Positions 1-64,000 of a DNA stretch of 64,000 nt are shown here, piece after piece. The notes beneath the pieces are model-generated. The model saw only the letters and a list, made by a program, of their open reading frames with translations, searched no databases and was not told the DNA's origin. How positions within the stretch are numbered: the stretch's first letter is position 1; every line of letters begins with the position of its first letter. This DNA is from Salinibacterium hongtaonis (GTDB lineage: Bacteria; Actinomycetota; Actinomycetes; Actinomycetales; Microbacteriaceae): assembly GCF_003065485.1 (NCBI RefSeq), contig NZ_CP026951.1, positions 124,001 to 188,000 on the forward strand. Direction: 5' to 3'. The translations under genes were made by a program, and so were the position numbers.

Positions 1-370
1 CCATGCGCTTGTCGATGCCGCTGTCGTCGGCGATGGGGGTTTCGGCGATCGCGGGCGCGGTCGTCACGATCGAGTCGAGCTTGATCTCGACCCCGCCAAG
101 CTTGACGCGCTCGTCGTGCTTGAGCTCACCCGTCGCGGTGAGGAAGGTTCCCTGGGCGAGGCCAGAAATGGTGTCGGCGAGGGCGTCTTCGAGGGGCGCG
201 CCATCCTCTCCGAAGGCGCGCGGGTGCACCAGCTGCACGGCGCCGCTCTCGTCGCGCAGTACGACAAACTGCACCTTCTTCTGATCACGCACCGTCTCGA
301 CCCAGCCGGAAACAGAGGTGGGACCGTCGGATGCCGCGGCCAGGTTCTTAATAAGGGTGCGTTCGCTCAC
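1..370 (-). CDS. aspS: Aspartate--tRNA ligase, N-terminal part (cut by window edge)
   Basis: Charges tRNA with aspartate in the cytoplasm. Only the first 123 or so codons are inside the window. Translated from the GTG at 370, the protein begins MSERTLIKNLAAA and shows an OB-fold anticodon-binding domain, with SGWVETVRDQKKVQFVVLRD at about residues 18-37, as in AspRS/AsnRS proteins. The catalytic core lies outside the window. A -10 box (TAGACT) ends six bases before the GTG, so the message is probably leaderless. The gene is divergent from the histidine phosphatase gene with a 58 bp gap. Actinobacterial AspRS enzymes of this short type are often non-discriminating, but that cannot be judged from this fragment. 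Confidence 0.85.
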   Translation of the reverse strand, partial: MSERTLIKNLAAASDGPTSVSGWVETVRDQKKVQFVVLRDESGAVQLVHPRAFGEDGAPLEDALADTISGLAQGTFLTATGELKHDERVKLGGVEIKLDSIVTTAPAIAETPIADDSGIDKRM

Positions 371-376
371 TCAGTC

Positions 377-382
377 AGTCTA
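377..382 (-). promoter_or_regulatory. -10 box of leaderless promoter for aspS
   Basis: On the minus strand TAGACT is followed by exactly six bases and then the GTG start. No Shine-Dalgarno sequence is present. Same spacing as nine other sites in the two flanks. Confidence 0.6.
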
Positions 383-416
383 AAGGCGCTGGGCCGGAGG
401 TTCAGGATCGTTTGCC

Positions 417-422
417 TAGACT
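417..422 (+). promoter_or_regulatory. -10 box of leaderless promoter for the cytochrome c biogenesis operon
   Basis: TAGACT, six bases, then the GTG start at 429. It mirrors the aspS promoter on the other strand, so this 58 bp gap holds two divergent leaderless promoters. Confidence 0.6.
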
Positions 423-428
423 GGTCTC

Positions 429-1067
429 GTGCCCGCGAATCTCATTCATCTCGTGCGCCACGGCGAGGTTCATAACCCGCAGGGCGTTCTCTATGGCCGT
501 ATCCCGGGATACCACCTCTCAGAGCTGGGTCACAAGATGGCGGAGGTCGCCGCCGACTCCTTTGATGGGCATCCGATCACTGCCCTGTATGCATCGCCTT
601 TGCAGCGTGCGCAGGAATCCGCCCAGCCGTGGAGCGACCGGTTCGGCCTCGACATCGTCACAGAAGATCGCATCATCGAGCCGACCAACAAGTTCGAGGG
701 CAAGACCTTCGAGTTCGGACCGCAGGTGCTGCTGCGCCCGCAGTCGTGGCCCTGGGTCGTCAACCCGTGGCTGCCGAGCTGGGGCGAGCCATTTGCGAGC
801 GTTGCCGACCGCATGCTCGCCGCAATCGAAGATGCCTGGTCGAATGCCGACGGAGGCGAGGTGGTGATGGTGAGTCACCAGATGCCCATCGTTATGGTGC
901 AGCGCTATGTGTCTGGTCGCCGGTTGCCGCATGACCCGCGCAAGCGCCGGTGCAGCCTGTCGAGCATCACGACGCTTGAGCGTCGCGACGATGTTTTTGT
1001 TGAGGTCGGCTACTCAGAGCCGGCGGCGGCTCTGCTCGGGCAGGCCGCAGATTTTGGAGCAGTGTGA
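429..1067 (+). CDS. Histidine phosphatase family protein
   Basis: Branch of the phosphoglycerate-mutase-like superfamily, which hydrolyses phosphate esters through a phospho-histidine. The catalytic RHG motif is at residues 10-12 (HLVRHGE), and a second conserved His lies in MVSHQMP at about residue 148. The length, 212 aa, is normal for the family. The GTG at 429 was chosen because it sits six bases after a TAGACT -10 box and directly before the RHG motif. The stop overlaps the GTG of the next gene, so it is the first gene of the resA-ccdA-resB-ccsB operon. The substrate is unknown. In many actinobacteria a gene of this type leads this operon, but I cannot assign it a role in cytochrome c maturation. 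Confidence 0.85.
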   Translation: MPANLIHLVRHGEVHNPQGVLYGRIPGYHLSELGHKMAEVAADSFDGHPITALYASPLQRAQESAQPWSDRFGLDIVTEDRIIEPTNKFEGKTFEFGPQVLLRPQSWPWVVNPWLPSWGEPFASVADRMLAAIEDAWSNADGGEVVMVSHQMPIVMVQRYVSGRRLPHDPRKRRCSLSSITTLERRDDVFVEVGYSEPAAALLGQAADFGAV

Positions 1068-1672
1068 CCGTGAACCGCCGTTCGTCGCTGCGCAGCGTGA
1101 TCACGATTGCCGCTGTGGCCGCCATTGCCCTCACGGGCTGCACGAGCGACCCGCTTGCCGCTAAGTACGGCAACGGCGGGACCACCAATTACACGTCGAG
1201 CGACGGGACGGTGACGGAGGTCCCCGCCGAGAATCGCGCCGACCCCATGGAATTTGAGGGAGTAACCGACGGCGGCATCGACATCAGCAGCGCCGACTAT
1301 GCCGGCGACGTTGTCGTGGTGAACTTTTGGTACGCCAACTGTGCGCCGTGCCGCGCCGAGGCTCCCGACCTGCAGGAGATTAGCGCCCGTTATGCCGATA
1401 AAGGCGTCTCGTTCGTCGGAGTGAACATTCGGGATCAACCGGAGACGGCACTCGCCTTTGCACGCAAGTACAGCATCACCTACCCCTCGATCATCGACGC
1501 CGAATCCGGGGCTGCCCGCCTAGCGTTTGCCGGTCACGTGCCGCCGAGCGCTGTTCCGACCACCATCGTGCTCGACAAGCAGGGGCGGGTTGCTGCGCGG
1601 TTCCTCGGCCAGATCACGTCGCCGTCGAACCTCGACACGGTGATTCGTGACCTGCTGGCTGAGGGCGCGTAG
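1064..1672 (+). CDS. resA: TlpA/ResA-type thiol-disulfide oxidoreductase (lipoprotein)
   Basis: Extracytoplasmic thioredoxin-like protein that reduces the haem-binding cysteines of apocytochrome c. A signal peptide with lipobox LTGC (Cys 26) anchors it to the membrane. The redox motif CAPC is at residues 93-96 inside [15 protein letters not shown], followed by a thioredoxin fold ending in a VPTTIVLD strand. Length 202 aa, as expected. The start GTG overlaps the upstream stop; a second GTG six bases later is an alternative. It lies directly upstream of ccdA, the membrane protein that would feed it electrons. Confidence 0.9.
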
Positions 1673-2427
1673 TGGATTCCATCTACGAGATCGTCACTGA
1701 GGGCACGCTGCTTCTTGCAGTGCCGCTTGCGCTTCTCGCGGGCTTCGTGTCGTTTGCATCTCCCTGCGTGCTGCCGCTCGTGCCGGGGTACCTGGGTTAC
1801 ATCGGCGGCGTCACCGAAGCAGCCGAGTCGGTGGGCGACCGCCGCAGGGCACGCAACCGCCTGCTTCTGGGCGTTCTGCTCTTTGTGCTGGGGTTCAGCG
1901 TTGTTTTTGTGGCCTTCGGCATGATCTTTGGCGTGGCCGGCCTGCTGCTGGCGCCCTGGATGGATCTGATCACGCGCATCGCCGGAGTGGTGATCATCAT
2001 CATGGGCCTGGTCTTTATTGGTCAGTTCACGGCGCTGCAACGCACCATCAAGCCACGGTGGAAGGCGGCGACGGGGCTCGCCGGGGCTCCGTTCCTCGGT
2101 CTCGTCTTCGGCCTCGGTTGGGCTCCCTGCATGGGTCCGACTCTCGCGGCCGTTCTTGCGCTGAGCCTCGAGGGTGGCTCGCCCGCCAGGGGGGCGTTCC
2201 TGGGCCTGGCCTACTGTCTCGGCCTCGGCATCCCGTTTCTTCTTGTGGCTCTCGGCTTTGGCTGGGTGGCCGGTTCTGTCGCGTGGCTCAAGCGCCACAT
2301 CCGCATCATCAACATCATCGGGGGAGCCGTTCTCGTGCTCATCGGAATCGCCATGGTCACAGGGCTGTGGACTCAATTCACGTCATACCTAGGTTCGGTG
2401 ATTGGCAGCTTTGTCACGGCCATCTGA
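1672..2427 (+). CDS. ccdA: Cytochrome c biogenesis protein CcdA
   Basis: Integral membrane protein that carries reducing equivalents from cytoplasmic thioredoxin to ResA outside. About six hydrophobic segments are visible. The two redox cysteines are seen: Cys 32 in [19 protein letters not shown] and Cys 153 in [12 protein letters not shown], both strongly conserved contexts in the DsbD/CcdA family. Length 251 aa is typical. The GTG start shares its first base with the resA stop codon. The next gene, resB, probably starts inside the last 26 bases of ccdA, so the genes are translationally coupled. Confidence 0.93.
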
Positions 2428-4048
2428 TCACATTGATTCGCCAGCGGGCGCGCCGCGCAAGAAGGGCGATGTCTCGCAGCCTGCCCTGGGCTTTGTGGGG
2501 TATCTGAGGTTTTTCTGGCGCCAGCTCACGAGCATGCGAACGGCGCTCGTCCTGCTGCTGTTGCTCGCCCTCGCGGCCATCCCCGGCTCGCTCGTGCCGC
2601 AGCGGTCGTCCGACCCTAACGGCGTTGCACAGTACTTCGACGACAACCCCGAGCTCGCCGACGTGCTCGACTGGTTCCAACTGTTCGACGTGTTTGGCTC
2701 GGTGTGGTTCTCGGCCATTTACCTGCTGCTCTTCACCTCGTTGATCGGGTGCGTGATCCCGCGCACCACTCACCATCTCAAGGCGCTGCGCACTCCGCCT
2801 CCTAAGACTCCTGCCCGCCTCGAGCGGCTGGAATCGTATGAGAGTCACACGGCAGAAGGGGTGGATGCCGCCGAGGCGATCGAATCGGCGCGCGCCCAGT
2901 TGCGCCGGTCTGGCTACCGGGTTCGGCTCTACAACAAGCCGGGCGAGCTCTCGGTCTCTGCCGAGCGCGGCTACCTGCGCGAAACCGGCAACCTGGTGTT
3001 CCATACGGCTCTCATCGGAGTACTCGCCGCCGTGGGAATCGGCAGCGGCTTCTCTTATGACGGGCAGAAAGTCGTCGTGGAGGGTGAGCCGTTCGTGAAC
3101 GTGCTCAACGACTTCGACAGCTTCAACCCGGGGCGGTTCTTTGACGAGACCACCATGCCGCCGTACCGGTTGGTGCTCAACAAGTTCTCGGCCGAATACG
3201 AGCTCGAAAACCGCGACGCGTTCGGCTTTGCCAGCGGGTTCGAAGCCGACGTCACGGTCTATGAGCAGGGCGCGGAGCCCTATGACGCGCAGGTCATGGT
3301 GAACGAACCCCTCAACATCATGGGCCAGGAGACCTACCTCGTCGGCAACGGTTATGCCCCCCATGTGACGGTGACGGATGCCGACGGCAACATCGCCTTC
3401 ACGGGCCCGATCCCGTTTATTCCGCAGGACGGCAACCTCACCTCGCTGGGCATCATCAAGGTTCCGGATGCTCTGCCGGAGCAGATCGGCATGCGCGGGT
3501 TCTTCTACCCCACGGCTGGCCAGCTCGAATCCGGCGCGTTCACCTCGACCTTCCCCGACCTGTTCGACCCTCTGCTCACGCTCAATGTGTACACGGGCGA
3601 TCTCGGCATCGACGGCGGAACCCCGCGCTCGGTGTACTCGCTCAATGTCGACTCGATGACCGAGATCGTTGGCGGCGACTCGGGGCTCAAGTCGATCGCG
3701 CTTCGCCCGGGGGAGTCGTATGAGCTGCCCAATGGCCTCGGAACCGTGACCTTTGACGATGCCAGTGCCGACGGCGAGGGCGAGAGCGTGGCCAGGTTCG
3801 CCTCGTTCGATGTCCACTACGACCCCACGGGCGTCTGGGTCGCGACCTTCGCGGCGCTCGTCATCCTGGGGCTCATGGCAGGTCTCTTCGTTCCGCGCCG
3901 CAGGGTGTGGGTTAAGGCCGTTGAGACGGCGGATGGGCTGCGGCTCGAATATGCGGGACTCGCCAGGGGCGATGACCCCGGTTTGGCTGCGGCAGTGCAG
4001 CAATTGGCTCAGCGCCACCAGGCGTCACTGAAGGTTAGGCTTGACTAA
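2402..4048 (+). CDS. resB: Cytochrome c biogenesis protein ResB
   Basis: Membrane part of the system II cytochrome c synthetase, which works with CcsB to deliver and attach haem. Three hydrophobic segments near the N-terminus (about residues 45-65, 98-118 and 195-220), a large extracytoplasmic domain, and a last membrane segment at about residues 480-500 fit the ResB fold. The GSLVPQR stretch after the first segment is typical. Length 548 aa. The start is uncertain: TTG at 2402 gives an overlap with ccdA, and later GTG codons would shorten the poorly conserved N-terminus. The stop overlaps the ATG of ccsB. Confidence 0.9.
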
Positions 4049-5013
4049 TGGCAGCAACGCTCGATTCCTATTCGCTGATCGCGATCTACTCCGCGATGTC
4101 GGTGTACACGCTCGCGTTCATCTTCTTTGCAGTCGATCTCGCAAAGCGATCTGCGGCCAGCGCCACTACCGCCACGTCGGGGGCGCTCACCGAGGCGCAG
4201 CTCGCGAGCAGCGGCACCGGATCGACCGCGACGCTCACGCGCCAGCCAGAAGCATCCGCCGCCGCACCCCGCTATCCGTTTGAGCGCATCGCGTTTGCGC
4301 TCACGGTAATCGCGACCGTGCTGCACGTTGCGGCCGTCGTGCTGCGCGGCATCGCCCAGGGGTTTGTGCCGTGGGCCAATATGTTCGAGTTCTCGCTCAC
4401 CTCGTCGGCCATCGTCGCCGTCGTGTTCGTTGCGCTGCAGTTCTGGCAGAACCTTAAGTTCCTCGGCGCGTACATGACGGGCTTCGTGCTGCTGTCGCTC
4501 GGACTCGGGGTTGTGAACTTCTACGTTCCGGTCAAGCCGCTGCCCGATGCGCTCGACTCGTACTGGCTCGTCATTCACGTGTTCGTTGCCGCTCTTGCGA
4601 CCGCGCTCTTCGCCGTCGGCGCGGGCCTCTCGCTCGTGCAGCTACTGCAGGCCCGCCGCGAGAAGGGCGGCAAGGGCCTCGGCTTCTTGCGCACGCTGCC
4701 CGACTCGATTCGTCTCGAGAACCTTGCCTACCTCGTCACCGTGGTTGGCTTCGTGTTCTGGACCTTCACCCTCGTCGCCGGTGCCGTTTGGGCCGAGCGT
4801 GCGTGGGGTCGCTACTGGGGCTGGGACACCAAGGAGGTGTGGACGTTTATCATCTGGACTGTCTACGCCGGCTACATTCACGCCCGTGCCACGCGAGGCT
4901 GGCGCGGTGCCCGTTCGGCATGGCTGGCCCTCATCGGCTTCGGCTCCGTGCTGTTCAACTACACGATCGTCAACCTCTTCTTCAAGGGGCTGCACAGCTA
5001 CAGCGGGCTCTAA
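4048..5013 (+). CDS. ccsB: c-type cytochrome biogenesis protein CcsB (ResC)
   Basis: Haem-handling membrane protein of system II cytochrome c maturation. It carries the tryptophan-rich WWD motif (WGRYWGWDTKE, residues 253-263) that defines this family, plus His 93, His 177 and His 276, candidates for haem ligands. About eight hydrophobic segments are visible, and 321 aa is usual for actinobacterial CcsB. The ATG overlaps the resB stop (TAATG). It is the last gene of the five-gene operon. menC faces it tail to tail four bases downstream. Confidence 0.93.
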   Translation: MAATLDSYSLIAIYSAMSVYTLAFIFFAVDLAKRSAASATTATSGALTEAQLASSGTGSTATLTRQPEASAAAPRYPFERIAFALTVIATVLHVAAVVLRGIAQGFVPWANMFEFSLTSSAIVAVVFVALQFWQNLKFLGAYMTGFVLLSLGLGVVNFYVPVKPLPDALDSYWLVIHVFVAALATALFAVGAGLSLVQLLQARREKGGKGLGFLRTLPDSIRLENLAYLVTVVGFVFWTFTLVAGAVWAERAWGRYWGWDTKEVWTFIIWTVYAGYIHARATRGWRGARSAWLALIGFGSVLFNYTIVNLFFKGLHSYSGL

Positions 5014-5017
5014 GGGC

Positions 5018-5998
5018 CTATCCCTCCAGCAGGGAGTGGCAGCGGCGTAGTCGCTGCAGCCACCAGTCACGCCGGTCCGCGGATGCCGCGTGCCGGTCGA
5101 GCAGCTGTGCACTCAGGTCGATTCTGCGCACCTCGATGGCGCCGTCGTGGGGCAGCAGCGGAGCATCCGTAACATCCTCCGCCAGCAGCGCGGCCGTGCC
5201 GAGCCCGCAGTCAAACTGAAGCTCGGGCAATGCCGCCGCAAGATGGGCGCCCATTGAGAGCCCAACGCTCGTGTCGAGTGCACTGGAGACCACCACGGGT
5301 AGCCCGGCCTCGGCAACGATGCGGGCGGCCGCGCTGATGCCGCCGAGGGGCTGCGCCTTGATCACGAGCAGGTCGGCCGCACCGGCCCGGGCGACAGCGA
5401 GTGGGTCTGCCGCCTTGCGCACGCTTTCGTCGGCCGCGATCGGCACATCCATGTAGTGCACGCGGGAGCGGATCTCGGCGAGTTCAGCGACGGTCGCGCA
5501 CGGCTGCTCAACATATTCGAGGTCGAACTCGGCCATGGCGTGGATCGCACGCTCGGCCTCATCGACGGTCCAGGCGCCGTTGGCATCCAGACGGATGCGA
5601 CCCTCCGGCCCGAGGTAGGCGCGCACGGCGGCGACGCGGGCGACGTCGTCGGCAAGGGTCGCGCCGGGATCGGCGACCTTGACCTTGACGGTGCGGCACC
5701 CGGCGAATCGGTCGAGGATCTCGGGGACACGGTCGGGGGTGACGACCGGGAGCGTGGCGTTGACAGGGATGCGGTCGCGCAGCAGGGGAGGAGTGGTGCC
5801 CCAACCAAAGTCGATTGCGGCGGCCAGCCAGGTCGCCGCCTCGGAGTCGTCGTACTCCACGAACGGCGAAAACTCGGTTGCGCCGTGGGGGCCGGTGAGC
5901 AGCAGCGCCTCGCGCACCGTGATGCCGCGAAACCGCGTTCGCAGGGGAAGGGCGACGACACGGGCGGATTCGAGCAGGTCATCCACGGAGGGGAGCAT
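5018..5998 (-). CDS. menC: o-Succinylbenzoate synthase
   Basis: Dehydrates SHCHC to o-succinylbenzoate in menaquinone synthesis. It is an enolase-superfamily protein with the expected catalytic set: KVK (Lys 105 and 107), metal ligands Asp 138 (RLDANGAW), Glu 164 (VEQPC) and Asp 190 (AADES), and Lys 214 (VIKAQPLGG). The ATG at 5998 gives 326 aa beginning MLPSVDDLLESARVV, which matches the usual start in actinobacteria; the open frame continues upstream without family similarity. It is convergent with ccsB. menB and menE lie just beyond on the other strand. Confidence 0.93.
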   Translation of the reverse strand: MLPSVDDLLESARVVALPLRTRFRGITVREALLLTGPHGATEFSPFVEYDDSEAATWLAAAIDFGWGTTPPLLRDRIPVNATLPVVTPDRVPEILDRFAGCRTVKVKVADPGATLADDVARVAAVRAYLGPEGRIRLDANGAWTVDEAERAIHAMAEFDLEYVEQPCATVAELAEIRSRVHYMDVPIAADESVRKAADPLAVARAGAADLLVIKAQPLGGISAAARIVAEAGLPVVVSSALDTSVGLSMGAHLAAALPELQFDCGLGTAALLAEDVTDAPLLPHDGAIEVRRIDLSAQLLDRHAASADRRDWWLQRLRRCHSLLEG

Positions 5999-6057
5999 GT
6001 GACCAGTGTGCCAAGATATGGCCACTCGCGGGGCTCGGCGGGGGAGGGGCCGTTGGT

Positions 6058-6063
6058 TAGGCT
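6058..6063 (+). promoter_or_regulatory. -10 box of leaderless promoter
   Basis: TAGGCT, six bases, then the ATG at 6070. Confidence 0.5.
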
Positions 6064-6069
6064 CGGCGT

Positions 6070-6432
6070 ATGGATGTCGATACGGGTTCCGCAGCGCCGG
6101 GCCAGGCGGGTGCTGCCGCCGCGAACGCTGCGGTGAGACGCGAGCTGCCTCAGTGGTTGCTCGGCGTTGTCGGGCTCGGGCTGTCGCTTCTCGGCGTTCT
6201 CGCGGTGGTGATCGCGTTTGCGATTGCGTCGCCGGCATCCGCAACCGAGCAGACGTGGCTCATCGCCCGTGTGCTGGCGGGGGTCGCGAATGTGATGACG
6301 GTGGTCGGCGCTCTCTCCGGGCTTGTGGCGATCGTGCTGGGGATGGGCCGACGCTGGGGCGTTGCCGCGCTGATCGTGGGCATTCTGGGCAACCCGTGGC
6401 TGCAAGTGACGGTGCTGTCGGCGTTGAGCTGA
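6070..6432 (+). CDS. Small membrane protein of unknown function
   Basis: A 120-residue protein I cannot assign to a named family. The N-terminal 28 residues are Ala-rich and polar. Three hydrophobic stretches follow, at about residues 29-54, 65-90 and 95-117, so it is probably an integral membrane protein. Similar small proteins sit near menaquinone genes in related actinobacteria, but nothing in the sequence gives a function. The ATG is supported by a TAGGCT box six bases upstream. It stands alone between menC (opposite strand) and menB. Confidence 0.7.
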   Translation: MDVDTGSAAPGQAGAAAANAAVRRELPQWLLGVVGLGLSLLGVLAVVIAFAIASPASATEQTWLIARVLAGVANVMTVVGALSGLVAIVLGMGRRWGVAALIVGILGNPWLQVTVLSALS

Positions 6433-6490
6433 CGCGCTCGGCCGCCGCGCTCTGCGCACGCATCCGATGCCGCCGGGCAGCAAGCGCCCG

Positions 6491-6496
6491 TAGGCT
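6491..6496 (+). promoter_or_regulatory. -10 box of leaderless promoter for menB
   Basis: TAGGCT, six bases, then the menB ATG at 6503. The six bases are GGAGGC, but they touch the ATG and are too close to act as a normal Shine-Dalgarno site. Confidence 0.55.
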
Positions 6497-6502
6497 GGAG
6501 GC

Positions 6503-7408
6503 ATGCCAGTCTCCGAACTCTTCGACGCGTCCGTGTGGGTAACAGCCCCCGGCTTCGACGGCCTCACCGATGTGACCTACCACCATGACACCGCTGGCAG
6601 GGTTGCCCGCATCGCGATCGACCGGCCCGAGGTGCGCAACGCGTTTCGCCCGCACACGGTCGACGAACTGTATCGGGCACTCGACGATGCCCGCATGAAT
6701 CCGCGCATTGGGGTCGTGCTGCTCACGGGCAACGGACCGAGCCTCAAAGACGGTGGCTGGGCATTCTGCTCCGGAGGCGACCAGCGCATTCGCGGTCGCG
6801 ACGGCTACAAGTATGCCGACGGCGAGAACGCCACCGGCATCGACGCAGCGCGCAACGGACGTCTGCACATTCTTGAGGTTCAGCGCCTCATCCGGTTCAT
6901 GCCCAAGGTTGTTATCGCGGTCATTCCCGGCTGGGCTGCCGGCGGCGGGCACTCGCTACACGTGGTGTGTGACCTGAGCATCGCCTCGGCGGAGCACGGC
7001 AAGTTCAAGCAGACGGATGCCGATGTCGGCTCGTTCGATGCCGGCTACGGAAGCGCCTACTTTGCCCGCCAGATCGGGCAGAAGAATGCCCGCGAGGTGT
7101 TCTTCTTGGCCCGCGAATACAGCGCTCAACGCGCCTATGAGATGGGCGCCGTCAACGCGGTTGTGCCGCACGAACGGCTTGAGGCCGAAGCGTATGACTG
7201 GGCTCAGGAGATTCTGACCAAGTCACCCACTGCCATCCGCATGCTCAAGTTCGCCTTCAACGCCGTCGACGACGGGCTTGTCGGGCAGCAGGTATTCGCG
7301 GGGGAGGCCACGCGCCTGGCGTACGGCACCGACGAGGCCGTCGAGGGCCGCGACTCATTCTTGGAGAAGCGCGAGCCGGACTGGTCGCCCTACCCCTGGC
7401 AGTTCTAA
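6503..7408 (+). CDS. menB: 1,4-Dihydroxy-2-naphthoyl-CoA synthase
   Basis: Closes the naphthoquinol ring from o-succinylbenzoyl-CoA. This is a crotonase-fold protein with the MenB-specific segments: RPEVRNAFRPHTVDEL at about residue 38, GPSLKDGGWAFCSGGDQRIRG at about 77-98, the oxyanion-hole region GWAAGGGHSLHVVCDL at about 145-160 and DADVGSFDAGYGSAYFARQIG at about 172-192. Length 301 aa is normal. The start codon is fixed by the leaderless promoter spacing. menE follows after four bases, so the two are cotranscribed. Confidence 0.95.
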   Translation: MPVSELFDASVWVTAPGFDGLTDVTYHHDTAGRVARIAIDRPEVRNAFRPHTVDELYRALDDARMNPRIGVVLLTGNGPSLKDGGWAFCSGGDQRIRGRDGYKYADGENATGIDAARNGRLHILEVQRLIRFMPKVVIAVIPGWAAGGGHSLHVVCDLSIASAEHGKFKQTDADVGSFDAGYGSAYFARQIGQKNAREVFFLAREYSAQRAYEMGAVNAVVPHERLEAEAYDWAQEILTKSPTAIRMLKFAFNAVDDGLVGQQVFAGEATRLAYGTDEAVEGRDSFLEKREPDWSPYPWQF

Positions 7409-7412
7409 TCCG

Positions 7413-8549
7413 ATGATTCGGCGGCTGCGGGCGGTCGACGGGGCGCATGCCGCCACCGTCCATGTCGCGCTGCGGGAGGCCCTGGCGGGGGGCGACGCGA
7501 TCGTGCCGACTGCGGGCGCGGTCGGGCAGAAACCCGTTGCGCAGACCCTGCCTGACCGGGTCGACAAGAGGGTTGCGCTCGTTGTGCAGACGAGTGGATC
7601 GACGGGGCACTCCAAGGCGGTGGCGCTGAGCTCTGATGCGCTGCTGGCGGGCGCCGCGGCATCCGAATCCGCCCTCGGCGGCCCAGGCCAGTGGCTGCTT
7701 GCGCTGCCCGCCCACTACATCGCGGGCATCAATGTGCTTACCCGGTCGATCACGGCGGGCACCGACCCGGTGATCTATGACGCCCCGCGGTTCGACCCTG
7801 TGGAGTTTGCCCTGGCAGCTCAGCGGATGGACGCAGCTCTGCGGTTCACCTCCCTCGTGCCCACCCAGCTTGCCCGGTTGCTGGCCGCCGATCAGACCCT
7901 TGAGGTGCTGCGCCGCTTCGACCGCATTCTGGTGGGCGGGCAGGCGACCCCCCAGCCGCTGCTGGCGCGGGCCATCGAGGCGGGGCTCAACGTGACGCGC
8001 ACGTACGGGTCGAGCGAGACGGCCGGGGGATGCGTCTACGACGGAATCGCGCTGGCCGGCGTGGGCATTGAGATCGTTGACGGCGAAGTTCAGCTGAGTG
8101 GGCCGGTCCTGGCCGAGGGTTATCTGGGCGACCCGGAGCGCACGGAGTCCGCGTTCGAACTGCGCGACGGCACTCGCTTCTACCGAACGGGCGATACGGG
8201 GGAGATCGTCGACGGCGTGCTGCGTGTCACGGGTCGGCTCGATGACGTGATCGTGACCGGCGGGCTCAAGGTATCGCTTGGGGCGGTCGAACGAATCGTG
8301 CGGTCAATCTCAGGGCAGACGGAGGCCGTGGTCGTCTCGGTGGAACACGATCAGTGGGGCGAGGTTCCCGTCGTGGTGACGACCGTGCCGATTGGGTTGG
8401 CCGCCGTTCGCGCCGCAGTGGCCGCAGAGGAGCGGCCCGAGGCGCGCCCGCACCGAGTCATTGTGATCGACGAGCTGCCCCTGTTGGCGTCGCGAAAGCC
8501 AGACCGTCGCGCGATTCGGGCTATCGCCGAGGGGTCAGCCCGGTCTTAG
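7413..8549 (+). CDS. menE: o-Succinylbenzoate--CoA ligase
   Basis: Adenylate-forming ligase making OSB-CoA, the substrate of MenB. The phosphate-binding loop VQTSGSTGHSKAVALS (about residues 54-69), the YGSSETAGGCVYDG stretch (about 198) and the FYRTGDTGEI and GRLDDVIVTGGLKVSL stretches (about 255-290) are all present. Length 378 aa, the compact actinobacterial form. The ATG at 7413, four bases after menB, was chosen; the open frame extends further upstream but inside menB. The last 29 bases overlap the 3' end of the convergent glycosyltransferase gene. Confidence 0.92.
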   Translation: MIRRLRAVDGAHAATVHVALREALAGGDAIVPTAGAVGQKPVAQTLPDRVDKRVALVVQTSGSTGHSKAVALSSDALLAGAAASESALGGPGQWLLALPAHYIAGINVLTRSITAGTDPVIYDAPRFDPVEFALAAQRMDAALRFTSLVPTQLARLLAADQTLEVLRRFDRILVGGQATPQPLLARAIEAGLNVTRTYGSSETAGGCVYDGIALAGVGIEIVDGEVQLSGPVLAEGYLGDPERTESAFELRDGTRFYRTGDTGEIVDGVLRVTGRLDDVIVTGGLKVSLGAVERIVRSISGQTEAVVVSVEHDQWGEVPVVVTTVPIGLAAVRAAVAAEERPEARPHRVIVIDELPLLASRKPDRRAIRAIAEGSARS

Positions 8550-9258
8550 TGACCCAGCCGATGGCCTCGAACACGATTCCGGTCGACATTTTGGAGCGGC
8601 CGGATTCCCGCTCAATGAAGGTGATGGGAACCTCGTCGACGCGCAGCCCTAGCCGCTCCAGGTCAGACGCCACTTCAATTTGAAAGACGTAGCCCGCACC
8701 CTGCACATGCTGAAGGTCGATGGCCTCGAGGGCTGAACGCTCAAAGGCGCGAAATCCCGAGGTGAGGTCGCGCAGGCGTGATCGCAGCATGAGCCGGGCA
8801 TACGCCGTGCCGGCACGCGAGATCAGTCTGCGGTGCCACGGCCAATTGGTGACGGCGCCGCCGGGCATCCAGCGAGTGCCGATCGCGGCATCCGCTCCGT
8901 CGTCGAGGGCGGCGAGCAGGGCGGGGAGGTCGGCGGGGCGATGCGAGCCGTCGGCATCCATTTCGACGATGCGGTCGAATCCGTGCTCAATGGCCCAGGA
9001 GAAGCCGGCCAGGTAGGCGCGGCCGAGACCATCCTTGGCGCTGCGGTGCAGGGCTGCCACCTTGGCGTCTCGCGCGGCGAGGTCGTCGGCGAGCTGGCCG
9101 GTGCCATCGGGGCTGTTGTCGTCGACCACCAGCACATGGGCGGAGGGGACAGCCTCGCGCACGCCGAGAACAACGTGTTCGAGGCTGTCGATCTCGCAAT
9201 AGGTGGGAACGATCACGATGGTGCGCGGCCCGGGCGTTGCCGAATCAGAAGGTGCCAA
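8521..9258 (-). CDS. Polyprenol-phosphate mannose synthase (GT2 glycosyltransferase)
   Basis: Transfers mannose from GDP-mannose to polyprenyl phosphate at the inner face of the membrane. It has the GT2 motifs VPTYCEIDSLEHVV (about residues 18-31), VVDDNSPDGTG (43-53), EMDADGSHRP (98-107) and FQIEVASDLERLG near the C-terminus, as in DPM1/Ppm1 proteins. It is the 245 aa soluble form without the acyltransferase domain of some actinobacterial Ppm1 proteins. The TTG start is the best available; no strong ribosome site is visible. The PIG-V-like mannosyltransferase gene is just upstream on the same strand. Confidence 0.87.
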   Translation of the reverse strand: MAPSDSATPGPRTIVIVPTYCEIDSLEHVVLGVREAVPSAHVLVVDDNSPDGTGQLADDLAARDAKVAALHRSAKDGLGRAYLAGFSWAIEHGFDRIVEMDADGSHRPADLPALLAALDDGADAAIGTRWMPGGAVTNWPWHRRLISRAGTAYARLMLRSRLRDLTSGFRAFERSALEAIDLQHVQGAGYVFQIEVASDLERLGLRVDEVPITFIERESGRSKMSTGIVFEAIGWVTKTGLTPRR

Positions 9259-9292
9259 AGGAGATCATTTCGCTTCTATGGGTCTGTCGTGG

Positions 9293-10507
9293 CTAGGGAA
9301 AGCTGAGGAACCAGAGCAAGACGATCGCCACCGGTTGCAGCGCCGCTCCGATCGACAATACCGCCCAGCGTCGGCGCGGGGTCGAAGTGAACAGGTCGCT
9401 TGCGAGGAGAGGGGCGAGCGGCATGAGCAGCCGGAGGGTGCTCTGCTGGGGAAGGAACACAGCAAACAGATAGAGGCCATAACTTGCCGCATAGGAGACG
9501 ATCTCGCTGCCCAGCGCGAGAGTCGACTTTCGGGTGAGGAATACCACGGAGAGGGCCACGACCGCAACAACCGCAACGATGCCGGCGGCACCGGCCCACC
9601 GGGCGGCGAGCAGAAACCACGGGGCAAGCGGAACAAACTCCTGGCGACCCACGAGCGGCACCCACCAGGCGAGCTCCGTTTCAAGGTAGGCATTCTCGCT
9701 GCCGGTGGCGGCACTGGCGATGAAGGGCCATGACAGACCAGCCGCCGAGATGAGGATGCCGCCGAGAACGATTGAGATGCGGTCGCGCCAGGGAAACGGC
9801 TCGTCGCCAACCCAGCGCAGCACCAGGTGGATGCCGAGCGCCAGCGCGATGGCAAGCGCGCCGGGGCGGCTAAAGGCGGCGGCCATCGCCAGCACGGTGA
9901 GGAGCCAGTAGTGGCGGCGGACGAGCGCGAGCAGGCTGCCAAAGGTGAGGAGCAGGAACAGACTCTCGGCATAGGCGACCTGGAGAAGAAAGCCGAGCGG
10001 GCCAAAGCAGAAGAACGCCGTCGCCCAGAGGGCCGCCTGCTGTGACACCTTTGCCCGGGTGAGGAGGAACAGCACGACGGCAGCCCCCGCCCCGCACAGG
10101 GTAGCCACGAGCACCGCTGCCGGGTAGAACTCCAGCCCCGTGATCGCGCGCACTCCGTTGGCCAACCAGGGAAACAGGGGGAGGAAGGCCCACTCATTGG
10201 GTGCCACCATTCCCGTGTCGTCACGGGGCAGGGTGCTGGGGTAGCCGTTTTCGGCGATCTGCCGATAGAACGAGGCATCCCACGAGCCGAGAAAGGCAAA
10301 GAACCCACCCTCGGGGCGGCGGCTAGCGAACTCCCAATCGTTGGCCACCGCGAGCGAATACATGGCGGCAAGAAGCGTTGTGCTCAGAGCGCGCGACAGG
10401 GCATAAATGCCAAGCGCCAGCATCCATCCGGGCGTCGATGCGCGACGGATGCGCCAGGGTAGACGTTCGCCCGCGGGTGCGGGCGGCAACGACGGGGTTT
10501 CTGACAT
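9293..10507 (-). CDS. PIG-V-like membrane mannosyltransferase
   Basis: Polytopic GT-C-type glycosyltransferase that uses polyprenyl-phosphate mannose as donor on the outer face of the membrane. It has about ten hydrophobic segments. The first extracytoplasmic loop carries WDASFYRQIAENGYP (about residues 75-89), with the acidic/WD motif seen in the PIG-V family, and the AYAESLFLL stretch lies at about residue 177. Length 404 aa. The neighbouring synthase provides its likely donor, so the pair probably mannosylates lipids or proteins. The acceptor is unknown. Confidence 0.8.
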   Translation of the reverse strand: MSETPSLPPAPAGERLPWRIRRASTPGWMLALGIYALSRALSTTLLAAMYSLAVANDWEFASRRPEGGFFAFLGSWDASFYRQIAENGYPSTLPRDDTGMVAPNEWAFLPLFPWLANGVRAITGLEFYPAAVLVATLCGAGAAVVLFLLTRAKVSQQAALWATAFFCFGPLGFLLQVAYAESLFLLLTFGSLLALVRRHYWLLTVLAMAAAFSRPGALAIALALGIHLVLRWVGDEPFPWRDRISIVLGGILISAAGLSWPFIASAATGSENAYLETELAWWVPLVGRQEFVPLAPWFLLAARWAGAAGIVAVVAVVALSVVFLTRKSTLALGSEIVSYAASYGLYLFAVFLPQQSTLRLLMPLAPLLASDLFTSTPRRRWAVLSIGAALQPVAIVLLWFLSFP

Positions 10508-10551
10508 TTGCTCTTATAGTGGCAGAGCCTGCCGCCGTGCGTAATGCCGGG

Positions 10552-12279
10552 CTAGTGGTCGTCGTCGAGCCGGCCCCTGAGCCTGGTCTCCTCGACCTCG
10601 AGCAGTGCCTGAGCATTGCGCAGGATGCGAGAGGGGTAGCGCCCCGCGCTTCTGGCGTTCATGAGGGCATCAAACTCGCCCTGAACCACTGCGTTGCGCA
10701 GGGCCGCATACTGTTGATGCGGGGTTGCGTCGCCGCTGCGCGAGGCGCGCTCTTTGGCGGCATCGATGCGCAGAAGAGTGTCGGTGCGCACCCGGTTGAC
10801 TACCCCTGGCACGATCTCCACGTCGGGCCCGACGATCGCGGTGGGGTCGTCGAGCACCTTGAGCCCCTCGTGACTGATTTCTTCGAGCAGCTTGGCCAGC
10901 TTCTTCTCGTCGTCGGCAACGTTGACGCCCTCGATGCCGACCCAGCGGATCAGGAGGGGGAGCGTGCTGCCCTGCACGACGAGGGTGACGACCGCCACGG
11001 TGAAGGCGATCAGGATGAGCTGGGCGCGGTAAGGGGTCGACTCCGGCAGCGACTGGGCTGCGGCGAGGGTGACGACGCCACGCATTCCCGACCAGGAGAG
11101 CACGATGCCGCCGCGCCAGTCCAAACCGTCGGTGCGGGTGTGGTCGAGGTCGGCGCGCTGACGCGCATACATCTTCTCGACCCTCTGCCGGCGGCGCTCC
11201 ATCCGGGGGTCGGCCTCCGGGAGGTTCTTGCGCATGTGATCGAGCCCGAGCTTCATGCGCAGCAACCGGTACTCGTCACGCTCCGCTTTGCGCTGCAGCA
11301 GGTACACCATGGGATTCACCCAGGCGAAGCGGATGATCACCAGCATCCCGGTGACGAGCAATCCCATGAGCACCGCCTGCCAGGCGGAAACCTCCTCGGG
11401 GTTGATGTCGGCGATTAGAGCGCGAATCTCCACCCCCATCAGGAGAAAGACGCCGTTCTCCAGAATGAACTGCACGCTTCGCCAATTAGCGCGTTCTGCG
11501 ACGCGGGATTGAACGTCGACAAAGCGTGGCGCATTGTGCCCCACATAGAGACCGGCGACCACGACGGCCAGAACGCCGGATGCGTGCACTTCTTCGGCAG
11601 GAATGAAGGCCAGGAACGGCACAAGCAGTGCGACGGCGGTGTCGACGAGGGGGTCGTCGATGCGGGCACGAAGCCACACGGTGATGATTCCGACCGCGAG
11701 CCCTATGGCAATGGCCACAACGACGGCAAAACCGAAGTCGATAATTCCGTCGAGCACCGTAGCCACACCGCCCGCCGCGATCGCAACGGCCGAGCGCAAG
11801 AGCACCAGGGCGGTGGCGTCGTTGACGAGACCCTCTCCTTCGAGCACCGTGACCAGCCGGGGCGGAAGACCCAGTTTCTTGCCAATCGCGATCGCCGCAA
11901 CAGCATCCGGAGGGCTCACGACGGCGCCGAGAGCCACGGCCGCCGCGAAGTTGAGATCGGGCAGCAAGAAAAAGAGCACAGTGCCGATGCAGAAAGCGGA
12001 GACCACAACGAGCACGACCGACAGGCTCGTGATTGACGAGAGATTGCGCCGAAAATCGATGACGGGAACCTGCAACGCGGCCGCATAGAGGATCGGCGGC
12101 AAAACCGCCATGAGGATGATCTCCGGCGGGACCTCTATCTCGGGAACCCCGGGAATATAGGAGATTCCCACTCCGACAAGGAGTAGCACCACGGGGGCAG
12201 CGAGACCCAGCCGCTTGGCGACCAGCGAGAATGCAACGATAAGAGTGACCGCAATCACGATGACGAGGGGAAGTTCCAT
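10552..12279 (-). CDS. Na+/H+ antiporter, CPA1 family
   Basis: Exchanges protons for Na+ or other cations across the membrane. The N-terminal 400 residues form about twelve hydrophobic segments with the CPA1 hallmarks ALGAVVSPPDAVAA (about residues 116-129) and LEGEGLVNDATALV (about 145-158), where the Asp residues bind the ion. A soluble, charged C-terminal tail of about 170 residues is typical of YjcE/NhaP-like proteins. The ATG at 12279 gives 575 aa and has GGAGAG upstream; the upstream extension of the frame is not hydrophobic and was dropped. It is divergent from menA. Confidence 0.9.
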   Translation of the reverse strand: MELPLVIVIAVTLIVAFSLVAKRLGLAAPVVLLLVGVGISYIPGVPEIEVPPEIILMAVLPPILYAAALQVPVIDFRRNLSSITSLSVVLVVVSAFCIGTVLFFLLPDLNFAAAVALGAVVSPPDAVAAIAIGKKLGLPPRLVTVLEGEGLVNDATALVLLRSAVAIAAGGVATVLDGIIDFGFAVVVAIAIGLAVGIITVWLRARIDDPLVDTAVALLVPFLAFIPAEEVHASGVLAVVVAGLYVGHNAPRFVDVQSRVAERANWRSVQFILENGVFLLMGVEIRALIADINPEEVSAWQAVLMGLLVTGMLVIIRFAWVNPMVYLLQRKAERDEYRLLRMKLGLDHMRKNLPEADPRMERRRQRVEKMYARQRADLDHTRTDGLDWRGGIVLSWSGMRGVVTLAAAQSLPESTPYRAQLILIAFTVAVVTLVVQGSTLPLLIRWVGIEGVNVADDEKKLAKLLEEISHEGLKVLDDPTAIVGPDVEIVPGVVNRVRTDTLLRIDAAKERASRSGDATPHQQYAALRNAVVQGEFDALMNARSAGRYPSRILRNAQALLEVEETRLRGRLDDDH

Positions 12280-12323
12280 GCGCTCTCCGAATCTGTGCAT
12301 CAAGTTTATGTGCGCCGACGGCC

Positions 12324-12329
12324 TAGAAT
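12324..12329 (+). promoter_or_regulatory. -10 box of leaderless promoter for menA
   Basis: TAGAAT, six bases, then the GTG start at 12336. Confidence 0.6.
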
Positions 12330-12335
12330 CCTGAC

Positions 12336-13301
12336 GTGGCCAAAGGAAAGCAGCAGCGCATCGATCCGAGACGAGTGGCGAAAGCCGCCTGCAGCAGCAA
12401 GGTCGTCCCCCCGAAAGCCAAGGTGAAGAAGGCAACGGCGGGCGACTGGATCGCCGGGGCGCGCATCCGAACCCTCCCCGTGTCGATCGCCCCCGTGGCG
12501 ATGGGCACGGCGGCCGCGATGCTTCTCACGGGCGAGAATCACTGGGTGCGGGCGCTTCTGTGCCTCGTTGTGGCCGTGAGCATTCAGATCGGCGCCAACT
12601 ATGCGAACGACTACTCCGATGGAATCCGGGGCACCGACCAGCACAGGGTAGGTCCGTCGAGGCTCACAGGCTCGGGTGCGGCAAAGCCGAAGACCGTTCT
12701 CACCGTTGCGCTCGTTTTCTTTGGCATCGCGGCGCTCGCCGGAGTCGCCGTCGTCGTTCTCAGTGGGCAGTGGTGGTTGCTGCTTGTGGGAGCTGCCTGC
12801 ATCGCCGCGGCCTGGTTCTATGTCGGAGGAAAGCGGCCCTACGGGTATGCGGGTCTGGGTGAGCTCTTCGCCTTTATCTTCTTTGGGCCGGTCCCCGTGC
12901 TCGGAACCATGTATGTGCAGGTCGGCACTGTCACGATCGAGGCCGTCATTCTCGGTGTCGCCAACGGCCTATTCACGTGCGCTGTGCTTATTGCCAACAA
13001 CATCCGCGACATTGAGCAGGATCGCCTCGCGGGCAAGCGCACCCTTTCGGTGAAGATCGGCATGACCGCGTCGCGCGTGCTCTATTGCCTGTTTATGCTG
13101 CTGCCGTTCGTGATCCTGGTGTTCTTTGCCCTGCTCTTCCCGCTGGCCGTGTACGTGTTCTTTGCGCTATTGATCGCGATTCCCGCGTGCATCATCGTGG
13201 CAACGGGCAAGACACCTGGGGAGTTCTTGCTCGCCCTCAAGCTCGCGAGCGTAACGCTGCTGGTGTACGGGCTCGGGCTTTCTGCCGCGCTGGTTTTCTA
13301 A
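12336..13301 (+). CDS. menA: 1,4-Dihydroxy-2-naphthoate polyprenyltransferase
   Basis: Membrane UbiA-family prenyltransferase that attaches the isoprenoid tail to DHNA. The first Asp-rich motif NYANDYSDGIRGTD is at about residues 88-101 and the second region NNIRDIEQDRLAGKRTL at about 213-229. Eight or nine hydrophobic segments are visible. Length 321 aa, with a basic 30-residue N-terminus. The GTG start is fixed by a TAGAAT box six bases upstream. In related actinobacteria menA is normally followed by the DUF4229, PLDc_N and menD genes; here that block is about 41 kb away. Confidence 0.93.
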   Translation: MAKGKQQRIDPRRVAKAACSSKVVPPKAKVKKATAGDWIAGARIRTLPVSIAPVAMGTAAAMLLTGENHWVRALLCLVVAVSIQIGANYANDYSDGIRGTDQHRVGPSRLTGSGAAKPKTVLTVALVFFGIAALAGVAVVVLSGQWWLLLVGAACIAAAWFYVGGKRPYGYAGLGELFAFIFFGPVPVLGTMYVQVGTVTIEAVILGVANGLFTCAVLIANNIRDIEQDRLAGKRTLSVKIGMTASRVLYCLFMLLPFVILVFFALLFPLAVYVFFALLIAIPACIIVATGKTPGEFLLALKLASVTLLVYGLGLSAALVF

Positions 13302-13332
13302 GCGCACGGCGTCCGACATGGGCGTTGCGGCT

Positions 13333-14556
13333 CTAGGGACGCAGTGCCGGTTCCGCGCTACGGATCGACAGCAGTGCGATGATCGCGCCCGTGCCGCACG
13401 CTGAGACGATGATGGCGAGCGGGAGGATGCTGAGCTCGCCGGCAATGCCGGCGAGTGGTGCCGTGATGCCACCGAAGAGGTACTGGGTGCTGCCGAGTAG
13501 GGCCAGTGCGGTGCCTGCTGCGTGGCGTACATCTGTGATGACGAGCGCGGTTCCCGGGCCGAAGACGAGGCCCATTCCGATGGGCACAAGGGCGAGTGTG
13601 GGCAGCACCGTGAGCGGGGAGGCCGCCCCCGTTGTCGTGATCACGAGCAGGGCGAGGCCACCCGCCGTGACAATGCTGAGGCCCACGAGGCAAAGGCGTG
13701 CGGCGCTCGTACGGTGCGCGAGCCTGGTGGCGACGACGCCAGCGACGGTCATCCCAACACCGTTAGCGGCGAAGACGATGGTGTAACCCGTGGGGCTGAA
13801 TCCGAGCAGCGACTGCACGATGAATGGCGACGACGAGATGTAAGCAAACGTTGCCCCGACGCCGAGGCACACCATCAGGCTTCCGAGCACAAAGCTTCTG
13901 GTGCGCACTACGCTCCCAAAGCTCCGCAGAACATCCCGGGGTGCGGCACTCGCCCGGCGGTCGAGGGCGAGGCTCTCTGGCACAAAGAAAAAGACAGCAG
14001 CGAGGGCGACGGCGCACAGCGCGGTGACGGTCCAGAAGATGACGGGCCAGGCGCTCCACTCCAGCATGACGGCACCGATGACGGGGCCAATGATGGGCCC
14101 GACGCCGCCGACGAGCCCGAGAATGCTGAACACGCGGGTCGTCTCTGCGCCGGCCGTGAGGTCGGAGACAACCGCCCGCCCGATGACTACGCCGGCCGAT
14201 GCTCCGATGCCCGCGAGTAGACGGAATAGAAGCATGAGCTCGATGGTGGGAGCGATTGCCGAAAGAGCGCTCGCAAGCAGAGACACTGCCGTGCCGATGA
14301 TGAGGAGCCGTCGGCGCCCCATTGTGTCGGAGAGGGTGCCGAGAACCAGCTGGCCTACCGCCATACCGAGGACGTATGCGGTGAGGGTGGCCTGGACCCA
14401 TGCGGGGGTCGTCATGTAGTCGTCCGACATCTTCGGCATGGCGGCGAGGTAGATGTCGGTGCCGAGAGTGCTGATCGCGGTGAGGGTACCGAGGGTGATG
14501 AGCAGAAGAAGAGGGAGGCGCTCGGCTGCGGTGCCGACGGCCCGTGAAGTGGTCAT
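13333..14556 (-). CDS. Bcr/CflA-type MFS transporter
   Basis: Twelve-helix major facilitator, drug:H+ antiporter type. Seen: DIYLAAMPKMSDDY after helix 1 (typical of Bcr/CflA proteins), GTLSDTMGRRRLLIIGT between helices 2 and 3, and a long run of hydrophobic segments to the end. The ATG at 14556 gives 407 aa; the open frame continues upstream but crosses an operator palindrome. It is divergent from the gentisate dioxygenase gene, and copies of the same palindrome lie before both genes, so they are probably co-regulated. It could export an aromatic acid or intermediate rather than drugs. The convergent menA gene ends 31 bases away. Confidence 0.85.
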   Translation of the reverse strand: MTTSRAVGTAAERLPLLLLITLGTLTAISTLGTDIYLAAMPKMSDDYMTTPAWVQATLTAYVLGMAVGQLVLGTLSDTMGRRRLLIIGTAVSLLASALSAIAPTIELMLLFRLLAGIGASAGVVIGRAVVSDLTAGAETTRVFSILGLVGGVGPIIGPVIGAVMLEWSAWPVIFWTVTALCAVALAAVFFFVPESLALDRRASAAPRDVLRSFGSVVRTRSFVLGSLMVCLGVGATFAYISSSPFIVQSLLGFSPTGYTIVFAANGVGMTVAGVVATRLAHRTSAARLCLVGLSIVTAGGLALLVITTTGAASPLTVLPTLALVPIGMGLVFGPGTALVITDVRHAAGTALALLGSTQYLFGGITAPLAGIAGELSILPLAIIVSACGTGAIIALLSIRSAEPALRP

Positions 14557-14565
14557 CTGCCGATT

Positions 14566-14581
14566 ATTCCGTTGACGGACT
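14566..14581. promoter_or_regulatory. Operator copy 1, in the MFS gene leader
   Basis: TCCGTTGACGGA (14568-14579), one base from a perfect palindrome, about 12 bases from the MFS start codon. It matches two copies near 14655 and 14670. A regulator bound here would block the MFS promoter or leader. Confidence 0.55.
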
Positions 14582-14652
14582 AAGTGGCGGAAGAGCATCC
14601 GGGGTCGTATTCATACCGATCAGAGAGCGTTGATATGAGTCCTCCTGAATTA

Positions 14653-14683
14653 AGTCCGTTAACGGATTATCCGTTGACAGACT
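14653..14683. promoter_or_regulatory. Tandem operator copies 2 and 3, before the gentisate genes
   Basis: TCCGTTAACGGA (14655-14666) is a perfect 12 bp palindrome. TCCGTTGACAGA (14670-14681) follows with a 15 bp start-to-start spacing, about 1.5 helical turns. Together with copy 1 the consensus is TCCGTTRACRGA. This fits a dimeric TetR-, MarR- or GntR-like regulator; none is encoded next to it. Confidence 0.6.
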
Positions 14684-14781
14684 AGTTTGCTCCCGATACT
14701 CTTCGAGAAAGGCCGCGCACGGACTAACTAGGCGGCGCCCGATTTGGCACGAACCTCTCCCACGAGCAATGGAGCCCTCTC

Positions 14782-15828
14782 ATGACTGACAAGAACGACA
14801 ACGCCGACTACTTCGAGCGCCTCAAGGCTGCCAACGTCGCCGCTCTCTGGACCATCCCCGGCACGCTCGCGGAGGAGCCGACGCTGGACGAGGTTCCTCA
14901 CGTGTGGAAGGCCAAGGAGATCTTTCCGCTCCTTCACGAGGCCGTCGACGTCGTGGACCTCGGCGAAGATGCCGACCGCCGCGCCCTTAACGCCTCGAAC
15001 CCCAAGCGCGTCTTCGGCACGAGCCACAACCTCGTCGCCGGGTACCAGCTGGTTCTGCCGGGGGAGACCGCTCCCGCTCACCGCCACACCCCCAGCGCCA
15101 TCCGCCTGCTCCTCGAAGGATCGGGCCACACGACGGTCGATGGCGAACCCGTGCTGATGGAGCCCGGCGACCTCGTGCTCACCCCGCCGATGACGTGGCA
15201 CGACCACCGCCACGAGGGTGACACCCCCATGATCTGGCTTGACGGGCTCGATGTACCGTTCGTTCGCGGTCAGCACGCCCAGTTCGCCGAGGAATACCCG
15301 AATGAGGCCCTGCAGGAGCTCACCGAGGCTGAGGATGTGAGCGTTGCCCGATACGGGGCCGGCATGATTCCCGCCGAGCGCACGTGGACCAAGATCCACT
15401 CCCCGCTCAACAAATACCCCTACAAGACCTCCAAGGAATCGCTTCTGCGCTTCCACGAATCCGAGGGTCGCCCCTCGACCGGATCGTCGATGGAATACGT
15501 CAACCCGATGACCGGCGGGCCGGTCATCCCCACCATCACCTGCTTCCTCTCAGTGCAGGAGGCCGGCACTAAGAGCCGCGCCTACCGCCACACCCCAAGC
15601 AAGGTCTTCTGCGTTCTCGAGGGCAGCGGCTACAGCATCATCAACGGCGAGCGTTACGACTGGGAGAAGCACGACTTTTTCGTCGTGCCGTCGTGGCACT
15701 GGTACGAGCACCACGCCAACGAGGGCGAAGACGCGGTTCTCTTCTCCATGAGCGACCGCCCCATCTACGAGCCCTTCGGCCTGCTGCGCGAGCAGACCGC
15801 CGACGCTGTGCCCGCCGCAAAGAACTAG
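14782..15828 (+). CDS. Gentisate 1,2-dioxygenase
   Basis: Cupin-fold Fe(II) enzyme that opens the ring of gentisate (2,5-dihydroxybenzoate) to maleylpyruvate. Two cupin domains are visible. The N-terminal one has the metal site in APAHRHTPSAIRLLLEG (about residues 98-114) and MTWHDHRHEGD (about 138-148); the C-terminal one has YRHTPSKVFCVLEG (about 268-281) and PSWHWYEHH (about 304-312). Length 348 aa is right for the family. The start has a modest GGAG ribosome site. It is the first gene of a three-gene operon (dioxygenase, 3-hydroxybenzoate hydroxylase-like, fumarylpyruvate hydrolase). The related salicylate 1,2-dioxygenases are the main alternative. Confidence 0.9.
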   Translation: MTDKNDNADYFERLKAANVAALWTIPGTLAEEPTLDEVPHVWKAKEIFPLLHEAVDVVDLGEDADRRALNASNPKRVFGTSHNLVAGYQLVLPGETAPAHRHTPSAIRLLLEGSGHTTVDGEPVLMEPGDLVLTPPMTWHDHRHEGDTPMIWLDGLDVPFVRGQHAQFAEEYPNEALQELTEAEDVSVARYGAGMIPAERTWTKIHSPLNKYPYKTSKESLLRFHESEGRPSTGSSMEYVNPMTGGPVIPTITCFLSVQEAGTKSRAYRHTPSKVFCVLEGSGYSIINGERYDWEKHDFFVVPSWHWYEHHANEGEDAVLFSMSDRPIYEPFGLLREQTADAVPAAKN

Positions 15829-15836
15829 GAAACACC

Positions 15837-17069
15837 ATGACTGATACCAACGAGATCATCGTTGTCGGCTGCGGCATCGGCGGTGCCTCCGCGGCGCTCG
15901 CCCTCGGCCGCGCCGGCTTCACCGTTCGACTACTTGAGCGCGCCCCCGTCATCGCCGAGGTCGGCGCCGGCCTGCAGGTGGGGCCAAATGCCATGCGCAT
16001 CCTGCGCGATCTAGGCGTTAATGACTATCTGACCCAGGCGGCTGTGCTGCCCGACCGGGCCGTGATGCGCGATATCCGCACAGGCGACGAGGTTGTGTCG
16101 TTCGACTTCGGAGCTGGCTTCCGCGAGGCCTATGAAATGCCCTACGCGGTTATGCACCGTGGCGACCTGCTCAACGGACTCATGAAGGCCGCCGAGGCGA
16201 CAGGGCGCGTCACGATCGTTCCCGGCAAAGAGATCGTCGATATCACCGAGAACGGCGACACCGTCACCGTCTCTGCCTCCGACGGAACGGGCTATACGAC
16301 CAAGGCTCTCATTGGCGCAGACGGCATCCGCTCGCGTGTTCGAAAGCACGTCATCGGCGACGCCACCCCTGTGGCCTCGAAGTACGTGATCTACCGTGGC
16401 ACCATCCCGCGCACCGACGACATCGAGAACGCTGTCACCCTGCAGGCCGGGGCCAACCACCACGTCATGCACTACCCGATTCGCGGCGGCAGTGAGGTCA
16501 ACGTCGTTGTCTCGTTCAAGAGCGAGCGGGATGTTGTGGGCGGCGACGGCTGGGGAACAGTCGAGGAGCTTCGCGAGGCCTTCGCCGACGTGAACCCGCA
16601 GGTCGCCCGCCTGCTTGAGCAGATCGATACGACCAACCGCTGGGTGCAGTTCGACCGCGCTCCGGAGGCTGGATGGACCAAGGGCCGCATCGTGCTCATG
16701 GGTGATGCTGCTCACCCGACCCACCAGTACCTCGCCCAGGGGGCTGGCCAGGCAATGGAAGACGCCGTGGAGCTCGCCCGCGTGCTGACCGAGTTTGGTG
16801 ACGACGTTGCCGGAGCCTTCGTGGAGTTTGAGAAGCGCCGCTTCGACCGCACGAGTGCTGTGCAGCGCGGATCGCGCTTCTGGGGCGAGCTCAGCCACGT
16901 CGGCGGGGCAGAGGCCGACCAGCGCGACGCCCTCCTCGGCACGATCGAGCCAGAAGACCGCCGCTTCATCGACTGGATCTACACGACCCGCGACGACGTG
17001 CCGCTGCCCGTGATCCCGCCCCACCGCGACTCTTATGAGCCGCTCGAATCGGAGAGGGTTCTTTCATGA
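15837..17069 (+). CDS. 3-Hydroxybenzoate 6-hydroxylase-like FAD monooxygenase
   Basis: Single-component flavoprotein hydroxylase expected to turn 3-hydroxybenzoate into gentisate with NAD(P)H and O2. The N-terminal FAD site GCGIGGASAALALGRAG is at residues 11-27, followed by ERAPVIAEVGAGLQVGPNA. The second FAD motif GDAAHPTHQYLAQGAGQAMEDA lies at about 285-306 (the YLAQGA variant is typical of 3HB 6-hydroxylases). Length 410 aa. The ATG at 15837 follows AGGAAACACC, a good ribosome site, nine bases after the dioxygenase stop. A salicylate 5-hydroxylase-like role is possible, but the gentisate context favours 3-hydroxybenzoate. Confidence 0.85.
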   Translation: MTDTNEIIVVGCGIGGASAALALGRAGFTVRLLERAPVIAEVGAGLQVGPNAMRILRDLGVNDYLTQAAVLPDRAVMRDIRTGDEVVSFDFGAGFREAYEMPYAVMHRGDLLNGLMKAAEATGRVTIVPGKEIVDITENGDTVTVSASDGTGYTTKALIGADGIRSRVRKHVIGDATPVASKYVIYRGTIPRTDDIENAVTLQAGANHHVMHYPIRGGSEVNVVVSFKSERDVVGGDGWGTVEELREAFADVNPQVARLLEQIDTTNRWVQFDRAPEAGWTKGRIVLMGDAAHPTHQYLAQGAGQAMEDAVELARVLTEFGDDVAGAFVEFEKRRFDRTSAVQRGSRFWGELSHVGGAEADQRDALLGTIEPEDRRFIDWIYTTRDDVPLPVIPPHRDSYEPLESERVLS

Positions 17070-17944
17070 GGCTCGGACTCTTTAACGGTGGCCGTCTCGG
17101 CGCCGTCCACGAAGGTCAGGTCTACGACGTATCGTCGCTCGTCGGTGAGCCCGGCCCCGCCGGGCGCCTCGACGCCGCGATTCGCGCGGGAATCACGTCG
17201 ATTCCGAGCGAGCTGCTGACGGCATCCGCTGTCTCTGGCGACACCGTCTCCGTCGACGACGTGCAGTGGGAGGCGCCGCTGCCGCGCCCCGGCAAGATCA
17301 TCGGCGCCCCGGCTAACTACTACGACCACATCGACGAGATGCCCAACTCCGCCACGATTCTCGAGTGGGGGTTCTTTCTCAAGGCCGCCACATCGGTGAT
17401 CGGCCCGAACGGCACGGTGGAGATTCCCTACACGGATGTTCCCACCCACCACGAGGGCGAACTCGCCGTTGTGATCGGCAAGGGGGGCCGTGACATCTCG
17501 CTCGACGACGCGTGGGACCGCGTCTACGGGTACACGTGCGTGCTCGACATCACGATCCGCTCGAGCGAGGACCGTTCGACCCGCAAGTCGTTCGACACGT
17601 TCACGCCGCTCGGCCCGGTCGTCGTGACGGCCGATGAAGTTGCCCATGCCGCGAACCTCGACCTTCGCCTGACGGTGAACGGCGAGGAGCGTCAGTCGAG
17701 CAACACGTCGAAGCTCATCTACGGAATCCCCGAGCTCATCGCGTATGCGAGCTCGGTGACGACCCTTGAGCCCGGTGACGTGATCGCGACGGGAACCCCG
17801 TCCGGCGTCAGTGAGATATTCGACGGCGACGTTGTGACCGTTGTGATCGATGGTATTGGCGAACTCACGGTCGACGTGACTAACCGCCGTGCGGTTCCGC
17901 ACGCAGACCGGCCCGGCCCGAAGACGGCACTGCGCCGCTCCTAG
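17066..17944 (+). CDS. Fumarylpyruvate hydrolase (FAA hydrolase family)
   Basis: Hydrolyses fumarylpyruvate (or maleylpyruvate) to pyruvate plus fumarate (or maleate), the last step of the gentisate route. The C-terminal 210 residues are an FAH domain: GAPANYYDHIDEM at about 88, metal-site Glu residues in THHEGELAVVIGKGGRDI at about 131-148, GYTCVLDIT at about 156 and VIATGTPSGV near 239. The N-terminal 75 residues form the usual small DUF2437-like cap. Length 292 aa. The ATG overlaps the upstream stop (ATGA). No maleylpyruvate isomerase gene is present nearby. Confidence 0.85.
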   Translation: MRLGLFNGGRLGAVHEGQVYDVSSLVGEPGPAGRLDAAIRAGITSIPSELLTASAVSGDTVSVDDVQWEAPLPRPGKIIGAPANYYDHIDEMPNSATILEWGFFLKAATSVIGPNGTVEIPYTDVPTHHEGELAVVIGKGGRDISLDDAWDRVYGYTCVLDITIRSSEDRSTRKSFDTFTPLGPVVVTADEVAHAANLDLRLTVNGEERQSSNTSKLIYGIPELIAYASSVTTLEPGDVIATGTPSGVSEIFDGDVVTVVIDGIGELTVDVTNRRAVPHADRPGPKTALRRS

Positions 17945-17970
17945 GCACCGCGCGTCCGCGCCATTACTTG

Positions 17971-18028
17971 TGGAGGGGTCCGATACTCGTCTTCCCGGAA
18001 CTCCGGAAGGCGAATATCGGACCCGTCA
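17971..18028. repeat. Interspersed hairpin repeat, copy 1
   Basis: Outer arms GGGTCCGATACTCG (17976-17989) and CGAATATCGGACCC (18011-18024) pair with one mismatch. An inner hairpin is built from TTCC(C)GGA and TCCGGAA. The same design recurs at 24688, 63119 and 63202. It lies 27 bases after the hydrolase stop. Confidence 0.65.
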
Positions 18029-18047
18029 CCTGGTTGCTGGTGCTGGC

Positions 18048-18079
18048 GTGGCCCCCGGTTCCGCGGAACCGGGGGCCAC
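18048..18079. terminator. Perfect 32 bp palindrome, probable terminator
   Basis: Every base from 18048 to 18079 pairs with its partner around the centre at 18063/18064; the left half reads GTGGCCCCCGGTTCCG. It follows the gentisate operon and would form a very stable hairpin on either strand. No T-run follows, as is common for actinobacterial terminators. Confidence 0.6.
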
Positions 18080-18127
18080 TTGTGTGCGCGGCGCCTTTGC
18101 TGCGCAACCCTCCACAGTCGCGGTCGG

Positions 18128-18300
18128 CTATACCTCGTCGGGGTGGTGGCAGGCCACGAAATGGTCGGGGGCAAGCTCTCGATATTCGGGAGTCGTATCG
18201 ATGCAGAGGCCCGTTGGCAGAAGCCCGAGCACGGCGCGAGACGTGACCGACTTGCCCGAGCCGCTCTCGCCGACGAGACCGTGGGCACGGCCAGCGCCGA
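18128..18300 (-). pseudogene. Remnant of oligopeptide ABC transporter ATPase
   Basis: Read on the minus strand, the frame shows a Walker A motif, GLVGESGSGKSVTSRAVLGL, followed within a few residues by a C-terminal tail of the type EYRELAPDHFVACHHPDEV and a stop at 18128. In an intact OppD/DppD protein about 250 residues separate these two parts. The rest (Q-loop, signature, Walker B) is missing, so an internal deletion joined the two ends. It cannot be functional. It is the downstream end of a decayed transporter operon that also includes the two remnants at 18301-19468. Confidence 0.75.
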
Positions 18301-18606
18301 GGGAGATGCGGCGGGAACGAGCACAATGTGAGGGCTAGTCTGCAGAGCCCCGCAACCTTCGCCCGTCATTGACCCCCAGCTCGATTCGGGTGCCGGGATG
18401 CCGAGACCCAGAAAGCTCAGGCCGCCCTCCGTCGCGATAGCGACCGCGACGAGGGTCATCGAGTAGGCGACAACCGACACCACGACGTTGGGCAGCACCT
18501 GACCCGGGCAACCATGGGCATCAGAATCGCGCCGATTCCGAGAATCAGGGTCGACAAGCCAGGTCCGAGAAACACCGTGAGCGCGATCACCGCGACGATG
18601 AACCCA
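18301..18606 (-). pseudogene. Remnant of oligopeptide ABC permease (DppC type)
   Basis: Two blocks of a DppC-like inner-membrane permease are recognisable in different frames. One has FLGPGLSTLILGIGAILMPM; the other has VLPNVVVSVVAYSMTLVAVA followed by EGGLSFLGLGIPAPESSWG and TSPHIVLVPA. The N-terminal half is absent and a frameshift separates the blocks near 18500. The ATPase remnant follows directly. It is part of the same decayed operon. Confidence 0.72.
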
Positions 18607-19468
18607 TTCTGCAGCGAGCTGCTGAATCTCGGAGATCGTCGTCGCGCGCTCGTCTTCGCTCTTCGTGTCGCGGCTTGCGGCGAGAAGCGCGTCCATCTCT
18701 GTGTAACCGCCGCGGCCGAAGTTGACACCGGCGTTCGTCACGAGGGTCTGTCCTGCGCGGCGCAGGGTCTCGGGGGCGATTCCGCCCTCGACGGCGACGG
18801 CCTTCGACTCACCAGTGAGGGCTGCCACAACGAGGGTCGAGGGGGTGACCACCGACGACGTCATCTCGATGCCGACATCCTTGAACATCCGCTGCATCAG
18901 GGCAACAGCCTGGGTGACGACGTCGTTTTGGGGTGTGAGCACCTCGAACTTCGGCGCACTACCCGTCTCGTCCGTGTACTCGGCGATGAGCTATCGACCA
19001 GGAAGGGGCCCGCGCCGCAGCTGGCGAGACCGAAGTTCTCGCCAGCTGCGGCGACAGCGGTCGGTGACGGGATCATTGAGAGCGATCCGTCGGTGAAGCT
19101 CAGGGTGAATTGGCTGTTGGCCGACGTGAGGGTGAATACGACGGTCGATGCATCGGGGGCTGCCATCGGATCGATGGTGCGAGCATCCGCCGCTTGAAGC
19201 GACGTCGAGCCCTCGCGGGCCACGTTCGTGATGTGCGCGACGACCGCGGCGGAGTCGAGCGGGGTTCCGTCGCGCCGACGCGAAGCTCGCCGCCCGTGGT
19301 GGGCTCACCAATCTTGAACTCCTGGCCTTTGTAGAAGCCCGTGACGATCGAGTCATCGGTCGACTTCTCCGGCGTTGTGCCAGACCCCGAAGAGCAGGCG
19401 GCGAGGGTGATTGCCGCAAACGCACCAATCGCCGCAATCGCGGGTCGACGGACAGAAATAGAACTCAT
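18607..19468 (-). pseudogene. Remnant of peptide-binding lipoprotein (SBP_bac_5 type)
   Basis: The 5' end is intact: an ATG at 19468 with an AAGGAGG-like site upstream, and a signal peptide ending in the lipobox LAAC. After GGELRVGA the frame breaks. Further pieces continue in other frames, including VVFTLTSANSQFTLSFTDGS, SCGAGPFLVDS and a C-terminal block with NDVVTQAVALMQRMFKDVG and DERATTISEIQQLAAE. Family members have about 500-550 residues; here about 280 remain, with at least two frameshifts and internal deletions. It was the first gene of the lost opp/dpp operon. Confidence 0.75.
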
Positions 19469-19790
19469 GGTGCCTCCTTGCACTGAGTAATGTGACGATC
19501 TGCGCGCACCACAAATCTCGGCCACCGGAGGGTGGCCAAGACAATGACGGAGCACGCCTCGCCTCGCCCAGCGACGGATGCGCCGGGCGGTTGCCGTGTA
19601 CCCGGCCAATGTAGGTGCCCGTGGCCGACAAGGTTCGGGTCAGACCGAAGGCATGGGGAATCATCTGCCCCTCCATATGAATGGCGTTCTGGCCCCGATT
19701 CCTCGCGTCGATCGCGCCGTCGCTAGCGCACGTGACAGTGGGCCCGGGGGCAAAGCCAGCCCGGACCCACTGAGTGTTCTGCAGAGAGCG
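19469..19790. other. Spacer without a recognisable gene
   Basis: No convincing coding sequence on either strand. Contents: the promoter/leader side of the decayed binding-protein gene near 19470-19500, and a hairpin at 19738-19770 listed separately. Confidence 0.5.
19738..19770. terminator. Probable terminator of the alcohol dehydrogenase gene
   Basis: GTGGGCCCGGG (19738-19748) and CCCGGACCCAC (19760-19770) pair with a single mismatch around an 11-base loop, just beyond the stop codon of the minus-strand dehydrogenase gene. Confidence 0.5.
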
Positions 19791-20912
19791 CTAACTCTGC
19801 GGCATGAGGATGGGCGCGAGGACCGAGCGCGCCATCATGTCGTCCATCGCCTGCGAAATATCGGCGAGCGGGTAGTGGGCGTCGATCATTCCAGCGACAT
19901 CGAGCTGACCGCGCTCGATCATGCCGACCAGCCACGGGATGTCGCGGCGCTGGCTGATTCCGCCGCCCTGGCAGGCGTGGATGGTCTTGCCCTGCACCGC
20001 GAAGGGGAGGGCGGTGAAGGTTACCTTGGCGGTCATCATCTGGTCGGTGACGCTGCACAGCACAATGTGTCCACCCGAGCGGCACATGTCCCAGGCCTGC
20101 TCGATGGCGCGAGCATCCGCTGCCGCCTCGAAGACGAAGTCTCCACCGGCGCCGGCGAGCATTCCGCCCTTGTTGCCCGTGATCTCCTGAACAGCGGCAA
20201 CGGGGTCGCCCGCGGTCGGGTCAACCACGTGGGTGGCGCCGAACTTGAGCGCGAGCTCGCGGCGGTGCGGCAGCGGGTCGACGGCGACGATCTTGCCAGC
20301 GCCGACCATCTTGGCGGCCTGGATGTAGGAGATGCCCACGGAACCCGCGCCGAGCACGACGACGTCGGCGCCCGGGGTGATCGGGGCGATGCGAAGCGCC
20401 GCGCCAACTCCGGTCGCAATCGGCAGGGCCACCATCGCGAGCTGATCGAACGGCAAGTCGGTGACGACCTTAGTGGCCTGGATGTCGGGCACGATCATGT
20501 GCTCGGCGAAGGCTCCGACGTAGGCGTTGCCTGCCATTTCTACGCCGTTGGCGTCTTTGTAGGTGTTGGGACCCATCCACGCCATTTCGGCACAGAACTC
20601 GGGCTTGTTGTTGATGCAGAAGTGGCATTCTCCGCACTCGGGTGTGCTCGTGACGACGACCTTGTCGCCGACCGCGAGGCGCTCGACCTTGGGGCCGATC
20701 TCGATGACAACGCCGGTGCCGCAGTGGCCGAGGATCTGGGGAACGGGCTGGCCGACCGTCTCGGGGTCGTTGGTGAGGGGAAAGTAGTCGGAAACCGAGA
20801 CATTCGAGGCCTCGACGCGAACGACAACCTCGTGATCGCGCAGGGGAAGCGGCGTGACCTCCTGGATCTCGATGTTTGGCTTGCCGAGTTCAACCCAGAC
20901 TGCTGCTCTCAC
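19791..20912 (-). CDS. Zinc-dependent alcohol dehydrogenase (MDR family)
   Basis: NAD(P)-dependent oxidation of an alcohol or a cyclic hydroxy compound. Seen: the GroES-like catalytic domain with GHCGTGVV at about residue 62, four structural-zinc cysteines within TPECGECHFCINNKPEFC (about 89-106), and a Rossmann fold with VLGAGSVGISYIQAAKMVG (about 182-200). The usual catalytic GHE is GHC here, and the expected C-x-x-H is replaced by SVSDYF at about 39-44, so the catalytic zinc site is unusual. Length 373 aa. The GTG start has AAGGAGG eight bases upstream. It is divergent from the flavin monooxygenase operon. Confidence 0.8.
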   Translation of the reverse strand: MRAAVWVELGKPNIEIQEVTPLPLRDHEVVVRVEASNVSVSDYFPLTNDPETVGQPVPQILGHCGTGVVIEIGPKVERLAVGDKVVVTSTPECGECHFCINNKPEFCAEMAWMGPNTYKDANGVEMAGNAYVGAFAEHMIVPDIQATKVVTDLPFDQLAMVALPIATGVGAALRIAPITPGADVVVLGAGSVGISYIQAAKMVGAGKIVAVDPLPHRRELALKFGATHVVDPTAGDPVAAVQEITGNKGGMLAGAGGDFVFEAAADARAIEQAWDMCRSGGHIVLCSVTDQMMTAKVTFTALPFAVQGKTIHACQGGGISQRRDIPWLVGMIERGQLDVAGMIDAHYPLADISQAMDDMMARSVLAPILMPQS

Positions 20913-21197
20913 GATAAATCCTCCTTGATTCGGGGGTGGGTGGCCTGCCCATGGCGTTTCGCAATCGGGGCCACACAAATACAGTACATATCCGTATTGA
21001 TTATCAAGTGTGTCAAGTCCTGCTCTCCTCATCAAGCGCTGTTCCCATATAAATCAGCGGAGTCATCCTCTGAACTCGGGCTTCCCATTCGCCCCAGTGT
21101 CGTTTAGCATTTCGATACGCAGTCGATTACTAATTCGACTCCACACGCCAAGGCCAGCGCAGAAAACGCCCCGGTCGACATGTAAAGGAGCATGACC

Positions 21198-22436
21198 ATG
21201 AGCATTGCAACTGAGGTGTATACACCCGGCACGAACCTCAGTGCCCAAGACCTCATCGCCGCAGCACGCGACATGCGGGAGCGTCTTCGCGACCAGCAGG
21301 AGGCGGCCGAGGGGCTCGGCGGTTACACGCAGGAGATCCACGAAGAGATGCTCTCCAAGGGCCTCTACCACCTGCTCACCCCCAAGGCGTTCGGCGGCCT
21401 CGAGATGAGCGTCGGCACCTTCGCCGAGGTCGTCATGGAGATCGCCCAGGGGGATCCCGGCAGCGGCTGGTGCTACAGCCTCGGCCACGGCCACGCCCTC
21501 TCGACGGCTGCGTGGTGGCCCGCCGATGTTCAGGAAGAGATCTACACGACGCCCCGCGGATACTTCCGCGCGTCGCAGTCGATGCCCCCGTCGGGAACCG
21601 CCAAGAAGGTCGACGGCGGCTACATCATTAACGCTCGCTCGCCCTACCAATCGGGCAGCCCCTACTCGACCCACGCGACCGTTCACGTGATGCTCGAAGG
21701 CGGCGACGAGAAGAACCCAACCTTCGTCCACGCGATCGTTCCTGAAGCTCAGTACAGCCGGGTCGACGACTGGGGTGGAGACGCGATCCTCGGTATGCGC
21801 TCGAGCGGTTCCAACAGCGTTCTCGTTGAGAACCAGTTCGTTCCTGAGAAGTACGTTGTCTCGGGCGACTGGCTGCAGCTGCCCGAGATCTCCACCTCGC
21901 CCGGAGCAGAGCTCCACCAGAACTCGCTCTACCTCGGCGTACCGCAGACCTTCCTCATGACGGAGCTCGCCGCCGTCATGGTCGGAACCGCCTACGCCGC
22001 GATCGACGAATACAAGGAGATCATCACCTCCCGCACGACGATCCTTCCCCCGCGCATGCTGCGCTCGCAGGACCCGCAGCACCAGCGCGACATCGGCACC
22101 GCGATCATGATGGCCGACTCGGCTAAGACCATCGTGCTCGCGGTCAACCAGCGTGCAGCAGCCTGGAGCGAAGAGGCCTTCCGTGGCGGACAGCCCTTCA
22201 CTCGGGCGATGGACATCAAGAACTTCGGCGAGCTCATTCAGGCGGCAGACCTCGCCAGCGAAGCCGTTGAACTCCTGTACCGTTCTGCAGGTGCCAGCGC
22301 CGCCAAGAAGGGCCAGCGCATGCAGCGCTACATGCGTGACGCGCAGATGTACCGCACGCACAACGTTGCACAGTACGCCCAGATCGCGCAGCGCATCGGC
22401 GCCGTCAATGTCGGCGAAGCCAAGTCGATCTACTAG
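21198..22436 (+). CDS. Acyl-CoA-dehydrogenase-fold flavin monooxygenase, oxygenase component
   Basis: Group D FMNH2-dependent monooxygenase, the family of HsaA and the C2 component of 4-hydroxyphenylacetate hydroxylase. It hydroxylates a phenolic ring using reduced flavin from a partner reductase. The acyl-CoA dehydrogenase fold is seen throughout: GLYHLLTPKAFGGLEM at about residue 53, GDPGSGWCYSLGHGHAL at about 80-96, and the C-terminal helical domain. There is no catalytic Glu for acyl-CoA oxidation in the usual context. The ATG at 21198 is preferred over 21192, as AAAGGAG is then seven bases away. The likely reductase is two genes downstream. A phenol such as resorcinol is a possible substrate. 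Confidence 0.8.
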   Translation: MSIATEVYTPGTNLSAQDLIAAARDMRERLRDQQEAAEGLGGYTQEIHEEMLSKGLYHLLTPKAFGGLEMSVGTFAEVVMEIAQGDPGSGWCYSLGHGHALSTAAWWPADVQEEIYTTPRGYFRASQSMPPSGTAKKVDGGYIINARSPYQSGSPYSTHATVHVMLEGGDEKNPTFVHAIVPEAQYSRVDDWGGDAILGMRSSGSNSVLVENQFVPEKYVVSGDWLQLPEISTSPGAELHQNSLYLGVPQTFLMTELAAVMVGTAYAAIDEYKEIITSRTTILPPRMLRSQDPQHQRDIGTAIMMADSAKTIVLAVNQRAAAWSEEAFRGGQPFTRAMDIKNFGELIQAADLASEAVELLYRSAGASAAKKGQRMQRYMRDAQMYRTHNVAQYAQIAQRIGAVNVGEAKSIY

Positions 22437-22447
22437 GGAGAACCACA

Positions 22448-23200
22448 ATGCCTGACCTCACTGGAAAAACCGCCGTCGTTACCGGCGGAGCCCGCGGCAT
22501 CGGCCGTGCCTACGCAGAACGCCTTGCCGCTGACGGCGCCAAGGTCGCCATCATCGACCTCGGCGACGCATCCGAAACCGTCGCCGCAATCGAGGCGGCG
22601 GGGGGAACCGCGCTCGCCGTTCGCGCTGACATCTCATCGCCCGACGAGGTCGCCCGCGCGGCGGCCGAAGTCGAGGGTGCCTATGGTGCCGTGCAGATCC
22701 TCATCAACAACGCAGGCATCCACCCGGACCCGCCAGTGCCCTTCCTTGAGATGACGTTCGAGCAGTGGCGCCGTATGCAGTCGATCAACATCGACTCCAT
22801 GTTTCTCGTCACGCGGGCATTCGCGCCCAAGATGGCGGAGACCGGCTGGGGACGCATCGTCAACCTGAGCTCGGCATCCGTCTGGGTCGCCGTTCCCAAC
22901 GGATCGCACTACGGCGCGTCCAAGGCGGCCGTCGTTGGTCTCACCCGCGGGCTAGCGACCGAGCTCGGCGACTTCGGCATCACGGTCAACGCGATCGCGC
23001 CGAGCATGGTTCGCACCGACGGCCTGCTCAACTTCGCGACGGAAGACCAGTTTGACGGTGTCGCGTTGACGCAGTCCGTCAAGAAGAAGATGCTGCCGGA
23101 GCATCTCGTCGGCGCCATGGCGTTCCTCGTATCTGAGGAGGCCGAGCTCATGACGGCTCAGGTGCTCCACGTTGACGGGGGCTCGGTCCGTGTCGGCTGA
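22448..23200 (+). CDS. Short-chain dehydrogenase/reductase
   Basis: Classical SDR using NAD(P)H on a hydroxy or keto group of an unknown substrate. Seen: cofactor motif TGGARGIG at residues 12-19, NNAGI at about 87-91, catalytic Ser in NLSSASVW (about 141), and YGASK at about 155-159 with the catalytic Tyr and Lys. The Asp in VAIIDLGD suggests NAD. Length 250 aa. It lies 11 bases after the monooxygenase gene, with a GGGAGAACC ribosome site, in the same operon. The next gene overlaps its 3' end. Confidence 0.88.
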   Translation: MPDLTGKTAVVTGGARGIGRAYAERLAADGAKVAIIDLGDASETVAAIEAAGGTALAVRADISSPDEVARAAAEVEGAYGAVQILINNAGIHPDPPVPFLEMTFEQWRRMQSINIDSMFLVTRAFAPKMAETGWGRIVNLSSASVWVAVPNGSHYGASKAAVVGLTRGLATELGDFGITVNAIAPSMVRTDGLLNFATEDQFDGVALTQSVKKKMLPEHLVGAMAFLVSEEAELMTAQVLHVDGGSVRVG

Positions 23201-23714
23201 GATGACGCTCGAGACGGAGGCCGCGCTCACCAGCACGGTTCTCCGCAGCGTCTTCTCGTGCTTCCCGAGCGGGGTCGTGTCGCTCTGCGCGCTTACGCGC
23301 GACGAGAGCGGCACCCCCGCCCCGCACGGCATGGTCGCGAGCTCGTTCACCTCGGTGTCGATCGACCCGCCGCTCGTCTCCGTCTACATCGCGGAGGGCT
23401 CGTCGACCTGGGCCCAGTTGCGCCAGGTTGAGCGCATCGGTGTGAGCGTGCTTGGCGCAGCCCACTCGGTGCTCGGCCGGCAGATGTCGGTGCGCGGAGT
23501 CGACCGGTTCGCCGGAATCGACTGGCGCACTCGGCCCAACGGCGCGATCTATCTCGACGGGGCAGCGGCGACGTTCGAGTGCAGCGTCGAAATGGAACTC
23601 GAAGTCGGCGACCACACTCTTGCGGTGCTCCGCATCCACGATGTCGACACCGACATGAGCGTCGAACCGCTTGTGTTCCACCAAAGCAAGTTCAAGCAGC
23701 TCGCTGGGCGCTGA
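23190..23714 (+). CDS. Flavin reductase (FMN-binding split barrel)
   Basis: Small NAD(P)H:flavin oxidoreductase supplying reduced flavin to the monooxygenase of the same operon. The flavin-reductase-like split-barrel domain is recognisable from RSVFSCFPSGVVSLCAL (about residues 17-33), HGMVASSFTSVSIDPPLVSVYI (about 46-67) and a C-terminal GDHTLAVLRIHDV stretch, as in HpaC/HsaB-type proteins. About 174 aa, as expected. The GTG at 23190 has GGGGG nine bases upstream and overlaps the SDR stop; ATG at 23202 is the alternative. Confidence 0.85.
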   Translation: MSAEMTLETEAALTSTVLRSVFSCFPSGVVSLCALTRDESGTPAPHGMVASSFTSVSIDPPLVSVYIAEGSSTWAQLRQVERIGVSVLGAAHSVLGRQMSVRGVDRFAGIDWRTRPNGAIYLDGAAATFECSVEMELEVGDHTLAVLRIHDVDTDMSVEPLVFHQSKFKQLAGR

Positions 23715-23742
23715 AGCCCCGAGCACTACGAAAGGACACCCG

Positions 23743-24605
<863 letters not shown>

Positions 24606-24619
24606 CACTCGCGCACCTC

Positions 24620-24652
24620 GCAGCCCCCGTCCTCACAAAGGGTGGGGGCTGC
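24620..24652 (+). terminator. Probable rho-independent-like hairpin
   Basis: GCAGCCCCC (24620-24628) and GGGGGCTGC (24644-24652) form a perfect nine-pair stem with a 15-base loop, 15 bases after the end of the monooxygenase operon. Confidence 0.6.
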
Positions 24653-24687
24653 TCGCGTGCGCCGGGCTCGCGCGTCCAAAAAACAGC

Positions 24688-24744
24688 TGAGGGGTCCCAG
24701 ATGCGGGTTCCGGATGCTCCGGAAGTCGCATTTGGGACCCCTCA
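24688..24744. repeat. Interspersed hairpin repeat, copy 2 (best copy)
   Basis: Arms TGAGGGGTCCCAGATGCG (24688-24705) and CGCATTTGGGACCCCTCA (24727-24744) pair at 17 of 18 positions. Inside is a second hairpin, TTCCGGA (24708-24714) and TCCGGAA (24718-24724). It sits between convergent genes and could act as a two-way terminator, but the sequence is shared with copies elsewhere in the window. Confidence 0.75.
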
Positions 24745-24762
24745 ACGGGTGCCGGTGGAGTT

Positions 24763-25824
24763 CTACCCGAGTGCGCCGATCCATGCTCGCTCCAGCAGAT
24801 CGCGCAGGCCCGCCTCCGTGACGGGGCGAGGGTTGGCGTACGGGCTTGCGAGGGCTGCGGCAACCACAGTCTCGAGGTCTTCGTGCTTGACGCCAAGCTG
24901 CTCAAGCGACGAGGGAACATCCCATGCCGCTCGCAGCTCCACGAGGCGAGCTACAGGGTCGGCGCCGAGCGCGCGACCGAGTGCGGCCTGGGCCGACGGC
25001 GAGGATGCGAGGTTGTACTCGAGCACGTAGGGCAGCACGATCGTGTGCGTCTCCGAGTGCGGCAGGTTGAACGTGCCGCCGAGGATGTGGCACAGCTTGT
25101 GGTGCAGCGACATCGTGGTCGCGCCGAGGCACGATCCGCAGAGCCAGGCGCCGTAGAGCAACTCGGAGCGCCCGACGAGGTCGTCGGCCGTTTCGCGCAG
25201 GCGGGGGAGCCCGGCGGCGATCGCGCGCACGCCTTCCTCGGCCATGAGCTCGATCATCGGGGAGCGGTCGGGCGCCCAGAGGGCCTCGACCGCGTGCGCG
25301 ATGGCGTTCATGCCGCTTGTCACGGACATGCCGAGCGGCAGCGTGAGCGTGAGCTCGGGGTCGTAGACGACTTTGACGGGGAGGACGGCGCGGTCGCGTC
25401 CCGTTGTCTTGACGTTGTTCTCAGTGAGGCCCCAGACGGGCGTCATCTCGGAGCCCGCGTACGTCGTAGGGATCGCGACCGTGGGGATGCGGTACCGCAG
25501 CGATAGGGCCTTGCCGAGGCCGATGGTGGAACCGCCGCCGACCGCGACACAGCCGTCGGCCTGCATGTCGGTGACAACCGCTGCAGCCTCGTCGACGATT
25601 TCGATCGGCACGTGCATCCGCGCCTTCGTGAAGATGCCGCCGGCGATGTCGCCGAGGATGCCGGCGACGCGCTCGGCAAGGTCTGCCTGCTCGGGGGTCG
25701 AAAGCACGATCACTCGCGTGAGGCCGAGCTTTTCGATGTGTTTGCGCAACTGGCCGAGCGAGCCGACGCCGAAGGAAACGTCCATCGGCTGGGCGATGTA
25801 GTCAAACGTGATGGGGGTGCTCAT
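24763..25824 (-). CDS. Maleylacetate reductase
   Basis: Reduces maleylacetate to 3-oxoadipate with NAD(P)H, the step after hydroxyquinol ring cleavage. An iron-containing ADH-type fold is seen: GGGSTIGLGKALSLRYRIP at about residues 95-113, PTTYAGSEMTPVWG at about 118-131, and histidines in GMNAIAHAVEALWAPD (about 173-188) and HHKLCHILGG (about 240-249). The AGSEMTP and HHK-CH-LGG variants are typical of maleylacetate reductases. Length 353 aa. The ATG overlaps the stop of the hydroxyquinol dioxygenase gene (ATGA), which supports the pathway role. Confidence 0.9.
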   Translation of the reverse strand: MSTPITFDYIAQPMDVSFGVGSLGQLRKHIEKLGLTRVIVLSTPEQADLAERVAGILGDIAGGIFTKARMHVPIEIVDEAAAVVTDMQADGCVAVGGGSTIGLGKALSLRYRIPTVAIPTTYAGSEMTPVWGLTENNVKTTGRDRAVLPVKVVYDPELTLTLPLGMSVTSGMNAIAHAVEALWAPDRSPMIELMAEEGVRAIAAGLPRLRETADDLVGRSELLYGAWLCGSCLGATTMSLHHKLCHILGGTFNLPHSETHTIVLPYVLEYNLASSPSAQAALGRALGADPVARLVELRAAWDVPSSLEQLGVKHEDLETVVAAALASPYANPRPVTEAGLRDLLERAWIGALG

Positions 25825-26704
25825 GCGGCGGACTCCTCTTCATCGCGCGCGAGCACGATGTCGATTGTTGCGTGGTGGAAGGGGGCCTCGAGTCCCGACT
25901 CTGCGGCAAGGGCCGCATCGCTCGTCGGGACGAAGGGAACAACGAGGCTGCCGCGAACGGCGAAGACGGTGTCGGAATCGATGTAGGGGCTGTCGGCCAC
26001 AAAGATGTGGGTGGTCAGCTCGCGGAACCCGGGCGCGTTCACCATGAAGTGCACGTGCGCGGGCGGTACGGATGACGCCCCGTGAGGCCGAGCAGCTTGC
26101 CGACGGGCCCGTCGTCGGGGATCGGGTAGTGGCTGGGCACGATCGAGCGGAAGCGGAAGTTGCCGTCAGCGTCGGTCGTGAAGATGCCGCGGCCGTTGCC
26201 TGCCGGCTGCACTTCGGGCTGCTGCACGTCGTAGAAGCCGTCCTCGTTGCACTGCCAGACGTCGACCTCGGCGCCGGCGATGGGGTTTCCTTCGGGGTCG
26301 GTGACCCGGCCCGTGATGTAGGAGGGGTCGCCGCCCGGGAGCATGTTGATTTCGTCGCCGAGCTCGCGGCGAGGCGACTCTGTCATGTGGAACGGGCCGA
26401 GAACGGTCGCCTCGGTGACGTGCTCGTCGTCGCTGTCATTGAGCGTCTCCACGAGCATCGAAATGCCGAGAACATCGGAGAGCAGCACGAACTCTTGGCG
26501 AGTGTCGTCACACATGTGGCCGACCTGGGTGAGAAAGTCGATCGCGGTGTTGAGCTCGCCGGGGGTGAGCTGCAGCTCTTTGACGGCGGAGTGCAGGTGG
26601 GTCGTTACGACCTGCAGAATCTCGCGCAGGCGCGGTTCGGTGGAGGGGGCGAAGCTGTCGAGCACGGCCTGGGTCAGGTCGTCTCCGCTGAGGTCGGAGC
26701 TCAT
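25821..26704 (-). pseudogene. Hydroxyquinol 1,2-dioxygenase, interrupted by a one-base frameshift
   Basis: Intradiol Fe(III) dioxygenase that opens hydroxyquinol to maleylacetate. The start at 26704 has AAAGGA upstream. The N-terminal helical domain is followed by the catalytic domain with LGPFHMTESP (about residue 107), iron-ligand Tyr in NEDGFYDVQQ (about 161) and HYPIPDDGPVGKLL (about 194). The frame breaks near 26061, just before the expected iron-ligand pair: HVHF continues in the other frame, together with the normal C-terminal 75 residues. One added C in the coding strand repairs it (about 294 aa in all). As read, the product lacks both His ligands and would be inactive. Sequencing error is possible. 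Confidence 0.85.
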
Positions 26705-26733
26705 GTCCTGTTCCTTTCGTTGGAAGAGTTAGT

Positions 26734-28281
26734 TCACGATGAGGTGGTCGCGGGGTTGAACGCCTCGCGGATGATGCGGCGCGAGAGTTTGCCTGCCGGG
26801 GTGCGGGGCAAGGGGTCCGCGCTCAGCAGCACCGTGACGACTGCGTCGTCGCCTGAGCTGCGGCCGTGCCACCAGTCCCGAATGTCCTGCTCGGCGAATT
26901 CGCTGCCCGGTTTGAGCGAGATGACCGCTTCAGGCCGTTCGCCCAGGTCTGTGTCGGGCCGACCGATCACGACAACCTCGTGGATTGCGGGGTGGTCTGC
27001 AAAGGCGTCTTCGAGGTCTGATGGCACGACGGCCGTGCCGCGCACCGTGATGATGTCGTCGCTTCTATCCGTGAGAAACAGCACACCATCCTCACGCATG
27101 CGACCAAGGTCACCTGTTCGCACATAGCCGTCCGCCGTGATCTTCTCCGCCGTGGCCTCAGGGTTGTCCCAGTACCGGGCGAGCTTGCCGGCGGCATCCG
27201 CCGTAATCTCGCCGGGTTCTCCGAGGGCGAGTTCTTTGCCTTCGGGGGAGACGATGCGGACAGCGGAGCGCAGGGTGGGGCGGCCGACGCTGCGCAGCAG
27301 CTCTGGCTCGCCCGAGACGCCTCGTGCCACGAGGTCTGGTGTGAGAGCGGCGATGGGCACGCATTCGCTCTGCCCGTAGCAGAACGTGAGGACGGGGCCG
27401 AAGCGTTCTGTGAGGGTGCGGATGACGCGGGAACGGAGCGGGGCGCCCGCGGAGATGATGCTGCGGATGCTCGTGAGGTCGAAGGTGTCAATGCCGGGGT
27501 CTTCGCTCAGCGACTGAACGAGCGGCGGCAGAGCGCTGATGATCGTGGCTCGATGCTGCTGAACGAGGCGAGCTGCTGTAGCGGCCGTGCGGTCGGGCGA
27601 GATGACGATCTCGATGCCACGGGCGATGCACGAGAAAAGGAACGTTCCTGCGGGACCGGAGAATGGGCCAGCGGCGAGAAAGCGGTCGACCTGTGCCGCA
27701 GGGGCGGGCAGCAGGCCCATGAGGTCGATGCTCACGTCGACCCAGCGACCGTGTGTTTGCACGGCGCCCTTGGGGCGGCCGGTTGTGCCGCCGGTGAAGC
27801 CGATCTGGACAACCTCATCGTCGCCGAGCACGAGGCCGGGATCACGGGGATCCGCGGCGGCAAGAACATCGTTGTATTTGAGGTGGCCAGAGTCGGAATC
27901 GACTATGACGGCTTCGAGGTGCTCAAGAGCAATAAGGGAGTCGGCGCACTCGGCAAGGCCGATCGGATCGGTGATGAGCACGCGGGCGCGACTATTTTCG
28001 AGCATGTAGCGGTGTGCTTCTGCTGTGTTGCCCTGGTGGAGGGGGACCCTCACGAAGCCGCCTATGGCGATGCCCGCGATTTCTTCTGGCGACCGCAGTG
28101 CGTTGACGCCGAGTGTTGCCACGGCGTCCCCGCGGCGAAGCCCGAGAGCCGAGAGCGCGTTGGCGAGGCGGTACGACCGAGCGAGCAGCTGGCTCGCCGT
28201 GAGCGTTACGCCTTCGAACGTGACGGCTGGTGCGTCAGGTCGTTGCTGCGCGAACTTGCGCAGAATTTGTCCGCAGTCCAT
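26734..28281 (-). CDS. AMP-dependent acyl-CoA synthetase (substrate unknown)
   Basis: Adenylate-forming ligase that activates a carboxylic acid to its CoA thioester. Seen: phosphate loop FTGGTTGRPKGAV at about residues 162-174, CYGQSECVPIAAL at about 298, GYVRTGDLGRM at about 394-404, DRSDDIITVRGTAVVPSDLE at about 413-432, and the C-terminal catalytic Lys in RTPAGKLSRR. Length 515 aa. The ATG at 28281 was chosen because homologues start near the MDCGQILRKFAQQRPDAPA stretch and a GGGG ribosome site precedes it. It lies 29 bases upstream of the hydroxyquinol dioxygenase gene in the same direction, so an aromatic or ring-derived acid is a plausible substrate. Confidence 0.85.
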   Translation of the reverse strand: MDCGQILRKFAQQRPDAPAVTFEGVTLTASQLLARSYRLANALSALGLRRGDAVATLGVNALRSPEEIAGIAIGGFVRVPLHQGNTAEAHRYMLENSRARVLITDPIGLAECADSLIALEHLEAVIVDSDSGHLKYNDVLAAADPRDPGLVLGDDEVVQIGFTGGTTGRPKGAVQTHGRWVDVSIDLMGLLPAPAAQVDRFLAAGPFSGPAGTFLFSCIARGIEIVISPDRTAATAARLVQQHRATIISALPPLVQSLSEDPGIDTFDLTSIRSIISAGAPLRSRVIRTLTERFGPVLTFCYGQSECVPIAALTPDLVARGVSGEPELLRSVGRPTLRSAVRIVSPEGKELALGEPGEITADAAGKLARYWDNPEATAEKITADGYVRTGDLGRMREDGVLFLTDRSDDIITVRGTAVVPSDLEDAFADHPAIHEVVVIGRPDTDLGERPEAVISLKPGSEFAEQDIRDWWHGRSSGDDAVVTVLLSADPLPRTPAGKLSRRIIREAFNPATTSS

Positions 28282-28609
28282 GACACCCCTTTGTGATGCG
28301 CGATCACCGCCATTCGGCGACAAGTGTTAACCGTAGGAGCGCGCTAATGGCCGGGGCAAAGACGAACCCCAGCAATACTTATTAGGCGGGGTGCATAAGC
28401 GCGCGGCTTCGGCGGCTTTATTGAGCTGCCTATGTGCCCGAAACGCTGTCCGAGCGCTCCGCATACATAACCGTGAACAAATGAAACCGCTCGTACTATG
28501 TCTTTCCGTCGGCAGCATGCCGTCGCATAGCGTGGCTCCACCGGGCAAGGAACAAGTCCGGTGAGGGGCGTACCCGCACTACGACGACGATGTTGGCAAA
28601 GGAACACAG
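28282..28609. other. Divergent spacer between acyl-CoA synthetase and ABC importer genes
   Basis: 328 bases that must contain two divergent promoters. No clear gene. It is somewhat more AT-rich than its surroundings (for example around 28365-28400 and 28460-28500). A GGCAAAGGAA ribosome site precedes the ABC ATPase ATG at 28610. I see no strong palindrome. Confidence 0.4.
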
Positions 28610-30199
28610 ATGGTAATGGCCACAGGAACGCAGTCTGCGCCTGCTGAAGGCCCAGACGCCGGTGCGCAGTCGCCCCACGGCGCTATCCGCATTACCGATC
28701 TCGCAAAGCGATTCGGGCCGGTCAAGGCGATTCGCCACGCCGAGTTCGACATCCACGCCGGAGAAGTCCATGTGCTCATGGGCGAGAATGGTTCGGGCAA
28801 GAGCACGCTCGTCAAGATTCTGAGCGGCGTCCAGATTCCCGACCGCGGCACGGTGACCATCGGCGGCGTAACAACCAAGGGATTTTCTAGCCCGCGGGCG
28901 GCCCGCGCGGCAGGCATCATCACGGTGTTCCAGGAGGTTCTGACGGCGGATGGTCGAACGGTCCTTGAGAACGTGTGGGTGGGCATCGATGGCCTTGTGC
29001 GCAACCGCATCCCCGCCAAGATCAAGCGCGAACGAGCCACCGCAGTTCTCGACGAACTCCTCGGTTATGTTCCTGACCTCAATGGCCCGGTAGCCGAGCT
29101 GTCGCTGAGCGAGCGCCAGGCGTGCGTCATCGCCCGCGCTCTCGTGGCGAGCCCCAAGCTCCTCATCCTCGACGAGGCGACGTCCGCTCTCGATGTCGCT
29201 ACCCGCGACCGCCTTCTTGCCATCATCACGCGCCTGAGTGCTGAGGGTGTCAGCACCCTCTTCATCAGCCACCGCATGGATGAGGTCGAGCTGATCGGTA
29301 ACCGGGTCACGGTGCTTCGCGCAGGCGAGACCGTGGCGTCGTTTGAGCAAGGCAAATGGCAGGCGCAGGACCTCGTCCGCGCGATGAGCGGTGCTGCACA
29401 CTCCGCAGAAGAGGCCCGAGAGAACCGAGTCAAGGGCAAAGGTGTTGCTGCCGAGCCGTCGATCGAGACCAAGCAGTTGCGGCTCTCTCGCGCTAGCAGC
29501 CGCATCGACGTCACCATCCGCCGCGGCGAGGTCGTCGGCCTCGCTGGGCTTGAAGGCCACGGGCAGGAGCAGTTCTTGCTGGCGCTCGCGGGCATCCGCC
29601 CCGGTTCCTCGGGAGAGGTCGTGCGGTTCGCCGAGTCGGGTGCGATCGCGATCGAGTCGAACCGTGTGGCTGCCCGCAACGGAATCGCCTATCTGCCGCG
29701 AGACCGCCGCGGTGACGCCATCTTTGGGTGGATGCCTATTCGCGACAACTTCGCGATGCCGACGCTCGCAGAAGACAAGAAGTTCGGCCTGGTCACGGCC
29801 AAGCGCATCGACGCTCGCCTCAATCACTGGCGCGAGGCGTTGTCGATTAAGTTCGGGCACTCATCGGATGCGATTACGACCCTCAGCGGCGGCAACCAGC
29901 AGAAGGTCATCCTCGCACGGTGGCTCGCGGCCGGTCCCAGCGTTCTGCTGCTCAACGACCCCACCCGTGGCATCGACATCAATGCCAAGCGTGACCTTTA
30001 CCGCGTGATCTCCAAGCTTGCCGATGAAGGGATGAGCATTGTGATGCTCTCATCGGAGATCGACGAACACCTAGACCTTATGGACCGCGTCATTGTCTTC
30101 AGGGAGCACACGGTCTTCGACGAGCTCACTCACGACGAGCTCACCCGCGAGCGTCTCGTTGCCGCCTATTTCGGAAAGAAAGAAGGTGACTCCGAATGA
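28610..30199 (+). CDS. Sugar-type ABC importer ATPase (two nucleotide-binding domains)
   Basis: Energises an importer of the RbsA/XylG/nucleoside class. Domain 1: Walker A GENGSGKST at about residues 58-66, signature region LSLSERQACVIARAL (about 164-178) and Walker B LLILDEATSALD. Domain 2: degenerate Walker A (GLEGHGQEQ), as usual in this class, signature LSGGNQQKVILARWL (about 424-438) and Walker B-like LLLNDPTRGID. Length 529 aa. The stop overlaps the permease start. The LSLSERQ signature in domain 1 departs from LSGGQ, but similar variants occur in this family. The transported compound is unknown. Confidence 0.92.
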   Translation: MVMATGTQSAPAEGPDAGAQSPHGAIRITDLAKRFGPVKAIRHAEFDIHAGEVHVLMGENGSGKSTLVKILSGVQIPDRGTVTIGGVTTKGFSSPRAARAAGIITVFQEVLTADGRTVLENVWVGIDGLVRNRIPAKIKRERATAVLDELLGYVPDLNGPVAELSLSERQACVIARALVASPKLLILDEATSALDVATRDRLLAIITRLSAEGVSTLFISHRMDEVELIGNRVTVLRAGETVASFEQGKWQAQDLVRAMSGAAHSAEEARENRVKGKGVAAEPSIETKQLRLSRASSRIDVTIRRGEVVGLAGLEGHGQEQFLLALAGIRPGSSGEVVRFAESGAIAIESNRVAARNGIAYLPRDRRGDAIFGWMPIRDNFAMPTLAEDKKFGLVTAKRIDARLNHWREALSIKFGHSSDAITTLSGGNQQKVILARWLAAGPSVLLLNDPTRGIDINAKRDLYRVISKLADEGMSIVMLSSEIDEHLDLMDRVIVFREHTVFDELTHDELTRERLVAAYFGKKEGDSE

Positions 30200-31188
30200 C
30201 CTCAACAACTTCGTTGGCCCTGCCGCAGGCGCGCACCAGAAAAGAGAACATGCGGGCCTGGATCGCCAAGTACTACTTTGTGCCAGCGCTCGTCATTGCG
30301 GCTGTGCTGCTCGTGGTTAACCTCGGTCTGCAGCCCAACTTCAACTGGGGACAGCAGCTGCTGATCTTCGCCCCGTTCGCAATCGTTGCCATGGCGAGTT
30401 CGTTCGCGCCCATGGTTGGTGGCGGTGGAATCGACCTGTCGATTTCTCCTGTGATGACCTTCACGAGCGCCGTCTATGTGATCTGGCTTGCGCCAGCGGG
30501 GGTGAACCCGTTCATCGCTGTTCCCCTCGTGCTGCTCGCCGGGGTCGTCGTTGGCATCGTCAACGGCCTCATTGTCACGCGCCTACGGGTTTCTCCGATC
30601 ATCGCGACGCTGTGCATGAACTTCATCATCATCGGCGTCTGCCTCAAGGTTGCGCCCCAGGCCGCGGTGCTCACGAGCGGGTGGACCAAGGACTTCGCTC
30701 GCGACGGCCTGTTCGGCATCCCGGCGGGCATCGTGCTCGTCGCTATCCCTGTGATCCTGTGGGCGATTCTTCGTCTCATCCCGTTTGCTCGCACCCTTCT
30801 GTGGGTCGGCAGCAACGACGTCGCAGCATTCGCGAGCGGCGTCAACGTTGACCTGGTCAGGGTCGTGACGTATGCGCTCGGTGGCCTTGTAGCGGGTGTC
30901 GGCGGAATCGCTTTGGTCACCCTTTCGGGCACGGTGGATGCCTCGACAGCGTCGTCGTATCTCGTGCCGGGGCTCGTCGCCATGGCGCTCGGTGGCATCG
31001 CCGTCGAGGGCGGCCGAGGCGGCATGGCCGGTCCCATCTTCGGTGCCGCCATCATCTTTCTGCTTCAGGGGGCGCTCACCGAGGCCGGATTCCCCCAGGC
31101 CTGGCTCCAGGTCGTTTATGGAGCCCTGCTCGTGGGAGCAATCATCTTCAGCAAGAAGCTCAGCATCACCGGACGGAGCGCCTCATGA
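30196..31188 (+). CDS. ABC importer permease 1 (RbsC-like)
   Basis: Inner-membrane permease of the BPD_transp_2 family with eight to ten hydrophobic segments. Family stretches seen: GGGIDLSISPVMTFTSAVYV at about residues 75-94, VNGLIVTRLRVSPIIATLCMN at about 119-139, and the C-terminal GLVAMALGGIAVEGGRGG (about 258-275) and QVVYGALLVGAIIF. Length 330 aa. It overlaps the ATPase stop (ATGA) and is overlapped by the second permease gene, so the three are translationally coupled. A heterodimer with permease 2 is likely. Confidence 0.9.
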   Translation: MTSTTSLALPQARTRKENMRAWIAKYYFVPALVIAAVLLVVNLGLQPNFNWGQQLLIFAPFAIVAMASSFAPMVGGGGIDLSISPVMTFTSAVYVIWLAPAGVNPFIAVPLVLLAGVVVGIVNGLIVTRLRVSPIIATLCMNFIIIGVCLKVAPQAAVLTSGWTKDFARDGLFGIPAGIVLVAIPVILWAILRLIPFARTLLWVGSNDVAAFASGVNVDLVRVVTYALGGLVAGVGGIALVTLSGTVDASTASSYLVPGLVAMALGGIAVEGGRGGMAGPIFGAAIIFLLQGALTEAGFPQAWLQVVYGALLVGAIIFSKKLSITGRSAS

Positions 31189-32204
31189 CCACCACGTCAA
31201 CAATCGTGGTCGCAGAAGACCCCTCCGTAATGGTTCGCGTGTGGCGCAGGTTGCTCGGGGTGCAAAAGGAGTTCCCTGTTCTGCAGCTGCTCGCCGTTGC
31301 GGTCATTCTCGTGATCGGCGCCAACGCTCTGCCCGGCCTACTTAACCCCAGCAGCATCCGCCTCATGCTCGTGATGGCGGCCATCACGGGAATCGCCGCT
31401 CTCGGGCAGACGCTGGTGATCATCGTTGGCGGAATCGACCTCTCGATTGCCAGCATGATCGGTGCGGGCGCCCTGGCGATCAGCCAGCTGCCCTCCATCA
31501 CGGGCCTCGACTTCTGGGTCATCTTCGTGGGAGTGATCGTGGGTGCCGGGGTCATCGGTGCCGGCGTGGGATATGTGAGCCACCGCTTCGATCTCAACCC
31601 GCTCATCATCAGCCTGGGGGCTGGCGCCATTGCCCTCGGCATCGCGCTGGTGCTCACGGGCGGCAGCTTCACAGGCACGGCGCCGGCGTGGCTCGGCAAG
31701 TTCATGTCGCCGATTTCTACGACGTTCGGCTTGCCGATTCCTCCCGTCGTCTCGCTGTGGATCGTCATTGCGATCGTCATGTTCGTGCTGTTCACCTGGA
31801 CGGCGACGGGCCGGCGTCTCTCGGCCGTTGGCACGAACCGCAAGGCGGCAGACCTCACACTCATTCGCAGCCGCAAAATGTGGGTCATTGTCTTCATGGT
31901 GAGTGCAATCGGCTCCGCCGTGGTCGGCATTCTGCTTGCTGGCTATTCGGGCAGCGCCGACCTCACGCTGGGCAACACCTATATGTTCCAGAGCCTCGCG
32001 GCCGTCGTCGTGGGCGGAACCATGATGGGCGGCAAGGGGGACTACAACCGCACCATCACGGGAGCGCTTCTCATCACGGCCCTCAACACCGTTCTCATCG
32101 GCATCGGGTTCTCCTATGCCGACCAGCAGATTCTCTTCGGCCTCGTCATCCTTGGCGCTGTCGTTGCTTATGGACGCGAACGCAAACTGCGCGATCGCAT
32201 CTAA
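31185..32204 (+). CDS. ABC importer permease 2 (RbsC-like)
   Basis: Second permease of the same importer. Seen: ALGQTLVIIVGGIDLSIASM at about residues 72-91, SHRFDLNPLIISLGAGAIALG at about 130-150, VVVGGTMMGGKGDYNRTITGA at about 276-296 and a hydrophobic C-terminus. About nine hydrophobic segments, 339 aa. The ATG overlaps the permease 1 stop. The binding-protein gene follows after 90 bases. Confidence 0.9.
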   Translation: MTTTSTIVVAEDPSVMVRVWRRLLGVQKEFPVLQLLAVAVILVIGANALPGLLNPSSIRLMLVMAAITGIAALGQTLVIIVGGIDLSIASMIGAGALAISQLPSITGLDFWVIFVGVIVGAGVIGAGVGYVSHRFDLNPLIISLGAGAIALGIALVLTGGSFTGTAPAWLGKFMSPISTTFGLPIPPVVSLWIVIAIVMFVLFTWTATGRRLSAVGTNRKAADLTLIRSRKMWVIVFMVSAIGSAVVGILLAGYSGSADLTLGNTYMFQSLAAVVVGGTMMGGKGDYNRTITGALLITALNTVLIGIGFSYADQQILFGLVILGAVVAYGRERKLRDRI

Positions 32205-32294
32205 CCCGAATGTCTCCGGTTCCCTCCGGAGCGTGCAACACATCCCGCAACCACACACACATTGCAAAGTCGCAAAGGAATCAGGTAACACCAG

Positions 32295-33584
32295 ATGACT
32301 AACTCATTCATCGGCCGTCGGATGTCGCGCCGCGCACCCGCGCTCGCGATCGCCACTTTCGTGGTCGGTATTTCCCTCGTCGGCTGCGCAGCAGAGGCAG
32401 GAACCGAGTCCGGTTCGGGCGAATCGGTTTCTGCCGCGTCGCTCGCCGCTTCGGGCTGCGGCTCGCTGCCCGGCGCCCTGCCGGCCGACCCTGAGGGCGT
32501 TCTCGCGGGGATCTCCGACGAGACGCTCGTCGGCTTCGGCGGCGCCGAGGTCGAGCTCAAAGCCAGCGCCTGGGCCGACGTCGCAGAGAACGCGGGCCCG
32601 TGGAAGATCGGCTACAGCGCGCTGCCGATCACGGGTGCCATCAACCAGGCATACCTTGACCAGTTCAACAAGCGCTTTGACGAGGCCAAGAAGCTCGGAC
32701 TGGTCGAGGGCGAGTTTGAGGTAAACCTCATGCCCGACCCCACCTCGATGTCTCCTGCTCAACAGCTCCAGGGTTACCAGTCGCTCGTGAGCCGCGGCGT
32801 CGACGCGATCATCATGCAGCCGTTCTCGCCTGCAGGTATGACGAGTGCAGTCGACGAGGCGGGAGAGGCCGGAATCGTCACGGCGGCCCTCAGCCCCATG
32901 AACAGCGCCTATGCAGTCAACTCGATGGTGACCTTTTACCAGGATGCTGGGTCTGCTGCCGCCGCAACGCTCGGTCAGCTCAAGGACGGCAAGGGCAAGG
33001 TTCTCGTCGTGCACGGCTTCGACGGAATCGACCCGGAGATTCAAGGCTTCAACGGCGTGAAGGCCGCTCTTGCCGAGTGCCCCGATGTCGAGGTTGTTGG
33101 CGAGATCTCGGCTGCATTCACCAACGCGACCGCCAAGACTGCGGTGCAGAACTTCCTCGCGTCGTACCCCGGTGAGATCGACGCCGTCGTTCAGATGGGT
33201 GGCATGGCAACGGGCATCATCAACGCTTTCGAGCAGGTCGGCCGCACCGTGCCGCTTGTCGCCGGAAACGGCATCAGCGCAGGCGCCCTCGCGTACTGGG
33301 CCGAGAAGGCCGACACGTACTCGCCCGCCGGAGTCGCAGGCAGCCCCGAGCAGCAGGCAGACGCAGTCTGGGAGGTTCTCATCCGCACCCTGTCAGGCAA
33401 GGGAGCCAAGATGAACGTCATGGCTCTGCCGCCGACGCTTATCACGAGCGAAAACGTGAACGACTTCACGATCGAGGGCGCTGACACGACGTCTGATGCG
33501 TCGATGGCTCCTGGCGCGCCTTACTCGCCGGCGAACATCCTCGACGAGTTCTTCACCAAGTCGGGCACCCCGCTCAGCAAGTAG
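32295..33584 (+). CDS. ABC importer substrate-binding lipoprotein (Peripla_BP_4 type)
   Basis: Extracytoplasmic receptor of the importer encoded just upstream. A signal peptide with twin Arg in the basic part (GRRMSRRAP) and lipobox LVGC (Cys 29) marks it as a lipoprotein. The mature part has the two-lobe sugar-binding fold: WKIGYSALPITGAINQAYL at about residues 102-120, SRGVDAIIMQPFSPAGM at about 166-182, GKVLVVHGFDGIDPEIQGF and DAVVQMGGMATGIINAFEQ. Length 429 aa, slightly longer than RbsB because of an extra 70-residue N-terminal part. A strong terminator follows. The ligand is unknown; in this setting it need not be a sugar. Confidence 0.88.
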   Translation: MTNSFIGRRMSRRAPALAIATFVVGISLVGCAAEAGTESGSGESVSAASLAASGCGSLPGALPADPEGVLAGISDETLVGFGGAEVELKASAWADVAENAGPWKIGYSALPITGAINQAYLDQFNKRFDEAKKLGLVEGEFEVNLMPDPTSMSPAQQLQGYQSLVSRGVDAIIMQPFSPAGMTSAVDEAGEAGIVTAALSPMNSAYAVNSMVTFYQDAGSAAAATLGQLKDGKGKVLVVHGFDGIDPEIQGFNGVKAALAECPDVEVVGEISAAFTNATAKTAVQNFLASYPGEIDAVVQMGGMATGIINAFEQVGRTVPLVAGNGISAGALAYWAEKADTYSPAGVAGSPEQQADAVWEVLIRTLSGKGAKMNVMALPPTLITSENVNDFTIEGADTTSDASMAPGAPYSPANILDEFFTKSGTPLSK

Positions 33585-33600
33585 TGAGAAGTAGCGATAA

Positions 33601-33638
33601 ACAAAGCCCCCGGCTCCTCTCGGAGTCGGGGGCTTTGT
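33601..33638 (+). terminator. Terminator of the ABC importer operon
   Basis: A 17-pair stem with one mismatch: ACAAAGCCCCCGGCTCC (33601-33617) against GGAGTCGGGGGCTTTGT (33622-33638), loop TCTC. A short T/GT stretch follows. It also ends the minus-strand hpaB remnant. Confidence 0.85.
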
Positions 33639-33648
33639 CGTTCTCTGC

Positions 33649-34568
33649 TTAGACCGTGACCCTCTCGGCGGCCGCGGGCATCTCAACGTCAAGCACGGAA
33701 AGCACGCGGCTCACGAGACGGTCGCGATCGGGAAAGATCGCTCGGTCTTGGTGCGCCACAGCCCGGCGCCCCGGTTGGCGTGCAGCTCGAAGGCCGACTC
33801 CCGAGCGTCAAGGGCCGAGCTCACGTGGTCCCACGCAAGGTGAAGTACGGCCGAGCGCTGCAGTGCCGTATAGCAGCCACCCCCAAACGACTGCTCGAGG
33901 CCAGCAAGCACGGGGTCGGCGAGTTCAGCATCCGACGGTGCCGTGACCATCGATGACCCGGGGATGATGCGCAGGATCTCGTTGAGCTTGCGCTGGTTCT
34001 GCATCATCCGCAGGCTGCCTGCGGCGAGGTGACGCAGGTTCGGCGACGGGATGCCCGTCGGCGACGACCAGTCGGGGTCGAGTTCGGATGCCACAAGGGC
34101 GCTTCGAACCGCCTCAAGCTCCACCATCATGTCGGTGAGGTGCTCGCGTGTCTTCGGGTTGCCCTTCTGCCCCATGATGTCGGTGAGCGCGAGGGCGAGG
34201 CCGAGCGAGAACTCGCCCTTGGCATACAAGCAGTAGAGCTGGTGCCAGTTGGTCCATGCCCACGTCACCTGGTCGGGGCGTGCAGCCGGCGGGCTGGCGG
34301 CGGATGCGGTGGGGAACACGCGATCCCAAGGCACGACGACATTCTCGAGCCACATTTGGGCGTCGAGTTCGTCGAACCGGCTGCTGAGCGGCGCCAGGAA
34401 GGGGTTCTCGTGGCGGGCGGAGATCTTGCGGGCCATGAGTCTGACGCCGGGGGAGTCGACCGCAACGGCGAAGGCCGCCCTGTGGTCGCCTAGCGTGACT
34501 CCGCTGCCGATGCGGATGTAGACATCGTCAGCGAAGGGTGAGGCCGAGTGCATCGCGATGCGCCCCGT
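33649..34568 (-). pseudogene. 4-Hydroxyphenylacetate 3-monooxygenase-like (HpaB) oxygenase, 5'-truncated and frameshifted
   Basis: The C-terminal two thirds of an HpaB-type FADH2-dependent phenol hydroxylase are recognisable: FAVAVDSPGVRLMARKISAR, ENPFLAPLSSRFDELDAQMW, WTNWHQLYCLYAKGEFSLGL, the GGGCYTALQRSAVLHLAWDH stretch and more. Family members have about 480-520 residues; here about 300 remain. Homology begins near 34568, directly where the neighbouring AraC-like fragment begins on the other strand. Near 33730 one base is missing in a C run; adding it gives the natural tail DRDRLVSRVLSVLDVEMP and a stop at 33649. No start codon or promoter is left, so the gene is dead whatever the cause of the frameshift. 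Confidence 0.75.
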
Positions 34569-35082
34569 CGCATCGCTCGCCGATGAACTCGACCAGGTCG
34601 ACGGCCGACTCGGCCTTCGACTCGCCCGGCACCTTCTCGACCTGTCGGCGACGTGCCTCATGAGCAGTTTCGATTCGCCGGAGCAGACGAGCGCCGGGTC
34701 CAGCAGCGCCACGCCCACGAGCGCCGCGTCAAATCACCGCGCGGCCTTCGCGATCCGGGAGTTCATCACGGCCAACCTCGCAGACCCCGATCTCAGCCCA
34801 CAGTCGATCGCCGCGGCGCACTTCATGTCGGTGCGACACCTCTATTCGCTGTTCAAGCACGACGAGGTTAGCGTCGCGTCTTGGATCCGAGCCAGGCGGC
34901 TCGACAACTGCCGCGCCGATCTCGCGAACCCCGCCCTGCGCGACCGCTCCATAAGAGAGATAGCCGCTCGTTGGGGCATCGCCGATGCCACGCACTTTTC
35001 ACGTCTCTTTCGGGATCGGTTCGGGGAGACGCCCCGCCTGTGGCGCGACCGATCAGTGCGCCAATCCGTGACTCTTAATTAG
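34569..35082 (+). pseudogene. AraC/XylS-type regulator, C-terminal part only
   Basis: About 170 residues covering the end of an AraC_binding_2-like domain (LADELDQVDGRLGLRLARHL) and a complete AraC DNA-binding domain: first helix-turn-helix LSPQSIAAAHFMSVRHLYSL and second SIREIAARWGIADATHFSRL, then FGETPRLWR. Full-length proteins have about 310-330 residues, so the N-terminal half is missing. An ATG at 34558 lies in the hpaB remnant and is unlikely to be genuine. It probably once activated the divergent hpaB-like gene. The stop overlaps the 3' end of the alcohol dehydrogenase gene by four bases. Confidence 0.75.
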
Positions 35083-36203
35083 AACGTGGTGATAACGGTT
35101 CGAGCCGCCGACCCGCTCCTCAGGTTCTCGAGACCCTTCTGAACGTCGTCGAGCGCGATGCGATCAGACACCATGTCGTCGAGGTTGAGCCTGCCCTGCA
35201 GGTACATTTCGGCGAGCAGGGGGATGTCGTGCTTGAAGTTCGAATTGCCCATGTACACCGTGCGCAGGTTGCGCTTCGAGAAGAGCAGGTCAACCAGAGG
35301 GTTGATCTCAAGCACCGTATCGGGCGCCTGGATTCCGATGAGGAACGCCGTTCCCGACGGCCGGATCATCTCCAGTGCCTGAAGTGCCGTGCGTTTGAGG
35401 CCCGCTACCTCAAACGAATACAGCACACCGAGCCCACCCGTGAGCTCGCGAACGCGCCCAACGGGGTCGACCTCGGCGGAGTTGATCACATCGGTCGCGC
35501 CCATCTTTCGGGCGAGTTCGAGCTTGTTGTCGTGAACGTCGATTGCGATGACCCGGCGGGCCCCCGCGAGGATCGCCCCCTGGATCACCGAGAGTCCCAC
35601 GCCGCCGCAGCCGATGACGGCAACAGTGTCGCCGACGCGGATGCTCGCAGCATTGATTGCGGCGCCGGCACCTGTGATCACGCCGCATCCGAGAATGGCG
35701 GCACGGTCGAACGGCATCTCGTCGGGAATGACAACGACGCTGTTTTCGTGCATGAGCGCGTACTCGGCGAAGCCGCCGATGTGCGCGAACGCCGTCACCT
35801 CGGTGTTACCGATCGAGACCCGGGGAGTTGCACCTTCGGCGCGCTCGGTCTCGTGCACGTTCGGGCACATGAAGGGGCGGCCCGAGATGCAGTCGATGCA
35901 GTGGCCGCAGTGCGCAACCTCGCACGCAACGATGTGGTCGCCGACCGCAAGGCCAGCGACGGCGTCGCCGAGGGCAACAATTACCCCGGCGATCTCATGC
36001 CCCGGCACAAGAGGAGCCGGGTAGTGTCCTGTGTCGTGCTCGCACACATGCAGGTCACTGTGACAGATACCGCTCGCCTTGACCTGCACGAGAACCTCAT
36101 GTGCGCCCGGCTGCGAGATCGCCACTTCCTGAACGACAAGAGGCTCTCCGACCGTGTGGAGAACGGCGGCCCGCATTGTGGTGGGGATCGTTGCTGCGCT
36201 CAC
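35079..36203 (-). CDS. Zinc-dependent alcohol dehydrogenase (class III-like MDR)
   Basis: Likely oxidises an alcohol made by the P450s encoded just upstream. Seen: catalytic zinc ligands in GICHSDLHV (Cys about 47) and GHEIAGVI (His/Glu about 71), structural cysteines in CGHCIDCISGRPFMC (about 102-116), Rossmann motif IGCGGVGLSVIQGAILAG at about 191-208, and IDVHDNKLELA with an Asp fitting NAD. Length 374 aa. The GTG start overlaps the stop of the second P450 gene (GTGA), strong evidence for one operon. It resembles NDMA-dependent/class III enzymes in the cysteine layout, but the cofactor details are not certain. Confidence 0.87.
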   Translation of the reverse strand: MSAATIPTTMRAAVLHTVGEPLVVQEVAISQPGAHEVLVQVKASGICHSDLHVCEHDTGHYPAPLVPGHEIAGVIVALGDAVAGLAVGDHIVACEVAHCGHCIDCISGRPFMCPNVHETERAEGATPRVSIGNTEVTAFAHIGGFAEYALMHENSVVVIPDEMPFDRAAILGCGVITGAGAAINAASIRVGDTVAVIGCGGVGLSVIQGAILAGARRVIAIDVHDNKLELARKMGATDVINSAEVDPVGRVRELTGGLGVLYSFEVAGLKRTALQALEMIRPSGTAFLIGIQAPDTVLEINPLVDLLFSKRNLRTVYMGNSNFKHDIPLLAEMYLQGRLNLDDMVSDRIALDDVQKGLENLRSGSAARTVITTF

Positions 36204-37480
36204 GCTGCGGTGAACGTGACGGCCACGCGGGTCGGAATGCGAAAGTTGAAGCCAGGGCCCGGCTCGAGGATGCTGTTCTCCTCGTCGAGCGCAATATTGC
36301 TCAGGCGCGATAGCAGGCGCTCGAATCCGACCTGCGCGTAGAGGCGCGCGAGTGGAGCGCCGGGGCAGCGGTGGGTGCCAGCGCCGAAGCTCAGGTGATG
36401 AGCCATGTTGCGGCGGTTGGGGTTGAACTCGTACGGGTCCTCGAACTTGGACGGGTCGTGGCAGGCTGCGCGGAACGACGCGAACACAATCGAGCCCTCG
36501 GGGATCTCGACCCCCTCGACAACCGTCGTCGTGACTGCGCGGCGAGGGTGCCACTGCAGCGGGCCCTCAAGTCGCACCGATTCTTCAACGAACTTGCGGA
36601 ACTTGCTCGGGTTATCGCGCAGCTCCTGCTGCAGCTCGGGCAGGCGGCACAGATGCACGGCCGCCGACGCGAGCATGGCGGATGTCGTGTGGTAGGTCGA
36701 GAGGATCATCGAGCGCACATGAACCACCATGGCGTTCTTGTCGAACTCCCCATCGCGGTCCACCTGCGCCTTGACGACATCGCTCAGATAGTCGCCCACT
36801 GGTTTCTCCAGGCGGGCGAGACACTGACGGTAGGCATAGTCGGAGCTCTGCTCGAGGGCGAGCCCCGCGGCGGCGGCCTCCTCGGGAGACGGGGTTCCCA
36901 TGCCGACCTTGGTGATGGCATCCGTCCACCCCTTGATGGTCGACGCGTCCTCACGAGGCAGGCCCATGATGATGGTTAAAACCTCAAGGGGCAGCGCCTC
37001 GGCGAAGTCCTCCGTGAAGTTCGCGCGGCCCTCAGAGATGAACCTGTCAATGAGGCTATCGGCAACCTCGGCGATGACGGGGGCATAGGCATCCAGACGG
37101 TGCTTTTCGAAGAGCATCTCGGCCCACGAACGCTTGACCTCGTGGTCATCGCCTTCGGTGAACGCAATGCCCTCGATGCGGTAGTGGCTAGAAACCTCGG
37201 GGTAGGGCGGAACGATGAGACCGGCAAGCTCGGGGAGCACCTCGGTGAGATCTGAGTCGAACTGGGTGTCGTCGCGAAGGATGTGCGAGACGGCATCCCA
37301 CGACGAGGCGAAGAACATCGGGCGGCCGTTGGGGTGGGGCTGGGGAAAGCTATAGACGCCGGAGATGCCGCGAAGCTTCTCGAAGTACGCAGCAGGCTGC
37401 TTTCGGGTCTCCTGTGTAGGTGGCCAGGATTCCAACTCGGCGGCGGTTACCTCGCGAATGAGGGGAGCGGGTAGGGACAT
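36200..37480 (-). CDS. Cytochrome P450, second tandem copy
   Basis: Class I haem-thiolate monooxygenase using electrons from the reductase two genes upstream. Seen: ExxR at residues 300-303, haem-binding FGAGTHRCPG (365-374) with the Cys ligand 372, and the helix I sequence STYHTTSAML at 261-270. In most P450s the residue before the Thr pair is Asp or Glu (AGxD/ETT); here it is His 264. Length 426 aa, identical to the first copy and aligned without gaps at all these motifs, so the two arose by duplication. Start ATG at 37480. The substrate is unknown. The alcohol dehydrogenase gene overlaps its stop. Confidence 0.92.
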   Translation of the reverse strand: MSLPAPLIREVTAAELESWPPTQETRKQPAAYFEKLRGISGVYSFPQPHPNGRPMFFASSWDAVSHILRDDTQFDSDLTEVLPELAGLIVPPYPEVSSHYRIEGIAFTEGDDHEVKRSWAEMLFEKHRLDAYAPVIAEVADSLIDRFISEGRANFTEDFAEALPLEVLTIIMGLPREDASTIKGWTDAITKVGMGTPSPEEAAAAGLALEQSSDYAYRQCLARLEKPVGDYLSDVVKAQVDRDGEFDKNAMVVHVRSMILSTYHTTSAMLASAAVHLCRLPELQQELRDNPSKFRKFVEESVRLEGPLQWHPRRAVTTTVVEGVEIPEGSIVFASFRAACHDPSKFEDPYEFNPNRRNMAHHLSFGAGTHRCPGAPLARLYAQVGFERLLSRLSNIALDEENSILEPGPGFNFRIPTRVAVTFTAA

Positions 37481-37584
37481 GAACAATACCTCCGTTGGTA
37501 TAGCTGATGCGAAAAATAGGCCGGGAGACGCGGCTGTGCCTGCCTGTCTCCCGGCCGATGGTGTGACCCGAGTTAGCTCTCGAA

Positions 37585-38865
37585 TCAAGCCTTGTCGAAG
37601 TTGACCTGCACCCGGGTGGGGATGCGGAAGTTGAAGCCGGGCAGCGGCTCCAGATCACTGAGTTCTTCGTTGATCGTCAGGTTGCGCGTGCGGGCCAGCA
37701 GTCGTTCGAACGCAACCTGGGCGTAGAGCTTGGCGAGCGGGGCGCCGGGGCAGCGGTGAATGCCAGCGCCAAAGCTCAGGTGGTGCATGAGGTTGCGTCG
37801 AGTTGCGTCGAATGTGTAGGGGTCTTCGTACTTGTCGGGGTCGTGACTGCCCGCACGGAACGACGTGAACACAATCGAGCCGGCGGGGATTTCTACGCCG
37901 TCGATCTCGATGGTGTTGACCGCGTGACGCGGGTGCCACATGAGCGGGCCTTCGAGGCGCATCGACTCCTCAAAGAACTTGCGAAAGCTCGTCGGGGTGT
38001 TACGAATCTCGTCCTGCAGCTCGGGCATCTCGCACATGTGCACGGTCGCGGCCATCAGGGCGCCCGCGGTGGTGTGGTAGGCCGCGAGGAACATGTTGCG
38101 CACGTGGCTGACCATAACGTTCTGATCGAACACGCCGTCACGGGCGATCTGATGCTTGATGACCTCGCTGAGGTAGTCGTCGCCCGGGTTTTCGAGGCGA
38201 GAAAGGCACTGCTTAAGGACGTACTCGGAGCACTCGGCGATCGCGCGCTCAGTGTTGGCGACCTCCTCTGCGGTGGGGGCCGTCATGCTGAGGCGCGTGA
38301 CAACATCCGTCCAACGCTTGATGTCGGCGGCGTCTTCGCCCGGCAGTCCCATGATGATGGTGAGAACTTCGAGGGGGATCGCCTCGGCGAAGTCTGCGCT
38401 GATGTTGGCGGTGCCTTCGTCGATGAACTTGTCGATCAGGCGGTCGGCGACCTCGGCGATTACGGCGCTGTACCCGGCCATGCGCTCGGGCGTGAACAGC
38501 ATGTCGGCCCAGACGCGCTTCACATCGTGGTCTTCGTCCTCGGTGAATGCGATGCCTTCTGGGCGGTAGTGGGTCGGCTTGTCGGGGAATGGAAGCTGCA
38601 GCATGGCCGCGATGTCAGGCAGCACGGTGGCAAGGTTGGAGTCGAACTCGTCGGTGTGCTTGAGGATGTGCGAGACCGCGTCCCAGCTCATGGCCAAGAA
38701 GATCGGGCGCCCATTGGCGTGCGGGTTGGGGAAGCGGTAAACGCCGGCGCCGGCCTTTTCGCGCAGCGCGTCGAAGTAGGCAGCGGGCTGCTTGCGGGTT
38801 TCAGGGCGCGGAGGCCAGGTTTCGAGTTCTTCGGCGGTGACTTCGAGCAGGGTTGGCGTTGACAT
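37585..38865 (-). CDS. Cytochrome P450, first tandem copy
   Basis: Haem-thiolate monooxygenase, 426 aa. Seen: FEESMR with ExxR at residues 300-303, FGAGIHRCPG at 365-374 with Cys 372, and helix I LAAYHTTAGAL at 260-270, again with His 264 where Asp or Glu is usual. Shared blocks with the second copy include ETRKQPAAYF (23-31), EGIAFTE (103-109) and PLEVLTIIMGLP (164-175). The gene lies 63 bases after the reductase and 104 before the second P450 on the same strand. Keeping two copies suggests different substrates, two positions on one substrate, or a heteromeric role. Family assignment below P450 level was not possible. Confidence 0.92.
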   Translation of the reverse strand: MSTPTLLEVTAEELETWPPRPETRKQPAAYFDALREKAGAGVYRFPNPHANGRPIFLAMSWDAVSHILKHTDEFDSNLATVLPDIAAMLQLPFPDKPTHYRPEGIAFTEDEDHDVKRVWADMLFTPERMAGYSAVIAEVADRLIDKFIDEGTANISADFAEAIPLEVLTIIMGLPGEDAADIKRWTDVVTRLSMTAPTAEEVANTERAIAECSEYVLKQCLSRLENPGDDYLSEVIKHQIARDGVFDQNVMVSHVRNMFLAAYHTTAGALMAATVHMCEMPELQDEIRNTPTSFRKFFEESMRLEGPLMWHPRHAVNTIEIDGVEIPAGSIVFTSFRAGSHDPDKYEDPYTFDATRRNLMHHLSFGAGIHRCPGAPLAKLYAQVAFERLLARTRNLTINEELSDLEPLPGFNFRIPTRVQVNFDKA

Positions 38866-38928
38866 CGTTTTGCTCCAGTGAGTTCTGTGGGTAGGGGTTC
38901 GAGCGGAGGGCGAAGCCTGGAGTGCGGC

Positions 38929-39983
38929 CTAGAGGTCGAGCACGAGCTTCGAGCATTTGGAGCGCGAAACGCAGATCATCATGCAGGTGTTCTCTGCCTG
39001 CTCTGCGGCGCTCAGCACGGAATCGCGGTGGTCGGCCTCTCCTTCGATGATCTGTGTCTCGCATGAACCGCAGGTGCCCTCCGAGCACGAGTAGAACACG
39101 TCAACGCCCGCCCCCTTGGCGGCCTCGAGGATGGTGGTGTCTGGGCCGATGGTGAGTGTGATTCCACTCGCCTGCAGTTCGACCTCGAACTCGTCGAGCT
39201 GGTCGGTCACGATGATCTCCTTGGGGGTGAAGCGCTCAAGGTGCAGAGCGCCGGCGGGCCAGTGGCTGCTGAAGTTCTCGACGGCTCCGAGCAGTGGGCC
39301 GGGACCGCAGGTGTAGATGAGGGTGTCGTCGTGGACCTCGCCGAGCAGGCCGGGCAGGTCGATGAGACCCTTCTCGTCCTCTGGCCAGATAACAAACCTG
39401 TCGCCGTGGGCTGCGAGCTCCTCAACAAACGCCATCGAGTCTTTGCGGCGGCCGCCATAGACGATCTGGTAATCGGCTCCGGATGCCGCTGCGGCGGCCA
39501 CCATGGGAATGAGGGGGTCACGCCGATGCCGCCGGCGATAAAGATGTAGCGATTCGCGGCGGCGAGGGCGAAGTTGTTGCGGGGGCCGACGATGGTGACC
39601 GTGTCCCCCTCGGCGAGCGTGGAGTGAATGTATTCGGAGGTGCCGCGGCTGGTGGGCTCACGCAGCACGCCGATGCGGTAGCTCGAGAGGTCGCTCGGGT
39701 CTGAGCACAGCGAGTACTGCCGCGTGAAGCCCTCGGCGACGGTGATGTCGATGTGCGAGCCGGGCTCCCAGGCGGGGAGGGCACTGCCGTCGGCGTCGGC
39801 GAGGGTGACCGAGCGAACGCCGTCTGCCTCGTCGCGGATCCCAGCGACGGTCAAGGCGAGTGTGTGCTCGCCGCGGGGGGTCTTTGTTGAGCTTTCGAGT
39901 GCTGTGGTGGCCACCGCGACCATCTCCTTCACGTCAGGTGCAGAGGGTTCCTGGCCGTGTGGGCGAACCATGGTTCGATCCAC
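38929..39983 (-). pseudogene. P450 reductase: FAD/NAD(P) domain plus C-terminal 2Fe-2S ferredoxin, one-base frameshift
   Basis: Single-chain electron donor of the phthalate dioxygenase reductase/VanB type. Seen in order: flavin-binding RQYSLCSDP at about residue 88, nucleotide motif FIAGGIGVTP at about 150-159, CGPGPLL, then a plant-type ferredoxin with YSCSEGTCGSCETQ and a last Cys in ENTCMMI. The frame breaks in a run of five G on the plus strand (39513-39517), just after GVTP; one added base restores the natural sequence LIPMVAAAAASGADYQ. About 350 residues in all. The GTG start at 39983 has GAGGTGG upstream. As read, both P450s would lose their donor, so checking this base matters. Confidence 0.85.
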
Positions 39984-40040
39984 GAAGGACCACCTCTTTG
40001 TGTGTAGCGATCATTACATGCAGAACATAGACAAGCAATA

Positions 40041-40107
40041 GTCAGGGCATACGGATGTGGCGATGATTCATACGCAATTGACTGTTGACGACATCTCATG
40101 CCCTGAC
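40041..40107. promoter_or_regulatory. Inverted repeat in the reductase/tetR divergent promoter
   Basis: GTCAGGGCAT (40041-40050) and its exact reverse complement ATGCCCTGAC (40098-40107) flank 47 bases. Minus-strand TTGCTT with TAATGA 16 bases on could be the reductase promoter. The arms are likely binding sites of the adjacent TetR protein, one per promoter. Confidence 0.5.
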
Positions 40108-40119
40108 AGGATGGACTTC

Positions 40120-40740
40120 ATGCCTCGCTCACTGACCCTGCGCCAAAAGCAGGGCGTCGAATCGCGCGAGCGCATCCTCGACGCTGCTGTTGATCTGATC
40201 TTCGAAAACGGGTACTCCGGGACCTCTGTTGCCGCTCTGTGCGCGCGCTCTGCGCTGCCCGCGAGTTCGATCTACTGGCACTTTGGCAGCAAAGATGGTG
40301 TCGTCGCGGCGGTGGTCAAGCGCGAATCGGAGCGCTTCTTCGCCGAGCTGCCTACGTGGGAGTCGTCTTCTTCTGGCGGCGACGTAGTCGAGCGCTTCAC
40401 GCGGTACATGGAGTCCGTCGGTGCAGCGACCCGAGAGGAGCCGCGCTTCTTTCGCGTACTCGTCACGCTCGCCATGGAGCCCGTGGACATCAGTGACGAC
40501 ACCATCGAATCCATCCGCAGGGTGCGCCAGAGCGGCCTGGACTTTATTGCCGGACCAGTCTCCGAGGTCATCGCGTTTCTCGGCAGCAGCAAAGACCCCA
40601 TGGAGATCGCCACGTTCTGTTTTGCGGTGCTCGAAGGTTCGGCGATCGGTCGCCGGGTCGACCCCGAACACATCAGCATGCCCATCGTGTATCGCCAAAT
40701 AGCGCAAGCGGCGATCGCCCTGGCGCTCGCCGCCGACTGA
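40120..40740 (+). CDS. TetR-family regulator, probable repressor of the P450 operon
   Basis: N-terminal TetR helix-turn-helix: RERILDAAVDLIFENGYSGT at about residues 14-33, then ALCARSALPASSIYWHFGSKD at about 38-58. The C-terminal ligand domain is about 130 residues and ends in ALALAAD. The ATG at 40120 is preferred because AGGA lies eight bases upstream and the HTH starts at the usual distance; ATG at 40111 or earlier would overlap the inverted repeat. About 206 aa. It is divergent from the reductase-P450-P450-ADH operon, with a shared inverted repeat between them, and ends at a strong two-way terminator. The inducer is unknown. Confidence 0.88.
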   Translation: MPRSLTLRQKQGVESRERILDAAVDLIFENGYSGTSVAALCARSALPASSIYWHFGSKDGVVAAVVKRESERFFAELPTWESSSSGGDVVERFTRYMESVGAATREEPRFFRVLVTLAMEPVDISDDTIESIRRVRQSGLDFIAGPVSEVIAFLGSSKDPMEIATFCFAVLEGSAIGRRVDPEHISMPIVYRQIAQAAIALALAAD

Positions 40741-40751
40741 TCCGGCAAACA

Positions 40752-40784
40752 CAGACGCCCCCGAGTGCTGCTCGGGGGCGTCTG
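40752..40784. terminator. Bidirectional terminator between tetR and SDR genes
   Basis: A perfect 14-pair stem, CAGACGCCCCCGAG (40752-40765) and CTCGGGGGCGTCTG (40771-40784), with loop TGCTG, in the 59-base gap between convergent genes. Confidence 0.85.
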
Positions 40785-40799
40785 CGGTGTATTGCGGCG

Positions 40800-41537
40800 T
40801 TAGCCGATGGTCTGGCCGCCGTCGATGAAGAATCCCTGGCCGGTGATAAAGCCGGCCTCGTCACTGCCGAGGAACGCGGCGAGTGACGCGACCTCTTCTG
40901 GCTCGCCCAGGCGGCCCATCGGCACGAAGGTCGCGAGAACATCGTGACCGACGGGCGCGCCATCGAGGATGGGGGTGCGAATCAGACCGGGGCAGATCGC
41001 GTTGACCCGGATGCCGTCTGCTGCATATTCCAGTGCTGCCTGTTTGGTCATCATCATGACCGCGCCCTTCGACGGTGGGTAGGCGAACGAGCCGGGTGCG
41101 GCAATAATCGAGGCGACGGAGGCGGTGTTGATGATGCTGCCGCCGCCGACGGCTAAAAGCATCGGAATCGCGTGCTTAATCACGAGGAACGCGCCGCGCA
41201 CGTTGATGTCCATGACGCGATCCCACGATTCAAGGTCATACTCGTGGGCGCGCACAGCAGGCCCCGTGATGCCCGCGTTGTTGTAGACGGTGTCGAGGCG
41301 ACCGAACTCCGCGGCAATGCGGTCGAACATCGCGGCGATGTCGGCGGGCTGCGCCACGTCGCAGTGAACGGCGGTGATCGAGTCCGGTTGCAACGCGGCG
41401 GTCTCATTCTCGGCGCCGCTGATGTCGGCGGCGATCACGCGCGCTCCCTCGTCGGCCATGCGCACAGCAATGGCGCGTCCGATGCCGGAACCGGCACCCG
41501 TGACGAGAACAACCTTGGATTCGAATCGGTTAGACAT
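40800..41537 (-). CDS. Short-chain dehydrogenase/reductase
   Basis: Classical SDR, 245 aa. Seen: TGAGSGIG at residues 13-20, Asp in IAADISG (about 40) suggesting NAD, NNAGI at about 88-92, catalytic Ser in NTASVAS at about 139, and YPPSK at about 153-157 with the catalytic Tyr and Lys. The C-terminal ITGQGFFIDGGQT is typical. The ATG at 41537 has GAAAGGA upstream. It may be cotranscribed with the TetR gene at 41610, which lies 72 bases upstream on the same strand. The substrate is unknown, but a cyclic alcohol from the neighbouring P450 pathway is plausible. Confidence 0.87.
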   Translation of the reverse strand: MSNRFESKVVLVTGAGSGIGRAIAVRMADEGARVIAADISGAENETAALQPDSITAVHCDVAQPADIAAMFDRIAAEFGRLDTVYNNAGITGPAVRAHEYDLESWDRVMDINVRGAFLVIKHAIPMLLAVGGGSIINTASVASIIAAPGSFAYPPSKGAVMMMTKQAALEYAADGIRVNAICPGLIRTPILDGAPVGHDVLATFVPMGRLGEPEEVASLAAFLGSDEAGFITGQGFFIDGGQTIG

Positions 41538-41609
41538 GGGGTCCTTTCGCCGCTTAGGCATCGCCGCGGGACAGACGATGTGAGCGGGGCTTGATGGTGG
41601 GGCTGGGGC

Positions 41610-42236
41610 TCAGGCGTTCTTGAGCAGGGGCAGAAGGATCGTGTCGACCAGTTCTTCGCGAAATTGGTCGTCGACGGGTTCGTATGTCATGAGCATCCGC
41701 GCCACCGTGAGGGAGGGGGCGATGTCGTGAAAGAGGCGGAGGGAGCGAGCGGCCGGGGGAACCTCGCCACGAGTGATTGCGCGCTCCACGATGATCTCGC
41801 TGATGTGGTTGATTGAGCTGATGAAGCGACCCCTCATGTACTCCGTGAGGTCGGGGTTCACCCGCATCGCCTGAATCAGGCCCGTGATAATCGGGGCCTG
41901 GCTGTTCTCGAACGAGCTGAAGACGAGAAATCGGGGAAAGGCGGCGAGCAGATCGCCGCGCAGGGTTCCCGTGTCTTCGGGGGCCCCCTCGTTTGCCGGT
42001 TCCTGGGCGCGCACCGCGTCGAGGATGAGTTCGGGTTTGCCGGGCCAGCGGCGGTAGATCGATGCCTTGGCTACGCCGGATCGGGCGGCGACTGCCTCGA
42101 TGCTCGTGCGGTCGTATCCGACCTCGCCGAGAAGCTCAAGGGCCGCCCTGCTGATGAGGCGGTCCACCTCGGGGTCGCGGGGTCGCCCGCGGGTCGCGGA
42201 GTTGCTGCGGGGCGGTGCGGTTTCGCGCCGGGTCAT
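41610..42236 (-). CDS. TetR-family regulator
   Basis: A 208 aa protein with the HTH in ISRAALELLGEVGYDRTSIEAVAARSGVAKASIY (split here for length only: ISRAALELLGEVGYD, then TSIEAVAARSGVAKASIY) at about residues 28-62, followed by RRWPGKPELILDAV, a TetR_C_11-like pattern. The C-terminal domain ends FREELVDTILLPLL. The ATG at 42236 has AGGAAGG nine bases upstream. It is divergent from the MarR gene. Candidate targets are the adjacent SDR and itself; it is also one of the candidates for the TCCGTTRACRGA operator near 14.6 kb, though I see no copy of that site at its own promoter. Confidence 0.85.
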   Translation of the reverse strand: MTRRETAPPRSNSATRGRPRDPEVDRLISRAALELLGEVGYDRTSIEAVAARSGVAKASIYRRWPGKPELILDAVRAQEPANEGAPEDTGTLRGDLLAAFPRFLVFSSFENSQAPIITGLIQAMRVNPDLTEYMRGRFISSINHISEIIVERAITRGEVPPAARSLRLFHDIAPSLTVARMLMTYEPVDDQFREELVDTILLPLLKNA

Positions 42237-42348
42237 CCGGTGGCCTTCCTGCGAGTCTGTGTCGTCTCGACCCCTTGGGGGTTTCTAGACGCCAACGTAT
42301 CGTAAATGATTGTTTGTGGGAACCCTTGCCGCCGCTACACTCGACCGG

Positions 42349-42831
42349 GTGACCGCTCAGGTGCCCCCATCCGACCCCGAGGACATGCATAGCCGCCCCG
42401 GACATCTCATCCGCAGGGCGCAGCAGGTCCACGGATATCTGTGGACGGCGATGGTGTCGAAGGATGTCACGCCGACGCAGTTCTCGGCGATCACCGTGAT
42501 CGCCGCCCGGCCCGGCACCGATCAGATCGCGCTCTCGCGAGAATCGGGGCTCGATACCTCGACAACGGGCGCCGTCATCCAGCGCCTCATTCAGCGAGGC
42601 TGGGTGGCCGTGGACCGCGACCCCAAAGACATGCGGCGCAAGCTTTTGAGCCTCACCCCCGAGGGGCAGCGAGTCTTCGACGAGGTCGCCGTGCGGGCAG
42701 CATCCATGACCGATCGCATGGTTGAGAGCCTAGAACTGGGCGAGCGTGCTCAACTTGTCTCTCTCTTGGCTCGGCTCGTCGCGCACGGTGAGACCCTGCG
42801 CGAAGCGGGGGACGAGGCGCCGACCGCATAA
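42349..42831 (+). CDS. MarR-family regulator
   Basis: Winged-helix protein of about 160 aa. Seen: VTPTQFSAITVIAARPGTDQ at about residues 40-59, recognition-helix region LSRESGLDTSTTGAVIQRLI at about 61-80, wing VAVDRDPKDMRRKLLSLTPEG at about 86-106, and a dimerising C-terminal helix. The GTG at 42349 is seven bases after TACACT, which would again be a leaderless start; later GTG or ATG codons are alternatives. Such regulators often sense phenolic acids. It is convergent with the flavin reductase gene 23 bases away. Confidence 0.85.
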   Translation: MTAQVPPSDPEDMHSRPGHLIRRAQQVHGYLWTAMVSKDVTPTQFSAITVIAARPGTDQIALSRESGLDTSTTGAVIQRLIQRGWVAVDRDPKDMRRKLLSLTPEGQRVFDEVAVRAASMTDRMVESLELGERAQLVSLLARLVAHGETLREAGDEAPTA

Positions 42832-42854
42832 CGGGCGGCGCCCCATTGCTCCGC

Positions 42855-43568
42855 TTAGAACGAGCGAGGCGAGCTGCGGAACATGTCGCGCCAGTCGTCA
42901 ACGGGCGTGAGCACCGGGTCCTCGACACCCTCATCGAACCCGCGGAAGTTGGCGCCCGTGACTCCGGCCTTTTCGAGCGGACGGTAATCCCACTCGACCT
43001 TCATCGGCTGGTTGGCTGGCACGAACTGATCCTGGTAACGGCCGCCAGCGAAGTGTGCAGGCTTGGCCTCTTCCCAAATGATCATCTGGTTCTCGTCGAT
43101 CACATTGGCGTTGGCCGAAACGGCCTGGGTCATGCCCGTCACCGTCATTCGGTGAATCCACGAGTGGGTCCAGTCGACCTTCATCTCGAAGTGCGCGTAG
43201 CACTCCTTGATTCGGGGAGGGGCAACCTTGGTGCCGGGAACCGTGGTGAGTCCCACCATCTCAAGCTCATTGATTCCGCGCTTCCATGGCAGACCGATCT
43301 GCAGCACCTTCTCGAGCATGTCGTGCTCGAACGGCACGAAATTGATCGTGAACTCTCCGGTCTCCAGAATGTTGGCGTGCGTGTCGCTGCCCTGCGTGCA
43401 GGTGAACGACAGTTGCACGGGATCGTGGCATACGCGAACAGTCGAACCATAAGACGCCGCGTTGACGTTGCCGTCCTTGTCCACGGTCGTGATGATCGCC
43501 AACAGCGACGTGGGGGCGATGATGCAATCCCAATTCTCGGGACGGACATCGACTTTCTCTACGGACAT
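42855..43568 (-). CDS. Flavin reductase-like split-barrel protein
   Basis: A 237 aa FMN-binding protein, longer than HpaC-type reductases. The split-barrel core is seen at about residues 14-60 (SLLAIITTVDKDGNVNAASY, then VQLSFTCTQGSDTHANIL) and GEFTINFV at about 72-79. The C-terminal 90 residues (WTHSWIHRMTVTGMTQAVSA) are a family-specific extension. It could supply reduced flavin to a monooxygenase. No intact flavin-dependent partner is adjacent, but the truncated HpaB-like gene lies about 9 kb away. It may also act directly on a substrate, as some DIM6/NTAB-like proteins do. Confidence 0.78.
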   Translation of the reverse strand: MSVEKVDVRPENWDCIIAPTSLLAIITTVDKDGNVNAASYGSTVRVCHDPVQLSFTCTQGSDTHANILETGEFTINFVPFEHDMLEKVLQIGLPWKRGINELEMVGLTTVPGTKVAPPRIKECYAHFEMKVDWTHSWIHRMTVTGMTQAVSANANVIDENQMIIWEEAKPAHFAGGRYQDQFVPANQPMKVEWDYRPLEKAGVTGANFRGFDEGVEDPVLTPVDDWRDMFRSSPRSF

Positions 43569-43890
43569 GTGGGGCTCCTCTGGTCAAAGATTGGGTACCG
43601 CGTACGGTACGGATGCGCGGCGCACGCACCGCTAGCATCCTCGGCAGAATACGGTCAACCCCGGCGCCGACGGAAAGACAGATGGCTTCAGACTCATAAG
43701 CGCGCAGCTATGAGATCCGCATGCTCGGGTCGTCTGAGGGCGCATGAGGGGAGCGAAGTGCTCGCCATCATCCATGGTGCAGTATCAATGGCGGCCGATC
43801 TGTCTCATTCGCCGGGCATCCGTCACCGTGCCCGCAGCTACAGTGAACGACACCGAACCGCAGCACCGAACCATGGCACGAGGAGAATCA
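43569..43890. other. Divergent spacer, flavin reductase / SMP-30 genes
   Basis: About 320 bases with no convincing gene. It holds the palindrome at 43595-43610 near the reductase start and an AGGAG ribosome site (43881-43885) before the SMP-30 ATG. An upstream in-frame extension of the SMP-30 frame shows no family similarity. Confidence 0.4.
43595..43610. promoter_or_regulatory. Candidate operator before the flavin reductase gene
   Basis: GTACCG and CGGTAC flank four bases (43595-43610), 26 bases upstream of the reductase start codon. Function inferred only from symmetry and position. Confidence 0.35.
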
Positions 43891-44838
43891 ATGGCGATCA
43901 CCACGCAACCGGCAGCACGACACGGGCGAGAACTGCGTCACATTGTTGCCGCGCCCGTGCTCGAACGCCTTGTCGGAAGAGATACGCCAGGCGGCATGAA
44001 CCCCATTCCCGAGGGCCCAGCCTTCGACCGCAGCGGCCGCATGTTCTTTATCAGCGCCTTCCCCGATCCCGATGGCTACAAAGTGTTTCGCTGGGACCCC
44101 GAAACCAATGAGGTCGAGCGCATCATCGCCGACAGCGGCATTCAGCTTGCCTCGCTCGTGATTCATCGAGACGGCCGACTCTTCTTCGCCGACTTTACGG
44201 GTGGCGAGCACGGCGGCGGTCGCATCGCCTGCGCAAACGCCGATGGCACCGGCTATCGCACCGTGGTCGGCGAGTTCGACGGCACCCCCGTTGTTCCCGA
44301 TGACCTCGTCTTCGCGGCCGACGGAACCATGTACTACAACGATTTTCAAGGCACGGCCATGAATCCGACAGGCCGTGTGATCAAGGTAACGCCGGATGGG
44401 GAGCAGTCTCTGCTGCTCGGCGGCGTTGCGATGCCCAACGGAATTGCGCTGTCTGTTGATGAGCAGCGACTCTGGGTGAGCGAGCACCTCACCAATCGCC
44501 TCATCGGAGTCGAACTAGAGGGCCGCCAAGCGCCGGAATCACGCGTCTATGCCCACTTCACCGGTGGCCTCTGCGATTCGACCACCGTGGACTCCGCCGA
44601 CAACGTCTATCAGGCGATGTACGACGGTGCCAGAGTCGAGGTGCTCGACTCCGAGGCCAACCCAATCGGCGTCGTCACTCCGGGTACCAACCCGTTGCGC
44701 GACTATCCGCGCACAACGCACGTGGCCATCCGGCCCGGCGAAACCTTCGGGGTCCTGCTGGCCGGGGGCCCCACGGGAATTGGCATCTTCACTTTCGAGG
44801 CTCTCGCGCCGGGCCTGATCCCGTTCTCCCACCGCTAG
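43891..44838 (+). CDS. SMP-30/gluconolactonase-like lactone hydrolase
   Basis: Six-bladed beta-propeller metalloenzyme that usually opens lactones. Seen: PIPEGPAFDRSGRMFFISAF at about residues 38-57 with the metal-binding Glu, PDDLVFAADGTMYYNDFQG at about 136-154, MPNGIALSVDEQRLWVSEH at about 179-197 with the conserved Asn, and LCDSTTVDSADNVYQAMYDG at about 226-245 with the conserved Asp region. Length 315 aa. The ATG at 43891 follows AGGAG with good spacing. The substrate may be a lactone formed in ring degradation. It is convergent with the LysR gene. Confidence 0.85.
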   Translation: MAITTQPAARHGRELRHIVAAPVLERLVGRDTPGGMNPIPEGPAFDRSGRMFFISAFPDPDGYKVFRWDPETNEVERIIADSGIQLASLVIHRDGRLFFADFTGGEHGGGRIACANADGTGYRTVVGEFDGTPVVPDDLVFAADGTMYYNDFQGTAMNPTGRVIKVTPDGEQSLLLGGVAMPNGIALSVDEQRLWVSEHLTNRLIGVELEGRQAPESRVYAHFTGGLCDSTTVDSADNVYQAMYDGARVEVLDSEANPIGVVTPGTNPLRDYPRTTHVAIRPGETFGVLLAGGPTGIGIFTFEALAPGLIPFSHR

Positions 44839-44858
44839 GAGGGCTACGCAGCGACGAA

Positions 44859-45782
44859 CTAGCTCGCTGCGGCTGCCGTCGCGGCTGCCGAAGCAAGCTT
44901 CTTATCGGGGTCGACCACCGCCTTGAAGACCGCACCGAGGGCGCGGCTTTCGTTCGACGCCTGGGCGATCATATAAATCGGAATCGTCGCACTCTCGATT
45001 GGCACGAACACGATGTCGTCGCTGACTCTGGCGGGAGCGAAGTTCTCGGGTACGACCTCGATTCCGTTGCCCTCGCGAACCGCGATGAAGTCTTCGTCGT
45101 AGTTGCTCGTGGCCTTGGTCGACACCTTCATGCGGAAGCCTGCCTCTAGGCACAGGGTCTGCATCATGGAATTTGAGGCGAACACGTTGGCGCTTGGCAG
45201 AATCCATTCGTCATCGCGCAGGTCCCAGAGCGTCACCGAGTCGGCTGTGGCGCACGGGTGAGTAGAGGGCAGGGCCGCGACGAGGGGGCTGTTGCGCACG
45301 AGCACCGATCGCAGGGTCGCGGTGTGGGTGGGGGCAACGACGACCGCAGCATCGAGGCGGCCCTCTATGACGGCGCTCACCAGACGAACACTGCTCTCGC
45401 TGACAAAGTCGAGCGTGAGTCGGGGGCTAATTGCCTCAAGGCGACGCAGGATGCCCATGCGGATTCGGGGCTGCATGCGCGGGTTGATGCCCAAACTAAA
45501 GTGGCCGGCACCGCCACCACGCAGCTGGGCTGCGGTCGCGAGGGCATCGTCGTAAGCCTCGACGGCGATACGAGCCTTTGCCGCGAACTCTTCGCCGCTT
45601 GCGGTGAGCTGCACGGCGCGGGTGCTGCGAATCAAGAGCTGGATCTCTAGCTCTTCTTCAAGCTTCTTCACCTGAGCGCTGAGGGCGGGCTGCGCAAGGT
45701 GCAGTCGCTCAGCCGCGCGGGTGAAGTGCAGTTCTTCCGCAACAGCCAAGAATTGCCGCAGGTGGCGGATTTCGATCGCCAT
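44859..45782 (-). CDS. LysR-family transcriptional regulator
   Basis: A 307 aa activator. The N-terminal HTH is clear: IRHLRQFLAVAEELHFTRAA (about residues 5-24) then AERLHLAQPALSAQVKKLEE (about 24-43). The C-terminal part is a type 2 periplasmic-binding-like effector domain. The N-terminus matches the BenM/CatM branch, which senses aromatic-pathway intermediates. It is divergent from the Fe-ADH/ALDH/aldolase operon, which is its likely target; a possible site lies at 45825-45841. A small Ala-rich tail (about 10 residues) ends the protein. Confidence 0.88.
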   Translation of the reverse strand: MAIEIRHLRQFLAVAEELHFTRAAERLHLAQPALSAQVKKLEEELEIQLLIRSTRAVQLTASGEEFAAKARIAVEAYDDALATAAQLRGGGAGHFSLGINPRMQPRIRMGILRRLEAISPRLTLDFVSESSVRLVSAVIEGRLDAAVVVAPTHTATLRSVLVRNSPLVAALPSTHPCATADSVTLWDLRDDEWILPSANVFASNSMMQTLCLEAGFRMKVSTKATSNYDEDFIAVREGNGIEVVPENFAPARVSDDIVFVPIESATIPIYMIAQASNESRALGAVFKAVVDPDKKLASAAATAAAAS

Positions 45783-45824
45783 CGATCACTCCTTCTCGCC
45801 GCTGAGGTGGGGGAGGAGCGGCGT

Positions 45825-45841
45825 TTATATCGCCCCCATAA
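45825..45841. promoter_or_regulatory. Possible LysR-type binding site
   Basis: TTAT, nine bases, ATAA, an AT-rich symmetric island in the 180 bp LysR/Fe-ADH divergent gap. It does not give an exact T-N11-A centre, so this is weak. Confidence 0.3.
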
Positions 45842-45962
45842 TAAGTCACCCGCGGTTGTGTCTTTCCCTCGGCATCGGCCCTCTGCCTAGTCTTGTGATC
45901 GCCGGGGATGCCTGAGCGCACGCAGACGTGCCGACTCCCTTGCCCACATACGAAGGACAACG

Positions 45963-47042
45963 ATGACTGCGCTCTACACCAACCCCACCCGGGTCTATGC
46001 AGGACTTGGTTCGAGCGATTCGCTCCTCGATCACGTCGCGACGCTCGGCGGCAGCCGCATCGCCCTTATCGGCGACGCGGGACTCAAACGAGTCGGCGTG
46101 CTCGATCGCTTCGAGCAGCAGCTCGGTTCCGCTGTTGTCTTTGTCGGTCTTGCCGAGGTCGACCCCACGATCATCGCGTCGGAGGCTGCGGCCGCAGAGG
46201 CGACAGCCGCAGGCGCAGATATCGTCATCGGCGTGGGTGGTGGCAGTGCACTCAGCCAGGCCAAGGCCGTCGCGCTGCTCCTCACCAACGACGCCCCCGT
46301 CGAGCAGTATGAAGGAATCGGCCTTGCGCCGCAGCGCCCCGCTCCCTTCATCGCGGTTCCCACCACTGCAGGCTCCGGCAGCGAGGTCTCCAACGCATTC
46401 GTGCTCTACAACACCGAGAGCAGCCACAACGTTGGCATGCGTGGCTGGGGTTATGAGCCCGATATCGCGGTTCTCGACGGCAATCTTCTCGTCGGGCTCC
46501 CCGAGGTTCCCATGCGCGATGCTGCTGCGGATGCCCTCAGCCACGGCTTCGAAGCCCTCTGGGCAAAGGGAGCAACCCGGTTCACCGACACCGTTGCGCT
46601 CGCCGCGGTGCGTACGATTCGCGAGACCCTCCCTCGTGCGCTCAAGGAGCGCCGCCCCGAAGACCTTCAGTCGCTGCTCGAGGCGTCGACCATGGCCAAC
46701 TTCGCCTGCGGCAATGCCGGGCTGAGCCTCATCCACGCCCTCTCTGGCTCGTCGAAGATTCGCATCTCTCACGGCCGCCAAAACGGTGTGCTGCTGCCGA
46801 TCGTCGCGGAGTTCAACCGCAGCGTCGTCTCACGGGAGGTCAGCCTCGAGATCGATCTGCTGCCCGAACTTTATGCGGCAGCGGGTATCCCCTCGGCGTT
46901 TGAGGCCGACGAGCTCATCGACACGGCAGAAGACGAGTTCTTTGAGGCCGGGGCGACTAGCCCGTTCCGCCGCAACAACCGGCGCGACTCCAGCGATGAG
47001 CAATTGCGCGAGCTTGCTCGCCTCGCGACCACTCCGCGTTAG
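45963..47042 (+). CDS. Iron-containing alcohol dehydrogenase
   Basis: Group III Fe-ADH, 359 aa. Seen: GVGGGSALSQAKAVALLL at about residues 87-104, PTTAGSGSEVSNAFVLY at about 130-146, and the metal-site histidines in ADALSHGFEALW (about 187-198), IHALSG (about 253-258) and ISHGRQNGVLLP (about 264-275). It is related to maleylacetate reductases and to medium-chain alcohol dehydrogenases; the AGSGSEVS form is the general Fe-ADH one, so I do not call it a second maleylacetate reductase. A CGAAGGACAACG ribosome site precedes the ATG. It is the first gene of an operon with ALDH and a class II aldolase. Confidence 0.83.
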   Translation: MTALYTNPTRVYAGLGSSDSLLDHVATLGGSRIALIGDAGLKRVGVLDRFEQQLGSAVVFVGLAEVDPTIIASEAAAAEATAAGADIVIGVGGGSALSQAKAVALLLTNDAPVEQYEGIGLAPQRPAPFIAVPTTAGSGSEVSNAFVLYNTESSHNVGMRGWGYEPDIAVLDGNLLVGLPEVPMRDAAADALSHGFEALWAKGATRFTDTVALAAVRTIRETLPRALKERRPEDLQSLLEASTMANFACGNAGLSLIHALSGSSKIRISHGRQNGVLLPIVAEFNRSVVSREVSLEIDLLPELYAAAGIPSAFEADELIDTAEDEFFEAGATSPFRRNNRRDSSDEQLRELARLATTPR

Positions 47043-47082
47043 TCGCTCGCGCCCTGACTTCGTTCCAACCAAAGGACCCATC

Positions 47083-48576
47083 GTGACCATCACTGACACA
47101 GCTTCCGCCACCGGCATCTCCAACCTTGCCCTGATCGGGGGCGAGCGCCGCGGCGCCTCCGACGGTGCGACGATCGACGTGATCAACCCGTCGAACGGCC
47201 AGGTCATCACCACGATTCCGCGACTTACCGCTGCGGATGTCGACGATGCTGTCGCCGCCGCCAAGTCGGCCTTCCCCGCATGGGCGGCCCTTGAGCCCCT
47301 GCAGCGCGCCAAATACCTCGACCGTCTTGCCGACGCCATCGAGGCCAATGGTGAAGAACTGGCCGCCCTCGACTCCCTCGATAACGGCAGCCCGCTTCAC
47401 GAGATGCGCCGCGACAGCAACGTCGCCGCAGCACAGCTTCGCTATTACGCGGGACTCGTTCTTGAGGCCCAGGGCGCGACCATCCCCTCCAGCAGCGAGC
47501 GCCTGATGTACTCGCTTCGCCAGCCCTACGGTGTCGTTGGCCGCATCAGCGCGTTCAACCACCCCCTGCTCTTTACGGTCGGCAAGATGGCGGGAGCCCT
47601 TGCGGCTGGCAACACGGTCGTCACCAAGCCGTCTGAGCACACATCACTCTCGTCGCTTGCTGCGGCCGACATCATTAACGAGATCTTCCCTCCCGGCGTC
47701 ATCAACGTGATCACGGGATACGGCCACGAGGCGGGCGACGCGCTTGTCGCTCACCCCGACGTTCAACGTCTCGCATTCATTGGTGCCGACGGCACGGGCC
47801 GCATGATTCAGCGTCGCGCAGCCGAGGTGGGCGTCAAGCACGTCACCCTCGAGCTCGGCGGCAAGAACCCACTCGTAATCTTTCCCGACGCGGATGTCGA
47901 CAAGGCAATCGCGGGGGCGCTCAATGGCATGAACTTCACGTGGCAGGGCCAGTCGTGCGGCTCGACCTCTCGTCTTATCGTGCACCGATCACTCCACCGC
48001 CGCGTTGTCGATGCTCTCGCCGAGAAGATGGAGGCCATCCGCTCGGGCATGCCCCACGACGAGAACACCGACACCGGTGCGATCGTGAACAAGCAGCAGT
48101 TCGACAAGGTTATGAAGTACATCGAGATCGGCAAGTCTGAAGGAGCCGACCTCGTTGCCGGCGGCTACCAGGTCACCGAAGGCGAGCTTGCCCAGGGCCT
48201 CTTCGTGCGCCCGACCCTCTTCGACAACGTTGACCCCTACGGCCGCCTCGCACAGGAGGAGATCTTCGGCCCTGTGCTTGCGGCAATGCCGTTCGACACC
48301 TACGACGAGGCGCTCACGATCGCCAACAGTGTGCAGTATGGCCTCACCGCCAGTGCGTTCACGCAGGATCTGCGTACGGCCCACGCTTACGCGCGGGACA
48401 TCCAGGCCGGTTATGTGTGGATCAACGAGACCTCCCGCCACTTTCTCGGCAGCGGATTCGGTGGTTACAAGAACTCCGGTATCGGGCGCGAGGAGAACCA
48501 CGAGGAGATCCTCTCCTGGACGCAGGCCAAGAACGTCTCGGTTCTCTTCGGCGATGGTGGCCCCGCCGGCCATTAG
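47083..48576 (+). CDS. Aldehyde dehydrogenase (NAD(P)+)
   Basis: Oxidises an aldehyde to an acid. Seen: FNHPLLFTVGKMAGALAAGN at about residues 156-175, catalytic Glu in VTLELGGKNPLVIF at about 260-273, catalytic Cys in WQGQSCGSTSRL at about 288-299, and EEIFGPVLAAMPF at about 393-405. Length 497 aa. The GTG at 47083 follows AAAGGA; the frame extends upstream inside the Fe-ADH gene and was trimmed. The Fe-ADH and aldolase neighbours suggest it finishes an alcohol-aldehyde-acid series or takes an aldehyde released by the aldolase. Confidence 0.9.
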   Translation: MTITDTASATGISNLALIGGERRGASDGATIDVINPSNGQVITTIPRLTAADVDDAVAAAKSAFPAWAALEPLQRAKYLDRLADAIEANGEELAALDSLDNGSPLHEMRRDSNVAAAQLRYYAGLVLEAQGATIPSSSERLMYSLRQPYGVVGRISAFNHPLLFTVGKMAGALAAGNTVVTKPSEHTSLSSLAAADIINEIFPPGVINVITGYGHEAGDALVAHPDVQRLAFIGADGTGRMIQRRAAEVGVKHVTLELGGKNPLVIFPDADVDKAIAGALNGMNFTWQGQSCGSTSRLIVHRSLHRRVVDALAEKMEAIRSGMPHDENTDTGAIVNKQQFDKVMKYIEIGKSEGADLVAGGYQVTEGELAQGLFVRPTLFDNVDPYGRLAQEEIFGPVLAAMPFDTYDEALTIANSVQYGLTASAFTQDLRTAHAYARDIQAGYVWINETSRHFLGSGFGGYKNSGIGREENHEEILSWTQAKNVSVLFGDGGPAGH

Positions 48577-48598
48577 GCCAGAGGGGAGGGGATGCATC

Positions 48599-49315
48599 AT
48601 GACGACGACCGATTCGGCTAGAGATCTGCTCTACGAGGCAGAGACCGCACAGCTCGTCAGCGACGCGAGCCGGGCGCTCGCGTTCGGTGGGCTTTCTGAC
48701 CTCGTGTGGGGCCACGTCTCGGTGCGCGACCGCGATGGCAGAGGCGTTTGGATGAAGTCATCGGGTCTCGGCTTCGAGGAGATAACCCCCGATCATGTCG
48801 TGCTAGTTGACTGGGACGGCAATGTCGTCGTCGGCGACGGGCCCCGGCATATTGAGTTCTACATCCACACGTCGATCTATCGGGCACGTCCCGATGTGAA
48901 CTCGGTCGTGCATGCCCATAGCGACGCGGTCAACGCATGGTGCGCTCTTGAGGTGCCCATGCGGCCACTCACGCATGCGGGCATGTTGTTTGCCGAGCCT
49001 CAACTGCCCCGCTTCACCGAGACGATGAACCTCATCCGAAACGCCGAGATGGGCGTTCGCCTGGCTGAGGTTCTCGCCGAGAACGCCGGGGTGCTCATGC
49101 CCCAGCATGGTTTCGCCATGACGGGGCCGGATGTTGCCACGGCGGTCATGACGGCGGTGCTGCTGGAGCGCGCCGCGACAACGATGCTCAGCGCGCTGAG
49201 CGCTGGCGAGGTCAAGACCTGGGCATCTGACGCTGATCTGGCCGAATTCGAGTGGGTGCCGGCCCAACTGCGCGCTGGCTATGAGTACCTGGTGAGGGGT
49301 GCCAGCACGCGCTAA
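48599..49315 (+). CDS. Class II aldolase/adducin family protein (lyase or decarboxylase)
   Basis: A 238 aa zinc enzyme of the fuculose-aldolase fold. Metal ligands are visible in VVHAHSDAVNAW (His pair at about residues 101-103) and LMPQHGFAMTG (His about 164), and the candidate acidic residue in GPRHIEFYIHTSIYR at about 82. Relatives include fuculose-phosphate aldolases and decarboxylases of hydroxylated aromatic acids in Gram-positive phthalate pathways. The ATG at 48599 has GAGGGGAGGGG upstream. Third gene of the Fe-ADH/ALDH operon. Whether it cleaves a C-C bond or decarboxylates cannot be decided here. Confidence 0.82.
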   Translation: MTTTDSARDLLYEAETAQLVSDASRALAFGGLSDLVWGHVSVRDRDGRGVWMKSSGLGFEEITPDHVVLVDWDGNVVVGDGPRHIEFYIHTSIYRARPDVNSVVHAHSDAVNAWCALEVPMRPLTHAGMLFAEPQLPRFTETMNLIRNAEMGVRLAEVLAENAGVLMPQHGFAMTGPDVATAVMTAVLLERAATTMLSALSAGEVKTWASDADLAEFEWVPAQLRAGYEYLVRGASTR

Positions 49316-49354
49316 AAGGCGGTGCCAGCACCCCCGCTCACGGGTCGAAGAGAG

Positions 49355-49780
49355 CTAAGAACTCATCTCTTTGCGCTCGCCCTCCTTCGAGGTGATCTCA
49401 ATCTTGCGGGGCTTTGCCCGCTCGGCAACGGGCACAGTCACTGAGAGCACCCCGTTCTCGTAGGTTGCCGTGATGCGTTCAACGTCGACTCCATCTCCGA
49501 GCGTGAATTGGCGCATGTAGCTGCCATAGGGCCGCTCGTGGCTGAGCCATTTGACCGATTCATTCACGGGAGCGCGGCGTTCTGCCCTAATCGTGAGCAG
49601 TTGCCCGTCCACGTCGAGGTCGACGCTCGAAGGGTCGATTCCGGGCATGTCGGCATTGAGCACATACTGGTCACCCTCGCGGAACAGGTCGACCGGCATC
49701 AGTCGCGGGCCGCGAGCGGTGTCGAACGCGCCAGAGGCGAGTCGATCGATGTGTCCGAGAAAATCGAGTGGGTTCGACAT
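49355..49780 (-). CDS. Small heat-shock protein Hsp20
   Basis: A 141 aa ATP-independent chaperone. The alpha-crystallin domain spans about residues 28-128: DQYVLNADMPGIDPSSVDLD, LLTIRAERRAP, then YENGVLSVTVPVAERAKPRKI, with the conserved GVLxVxxP form (residue series GVLSVTVP). The N-terminal arm is short. It lies between the catabolic operons, convergent with the aldolase gene. I found no clear CIRCE or HAIR element upstream. It may help stabilise proteins under solvent or phenol stress, but that is only inference. Confidence 0.9.
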   Translation of the reverse strand: MSNPLDFLGHIDRLASGAFDTARGPRLMPVDLFREGDQYVLNADMPGIDPSSVDLDVDGQLLTIRAERRAPVNESVKWLSHERPYGSYMRQFTLGDGVDVERITATYENGVLSVTVPVAERAKPRKIEITSKEGERKEMSS

Positions 49781-49904
49781 GATTGTCTTCTTTCGTCTCC
49801 GAGTGAAGGGTCATGCAGGTGCGTCTGACCCCTTGTGAGTGAATGGTGCTCTGCTCCGGAGAGTGCCACGCAATTGTGCGAGTTAGCGGAGTGGTGGCCG
49901 ATGA

Positions 49905-50747
49905 TCAGCTGAGTGCTCGGTGAGTGCCGAAAAGCTCCTGAGCGGAACCGCCCCGCACGAGGGCGAGCTCATGACGAGAGAGTCCTGTGGAATCGAGCCA
50001 GGTCACGCCATCGGAGTAGTTGAGAAACGCGTGCGTGCGAGTCCAGTCGGTGCCCCACATCACCCGCTGCGGGCCATAGGCAGCGAGCAGGGCCTGCATC
50101 TGCTCGTGGATGTCCGGGTAGGGGTGCTGCTCGTGCGAGAGCGCAGGCATGCCTGTCGCCTTCACGGCGATGTTGGGCAGCGCAGCCAGCCGGAGAATCT
50201 CGGGCAGCCGATCGAACGGATGCTCGGGCGCCGGTGGAACGGAGGAGGAGCCGAGCCCGAGGTGGTCGATCACAACATTCAAGCTGGGGTTTCGCTCGGC
50301 GATGAGGCGAGCATCCGCCGTGCTGGGACCCAGGGCAACGCACAGCGGAATGCCGCGATTCTCTAGCTCGCCGAGTAGCTCGGTGTAACCGCCGGAGGCG
50401 AGCTTCTCGCGCTCGGCTGGTGCCCACAGCATGAGCCGCAGCCCGACGAGTCTGCTGTTGCTGGCGCATTCTGCGACGAACTCTGCTTGGTCGACTCGGC
50501 GCGGGTCGACGGGCGCGACTACACAGAATCGCCCCGGGAACCGCTCGGCCACCTCGAAGGCGTATGACGTGTCGGCGAGGTAGTTGAGCCAGGGCGACAC
50601 GATGATCGCCGAGTCGACGCCGGCGGCATCCATCAGAGCCATGGTCTGTGCCCCTGTGGCCTCCGCAAGAGGCGAGCCCGCGCCCGTCCACGGTCGTGCT
50701 GCCGTGTTCGATTCAAACACGTGAAGTTGCGCATCGATCACGGGCAT
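49905..50747 (-). CDS. Amidohydrolase-2 family metal-dependent hydrolase
   Basis: A TIM-barrel protein of 280 aa, the family of PDC/4-sulfomuconolactone hydrolases and aromatic decarboxylases. The N-terminal metal motif reads DAQLHVFE, with Gln where the first His of HxH often stands, a variant found in the COG3618 branch. Seen further: LVGLRLMLWAP (about residues 99-109), VVIDHLGLG (about 157-165) and the C-terminal RVMWGTDWTRTHAF (about 230-243) with the conserved Asp. Last gene of a four-gene operon (EthD, SDR, Pht5-like, this one), nine bases after the Pht5-like gene. A cyclic ester or lactone is the likely substrate. Confidence 0.8.
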   Translation of the reverse strand: MPVIDAQLHVFESNTAARPWTGAGSPLAEATGAQTMALMDAAGVDSAIIVSPWLNYLADTSYAFEVAERFPGRFCVVAPVDPRRVDQAEFVAECASNSRLVGLRLMLWAPAEREKLASGGYTELLGELENRGIPLCVALGPSTADARLIAERNPSLNVVIDHLGLGSSSVPPAPEHPFDRLPEILRLAALPNIAVKATGMPALSHEQHPYPDIHEQMQALLAAYGPQRVMWGTDWTRTHAFLNYSDGVTWLDSTGLSRHELALVRGGSAQELFGTHRALS

Positions 50748-50756
50748 GACGGAGTC

Positions 50757-51740
50757 CTAAATGACGAAGTTCGTGAGCGTCTCGGGGGCGAACAGGTCCT
50801 CTGGCTCGTGGAGCTTCGTGATGAGGCCCTGATCGTATGAGTAGCGCAGAAACGCTGCGAGGGTCGCACGGTTGGGCTCCAGACCGTAAGACCAGTAGTC
50901 GTCCCCCATCGTCTCGCGCACTTTGCGAGCGGCAAGGTAGCTAAAGGGGTTCATGCTGCTGAGCGCCGCGGTCTCCTCGGCTCTATCGGTGACGATCTTC
51001 TTCGCCTCCGTGAATGCCTTCATGAGGGACCGGGCCATCCAGCGGTTCTGCTCGTAGACATCACGGCGAATCACCACGACATGCATGATCGGGAATATGC
51101 CGGTCCGCTCGAAGTAGGCGAGCTCTTCTTCTTCTGTGTTCTCCCATAGGCGGCGCACATTGGGATTGGGGTCGAGATAGGAGTTGGGCAGGCGAGGCGT
51201 ATGCAGGGCATCGATCTCGCCGCTGATGAGCATCGCGTCGAGGGTCTTGCCCTCCGGGATGGGGGCGATGTCGATTCCGGGAGGAGTGATGGCGATCTTC
51301 TCGTGACGGCCAGGGGTGTGGAGCCCGCCCGTGCGGTATTTGACCGAGTCGACGGGCACGCCGTAGTCCTCGGCGAGGAAGCCACGGATCCACACGGTTG
51401 CGGTCATCTGGTACTCGGCGACACCCACGGTCTTGCCGATCAGATCCTGCGGCGTCTCAATGCCCGAATTGGCGTTGACATAGACGCCGTTGTGACGGAA
51501 CGCCCGCGACGGAAACACGGGGATAGCCACGAACTCGTTCTTGCGCTCAAGCGTGAGCGAGTACGACGAGAGCGACATCTCTGAGACATCGAACTCGCCG
51601 TACACGGCCGTGCGGTAGAAGATCTCCTCGACGGGCAGGTTGAGCACGTTGAGGTCCAGGCCCTCTGCTTGAACGCGCCCGGTCGTGAGCGCAGAGGTGC
51701 GGTCGTAGTCGCCGCACGCGAGAAGGATGGGTTTCTTCAT
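50757..51740 (-). CDS. 4,5-Dihydroxyphthalate decarboxylase (Pht5)-like protein
   Basis: A periplasmic-binding-protein-like fold of 327 aa without a signal peptide, so probably cytoplasmic. The start MKKPILLACGDYDRTSALTT and the block GEFDVSEMSLSSYSLTLERK (about residues 52-71) match proteins annotated as 4,5-dihydroxyphthalate decarboxylase. GKTVGVAEYQMTATVWIRGF (about 104-123) and a hydrophilic C-terminus follow. The ATG at 51740 is preferred over a TTG nine bases upstream. Because the fold equals that of NMT1/THI5-like binding proteins, a solute-binding role is the alternative, but the lack of a signal peptide and of transporter genes favours an enzyme. Confidence 0.75.
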   Translation of the reverse strand: MKKPILLACGDYDRTSALTTGRVQAEGLDLNVLNLPVEEIFYRTAVYGEFDVSEMSLSSYSLTLERKNEFVAIPVFPSRAFRHNGVYVNANSGIETPQDLIGKTVGVAEYQMTATVWIRGFLAEDYGVPVDSVKYRTGGLHTPGRHEKIAITPPGIDIAPIPEGKTLDAMLISGEIDALHTPRLPNSYLDPNPNVRRLWENTEEEELAYFERTGIFPIMHVVVIRRDVYEQNRWMARSLMKAFTEAKKIVTDRAEETAALSSMNPFSYLAARKVRETMGDDYWSYGLEPNRATLAAFLRYSYDQGLITKLHEPEDLFAPETLTNFVI

Positions 51741-51802
51741 GGGAGCCAATCGTCGGGCGGTCGTCGAGCCGCCAGGAAAAAGTGAAATGGATGCTCGGCG
51801 CG

Positions 51803-52552
51803 TTACGCCGACGAGCCGCCGTCGACCGCAAAGACACCGGCGGTGCAGTAGCTGCTCTGGTCGCTCAGCAGCCAGGCGGCGAGCCCGGCAACCTCGGTCG
51901 GCTTGCCAAAGCGACCGAGCGGCACGGTGCTCAGAAAGAACGCCTTGCGCTCTTCGGGAGCGGCGAGAAGCGTTGGGGTCTCGGTGGGGCCCGGCAAGAT
52001 CGTGTTGACCCGAATGCCGTACTCCGCCGCCTCAATCGCTACAGTCTTCGTCAGCGAGATGATGGCCGCCTTGGTGGCGGAGTAGAAGCCCGTGTTGGGA
52101 GCACCCTGAAGCGCAGTGCCCGATGACGTGTTGAGGATGGTGCCACCCTGACCGTGATCGCGGGCATGCGCGATCATTCGCTGCATCCCTCTTACAGTGC
52201 CCATAATGTTCACATCGAGCAGCTTCGCCGCCGCCGTAAGGTCGAGGTCGGCCAGCGGCACACGCGGAGCGGTGATTCCCGCGTTGTTGAAGAGCGCGTC
52301 AACGCGACCGAAGCGGTCGATGCACTCGTCGAAGTAGCTGTCCACGTCGGGGAGAGAACCGACATCTGCCGTGATACCGATGGCCTTGTCGCTGCCGAGT
52401 TCAGCAACGGCGGCGGTTACAGCGTCAGCCGAGATATCGACGATGGCGACCCTGGCGCCATTCTCAACGAGGGCGCGGGCGGTGGCGAGGCCGATGCCGT
52501 TGCCGCCCGCAGTGACGATGATCGATTTTCCGGCGAGACCGTCGATAGTCAT
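51803..52552 (-). CDS. Short-chain dehydrogenase/reductase
   Basis: Classical SDR, 249 aa. Seen: TAGGNGIG at residues 13-20 (Ala in the second position instead of the common Gly), Asp in AIVDISA (about 38) suggesting NAD, NNAGI at about 89-93, catalytic Ser in NTSSGTAL at about 143, and YSATK at about 157-161. The C-terminal FAVDGGSSA is typical. The ATG at 52552 was chosen; the frame runs further upstream into the EthD gene spacer. Second gene of the EthD-SDR-Pht5-amidohydrolase operon. Confidence 0.87.
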   Translation of the reverse strand: MTIDGLAGKSIIVTAGGNGIGLATARALVENGARVAIVDISADAVTAAVAELGSDKAIGITADVGSLPDVDSYFDECIDRFGRVDALFNNAGITAPRVPLADLDLTAAAKLLDVNIMGTVRGMQRMIAHARDHGQGGTILNTSSGTALQGAPNTGFYSATKAAIISLTKTVAIEAAEYGIRVNTILPGPTETPTLLAAPEERKAFFLSTVPLGRFGKPTEVAGLAAWLLSDQSSYCTAGVFAVDGGSSA

Positions 52553-52577
52553 GAGTAATCCTTGTCGTCGCGCTGGG

Positions 52578-53126
52578 TCAGTCGGCGATTTCAACGGCGA
52601 GCCACTGCGGGCACTCCTGCGAGTCGGCGAGGAACAGGGGGTAGTCGTCAGAGACTGCCTTCTTCACATTCTGCAGACCAGTCTCGTGGATGACGAACGC
52701 TTCCTCCGACGGGAACCACTCCTGCAGCACGCCGTCCCACACGCTCGCGGGATCGGTTGAGATGTTGGTGATGTAGTAGTCGTAGTGGGGGTTGCGTTCG
52801 ATGGCGAGCTGCGCGTGCACCGTGCGCCAGTGGTGGGCGAATTGCTCACGGCTGATGTCGGGGCGGCGAATGTTGAGCAGCAGACGCAGAACACCTCCGC
52901 GGCCGGGCCCGGATCCGTCGCGCTCGAACATGAGCTGGCCCTCTGCAGGGATCACCAGGCTGGCCCCCGCAACGGCTTCCGGGCCGTCGACAGCGTAGGC
53001 GATCGATGCGAGATCCGCAGGCAGACCATTTTTCTGAGCGTGGTGCGGGCGAAAGGTCAACGAGTAAAGGCGGGAACCCTCCGGCAGGGATGCTGGGCGG
53101 CTCTCAAGAAAGCTGAAGACGGTCAT
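52578..53126 (-). CDS. EthD-domain protein
   Basis: A 182 aa protein, probably a dimeric alpha/beta barrel. The C-terminal half is an EthD-like domain: GVLRLLLNIRRPDISREQFA (about residues 79-98), HHWRTVHAQLAIERNPHYDY (about 99-118) and QEWFPSEEAF (about 137). The N-terminal half is a weaker copy, beginning TVFSFLESRPASLPEGSRLY. EthD proteins accompany P450 and ring-opening systems, and relatives act as dehydratases or decarboxylases on acidic aromatic products. The ATG at 53126 was chosen at the start of clear similarity. First gene of the four-gene minus-strand operon, divergent from the FAD dehydrogenase. Confidence 0.75.
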   Translation of the reverse strand: MTVFSFLESRPASLPEGSRLYSLTFRPHHAQKNGLPADLASIAYAVDGPEAVAGASLVIPAEGQLMFERDGSGPGRGGVLRLLLNIRRPDISREQFAHHWRTVHAQLAIERNPHYDYYITNISTDPASVWDGVLQEWFPSEEAFVIHETGLQNVKKAVSDDYPLFLADSQECPQWLAVEIAD

Positions 53127-53342
53127 ACCACCACTATCGAGGGCGGGCCCCGCGGAGGGCAAAGACTGGATACCCGGGATTGATATCGGTGTGCAGATAT
53201 ATGTCGTGGTCGCGACTCGACATATACGCGGATGCGCATAAATCCTCACGCTTTGGTCTTTCTGCAATCCCCGGCGCGCTCCTAGCCTGGCCTCAGCCGC
53301 CAGGCACATCGACCATTGACGTTCGACCCGATTGGAATCACC

Positions 53343-54899
53343 TTGCCCACTTCTCCCCATGGCAACCATTTCGATCTTGTCGTCGTAGGCTTCGGTGCCG
53401 CTGGCTCGTCGACCGCTCTGACAGCAGCCCGGGCAGGCGCGAACGTTGTCATCATCGAGAAGCAGCCCGAAGACGCCCATACCCCCAACATTCGCATGTC
53501 GATGGGCTTCATGTTCGGGGTCAACGACGTGGAGGGCGCCTTCACCTACATGGACCGCTGCTCGGGCGGCATGATTCCCGCAGCCGTCTCTCGTGCTTGG
53601 GTCGAGAAGGCTGCGACGCTCAAGCAGTGGCATGACGACATGGGTCTCGATCTCCACCTTGAGCGGGTGAGGGGTGGCGAGCATCCCTTTGAGGGAACCG
53701 AGGCGATCGACGAGTTTAGACAGGGACTTCTCGCCGACGGCCGCCCGATCGCCGAAGCGCTCGAGGGCGGCGTCTACTTCTCAGGTCTGCGCGCCAAGGA
53801 CGGCGAGCGTCCCGAGCTACGCATGGGCTACGACTACTTCGAGGCCCTACAGAAGGCAATCTCGCGCTACGACAACATCACCGTCATCTATGACTCGCCC
53901 GCTCAGCACATCATTCGGGACGTCGACGGCCGCGTCATCGGCGTGCAGCACGGTCACACCGGCGAACACAGCACGTATGGCGACCGCGGCGTTGTTCTCA
54001 CGACGGGCGGCTACGAATTCGACGAAGAGCTCAAGCTCAACTATCTCAAGGCCTACCCCATGCACTTCTACGGCAACCCCGGCAACACCGGTGACGGCGT
54101 TCGCATGGCGCAGGAGGTCGGCGCCGACCTCTGGCACATGAACCAGATGATCGGTCGGGGTGTCGGACACTTCACCAAGGAGGACGGCAGCTTCGTCAAC
54201 GTGATGCTCGAAGTCACACCGCTCGACGTTATGGCCGACCCCGAGCCCGGTGGCTACGTCATCACCGACAAGCACGGCAAGCGGTTCGCCAACGAGGCGC
54301 CACAGGCGAGCCTCGGCCACGCTTTCTACTACCACCTGCTGTCGTACGACTCCGATACCTTCGACTACCCGCGCATCCCCAGCTACTGGTTCTTCGACCA
54401 AAAGCGTCTTGATGCCGGCCCGCTCATCCCTCGCCGCGCCGGTGTTCACCGCGTCGGCATCTACGACTGGAGCTACGACAACCGCAAGGAGCTCGCGGCA
54501 GGCTGGATCTCGCAGGGCTCGACAATCGAAGAGGCAGCGCGCAATGCGGGTGTGCTCGAGCCTGAGGTTGCCGCCGCCGCTGTCGCCGATTACAACCGGG
54601 GTTGTGAGTCGGGGGTGGATGCCCAGGGGCGGCCCGTCGAGAGCCTCACGCCTCTCGACGGCGACAGGTTCTACTGCGTTCCCATGTACCCGGGCGGCTC
54701 AAACACGAGTGGTGGACCGCGCCGCAACGAGCACGCGCAGATCCTGGACCCATTCGGCAAGCCGATCGCGGGGCTATATGGTGCGGGCGAGCTCGGCCAG
54801 GTCTATGGGCTGCTGTATCCGGCGGGCGGCTCCAACCTGTCAGAGGCCAACTGCTTCGGCCGCATTGCGGCAGAGCACGCGCTCGAGCTTTCTGCTTAG
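53343..54899 (+). CDS. FAD-dependent dehydrogenase, fumarate reductase/ketosteroid dehydrogenase type
   Basis: A 518 aa FAD_binding_2 flavoprotein introducing or reducing a C=C next to a carbonyl. Seen: FAD motif LVVVGFGAAGSSTALTAARAG at about residues 10-30 (split: LVVVGFGAAGSS, TALTAARAG), then EKQPEDAHTPNIRMSMGFMF at about 38-57, GVVLTTGGYEFDEELKLNYL at about 216-235 and the C-terminal GLYGAGELGQVYGLLYPAGG at about 472-491. No signal peptide or haem motif. The start is uncertain: TTG at 53343 has GGAATCACC upstream and precedes the FAD motif closely; TTG at 53316 is the alternative. It is divergent from the EthD operon, so the two sides probably serve one pathway. Confidence 0.82.
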   Translation: MPTSPHGNHFDLVVVGFGAAGSSTALTAARAGANVVIIEKQPEDAHTPNIRMSMGFMFGVNDVEGAFTYMDRCSGGMIPAAVSRAWVEKAATLKQWHDDMGLDLHLERVRGGEHPFEGTEAIDEFRQGLLADGRPIAEALEGGVYFSGLRAKDGERPELRMGYDYFEALQKAISRYDNITVIYDSPAQHIIRDVDGRVIGVQHGHTGEHSTYGDRGVVLTTGGYEFDEELKLNYLKAYPMHFYGNPGNTGDGVRMAQEVGADLWHMNQMIGRGVGHFTKEDGSFVNVMLEVTPLDVMADPEPGGYVITDKHGKRFANEAPQASLGHAFYYHLLSYDSDTFDYPRIPSYWFFDQKRLDAGPLIPRRAGVHRVGIYDWSYDNRKELAAGWISQGSTIEEAARNAGVLEPEVAAAAVADYNRGCESGVDAQGRPVESLTPLDGDRFYCVPMYPGGSNTSGGPRRNEHAQILDPFGKPIAGLYGAGELGQVYGLLYPAGGSNLSEANCFGRIAAEHALELSA

Positions 54900-54921
54900 G
54901 GAGCGCTGCGCCCTCTGGCCG

Positions 54922-55230
54922 TCAGCGGTCGGAGGGTGTGGTCGGCTCGTCGGTCGAGCGGGCCGCGGGATACGACACAGAGTCACTGTCGTCGTTCTCG
55001 GCGTCGGCATCCACATCGACGGATCCGTGCGTGCGTCGGTGCTGCAGGTCGAGCGCCAACTCGTCGCGCGTCTTGTGCAGCAGAAGGTACGAGATCGCAA
55101 AGGCCAGAACGGTCGCGAAGAGCGCAGAGAGCCACCACTCGATGCCGATGAGCATAAGCCCGGCAAAAAGTGCGGCGAACAGGCCGACCCTAATGAACGA
55201 GTAGAGCAGCCAGCGGGTCGATGTCTTCAC
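54922..55230 (-). CDS. DUF4229 membrane protein
   Basis: A 102 aa protein with two hydrophobic segments (about residues 8-29 and 31-51) and an acidic, Asp-rich tail (DVDADAENDDSDS). The pattern RWLLYSFIRVGLFAALFAGL and LLHKTRDELALDLQHRR matches DUF4229 proteins of actinobacteria, which lie beside menD or menA. The GTG start is six bases after a TAGACT box, the flank-type leaderless promoter. It marks the right border of the catabolic region. Function unknown. Confidence 0.8.
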   Translation of the reverse strand: MKTSTRWLLYSFIRVGLFAALFAGLMLIGIEWWLSALFATVLAFAISYLLLHKTRDELALDLQHRRTHGSVDVDADAENDDSDSVSYPAARSTDEPTTPSDR

Positions 55231-55236
55231 CCGTTG

Positions 55237-55242
55237 AGTCTA
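55237..55242 (-). promoter_or_regulatory. -10 box of leaderless promoter for the DUF4229 gene
   Basis: On the minus strand TAGACT, six bases (CAACGG), then the GTG start at 55230. Confidence 0.55.
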
Positions 55243-55364
55243 AACGGATGCTCCCTGGCAATAACCGAGGCACCCGCTGCCAGTCCACCGGGTGCCCGCT
55301 CAGCGCCCGCTATCGCCCCGTCTGTGCAGCTCATCCGAGCCAGCCCTTTCCCGGCAGGCTGGCG

Positions 55365-55370
55365 TAGACT
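55365..55370 (+). promoter_or_regulatory. -10 box of leaderless promoter for PLDc_N gene and menD
   Basis: TAGACT, six bases (CTGCTC), then the ATG at 55377. It drives the overlapping PLDc_N-menD gene pair. Confidence 0.6.
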
Positions 55371-55376
55371 CTGCTC

Positions 55377-55772
55377 ATGCGCGCCTTTCTGACCGTCTTC
55401 GCCGGCGCACTACTGCTTGCGTTCTGGGTCTTCTCCATCGTCGATTGCACCCGCACCGCTGCGATCCGCATGCGCGGCCTGCCCAAGCCCGCCTGGGTTC
55501 TCATCGTCATCCTTCTCCCCATCCTCGGTGGCGTGCTCTGGTTTGCCATCGGCAAGGATCGTCCCAACAAGCGCGGCGCCAAGCCCGCCCGCCCGATGTA
55601 CCCGGATGACGACCTCGCCTTCTTGCGGCAGGTCGATTCTGATCGTGAACACGATCAGCGCATCCGCGATCTTGAGGCCAAGCTAGCCGAGCTCGACGAC
55701 GACGGCACGGGTGACCAGAAGACGGGTCCGAGCAACGACAGCGGCCCCTCGAACGACACCAACAAGGACTGA
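55377..55772 (+). CDS. PLDc_N-domain membrane protein
   Basis: A 131 aa protein with two hydrophobic segments (about residues 4-21 and 40-60), joined by a short loop with DCTRTAAIRMRGLPKPAWVL and closed by GGVLWFAIGKDRPNKRG, the pattern of the N-terminal domain of cardiolipin synthases (PLDc_N), here without the catalytic domain. The C-terminal 60 residues are charged, with a possible short coiled coil (QRIRDLEAKLAELDDD). Its stop overlaps the menD ATG. This small gene beside menD is common in actinobacteria; its function is unknown. Confidence 0.82.
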   Translation: MRAFLTVFAGALLLAFWVFSIVDCTRTAAIRMRGLPKPAWVLIVILLPILGGVLWFAIGKDRPNKRGAKPARPMYPDDDLAFLRQVDSDREHDQRIRDLEAKLAELDDDGTGDQKTGPSNDSGPSNDTNKD

Positions 55773-57475
55773 TGGCACCCGACAGCCCCGCGACGGGGTT
55801 CTCGGTCGCCCTGCTCGGTCGACTCATCGACCTCGGTGTGCGCGACATCGTCGTGAGCCCCGGTTCTCGGTCGCAGGCACTCGCTCTGGTCGCTGCTGAG
55901 TTTGAAGCGGCGGGCCGTGTGCGCCTTCATGTGCGCATCGATGAGCGTTCCGCGGCGTTCCTGGCGCTGGGGCTTGCCGTGGAGACCGGCGTCCCGTCCG
56001 TGGTGATCACGACGTCGGGCACAGCCGTCGCCAATCTCCATCCCGCGGTTCTTGAGGCTTATCACGCCGGCATTCCGCTCATTGTGATCACGGGGGATCG
56101 GCCGCAGGTATTGCGCGGAATCGGCTCCAACCAAACCACGCATCAGCACGGAATCTTCGGCAACGCCACGCGCTTCACGAGGGATGTTGACGCACTCGGC
56201 AGCGGCCACCACGATCCGGAATCCGTGGCCGAGCTTGCCGGTGAGGTTTTCGCTGCCGCTGCGGGCCACTCGGGCTCTGCCGGGCCAGCCCACCTGAACG
56301 TTGCCTTCACCGAGCCGCTCTCCGGCCCCGTAGGCGAGCTGCCGGCTGCGGCGTTGACTGCTGCACCCTCGCCAGCACCCTCAGCCTCGTCGCGCGCCGC
56401 CAGACCCGGGGCCGAGATCCTCACGATCTCTGCCGAGCCGGGCACCGTCGTCGTGGCCGGCCACGGGGCAGGCGACGTAGCCGAGACCGCGGCCCGGGCG
56501 CTGGGGGCGCCTCTTCTTGCAGAGGTCACGAGTGGTGCTCGGTTTGGCCCCAACCTCGTTGCCGCCTACCGAGAGCTCCTCCGCAACGACGACTTCGGCG
56601 GCCTGGTCCGCCGCGTCATTGTGTTCGGCCACCCCACCCTGAGCCGCGAAATTCCCGCGCTGATCGAACGCTCGGGCATTCACACGATCGTTGTGCGCGG
56701 CGCCTCTCCCGAGGATTACAACCCCGGCCACCGGGCGGATTCCATCGTCGATGGCATCGAGATCTCGGGTCCCCCCGACCCGGATCGGTCATGGACTGGG
56801 CGCTGGGTGCACGCAAGCCGTGCCATCGTCGAGGCTGGCGACGACAGCCCCGTTATCGATGCGCCTGATTCGATCGACGGATCCGTCACGGCCGCGTTCC
56901 AACGACAGACCCTCGCGGCGCTTCGCGCCCCCCTCACGCGTCGGGCCGTCGCCGACGCCGTGTGGAGGGCAACGTGGCCGCACGACCGGCTCGTTCTCGG
57001 GTCCTCCCGCCTCATCCGTGAGGTCGACCGAGCTGTGCAGGGCAAGAAGATTCGCGCGCACGCCAACCGGGGCCTTGCCGGCATCGACGGGACCGTCTCC
57101 ACGGCCATCGGCATCGCACTCGCCAGCCAGGCCGAAGGCGCTGCCACGGGAACGACCCGGCTCCTCCTAGGCGACATCACCCTGCTCCATGAGCCGGGAG
57201 GCCTGCTGTTCGGCGCGGGAGAACTGCGCCCCCGCATCCAGATCATCGTCGGCAACGACGGCGGGGGAACCATCTTCGATGGCCTCGAGGTCGCGGCGAC
57301 CACGGCATCCGCCGCGTTCGATCGGGTGCTCTATACCCCTCAGAACGTCAACCTCAGGGCGCTCGCTGAGGCTTATGGCTGGGAGTATGTGCGGGCAGGC
57401 ACGCGCAGTGAGCTCGATCAGGCGCTCACCACATCCGGTGGCCCGACCCTGATTGACGTGCCGCTGCCTCGCTGA
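55772..57475 (+). CDS. menD: SEPHCHC synthase (2-succinyl-5-enolpyruvyl-6-hydroxy-3-cyclohexene-1-carboxylate synthase)
   Basis: Thiamine-diphosphate enzyme that joins isochorismate and 2-oxoglutarate in menaquinone synthesis. Seen: VSPGSRSQALALVA at about residues 29-42, DERSAAFLALGLA at about 57-69, the catalytic-Glu region and TSGTAVANLHPAVLEA at about 82-97, and the C-terminal ThDP-binding LLLGDITLLHEPGGLL (about 464-479) with IVGNDGGGTIFDGLE (about 490-504). Length 567 aa is normal for actinobacteria. The ATG overlaps the stop of the PLDc_N gene. Confidence 0.93.
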   Translation: MAPDSPATGFSVALLGRLIDLGVRDIVVSPGSRSQALALVAAEFEAAGRVRLHVRIDERSAAFLALGLAVETGVPSVVITTSGTAVANLHPAVLEAYHAGIPLIVITGDRPQVLRGIGSNQTTHQHGIFGNATRFTRDVDALGSGHHDPESVAELAGEVFAAAAGHSGSAGPAHLNVAFTEPLSGPVGELPAAALTAAPSPAPSASSRAARPGAEILTISAEPGTVVVAGHGAGDVAETAARALGAPLLAEVTSGARFGPNLVAAYRELLRNDDFGGLVRRVIVFGHPTLSREIPALIERSGIHTIVVRGASPEDYNPGHRADSIVDGIEISGPPDPDRSWTGRWVHASRAIVEAGDDSPVIDAPDSIDGSVTAAFQRQTLAALRAPLTRRAVADAVWRATWPHDRLVLGSSRLIREVDRAVQGKKIRAHANRGLAGIDGTVSTAIGIALASQAEGAATGTTRLLLGDITLLHEPGGLLFGAGELRPRIQIIVGNDGGGTIFDGLEVAATTASAAFDRVLYTPQNVNLRALAEAYGWEYVRAGTRSELDQALTTSGGPTLIDVPLPR

Positions 57476-57506
57476 TGCTGGTCTGCTGAAGCGGGTGGGG
57501 CGCGGG

Positions 57507-57512
57507 TAGCAT
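57507..57512 (+). promoter_or_regulatory. -10 box of leaderless promoter for the PPK2 gene
   Basis: TAGCAT, six bases (CACCGC), then the ATG at 57519. Confidence 0.55.
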
Positions 57513-57518
57513 CACCGC

Positions 57519-58388
57519 ATGACTGAGTCGTCGAAAAGCGCGGAAACCTTTTGGGCGGCCGAGCCGTCAACACTCCTGCGGGTTGGCGCGCTATTTCGAC
57601 TATCGGATGTCGACCCCGCTGCGACGCCGGGGTTCGACGGCGACGAGGCAGACGGCAAGCGCGAACTCCGGCGCACCAACAGTGAGCTTGCCGACCTGCA
57701 GGAGCGCCTGTGGGCCGAGAGCCGATTCGGCGGCGAACGCAGCGTTTTGCTGCTGCTCCAAGCCATGGATACCGCGGGCAAGGGCGGCATCCTGCGTCAT
57801 GTGGTCGGCGGGGTAGACCCCCAGGGCATTAGCATCCACGCGTTTAAGGCGCCGACGGAGGAGGAGAAGGCGCACGATTTTCTCTGGCGGGTGCGGCGTG
57901 AGCTGCCGGCCGCGGGAATGATCGGCGTCTTCGACCGCTCTCACTACGAGGACGTGCTCATCCATCGGGTGCGCGGGTTTTCGCCCCCCGATGTGATCGA
58001 GCCGCGCTACGGCATGATCAACGACTTTGAGTCGCAGGTTGAGCAGGCGGGAACCTCGATCATCAAGGTGATGTTGCACATTAGCCACGACGAGCAGAAG
58101 CGGCGCCTGTCTCAGCGGCTTGAGCGACCCGAGAAAAACTGGAAGTACAACCCGGGCGACGTAGATGAGCGCATGTTCTGGCCCGACTATATGGATGCCT
58201 ACCAGGCTGCCTTCGAGCGTACGTCGACCGACGTTGCCCCGTGGCATGTAGTGCCAGCGGACCACAAGTGGTATGCCAGGGTGGCCGTGCAGAGGCTGCT
58301 CCTGCAGACGCTCCGCGAAATCGATCCGCACTGGCCCGCCGCCAACTATGACGTCGAGTTCGAGAAGAAAAGGTTGGCGGCAAGCTAG
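57519..58388 (+). CDS. Polyphosphate kinase 2 family protein
   Basis: Transfers phosphate between polyphosphate and nucleotides. The single PPK2 domain has Walker A-like LLLLQAMDTAGKGGILRHVV at about residues 78-97, the lid-module start FDRSHYEDVLIHRVRGF at about 138-154, KVMLHISHDEQKRRLSQRLE at about 181-200, and WHVVPADHKWYARVAVQRLL at about 243-262. Length 289 aa, the one-domain form; similarity looks closest to class III, which phosphorylates AMP and ADP, but this is a guess from length. It lies between menD and menF with its own promoter, so it need not act in menaquinone synthesis. Confidence 0.88.
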   Translation: MTESSKSAETFWAAEPSTLLRVGALFRLSDVDPAATPGFDGDEADGKRELRRTNSELADLQERLWAESRFGGERSVLLLLQAMDTAGKGGILRHVVGGVDPQGISIHAFKAPTEEEKAHDFLWRVRRELPAAGMIGVFDRSHYEDVLIHRVRGFSPPDVIEPRYGMINDFESQVEQAGTSIIKVMLHISHDEQKRRLSQRLERPEKNWKYNPGDVDERMFWPDYMDAYQAAFERTSTDVAPWHVVPADHKWYARVAVQRLLLQTLREIDPHWPAANYDVEFEKKRLAAS

Positions 58389-58412
58389 CCGATCTGCGGT
58401 TCTGCTGGCGTT

Positions 58413-59696
58413 CTACTCCGCGGGGTCGAACGCGTCAGCGATGGGCCGAAACTTCATCCGGGTCTCCACGAGCTCCTGTTCTGGAACAGAATCGGCCACG
58501 ATTCCTGCCCCCGCCCACGCCGTCACCGTGCCGTCCGCATCAAGCTGGGCACTGCGCAGCGCGACAGCCCATTCGCCGTCACCATCGGCATCGACCCAGC
58601 CGACGGGCCCGGCATAGCGTTCCCGGTCAAACGGTTCGAGCTCGCCCAGCAGACGCACGGCATCCGGTGTGGGGGTTCCCGCCACCGCCGCCGTCGGGTG
58701 CAGCGACTGGATCAGGTCGAGCGAGGTTGCGCCATCGTCGAGAAGCCCCTCCACATCGCTCGCGAGGTGCCACAGGTTGGGCAGCTTGAGCGTGAACGGC
58801 GTCTCGCTCGCCACGACGCCACGGCTGTGTGGTCGCAGAGACGACAGCACGCTCTGCACGGCGAACTCGTGCTCGTCCTGATCTTTCGTAGAGGTGGCGA
58901 GGGCGGTCGCGGCGTCGAGATCACTCGCGGCGTCGGTTCCGCGCGCCGCACTCCCGGCCAAAACCCGGGCCGTGACGGTGCCGGAATGCACCCCGACCAG
59001 CGTCTCGGGGCTCGCGCCAAAGAACCCGTCAACAGCAAAAGTCCAACAGTCGGGATAGCCATCGGCCAGGGTTGCGATGGTCGTGCGGATGTCGCCGCCG
59101 TCGTCCAGGCGACCCGTCAAATCCCGGGCCAGCACCACCTTGCTGAGCAGGCCATCGCGGATGCGGCGCACCCCTTCGCCCACGATCGTCGTGTAACCCT
59201 CGGGCGAGAGCGAACCGGGCGTGAGCGCTACATGCGGCCGGGTGCCGAGAGGTTCGGTAGCGGGCAGGTCTGCGGCGAATGGCCCGTCGGTGCCGGTGCC
59301 GGTGCTGGCATCGGTGCTCTGGCGAATGCGCGTAAGCCAGAACCGTCCCTCGGCGCGGCCGACGACCACCGAGGGAACGATCAGCACGCTCGTTTGCGCG
59401 GAGTCGGCGGCAAAAGTGAACGTGCCGAAGGCGACCAGGCCGGTGCCGGGAACTCGCAGCGGATCGGTGATCGTGGCGGCGGCAACCAGTTGCTTCCATG
59501 CCGCCGCGGCATCCGTCATGCGGTGCTCGCCGGAGAACTCCAGCCGTACCGCTTCTCCGTGTCCACGGATGCCAAAGCCCCTGCGTCGCCAGAGAAGAGG
59601 CCGGTCGCGATCGAGGTGCGCGGCGAGGGGGCCGGGGTCGGCGATCGGGCTGGTCTCGACCGTCAGCGCGGGGATCTGCGGTGCTGCTTCGGTCAC
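58413..59696 (-). CDS. menF: Isochorismate synthase
   Basis: Converts chorismate to isochorismate, the first committed step of menaquinone synthesis. Chorismate-binding domain at about residues 165-420: GVRRIRDGLLSKVVLARDLT (about 175-194), GASPETLVGVHSGTVTARVL (about 228-247), GSAARGTDAASDLDAATALA, then LQSLHPTAAVAGTPTPDAVR (about 326-345, split in two in the family as HPTPAVGG-like) and RYAGPVGWVDADGDGEWAVA. Length 427 aa. The GTG start is six bases after a TAGGCT box. It is divergent from menG with 37 bases between them, so both promoters are leaderless. Confidence 0.92.
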   Translation of the reverse strand: MTEAAPQIPALTVETSPIADPGPLAAHLDRDRPLLWRRRGFGIRGHGEAVRLEFSGEHRMTDAAAAWKQLVAAATITDPLRVPGTGLVAFGTFTFAADSAQTSVLIVPSVVVGRAEGRFWLTRIRQSTDASTGTGTDGPFAADLPATEPLGTRPHVALTPGSLSPEGYTTIVGEGVRRIRDGLLSKVVLARDLTGRLDDGGDIRTTIATLADGYPDCWTFAVDGFFGASPETLVGVHSGTVTARVLAGSAARGTDAASDLDAATALATSTKDQDEHEFAVQSVLSSLRPHSRGVVASETPFTLKLPNLWHLASDVEGLLDDGATSLDLIQSLHPTAAVAGTPTPDAVRLLGELEPFDRERYAGPVGWVDADGDGEWAVALRSAQLDADGTVTAWAGAGIVADSVPEQELVETRMKFRPIADAFDPAE

Positions 59697-59702
59697 CCAG
59701 CC

Positions 59703-59708
59703 AGCCTA
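59703..59708 (-). promoter_or_regulatory. -10 box of leaderless promoter for menF
   Basis: On the minus strand TAGGCT, six bases (GGCTGG), then GTG at 59696. Confidence 0.6.
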
Positions 59709-59721
59709 CTCGCGGCCCGGC

Positions 59722-59727
59722 TAGACT
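59722..59727 (+). promoter_or_regulatory. -10 box of leaderless promoter for menG
   Basis: TAGACT, six bases (TTGGTT), then GTG at 59734. The two -10 boxes of menF and menG are only 13 bases apart, back to back, so their -35 regions lie inside the opposite gene. Confidence 0.6.
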
Positions 59728-59733
59728 TTGGTT

Positions 59734-60438
59734 GTGGCTACAGCAGACCTCAGCAAGCAACCGGATCAGGTTTCGGCGATGTTCGACGAGGTCGCGCGCC
59801 ATTACGACCGCACCAATGGCTTTCTCTCCATGGGCAATTCGGCCCTGTGGCGGCACGCCGTTGTGCGCGCGATCGACCCGCAGCCGGGGGAGCGCATCCT
59901 CGATATCGCCGCGGGAACCGGCACGAGTTCAGCCGTGCTCGCCCGCAGTGGAGCCCGCGTCGTCGCAGCAGACTTCTCGCAGGGGATGATCGATGTCGGT
60001 CGCACCCGTAATCCCCACATCGAGTTCGTTCAGGCCGATGCGATGGACCTGCCGTTCGACGACAATGAGTTCGACGTCGTCACCATCTCGTTCGGGCTCC
60101 GCAACATCAAGGACCCGCGCAAGGCTCTCGCCGAGATGTATCGAGTGCTCAAGCCCGGCGGCCGACTGCTCATCTGCGAGTTCTCCACGCCACCAGCGGC
60201 GGTAGTTCGCACGGGCTACAACGCCTATATGCGTTACGTCATGCCCGCCGTTGTCGGAGCCACGAGCTCCAATCCCGAGGCATACACCTACCTCGCTACG
60301 TCGATCTCCGACTGGCCAGACCAGGCGATCCTGAGCCAGTGGATCAGGGGAGCAGGGTTCACCCGCGTCGGCCACCGCAACCTCACCGCAGGCATTGTGG
60401 CTCTTCACCGCGGTCGCAAGCCGATCGCATCCGAGTGA
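59734..60438 (+). CDS. menG: Demethylmenaquinone methyltransferase
   Basis: SAM-dependent methyltransferase for the last step of menaquinone synthesis (UbiE/MenG family). Seen: VSAMFDEVARHYDRTNGFLS at about residues 12-31, SAM motif ILDIAAGTGTSSAVLARSGA at about 55-74, the family stretch ADAMDLPFDDNEFDVVTISF at about 101-120 and GLRNIKDPRKALAEMYRVLK at about 121-140, and SNPEAYTYLATSISDWPDQA near 178. Length 234 aa. The GTG start is fixed by the leaderless promoter. Confidence 0.94.
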   Translation: MATADLSKQPDQVSAMFDEVARHYDRTNGFLSMGNSALWRHAVVRAIDPQPGERILDIAAGTGTSSAVLARSGARVVAADFSQGMIDVGRTRNPHIEFVQADAMDLPFDDNEFDVVTISFGLRNIKDPRKALAEMYRVLKPGGRLLICEFSTPPAAVVRTGYNAYMRYVMPAVVGATSSNPEAYTYLATSISDWPDQAILSQWIRGAGFTRVGHRNLTAGIVALHRGRKPIASE

Positions 60439-60481
60439 CCGTCGCCCGCGACTTCTGGGCCCAAAAGATATAGGTGATCGA

Positions 60482-61543
60482 GTGAACGGCAGAGTCTCCG
60501 GCGTCCGCCGCCGCTTCGGCATGGCGGCATCCCTCGGGCTCGGCGAGGCAATCTTCTCGTCGCCAGAGGAGCGTCGTGTCGTCAGCGACGTCGAGCGTGG
60601 CCTCGAAGATGTTGAGGCGGCACTGCTCAGCGAAGTTGCCTTCGCCGATGAGCTTGCGGATGTCACGAGCCGTTACCTGCTCGAAGCCGGTGGCAAGCGC
60701 GTGCGGCCCACGCTCACGCTGCTCGCGGCTCAGCTGGGCTCGGGCCGCAGTGAGAAGGTCGTCATCGCGGCCACTGCGCTGGAAATCACACACCTCGCGT
60801 CGCTCTATCACGACGACGTAATGGACGAGGCGAATATGCGCCGGGGCGTACCCAGCGCCCAAGAGGTGTGGGGCAACTCCGTCGCCATCCTTACCGGCGA
60901 CCTCCTCTTTGCCCGTGCCAGCAAGCTCATCGCGAGCCTCGGCGAAGAAGCCATCCGCATGCAGGCGGACACTTTTGAGCGGCTGTGCCTCGGCCAGCTG
61001 CACGAGACGATCGGTCCGCGCGAAGGCGAAGACCCTGTTGCCCACTACATCCAGGTCCTCGCCGACAAGACCGGTTCGCTCATTGCGGCGGCCGCCCGCA
61101 TCGGCCTCTCCTACTCCGGAGCGCCAGACGAATACAAGCCAGCGGTCGAGGAGTTCGGCGAGAAGATCGGCATCGCTTTCCAGCTCGTCGACGACGTCAT
61201 CGACCTCTCAACGGAGTTCGAAGAGACCGGCAAAACTGCCGGCACCGATCTTCGCGCGGGAGTGGTGACCATGCCGACACTCCTTCTGCAGCGGCAGGCG
61301 GAGACCGACCCTGACGCCGCAGCGCTGCTCGCGCGCATCGAGGTCGGCCGAGCGGCCGATGGCGACGGCGAGCTCGTCGAAGCGATCCGCGAGCTGCGCA
61401 ATCATCCCGTAACTCAAGAGACACTCGACGAAGCACAGCGGTGGGCCCGCGAGGCACAGAATGCTCTCGCCCCGCTCCCGCAGGGACCGGTGCGCAAGGC
61501 GCTCACCCGGTTCGCGGAGTCGATCGTCGAACGCACCAGCTGA
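60482..61543 (+). CDS. Polyprenyl diphosphate synthase (trans-type)
   Basis: Builds the isoprenoid chain, probably the side chain for MenA. Both Asp-rich motifs are present: DDVMD in LYHDDVMDEANMRRGVPSAQ at about residues 109-128 and DDVID in IAFQLVDDVIDLSTEFEETG at about 231-250. GGKRVRPTLTLLAAQLG lies at about 70-86. About 353 aa. The GTG at 60482 was chosen; ATATAG/TATAGG lies a few bases upstream and could be the -10 box of a leaderless start. The gene is 43 bases after menG. Chain length cannot be read from sequence by eye. Confidence 0.9.
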   Translation: MNGRVSGVRRRFGMAASLGLGEAIFSSPEERRVVSDVERGLEDVEAALLSEVAFADELADVTSRYLLEAGGKRVRPTLTLLAAQLGSGRSEKVVIAATALEITHLASLYHDDVMDEANMRRGVPSAQEVWGNSVAILTGDLLFARASKLIASLGEEAIRMQADTFERLCLGQLHETIGPREGEDPVAHYIQVLADKTGSLIAAAARIGLSYSGAPDEYKPAVEEFGEKIGIAFQLVDDVIDLSTEFEETGKTAGTDLRAGVVTMPTLLLQRQAETDPDAAALLARIEVGRAADGDGELVEAIRELRNHPVTQETLDEAQRWAREAQNALAPLPQGPVRKALTRFAESIVERTS

Positions 61544-61593
61544 ATCACGCCCCGCGTCCCGTCGCGCCGTGCGCGATACGAAAGGAATGACCC

Positions 61594-62949
61594 ATGAGCA
61601 AGCTCAGGCTCGCCATCGTCGGAGCCGGCCCCGCCGGAATCTACGCAGCAGACATCATCCTCAAGGCCGAGAAGCAGTTCGATGTTTCAATCGACCTGTT
61701 CGACCATCTGCCAGCACCGTATGGGCTCGTTCGCTATGGGGTCGCGCCTGACCACCCGCGCATCAAGGGCATCATCAATGCCCTCCGTGACGTGCTCGAC
61801 CGCGGCGACATCCGCCTCTTCGGCAACGTTCGCTACGGAGTCGACCTCACCCTCGACGATCTCAAGCAGCACTACAACGCCGTCATTTTCTCCACCGGCG
61901 CCGTCCAAGATGCCCCGCTCGACATCCCGGGCATCGACCTGCCGCGCAGCTACGGAGCCGCCGAGTTCGTCAACTGGTACGACGGCCACCCCGACTTTCC
62001 GCGTGAATGGCCGCTCGAGACCGAGTCGGTTGCCGTGATCGGCAACGGCAACGTCGCCCTCGATGTAGCCAGGATGCTCGCCAAGCATGCCGATGACCTG
62101 CTGGTCACCGAGATCCCCGACAACGTCTATCAGGGTCTCAAGGCGTCCAAAGTCACCGACGTTCATGTCTTCGGCCGCCGCGGGCCAGCCCAGGTCAAGT
62201 TCACCCCGCTAGAGCTGCGGGAACTCGGCGAACTGCGCGATGTCGACATCATCGTGTACGACGAGGACTTCATCGACGACGAGGCCTCCAAGATGGCCAT
62301 CGAGACGAACAAGCAGATCATGGTGCTCAACCGGGTGCTCAACTCGTGGCGTGAGCGGCCCGTCGGCGAGGCATCCCGCCGACTGCACTTGCACTTCTGG
62401 GCCAAGCCGCTCGAGGTGCTCGGTGATGAGCAGAGCGGAGTACAGGGCCTGCGCTACGAACGCACCGAGCCGGATGGCCAGGGCGGAGTGCGCGGTACCG
62501 GCGAAATTCGCGAGCTGCCCATCCAGGGTCTCTACCGTGCCGTGGGCTACTTTGGTTCCCCGCTCGACGGGATCCCCTTCGACGAGCGCCGTGGCGTGAT
62601 CCCCAACCGTGAAGGCCAGGTCATCGACGATAACGATGAGCCCGTGCGCGGCGTCTTCGCTACCGGCTGGATCAAACGCGGGCCGGTCGGCCTCATCGGT
62701 CACACCAAGAGTGACGCCATGGAAACGGTCAGCCACGTCATCAACAGCCAGTCGGATTGGTGGACTCCCGAGCATCCCGATCCCCGTGCCATTGTGGAGT
62801 TGCTCATCTCCCGCGGGGTCGAGTTCACCGACCTCACGGGGTGGCACAACCTCGACGGTGCCGAGAAGCAGCTCGGCGAGGAGCAGGGGCGCGAGCGCAT
62901 CAAGCTCGTAGACCGTGACGACATGCTCAAGGCCGCTCGGGGCGAGTAG
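61594..62949 (+). CDS. Ferredoxin--NADP+ reductase (FprA/adrenodoxin reductase type)
   Basis: FAD enzyme shuttling electrons between NADPH and ferredoxin. Seen: FAD motif IVGAGPAGIYAADIILKAEK at about residues 8-27, LPAPYGLVRYGVAPDHPRIK at about 41-60, GNGNVALDVARMLAK at about 148-162 (NADP site), HVFGRRGPAQVKFTPLELRE, and FATGWIKRGPVGLIGHTKSD at about 351-370. Length 451 aa. An AAAGGAATGACCC ribosome site precedes the ATG. As an island-independent reductase it might also support the P450s if paired with a separate ferredoxin, but no ferredoxin gene is nearby. Confidence 0.93.
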   Translation: MSKLRLAIVGAGPAGIYAADIILKAEKQFDVSIDLFDHLPAPYGLVRYGVAPDHPRIKGIINALRDVLDRGDIRLFGNVRYGVDLTLDDLKQHYNAVIFSTGAVQDAPLDIPGIDLPRSYGAAEFVNWYDGHPDFPREWPLETESVAVIGNGNVALDVARMLAKHADDLLVTEIPDNVYQGLKASKVTDVHVFGRRGPAQVKFTPLELRELGELRDVDIIVYDEDFIDDEASKMAIETNKQIMVLNRVLNSWRERPVGEASRRLHLHFWAKPLEVLGDEQSGVQGLRYERTEPDGQGGVRGTGEIRELPIQGLYRAVGYFGSPLDGIPFDERRGVIPNREGQVIDDNDEPVRGVFATGWIKRGPVGLIGHTKSDAMETVSHVINSQSDWWTPEHPDPRAIVELLISRGVEFTDLTGWHNLDGAEKQLGEEQGRERIKLVDRDDMLKAARGE

Positions 62950-62969
62950 CTCGTAGCTCCCGCTGCTGG

Positions 62970-63110
62970 CGCTGCTCGCGCCCCGCGCACCTCGCACCTC
63001 GCACCTCGCAGCTCGCGCTGCTCGCGCCTCGTACCTCGTACCTCGCGCCCCGCACCTCGCACCTCGCAGCTCGCAGCTCGCAGCTCGCGCTGCTCGCGCT
63101 GCTCGCGCCC
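62970..63110. repeat. Degenerate 7 bp tandem array
   Basis: Directly after the reductase gene, about 140 bases are built from variants of a seven-base unit: ACCTCGC, AGCTCGC and ACCTCGT, with nine-base insertions GCTGCTCGC. The unit is far too short for CRISPR. It is a low-complexity, slippage-type array in a convergent gap. Confidence 0.8.
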
Positions 63111-63118
63111 GCGTGCAC

Positions 63119-63179
63119 GCTGAGGGGTCCCAAATGTGCCTTCGCGGCACGCTCCGACGCTCATTCGGGACCCCTGAGC
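63119..63179. repeat. Interspersed hairpin repeat, copy 3
   Basis: Left arm begins GCTGAGGGGTCCCAAATG (63119-63136); right arm TCATTCGGGACCCCTGAGC (63161-63179). An inner stem GTGCC/GGCAC (63136-63150) replaces the TTCCGGA hairpin of copies 1 and 2. Arms differ at three or four positions. Confidence 0.7.
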
Positions 63180-63201
63180 CGAGGCGTCCGGTTGCTCTCC
63201 C

Positions 63202-63262
63202 GCTGAGGGGTCCCGAATGCGTTCTTGCGGAGGGCGTCATGACTCATTTGGGACCCCTGAGC
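63202..63262. repeat. Interspersed hairpin repeat, copy 4
   Basis: Left arm GCTGAGGGGTCCCGAATGCG (63202-63221); right arm ends CATTTGGGACCCCTGAGC (63245-63262). It lies 22 bases after copy 3 in the same orientation, giving a direct tandem of two hairpins. Confidence 0.7.
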
Positions 63263-63299
63263 CGAAGCATCCTGCTCGCCGCCCTCACTTCGAGGGAGC

Positions 63300-63373
63300 C
63301 AGCCCACCCGGAGGCCCAGCCCACCCGGAGGCCCAGCCCACCCGGAGGCGCCCCAGGGGCCCCACCCGGAGGC
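63300..63373. repeat. 17 bp tandem repeat (three copies plus a partial)
   Basis: Unit CAGCCCACCCGGAGGCC at 63300-63316, 63317-63333 and 63334-63350 (last base differs), then a spaced partial copy CCACCCGGAGGCG at 63361-63373. It ends a few bases before the DUF559 stop codon. Confidence 0.8.
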
Positions 63374-63378
63374 GCGAA

Positions 63379-64000
63379 TCAGTCGCGGGCTCGTCGACGG
63401 GCGGCAAGGACGCGACGGATGCGAGTGAGGAGTTCCGATGGTTCGTAGAGATCATCCGCGTTGAGCCGCATGACGAACCAGCCGTCCTCCTGGAGACGAG
63501 ACGTGCGGGTCATGTCAGTGCGGAATTGCTCGACCCCTCGGTGATGGTCGCCTTGGTACTCGATAGCTAGTTTCTCGCGGGCGAATGCGAGATCGGCCCG
63601 GTAGCGCGTTCCATTGGACGTTGTAATCGGCAGGTTCACGGCGTACTCCGTGAATCCGGCCCGCTCTAGCATGACGCGCACGAGCGATTCAGGTCGAGAC
63701 TCGGAGCGTCCGTTGAGTAACGCGATCGCTTCACGAAGAGCTACAGATCCCCGGCGCTTCCGCATCGTGGTGATCGCCGCCTCGAGTCGGCCGGGTGTGG
63801 TCAGGGGAGTGCGCCAGTGGATCAAATAGTCACCCGCAGCGACCAGGTCAGGCACAGAAAGCACGGAGCCGAGTTCGCACCAGGTGAATTCCGGCGACGC
63901 GATGCGCAGACCGGCCCAACTCCAGACATCCGACTCGGATGTCTGGAGTTTGTGACCGATTGTGCCCGCCGCCTTGAGTGCCCGGCGGGGTGCGGGTACG
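63379..64000 (-). CDS. DUF559 (Vsr-like) endonuclease-domain protein, 5' end beyond the window
   Basis: The frame stays open from its stop at 63379 to the window edge, so the start lies outside. About 206 residues are visible. The C-terminal 110 residues carry the restriction-like fold of DUF559/Vsr proteins: NLPITTSNGTRYRADLAFAR, then EKLAIEYQGDHHRGVEQFRT with the Asp/Glu/Gln core, and the C-terminal DGWFVMRLNADDLYE. The N-terminal part (SDVWSWAGLRIASPEFTWCE, GSVLSVPDLVAAGDYLIHW) is typical of the long form found in many Microbacteriaceae, often in several copies. Function unknown. It is convergent with the ferredoxin reductase gene across the repeat-rich gap. Confidence 0.8.
   Translation of the reverse strand, partial: VPAPRRALKAAGTIGHKLQTSESDVWSWAGLRIASPEFTWCELGSVLSVPDLVAAGDYLIHWRTPLTTPGRLEAAITTMRKRRGSVALREAIALLNGRSESRPESLVRVMLERAGFTEYAVNLPITTSNGTRYRADLAFAREKLAIEYQGDHHRGVEQFRTDMTRTSRLQEDGWFVMRLNADDLYEPSELLTRIRRVLAARRRARD

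Follow-up and report, generated by a model that had tools for sequence, protein, structure and literature searches.

Does the His that occupies the helix I acid site of two adjacent cytochromes P450 in Salinibacterium hongtaonis relay protons, and to what kind of module do these enzymes belong? The pair lies in a window of 64,000 nucleotides (the whole stretch of DNA analysed, to which all positions refer), on a genomic island of about 41.7 kb (13316..54986, borders according to genome G143) that is missing from the four same-genus genomes examined, where its flanks are joined directly. The unit consists of a TetR-family regulator (40120..40740, plus strand) and, divergently on the minus strand, a phthalate-dioxygenase-reductase (VanB)-type reductase that is frameshifted in the assembly (38929..39983), P450-1 (37585..38865), P450-2 (36200..37480) and a Zn-dependent medium-chain alcohol dehydrogenase (ADH; 35079..36176). 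This gene order bears out the proposal of a first-pass annotation that the genes, ADH included, form one divergent unit. Elsewhere, an intradiol dioxygenase gene also continues in another frame, and near 34.55-34.73 kb HpaB-type and AraC genes abut, each truncated against the other. The likeliest reading of the locus, to which we give an even chance, is a CYP51-like His-Thr relay of independent origin in a cam-like catabolic P450 module.

Both proteins have the FxxGxxxC Cys-ligand loop, the ExxR motif and the fold of the Cytochrome P450 superfamily (PF00067). The heme Cys (FGAGIHRCPG in P450-1, FGAGTHRCPG in P450-2), ExxR (E300-S-M-R303 in P450-1) and helix I Thr265 are all retained, and the AlphaFold2 model of P450-1 (pLDDT 87.8) has a confident P450 fold, with helix I at residues 248-279 and a structural match to P450BioI (Z 45.5, 372 residues, 2.1 A rmsd). 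The acid-alcohol pair of helix I (D/E-T), usual but not universal in P450s, is absent from both proteins; each has H-T, within A-A-Y263-H264-T265-T266 in P450-1 and S-T-Y263-H264-T265-T266 in P450-2. In the phmmer alignment A-A-Y-H-T-T of P450-1 lies over A-G-G-E-S-T of CYP144A1, and this register, together with an alignment with 103 other P450s, confirms that His stands at the usual Asp/Glu site in both copies. An acid at a shifted position was considered and rejected on the same two alignments: the residue is absent, not shifted.

In a non-random census of these 103 other P450s the site holds Asp or Glu in 86, His in three and A, V, Q, I or G in 14, which makes the replacement unusual, as first proposed. 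Of the 112 loci behind the census, 22 were picked up by searching with the pair, 30 were the best PF00067 matches of their genomes and 60 were consecutive rows of the PF00067 list (E 2.3e-32 to 2.5e-24), with higher rows lacking a locus and the unlisted remainder left out; 100 loci yielded a protein (two each in three cases), the heme-motif filter passed nothing from the other 12, and near-identical rows include L106/L107, L126/L138 and L018/L026. Nine further loci (L216-L224), outside this count, have Glu or Gln at the site. The three His rows form one clade, and one of them, when searched, proved to be CYP51. Within this sample, then, His is not common across many unrelated bacterial families; that it should be so was what the first-pass annotation had named as fatal to its proposal.

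The same annotation held the His to be conserved and not random, and the two proteins to align without gaps at 426 aa each. The length is right, but MAFFT opens two 2-residue gaps that offset each other close to the N-terminus; likewise YHTT is identical in both copies, although at their 63% identity any single residue is mostly kept anyway. A somewhat stronger sign than bare retention may be that YHTT is unchanged amid flanking residues that differ between the copies on both sides. Retention of the His in both suggests that it predates the duplication, and a dN/dS ratio of about 0.26 (dN 0.28, dS 1.06) points to purifying selection between P450-1 and P450-2.

A His at the acid site has a known job in CYP51, so an enzyme that carries it need be neither impaired nor exotic; the idea of an altered active site holds in that the acid is truly replaced, but it had missed this precedent. 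Passages of two CYP51 reviews (PMC8102919, PMC7908997) count the helix I His, together with an Asp of helix F, among the elements that deliver protons, H314/D231 of human CYP51 being a salt bridge of that system and H317/D233 of the yeast enzyme being thought to gate it. The human double mutant is written D231A/H314A in those passages and D205A/H314A in an excerpt of another paper (PMC12192976). At helix I, M. tuberculosis CYP51 reads A-G-H-H-T-S where the pair has A-A-Y-H-T-T, and a table of helix I motifs in PMC4229089 gives AGQHTS for annelid CYP51A1; searches of the open-licence literature, on helix I motifs and on a His in StaP, found no report of an AAYHTT-type motif in non-CYP51 P450s. 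D187 in helix F, shared by both copies, is the obvious candidate partner for His264, although Asp at this column is frequent in other P450s as well (35 of 103).

Because the acid site is naturally loose, with A, V, Q, I or G in 14 of 103 P450s, the enzymes may accommodate the His without making use of it. The His would then be neutral or shaped to the substrate, with no relay role, and Thr265 and water would deliver the protons as in other acid-less P450s; L013, L015 and L024, which were found by similarity to the pair, indeed have Q or I at the site. We regard this as rather unlikely, since YHTT is identical in both copies while its neighbours on both sides have changed, and since, in the review passages cited above (PMC8102919, PMC7908997), CYP51 is reported to use a His at this site in proton delivery.

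That the pair are themselves CYP51, or share the ancestry of their His with it, was rejected. Forcing the grouping made the tree 54 lnL worse (p-AU 0.0077) in a test on 40 of 105 rows with 'quick' tree settings, a group chosen after the census had been seen, and helix I columns kept, which favours the grouping. The pair falls on a branch separate from CYP51; a larger FastTree gave a warning of long branches that meet, CYP51 rows among them. By BLAST the best rows for the pair are non-CYP51 (29-35% identity, E 3e-44 to 1e-48), and CYP51 rows reach 23-30%, mostly in partial alignments, with E 5e-14 at best. No CYP51 chain occurs among the 60 sequence matches listed for either P450 or among the 50 structural matches listed, absences that alone exclude nothing.

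The reductase is spread over two open reading frames, 39207-39983 (flavin/NAD part) and 38929-39504 (C-terminal 2Fe-2S part). Since the parts 39519-39983 and 38929-39504 match consecutive stretches (471-588 and 598-785) of one 6kbh chain, the gene is frameshifted in the assembly, and the frameshift falls in a run of C. Two P450-reductase chains, 6kbh and 6laa, are matched by both halves, as is phthalate dioxygenase reductase (2pia). The description 'VanB-type single-chain reductase' thus fits the architecture, a flavin-NAD module with a C-terminal 2Fe-2S ferredoxin (halves searched apart), but not one intact open reading frame; 'dedicated' is weakened by that split and by two other intact reductases elsewhere in the genome that are similar in architecture as judged by eye. 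The ADH was said to overlap P450-2, which it does, by 4 nt, only if GTG 36203 is used; from ATG 36176 (365 aa) it begins downstream of the P450-2 stop. For the TetR gene the probable start is ATG 40120, a short way upstream of the TetR homology, and not GTG 40057, where the longest open reading frame begins. Between the reductase and this start lies a perfect 10-nt inverted repeat, GTCAGGGCAT / ATGCCCTGAC, with 47 nt between its arms (40041..40107), a candidate operator. A scan for promoters and terminators found no signal above chance.

We therefore propose, as the likeliest course of events, that a divergent TetR regulator governs a catabolic P450 module whose layout closely resembles that of the camphor operon. 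In this module a reductase of phthalate dioxygenase reductase type (NAD(P)H, flavin, 2Fe-2S) would pass electrons to two paralogous soluble P450s whose alcohol product the Zn-ADH would oxidise. In both P450s the helix I relay pair would have changed from Asp/Glu-Thr to His-Thr, with His264 relaying protons for O-O cleavage alongside an acidic helix F partner, by analogy with the helix I His of CYP51 and having arisen independently of it. The substrate may be an alicyclic, terpenoid or alkyl-aromatic compound; the two P450s may divide the labour, or one substrate may be hydroxylated twice. If the His does relay protons, a His-Thr relay of the CYP51 type has evolved on at least two occasions, and with a small soluble P450 from a bacterium it would be easier than with the membrane-bound CYP51s to ask what advantage the His brings in gating, coupling or successive oxidations.

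A bolder version, that a non-CYP51 lineage independently evolved a gated His-acid relay for successive oxidations of one substrate shared by the twin P450s, strikes us as unlikely; were it true, the His would signal convergence on multi-step P450 chemistry and not be a sterol demethylase relic. More doubtful still is that the changed relay goes with a reaction other than the standard hydroxylation (oxidative coupling, C-C cleavage or dehydrogenation). The 50 best structural matches listed include StaP (2z3t, 2z3u), which is said to use a His in helix I, but many other P450s tie with it in Z; CYP51 itself removes a methyl group in three consecutive cycles, according to passages of PMC8102919 and PMC7908997, whereas the co-encoded ADH fits an alcohol product. 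Least probable is that the module is decaying on an acquired island with broken genes, so that the His no longer matters, as the reductase frameshift, the intradiol dioxygenase running on in another frame and the mutually truncated HpaB-type and AraC genes might suggest, for the reading frames of both P450s and of the ADH are open over their whole length, the two copies give a dN/dS of about 0.26, the genome has two further intact reductases of similar architecture, and the frameshifts may be assembly errors.

Four surveys, each of 394-398 genomes and overlapping in their samples, yielded no close relative of the pair, and neither did a plasmid set. With P450-1 at E 1e-40 or better, the family survey returned 1 of 398 genomes, that of the window itself, and the class survey 19 of 394 including the window's own, the other 18 through general P450s at 27-36%; with a pair profile at 1e-45, the order survey returned 1 of 396, again the window's own, and the phylum survey 17 of 396 including the window's own, where others among the matches listed scored 156-172 bits against 919-935 for the pair. 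Because at most four first-look candidates were scored per genome, a genome rich in P450s might hold a relative that escaped these searches. All 422 plasmid records lay below 60% (25.8-30.3% in the 30 matches listed), and two short peptide patterns gave one 28% match in genome contigs and none in viral contigs. Such a solitary branch indicates that this part of the diversity of bacterial P450s is under-sampled.

Among known systems, the nearest in layout is camRDCAB of Pseudomonas putida, which also unites repressor, hydroxylase and alcohol dehydrogenase. CamR is TetR-type and divergent, CamD is a Zn-ADH, and reductase and ferredoxin are separate genes. Part of PMC6352141 describes the cam operon with its repressor, with the camphor hydroxylase and hydroxycamphor dehydrogenase genes as a unit. 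By gene content and order our module has the divergent TetR, P450 and Zn-ADH of the cam type, but in place of separate ferredoxin and flavin reductase genes it has one single-chain PDR-type reductase; it also differs in having two P450s and His for the acid. The reductase parts of the P450-reductase fusions 6kbh and 6laa, which we take to be CYP116B, are the closest solved structures, among the matches listed, to the module's reductase, yet here P450 and reductase are separate genes, and the pair is better matched by other P450s. The solitary P450 branch is accompanied by a stand-alone reductase of a type known elsewhere as part of P450 fusions, a pairing that may be useful for biocatalysis. 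P450BioI (3eje), CYP144A1 (5hdi) and CYP267B1 (6gk5) are the closest solved P450s by fold or sequence among the matches listed, at only about 25-27% identity, and CYP144A1, unlike the pair, retains Glu at the acid site. CYP51 (e.g. PDB 1e9x, 7tef) shares with the pair a His at that site followed by Thr, whereas the pair lacks the Gly before the variable residue of helix I and sits within a multi-gene module with a reductase and an ADH. The acid-to-His swap, already known from CYP51, is found here in a different and so far solitary branch.

Both P450s of the tandem pair, P450-1 (37585-38865) and P450-2 (36200-37480), read YHTT at residues 263-266 and are 63% identical to each other. In a phmmer alignment their A-A-Y-H-T-T lies over A-G-G-E-S-T of CYP144A1, so that His264 stands in the place of the helix I acid and Thr265 occupies the position of the helix I Thr/Ser; the replacement of the acid by His in both copies, proposed in the first-pass annotation, is indeed genuine. 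That the acid is normally conserved, as the annotation also held, is borne out by Glu or Asp in 86 of 103 other P450s, a non-random sample (Glu 69, Asp 17), but the remainder carry Ala (4), Val (4), Gln (3), His (3), Ile (2) or Gly (1), and the acid is therefore usual, not universal. The three His rows all read A-G-H-H-T-T and form a single clade, and the one searched (survey locus L067) is a sterol 14-demethylase, CYP51 (E 1e-205 to 7tef). Judged by sequence, His at this site marks CYP51 within the sample, the pair apart. In IMG/VR viral contigs, 71 stretches matching the heme pattern (L142-L212) contain 47 P450-like ORFs that have both a heme motif and ExxR, several nearly identical between samples; one locus, L189, has Arg at the acid site. 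Another tandem pair (L021; 1213-2451 and 2476-3708), in a same-class genome of 1.3 Mb, has the usual Glu.

Membership of the pair in CYP51 was ruled out, since a 105-row FastTree places it by itself on a long branch within the bacterial soluble P450s, apart from CYP51, and in a mixture-model tree of 40 rows its forced grouping with the three CYP51 rows lowers the log-likelihood by 54 units (p-AU 0.0077). Because both trees separate the two, the His looks like an independent gain. Four overlapping surveys of 394-398 genomes each, scoring at most four candidates per genome, and a plasmid set yielded no close relative of the pair. In an AlphaFold2 model of P450-1 (23-row alignment; mean pLDDT 87.8, pTM 0.87), residues 248-279 form helix I and residues 176-190 helix F, the latter assigned by sequence place. 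Among solved structures VIA-align 2 ranks P450BioI first (3eje_B; Z 45.5, rmsd 2.1, 372 residues aligned, 26%), with many bacterial P450s scoring slightly lower. Both P450s share D187 in helix F, in an alignment column that also holds an Asp in the CYP51 rows and in 35 of 103 P450s overall; D187 is at most a candidate counterpart of D231 of human CYP51.

The pair are the only two P450 genes found by a PF00067 search of the 2.81-Mb single-contig genome. On the minus strand the reductase (38929-39983) comes first, followed by P450-1, P450-2 (104 nt between them) and the Zn alcohol dehydrogenase (35079-36176), while the TetR gene (plus strand; ORF 40057-40740, probable start 40120) diverges from these four. 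A perfect 10-nt inverted repeat between TetR and reductase (arms 40041-40050 and 40098-40107) is a candidate operator. The two parts of the reductase match consecutive stretches of 6kbh (residues 471-588 and 598-785), and each of them also hits 6laa and the phthalate dioxygenase reductase (PDR) 2pia, so that they make up one frameshifted PDR-type gene; 6kbh and 6laa are CYP116B fusions. The frame of the single-chain reductase first described is broken in this assembly, in a run of C where a real frameshift and an assembly error are alike possible. Two further Fer2 reductases of the genome have intact ORFs (327 and 326 aa) and look PDR-like by eye. The product of 35079-36176 is an alcohol dehydrogenase with nearly equal scores, each under its cut-off, for NDMA-dependent alcohol dehydrogenase (298 bits against 440) and mycothiol-dependent formaldehyde dehydrogenase (292 against 512.9). 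Its listed PDB matches are mainly class I and III enzymes, with benzyl alcohol dehydrogenase ranking lower. A role in clearing formaldehyde after O-demethylation is conceivable.

All four same-genus genomes examined match the window to ~13.3 kb (the UbiA gene) and then directly from ~54.99-55.03 kb, with a junction gap of 6 (in G143) to about 120 bases; window 28-47.5 kb gives only scattered short matches there. Since the flanks join directly, the operon lies on a ~41.7-kb stretch (13316-54986, bounded by UbiA on one side and by the genes beyond 55 kb on the other) absent from these genomes. Loss from all four genomes is less likely than insertion here. Given its further cargo of dioxygenase, Fe-type alcohol dehydrogenase, flavin reductase, FAA hydrolase, HpaB-type, SDR and transporter genes, the island is probably catabolic, for aromatic or alicyclic compounds, a substrate class read solely from gene context. 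Its two Fe-type alcohol dehydrogenases (24763-25824 and 45963-47042; 27% identical) are perhaps maleylacetate reductases, the name being a guess. The intradiol dioxygenase gene (25780-26704), with its C-terminal part in another frame, is a second frameshifted island gene, while the core genes compared next to the island align with same-genus genomes across most of their length. At 34550-34730 an N-terminally truncated HpaB-type gene (minus) abuts a C-terminal AraC/FeaR-like fragment (plus), 5' ends meeting, in a junction resembling a deletion or recombination scar. Adjoining the island, about 7.4-12.4 kb is a variable spot, missing from three of four same-genus loci (L046-L048) and largely present in L049.

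For the chemistry of the altered active site, CYP51 offers a known precedent. Helix I of M. tuberculosis CYP51 reads A-G-H-H-T-S, the helix I motifs tabulated in PMC4229089 include AGQHTS of annelid CYP51A1, and reviews describe human H314 and D231 as a salt bridge in proton delivery, with proton uptake thought to be gated by yeast H317 and D233 (PMC8102919, PMC7908997). What is new is a His that apparently arose independently in a solitary P450 pair adjoining a stand-alone PDR-type reductase.
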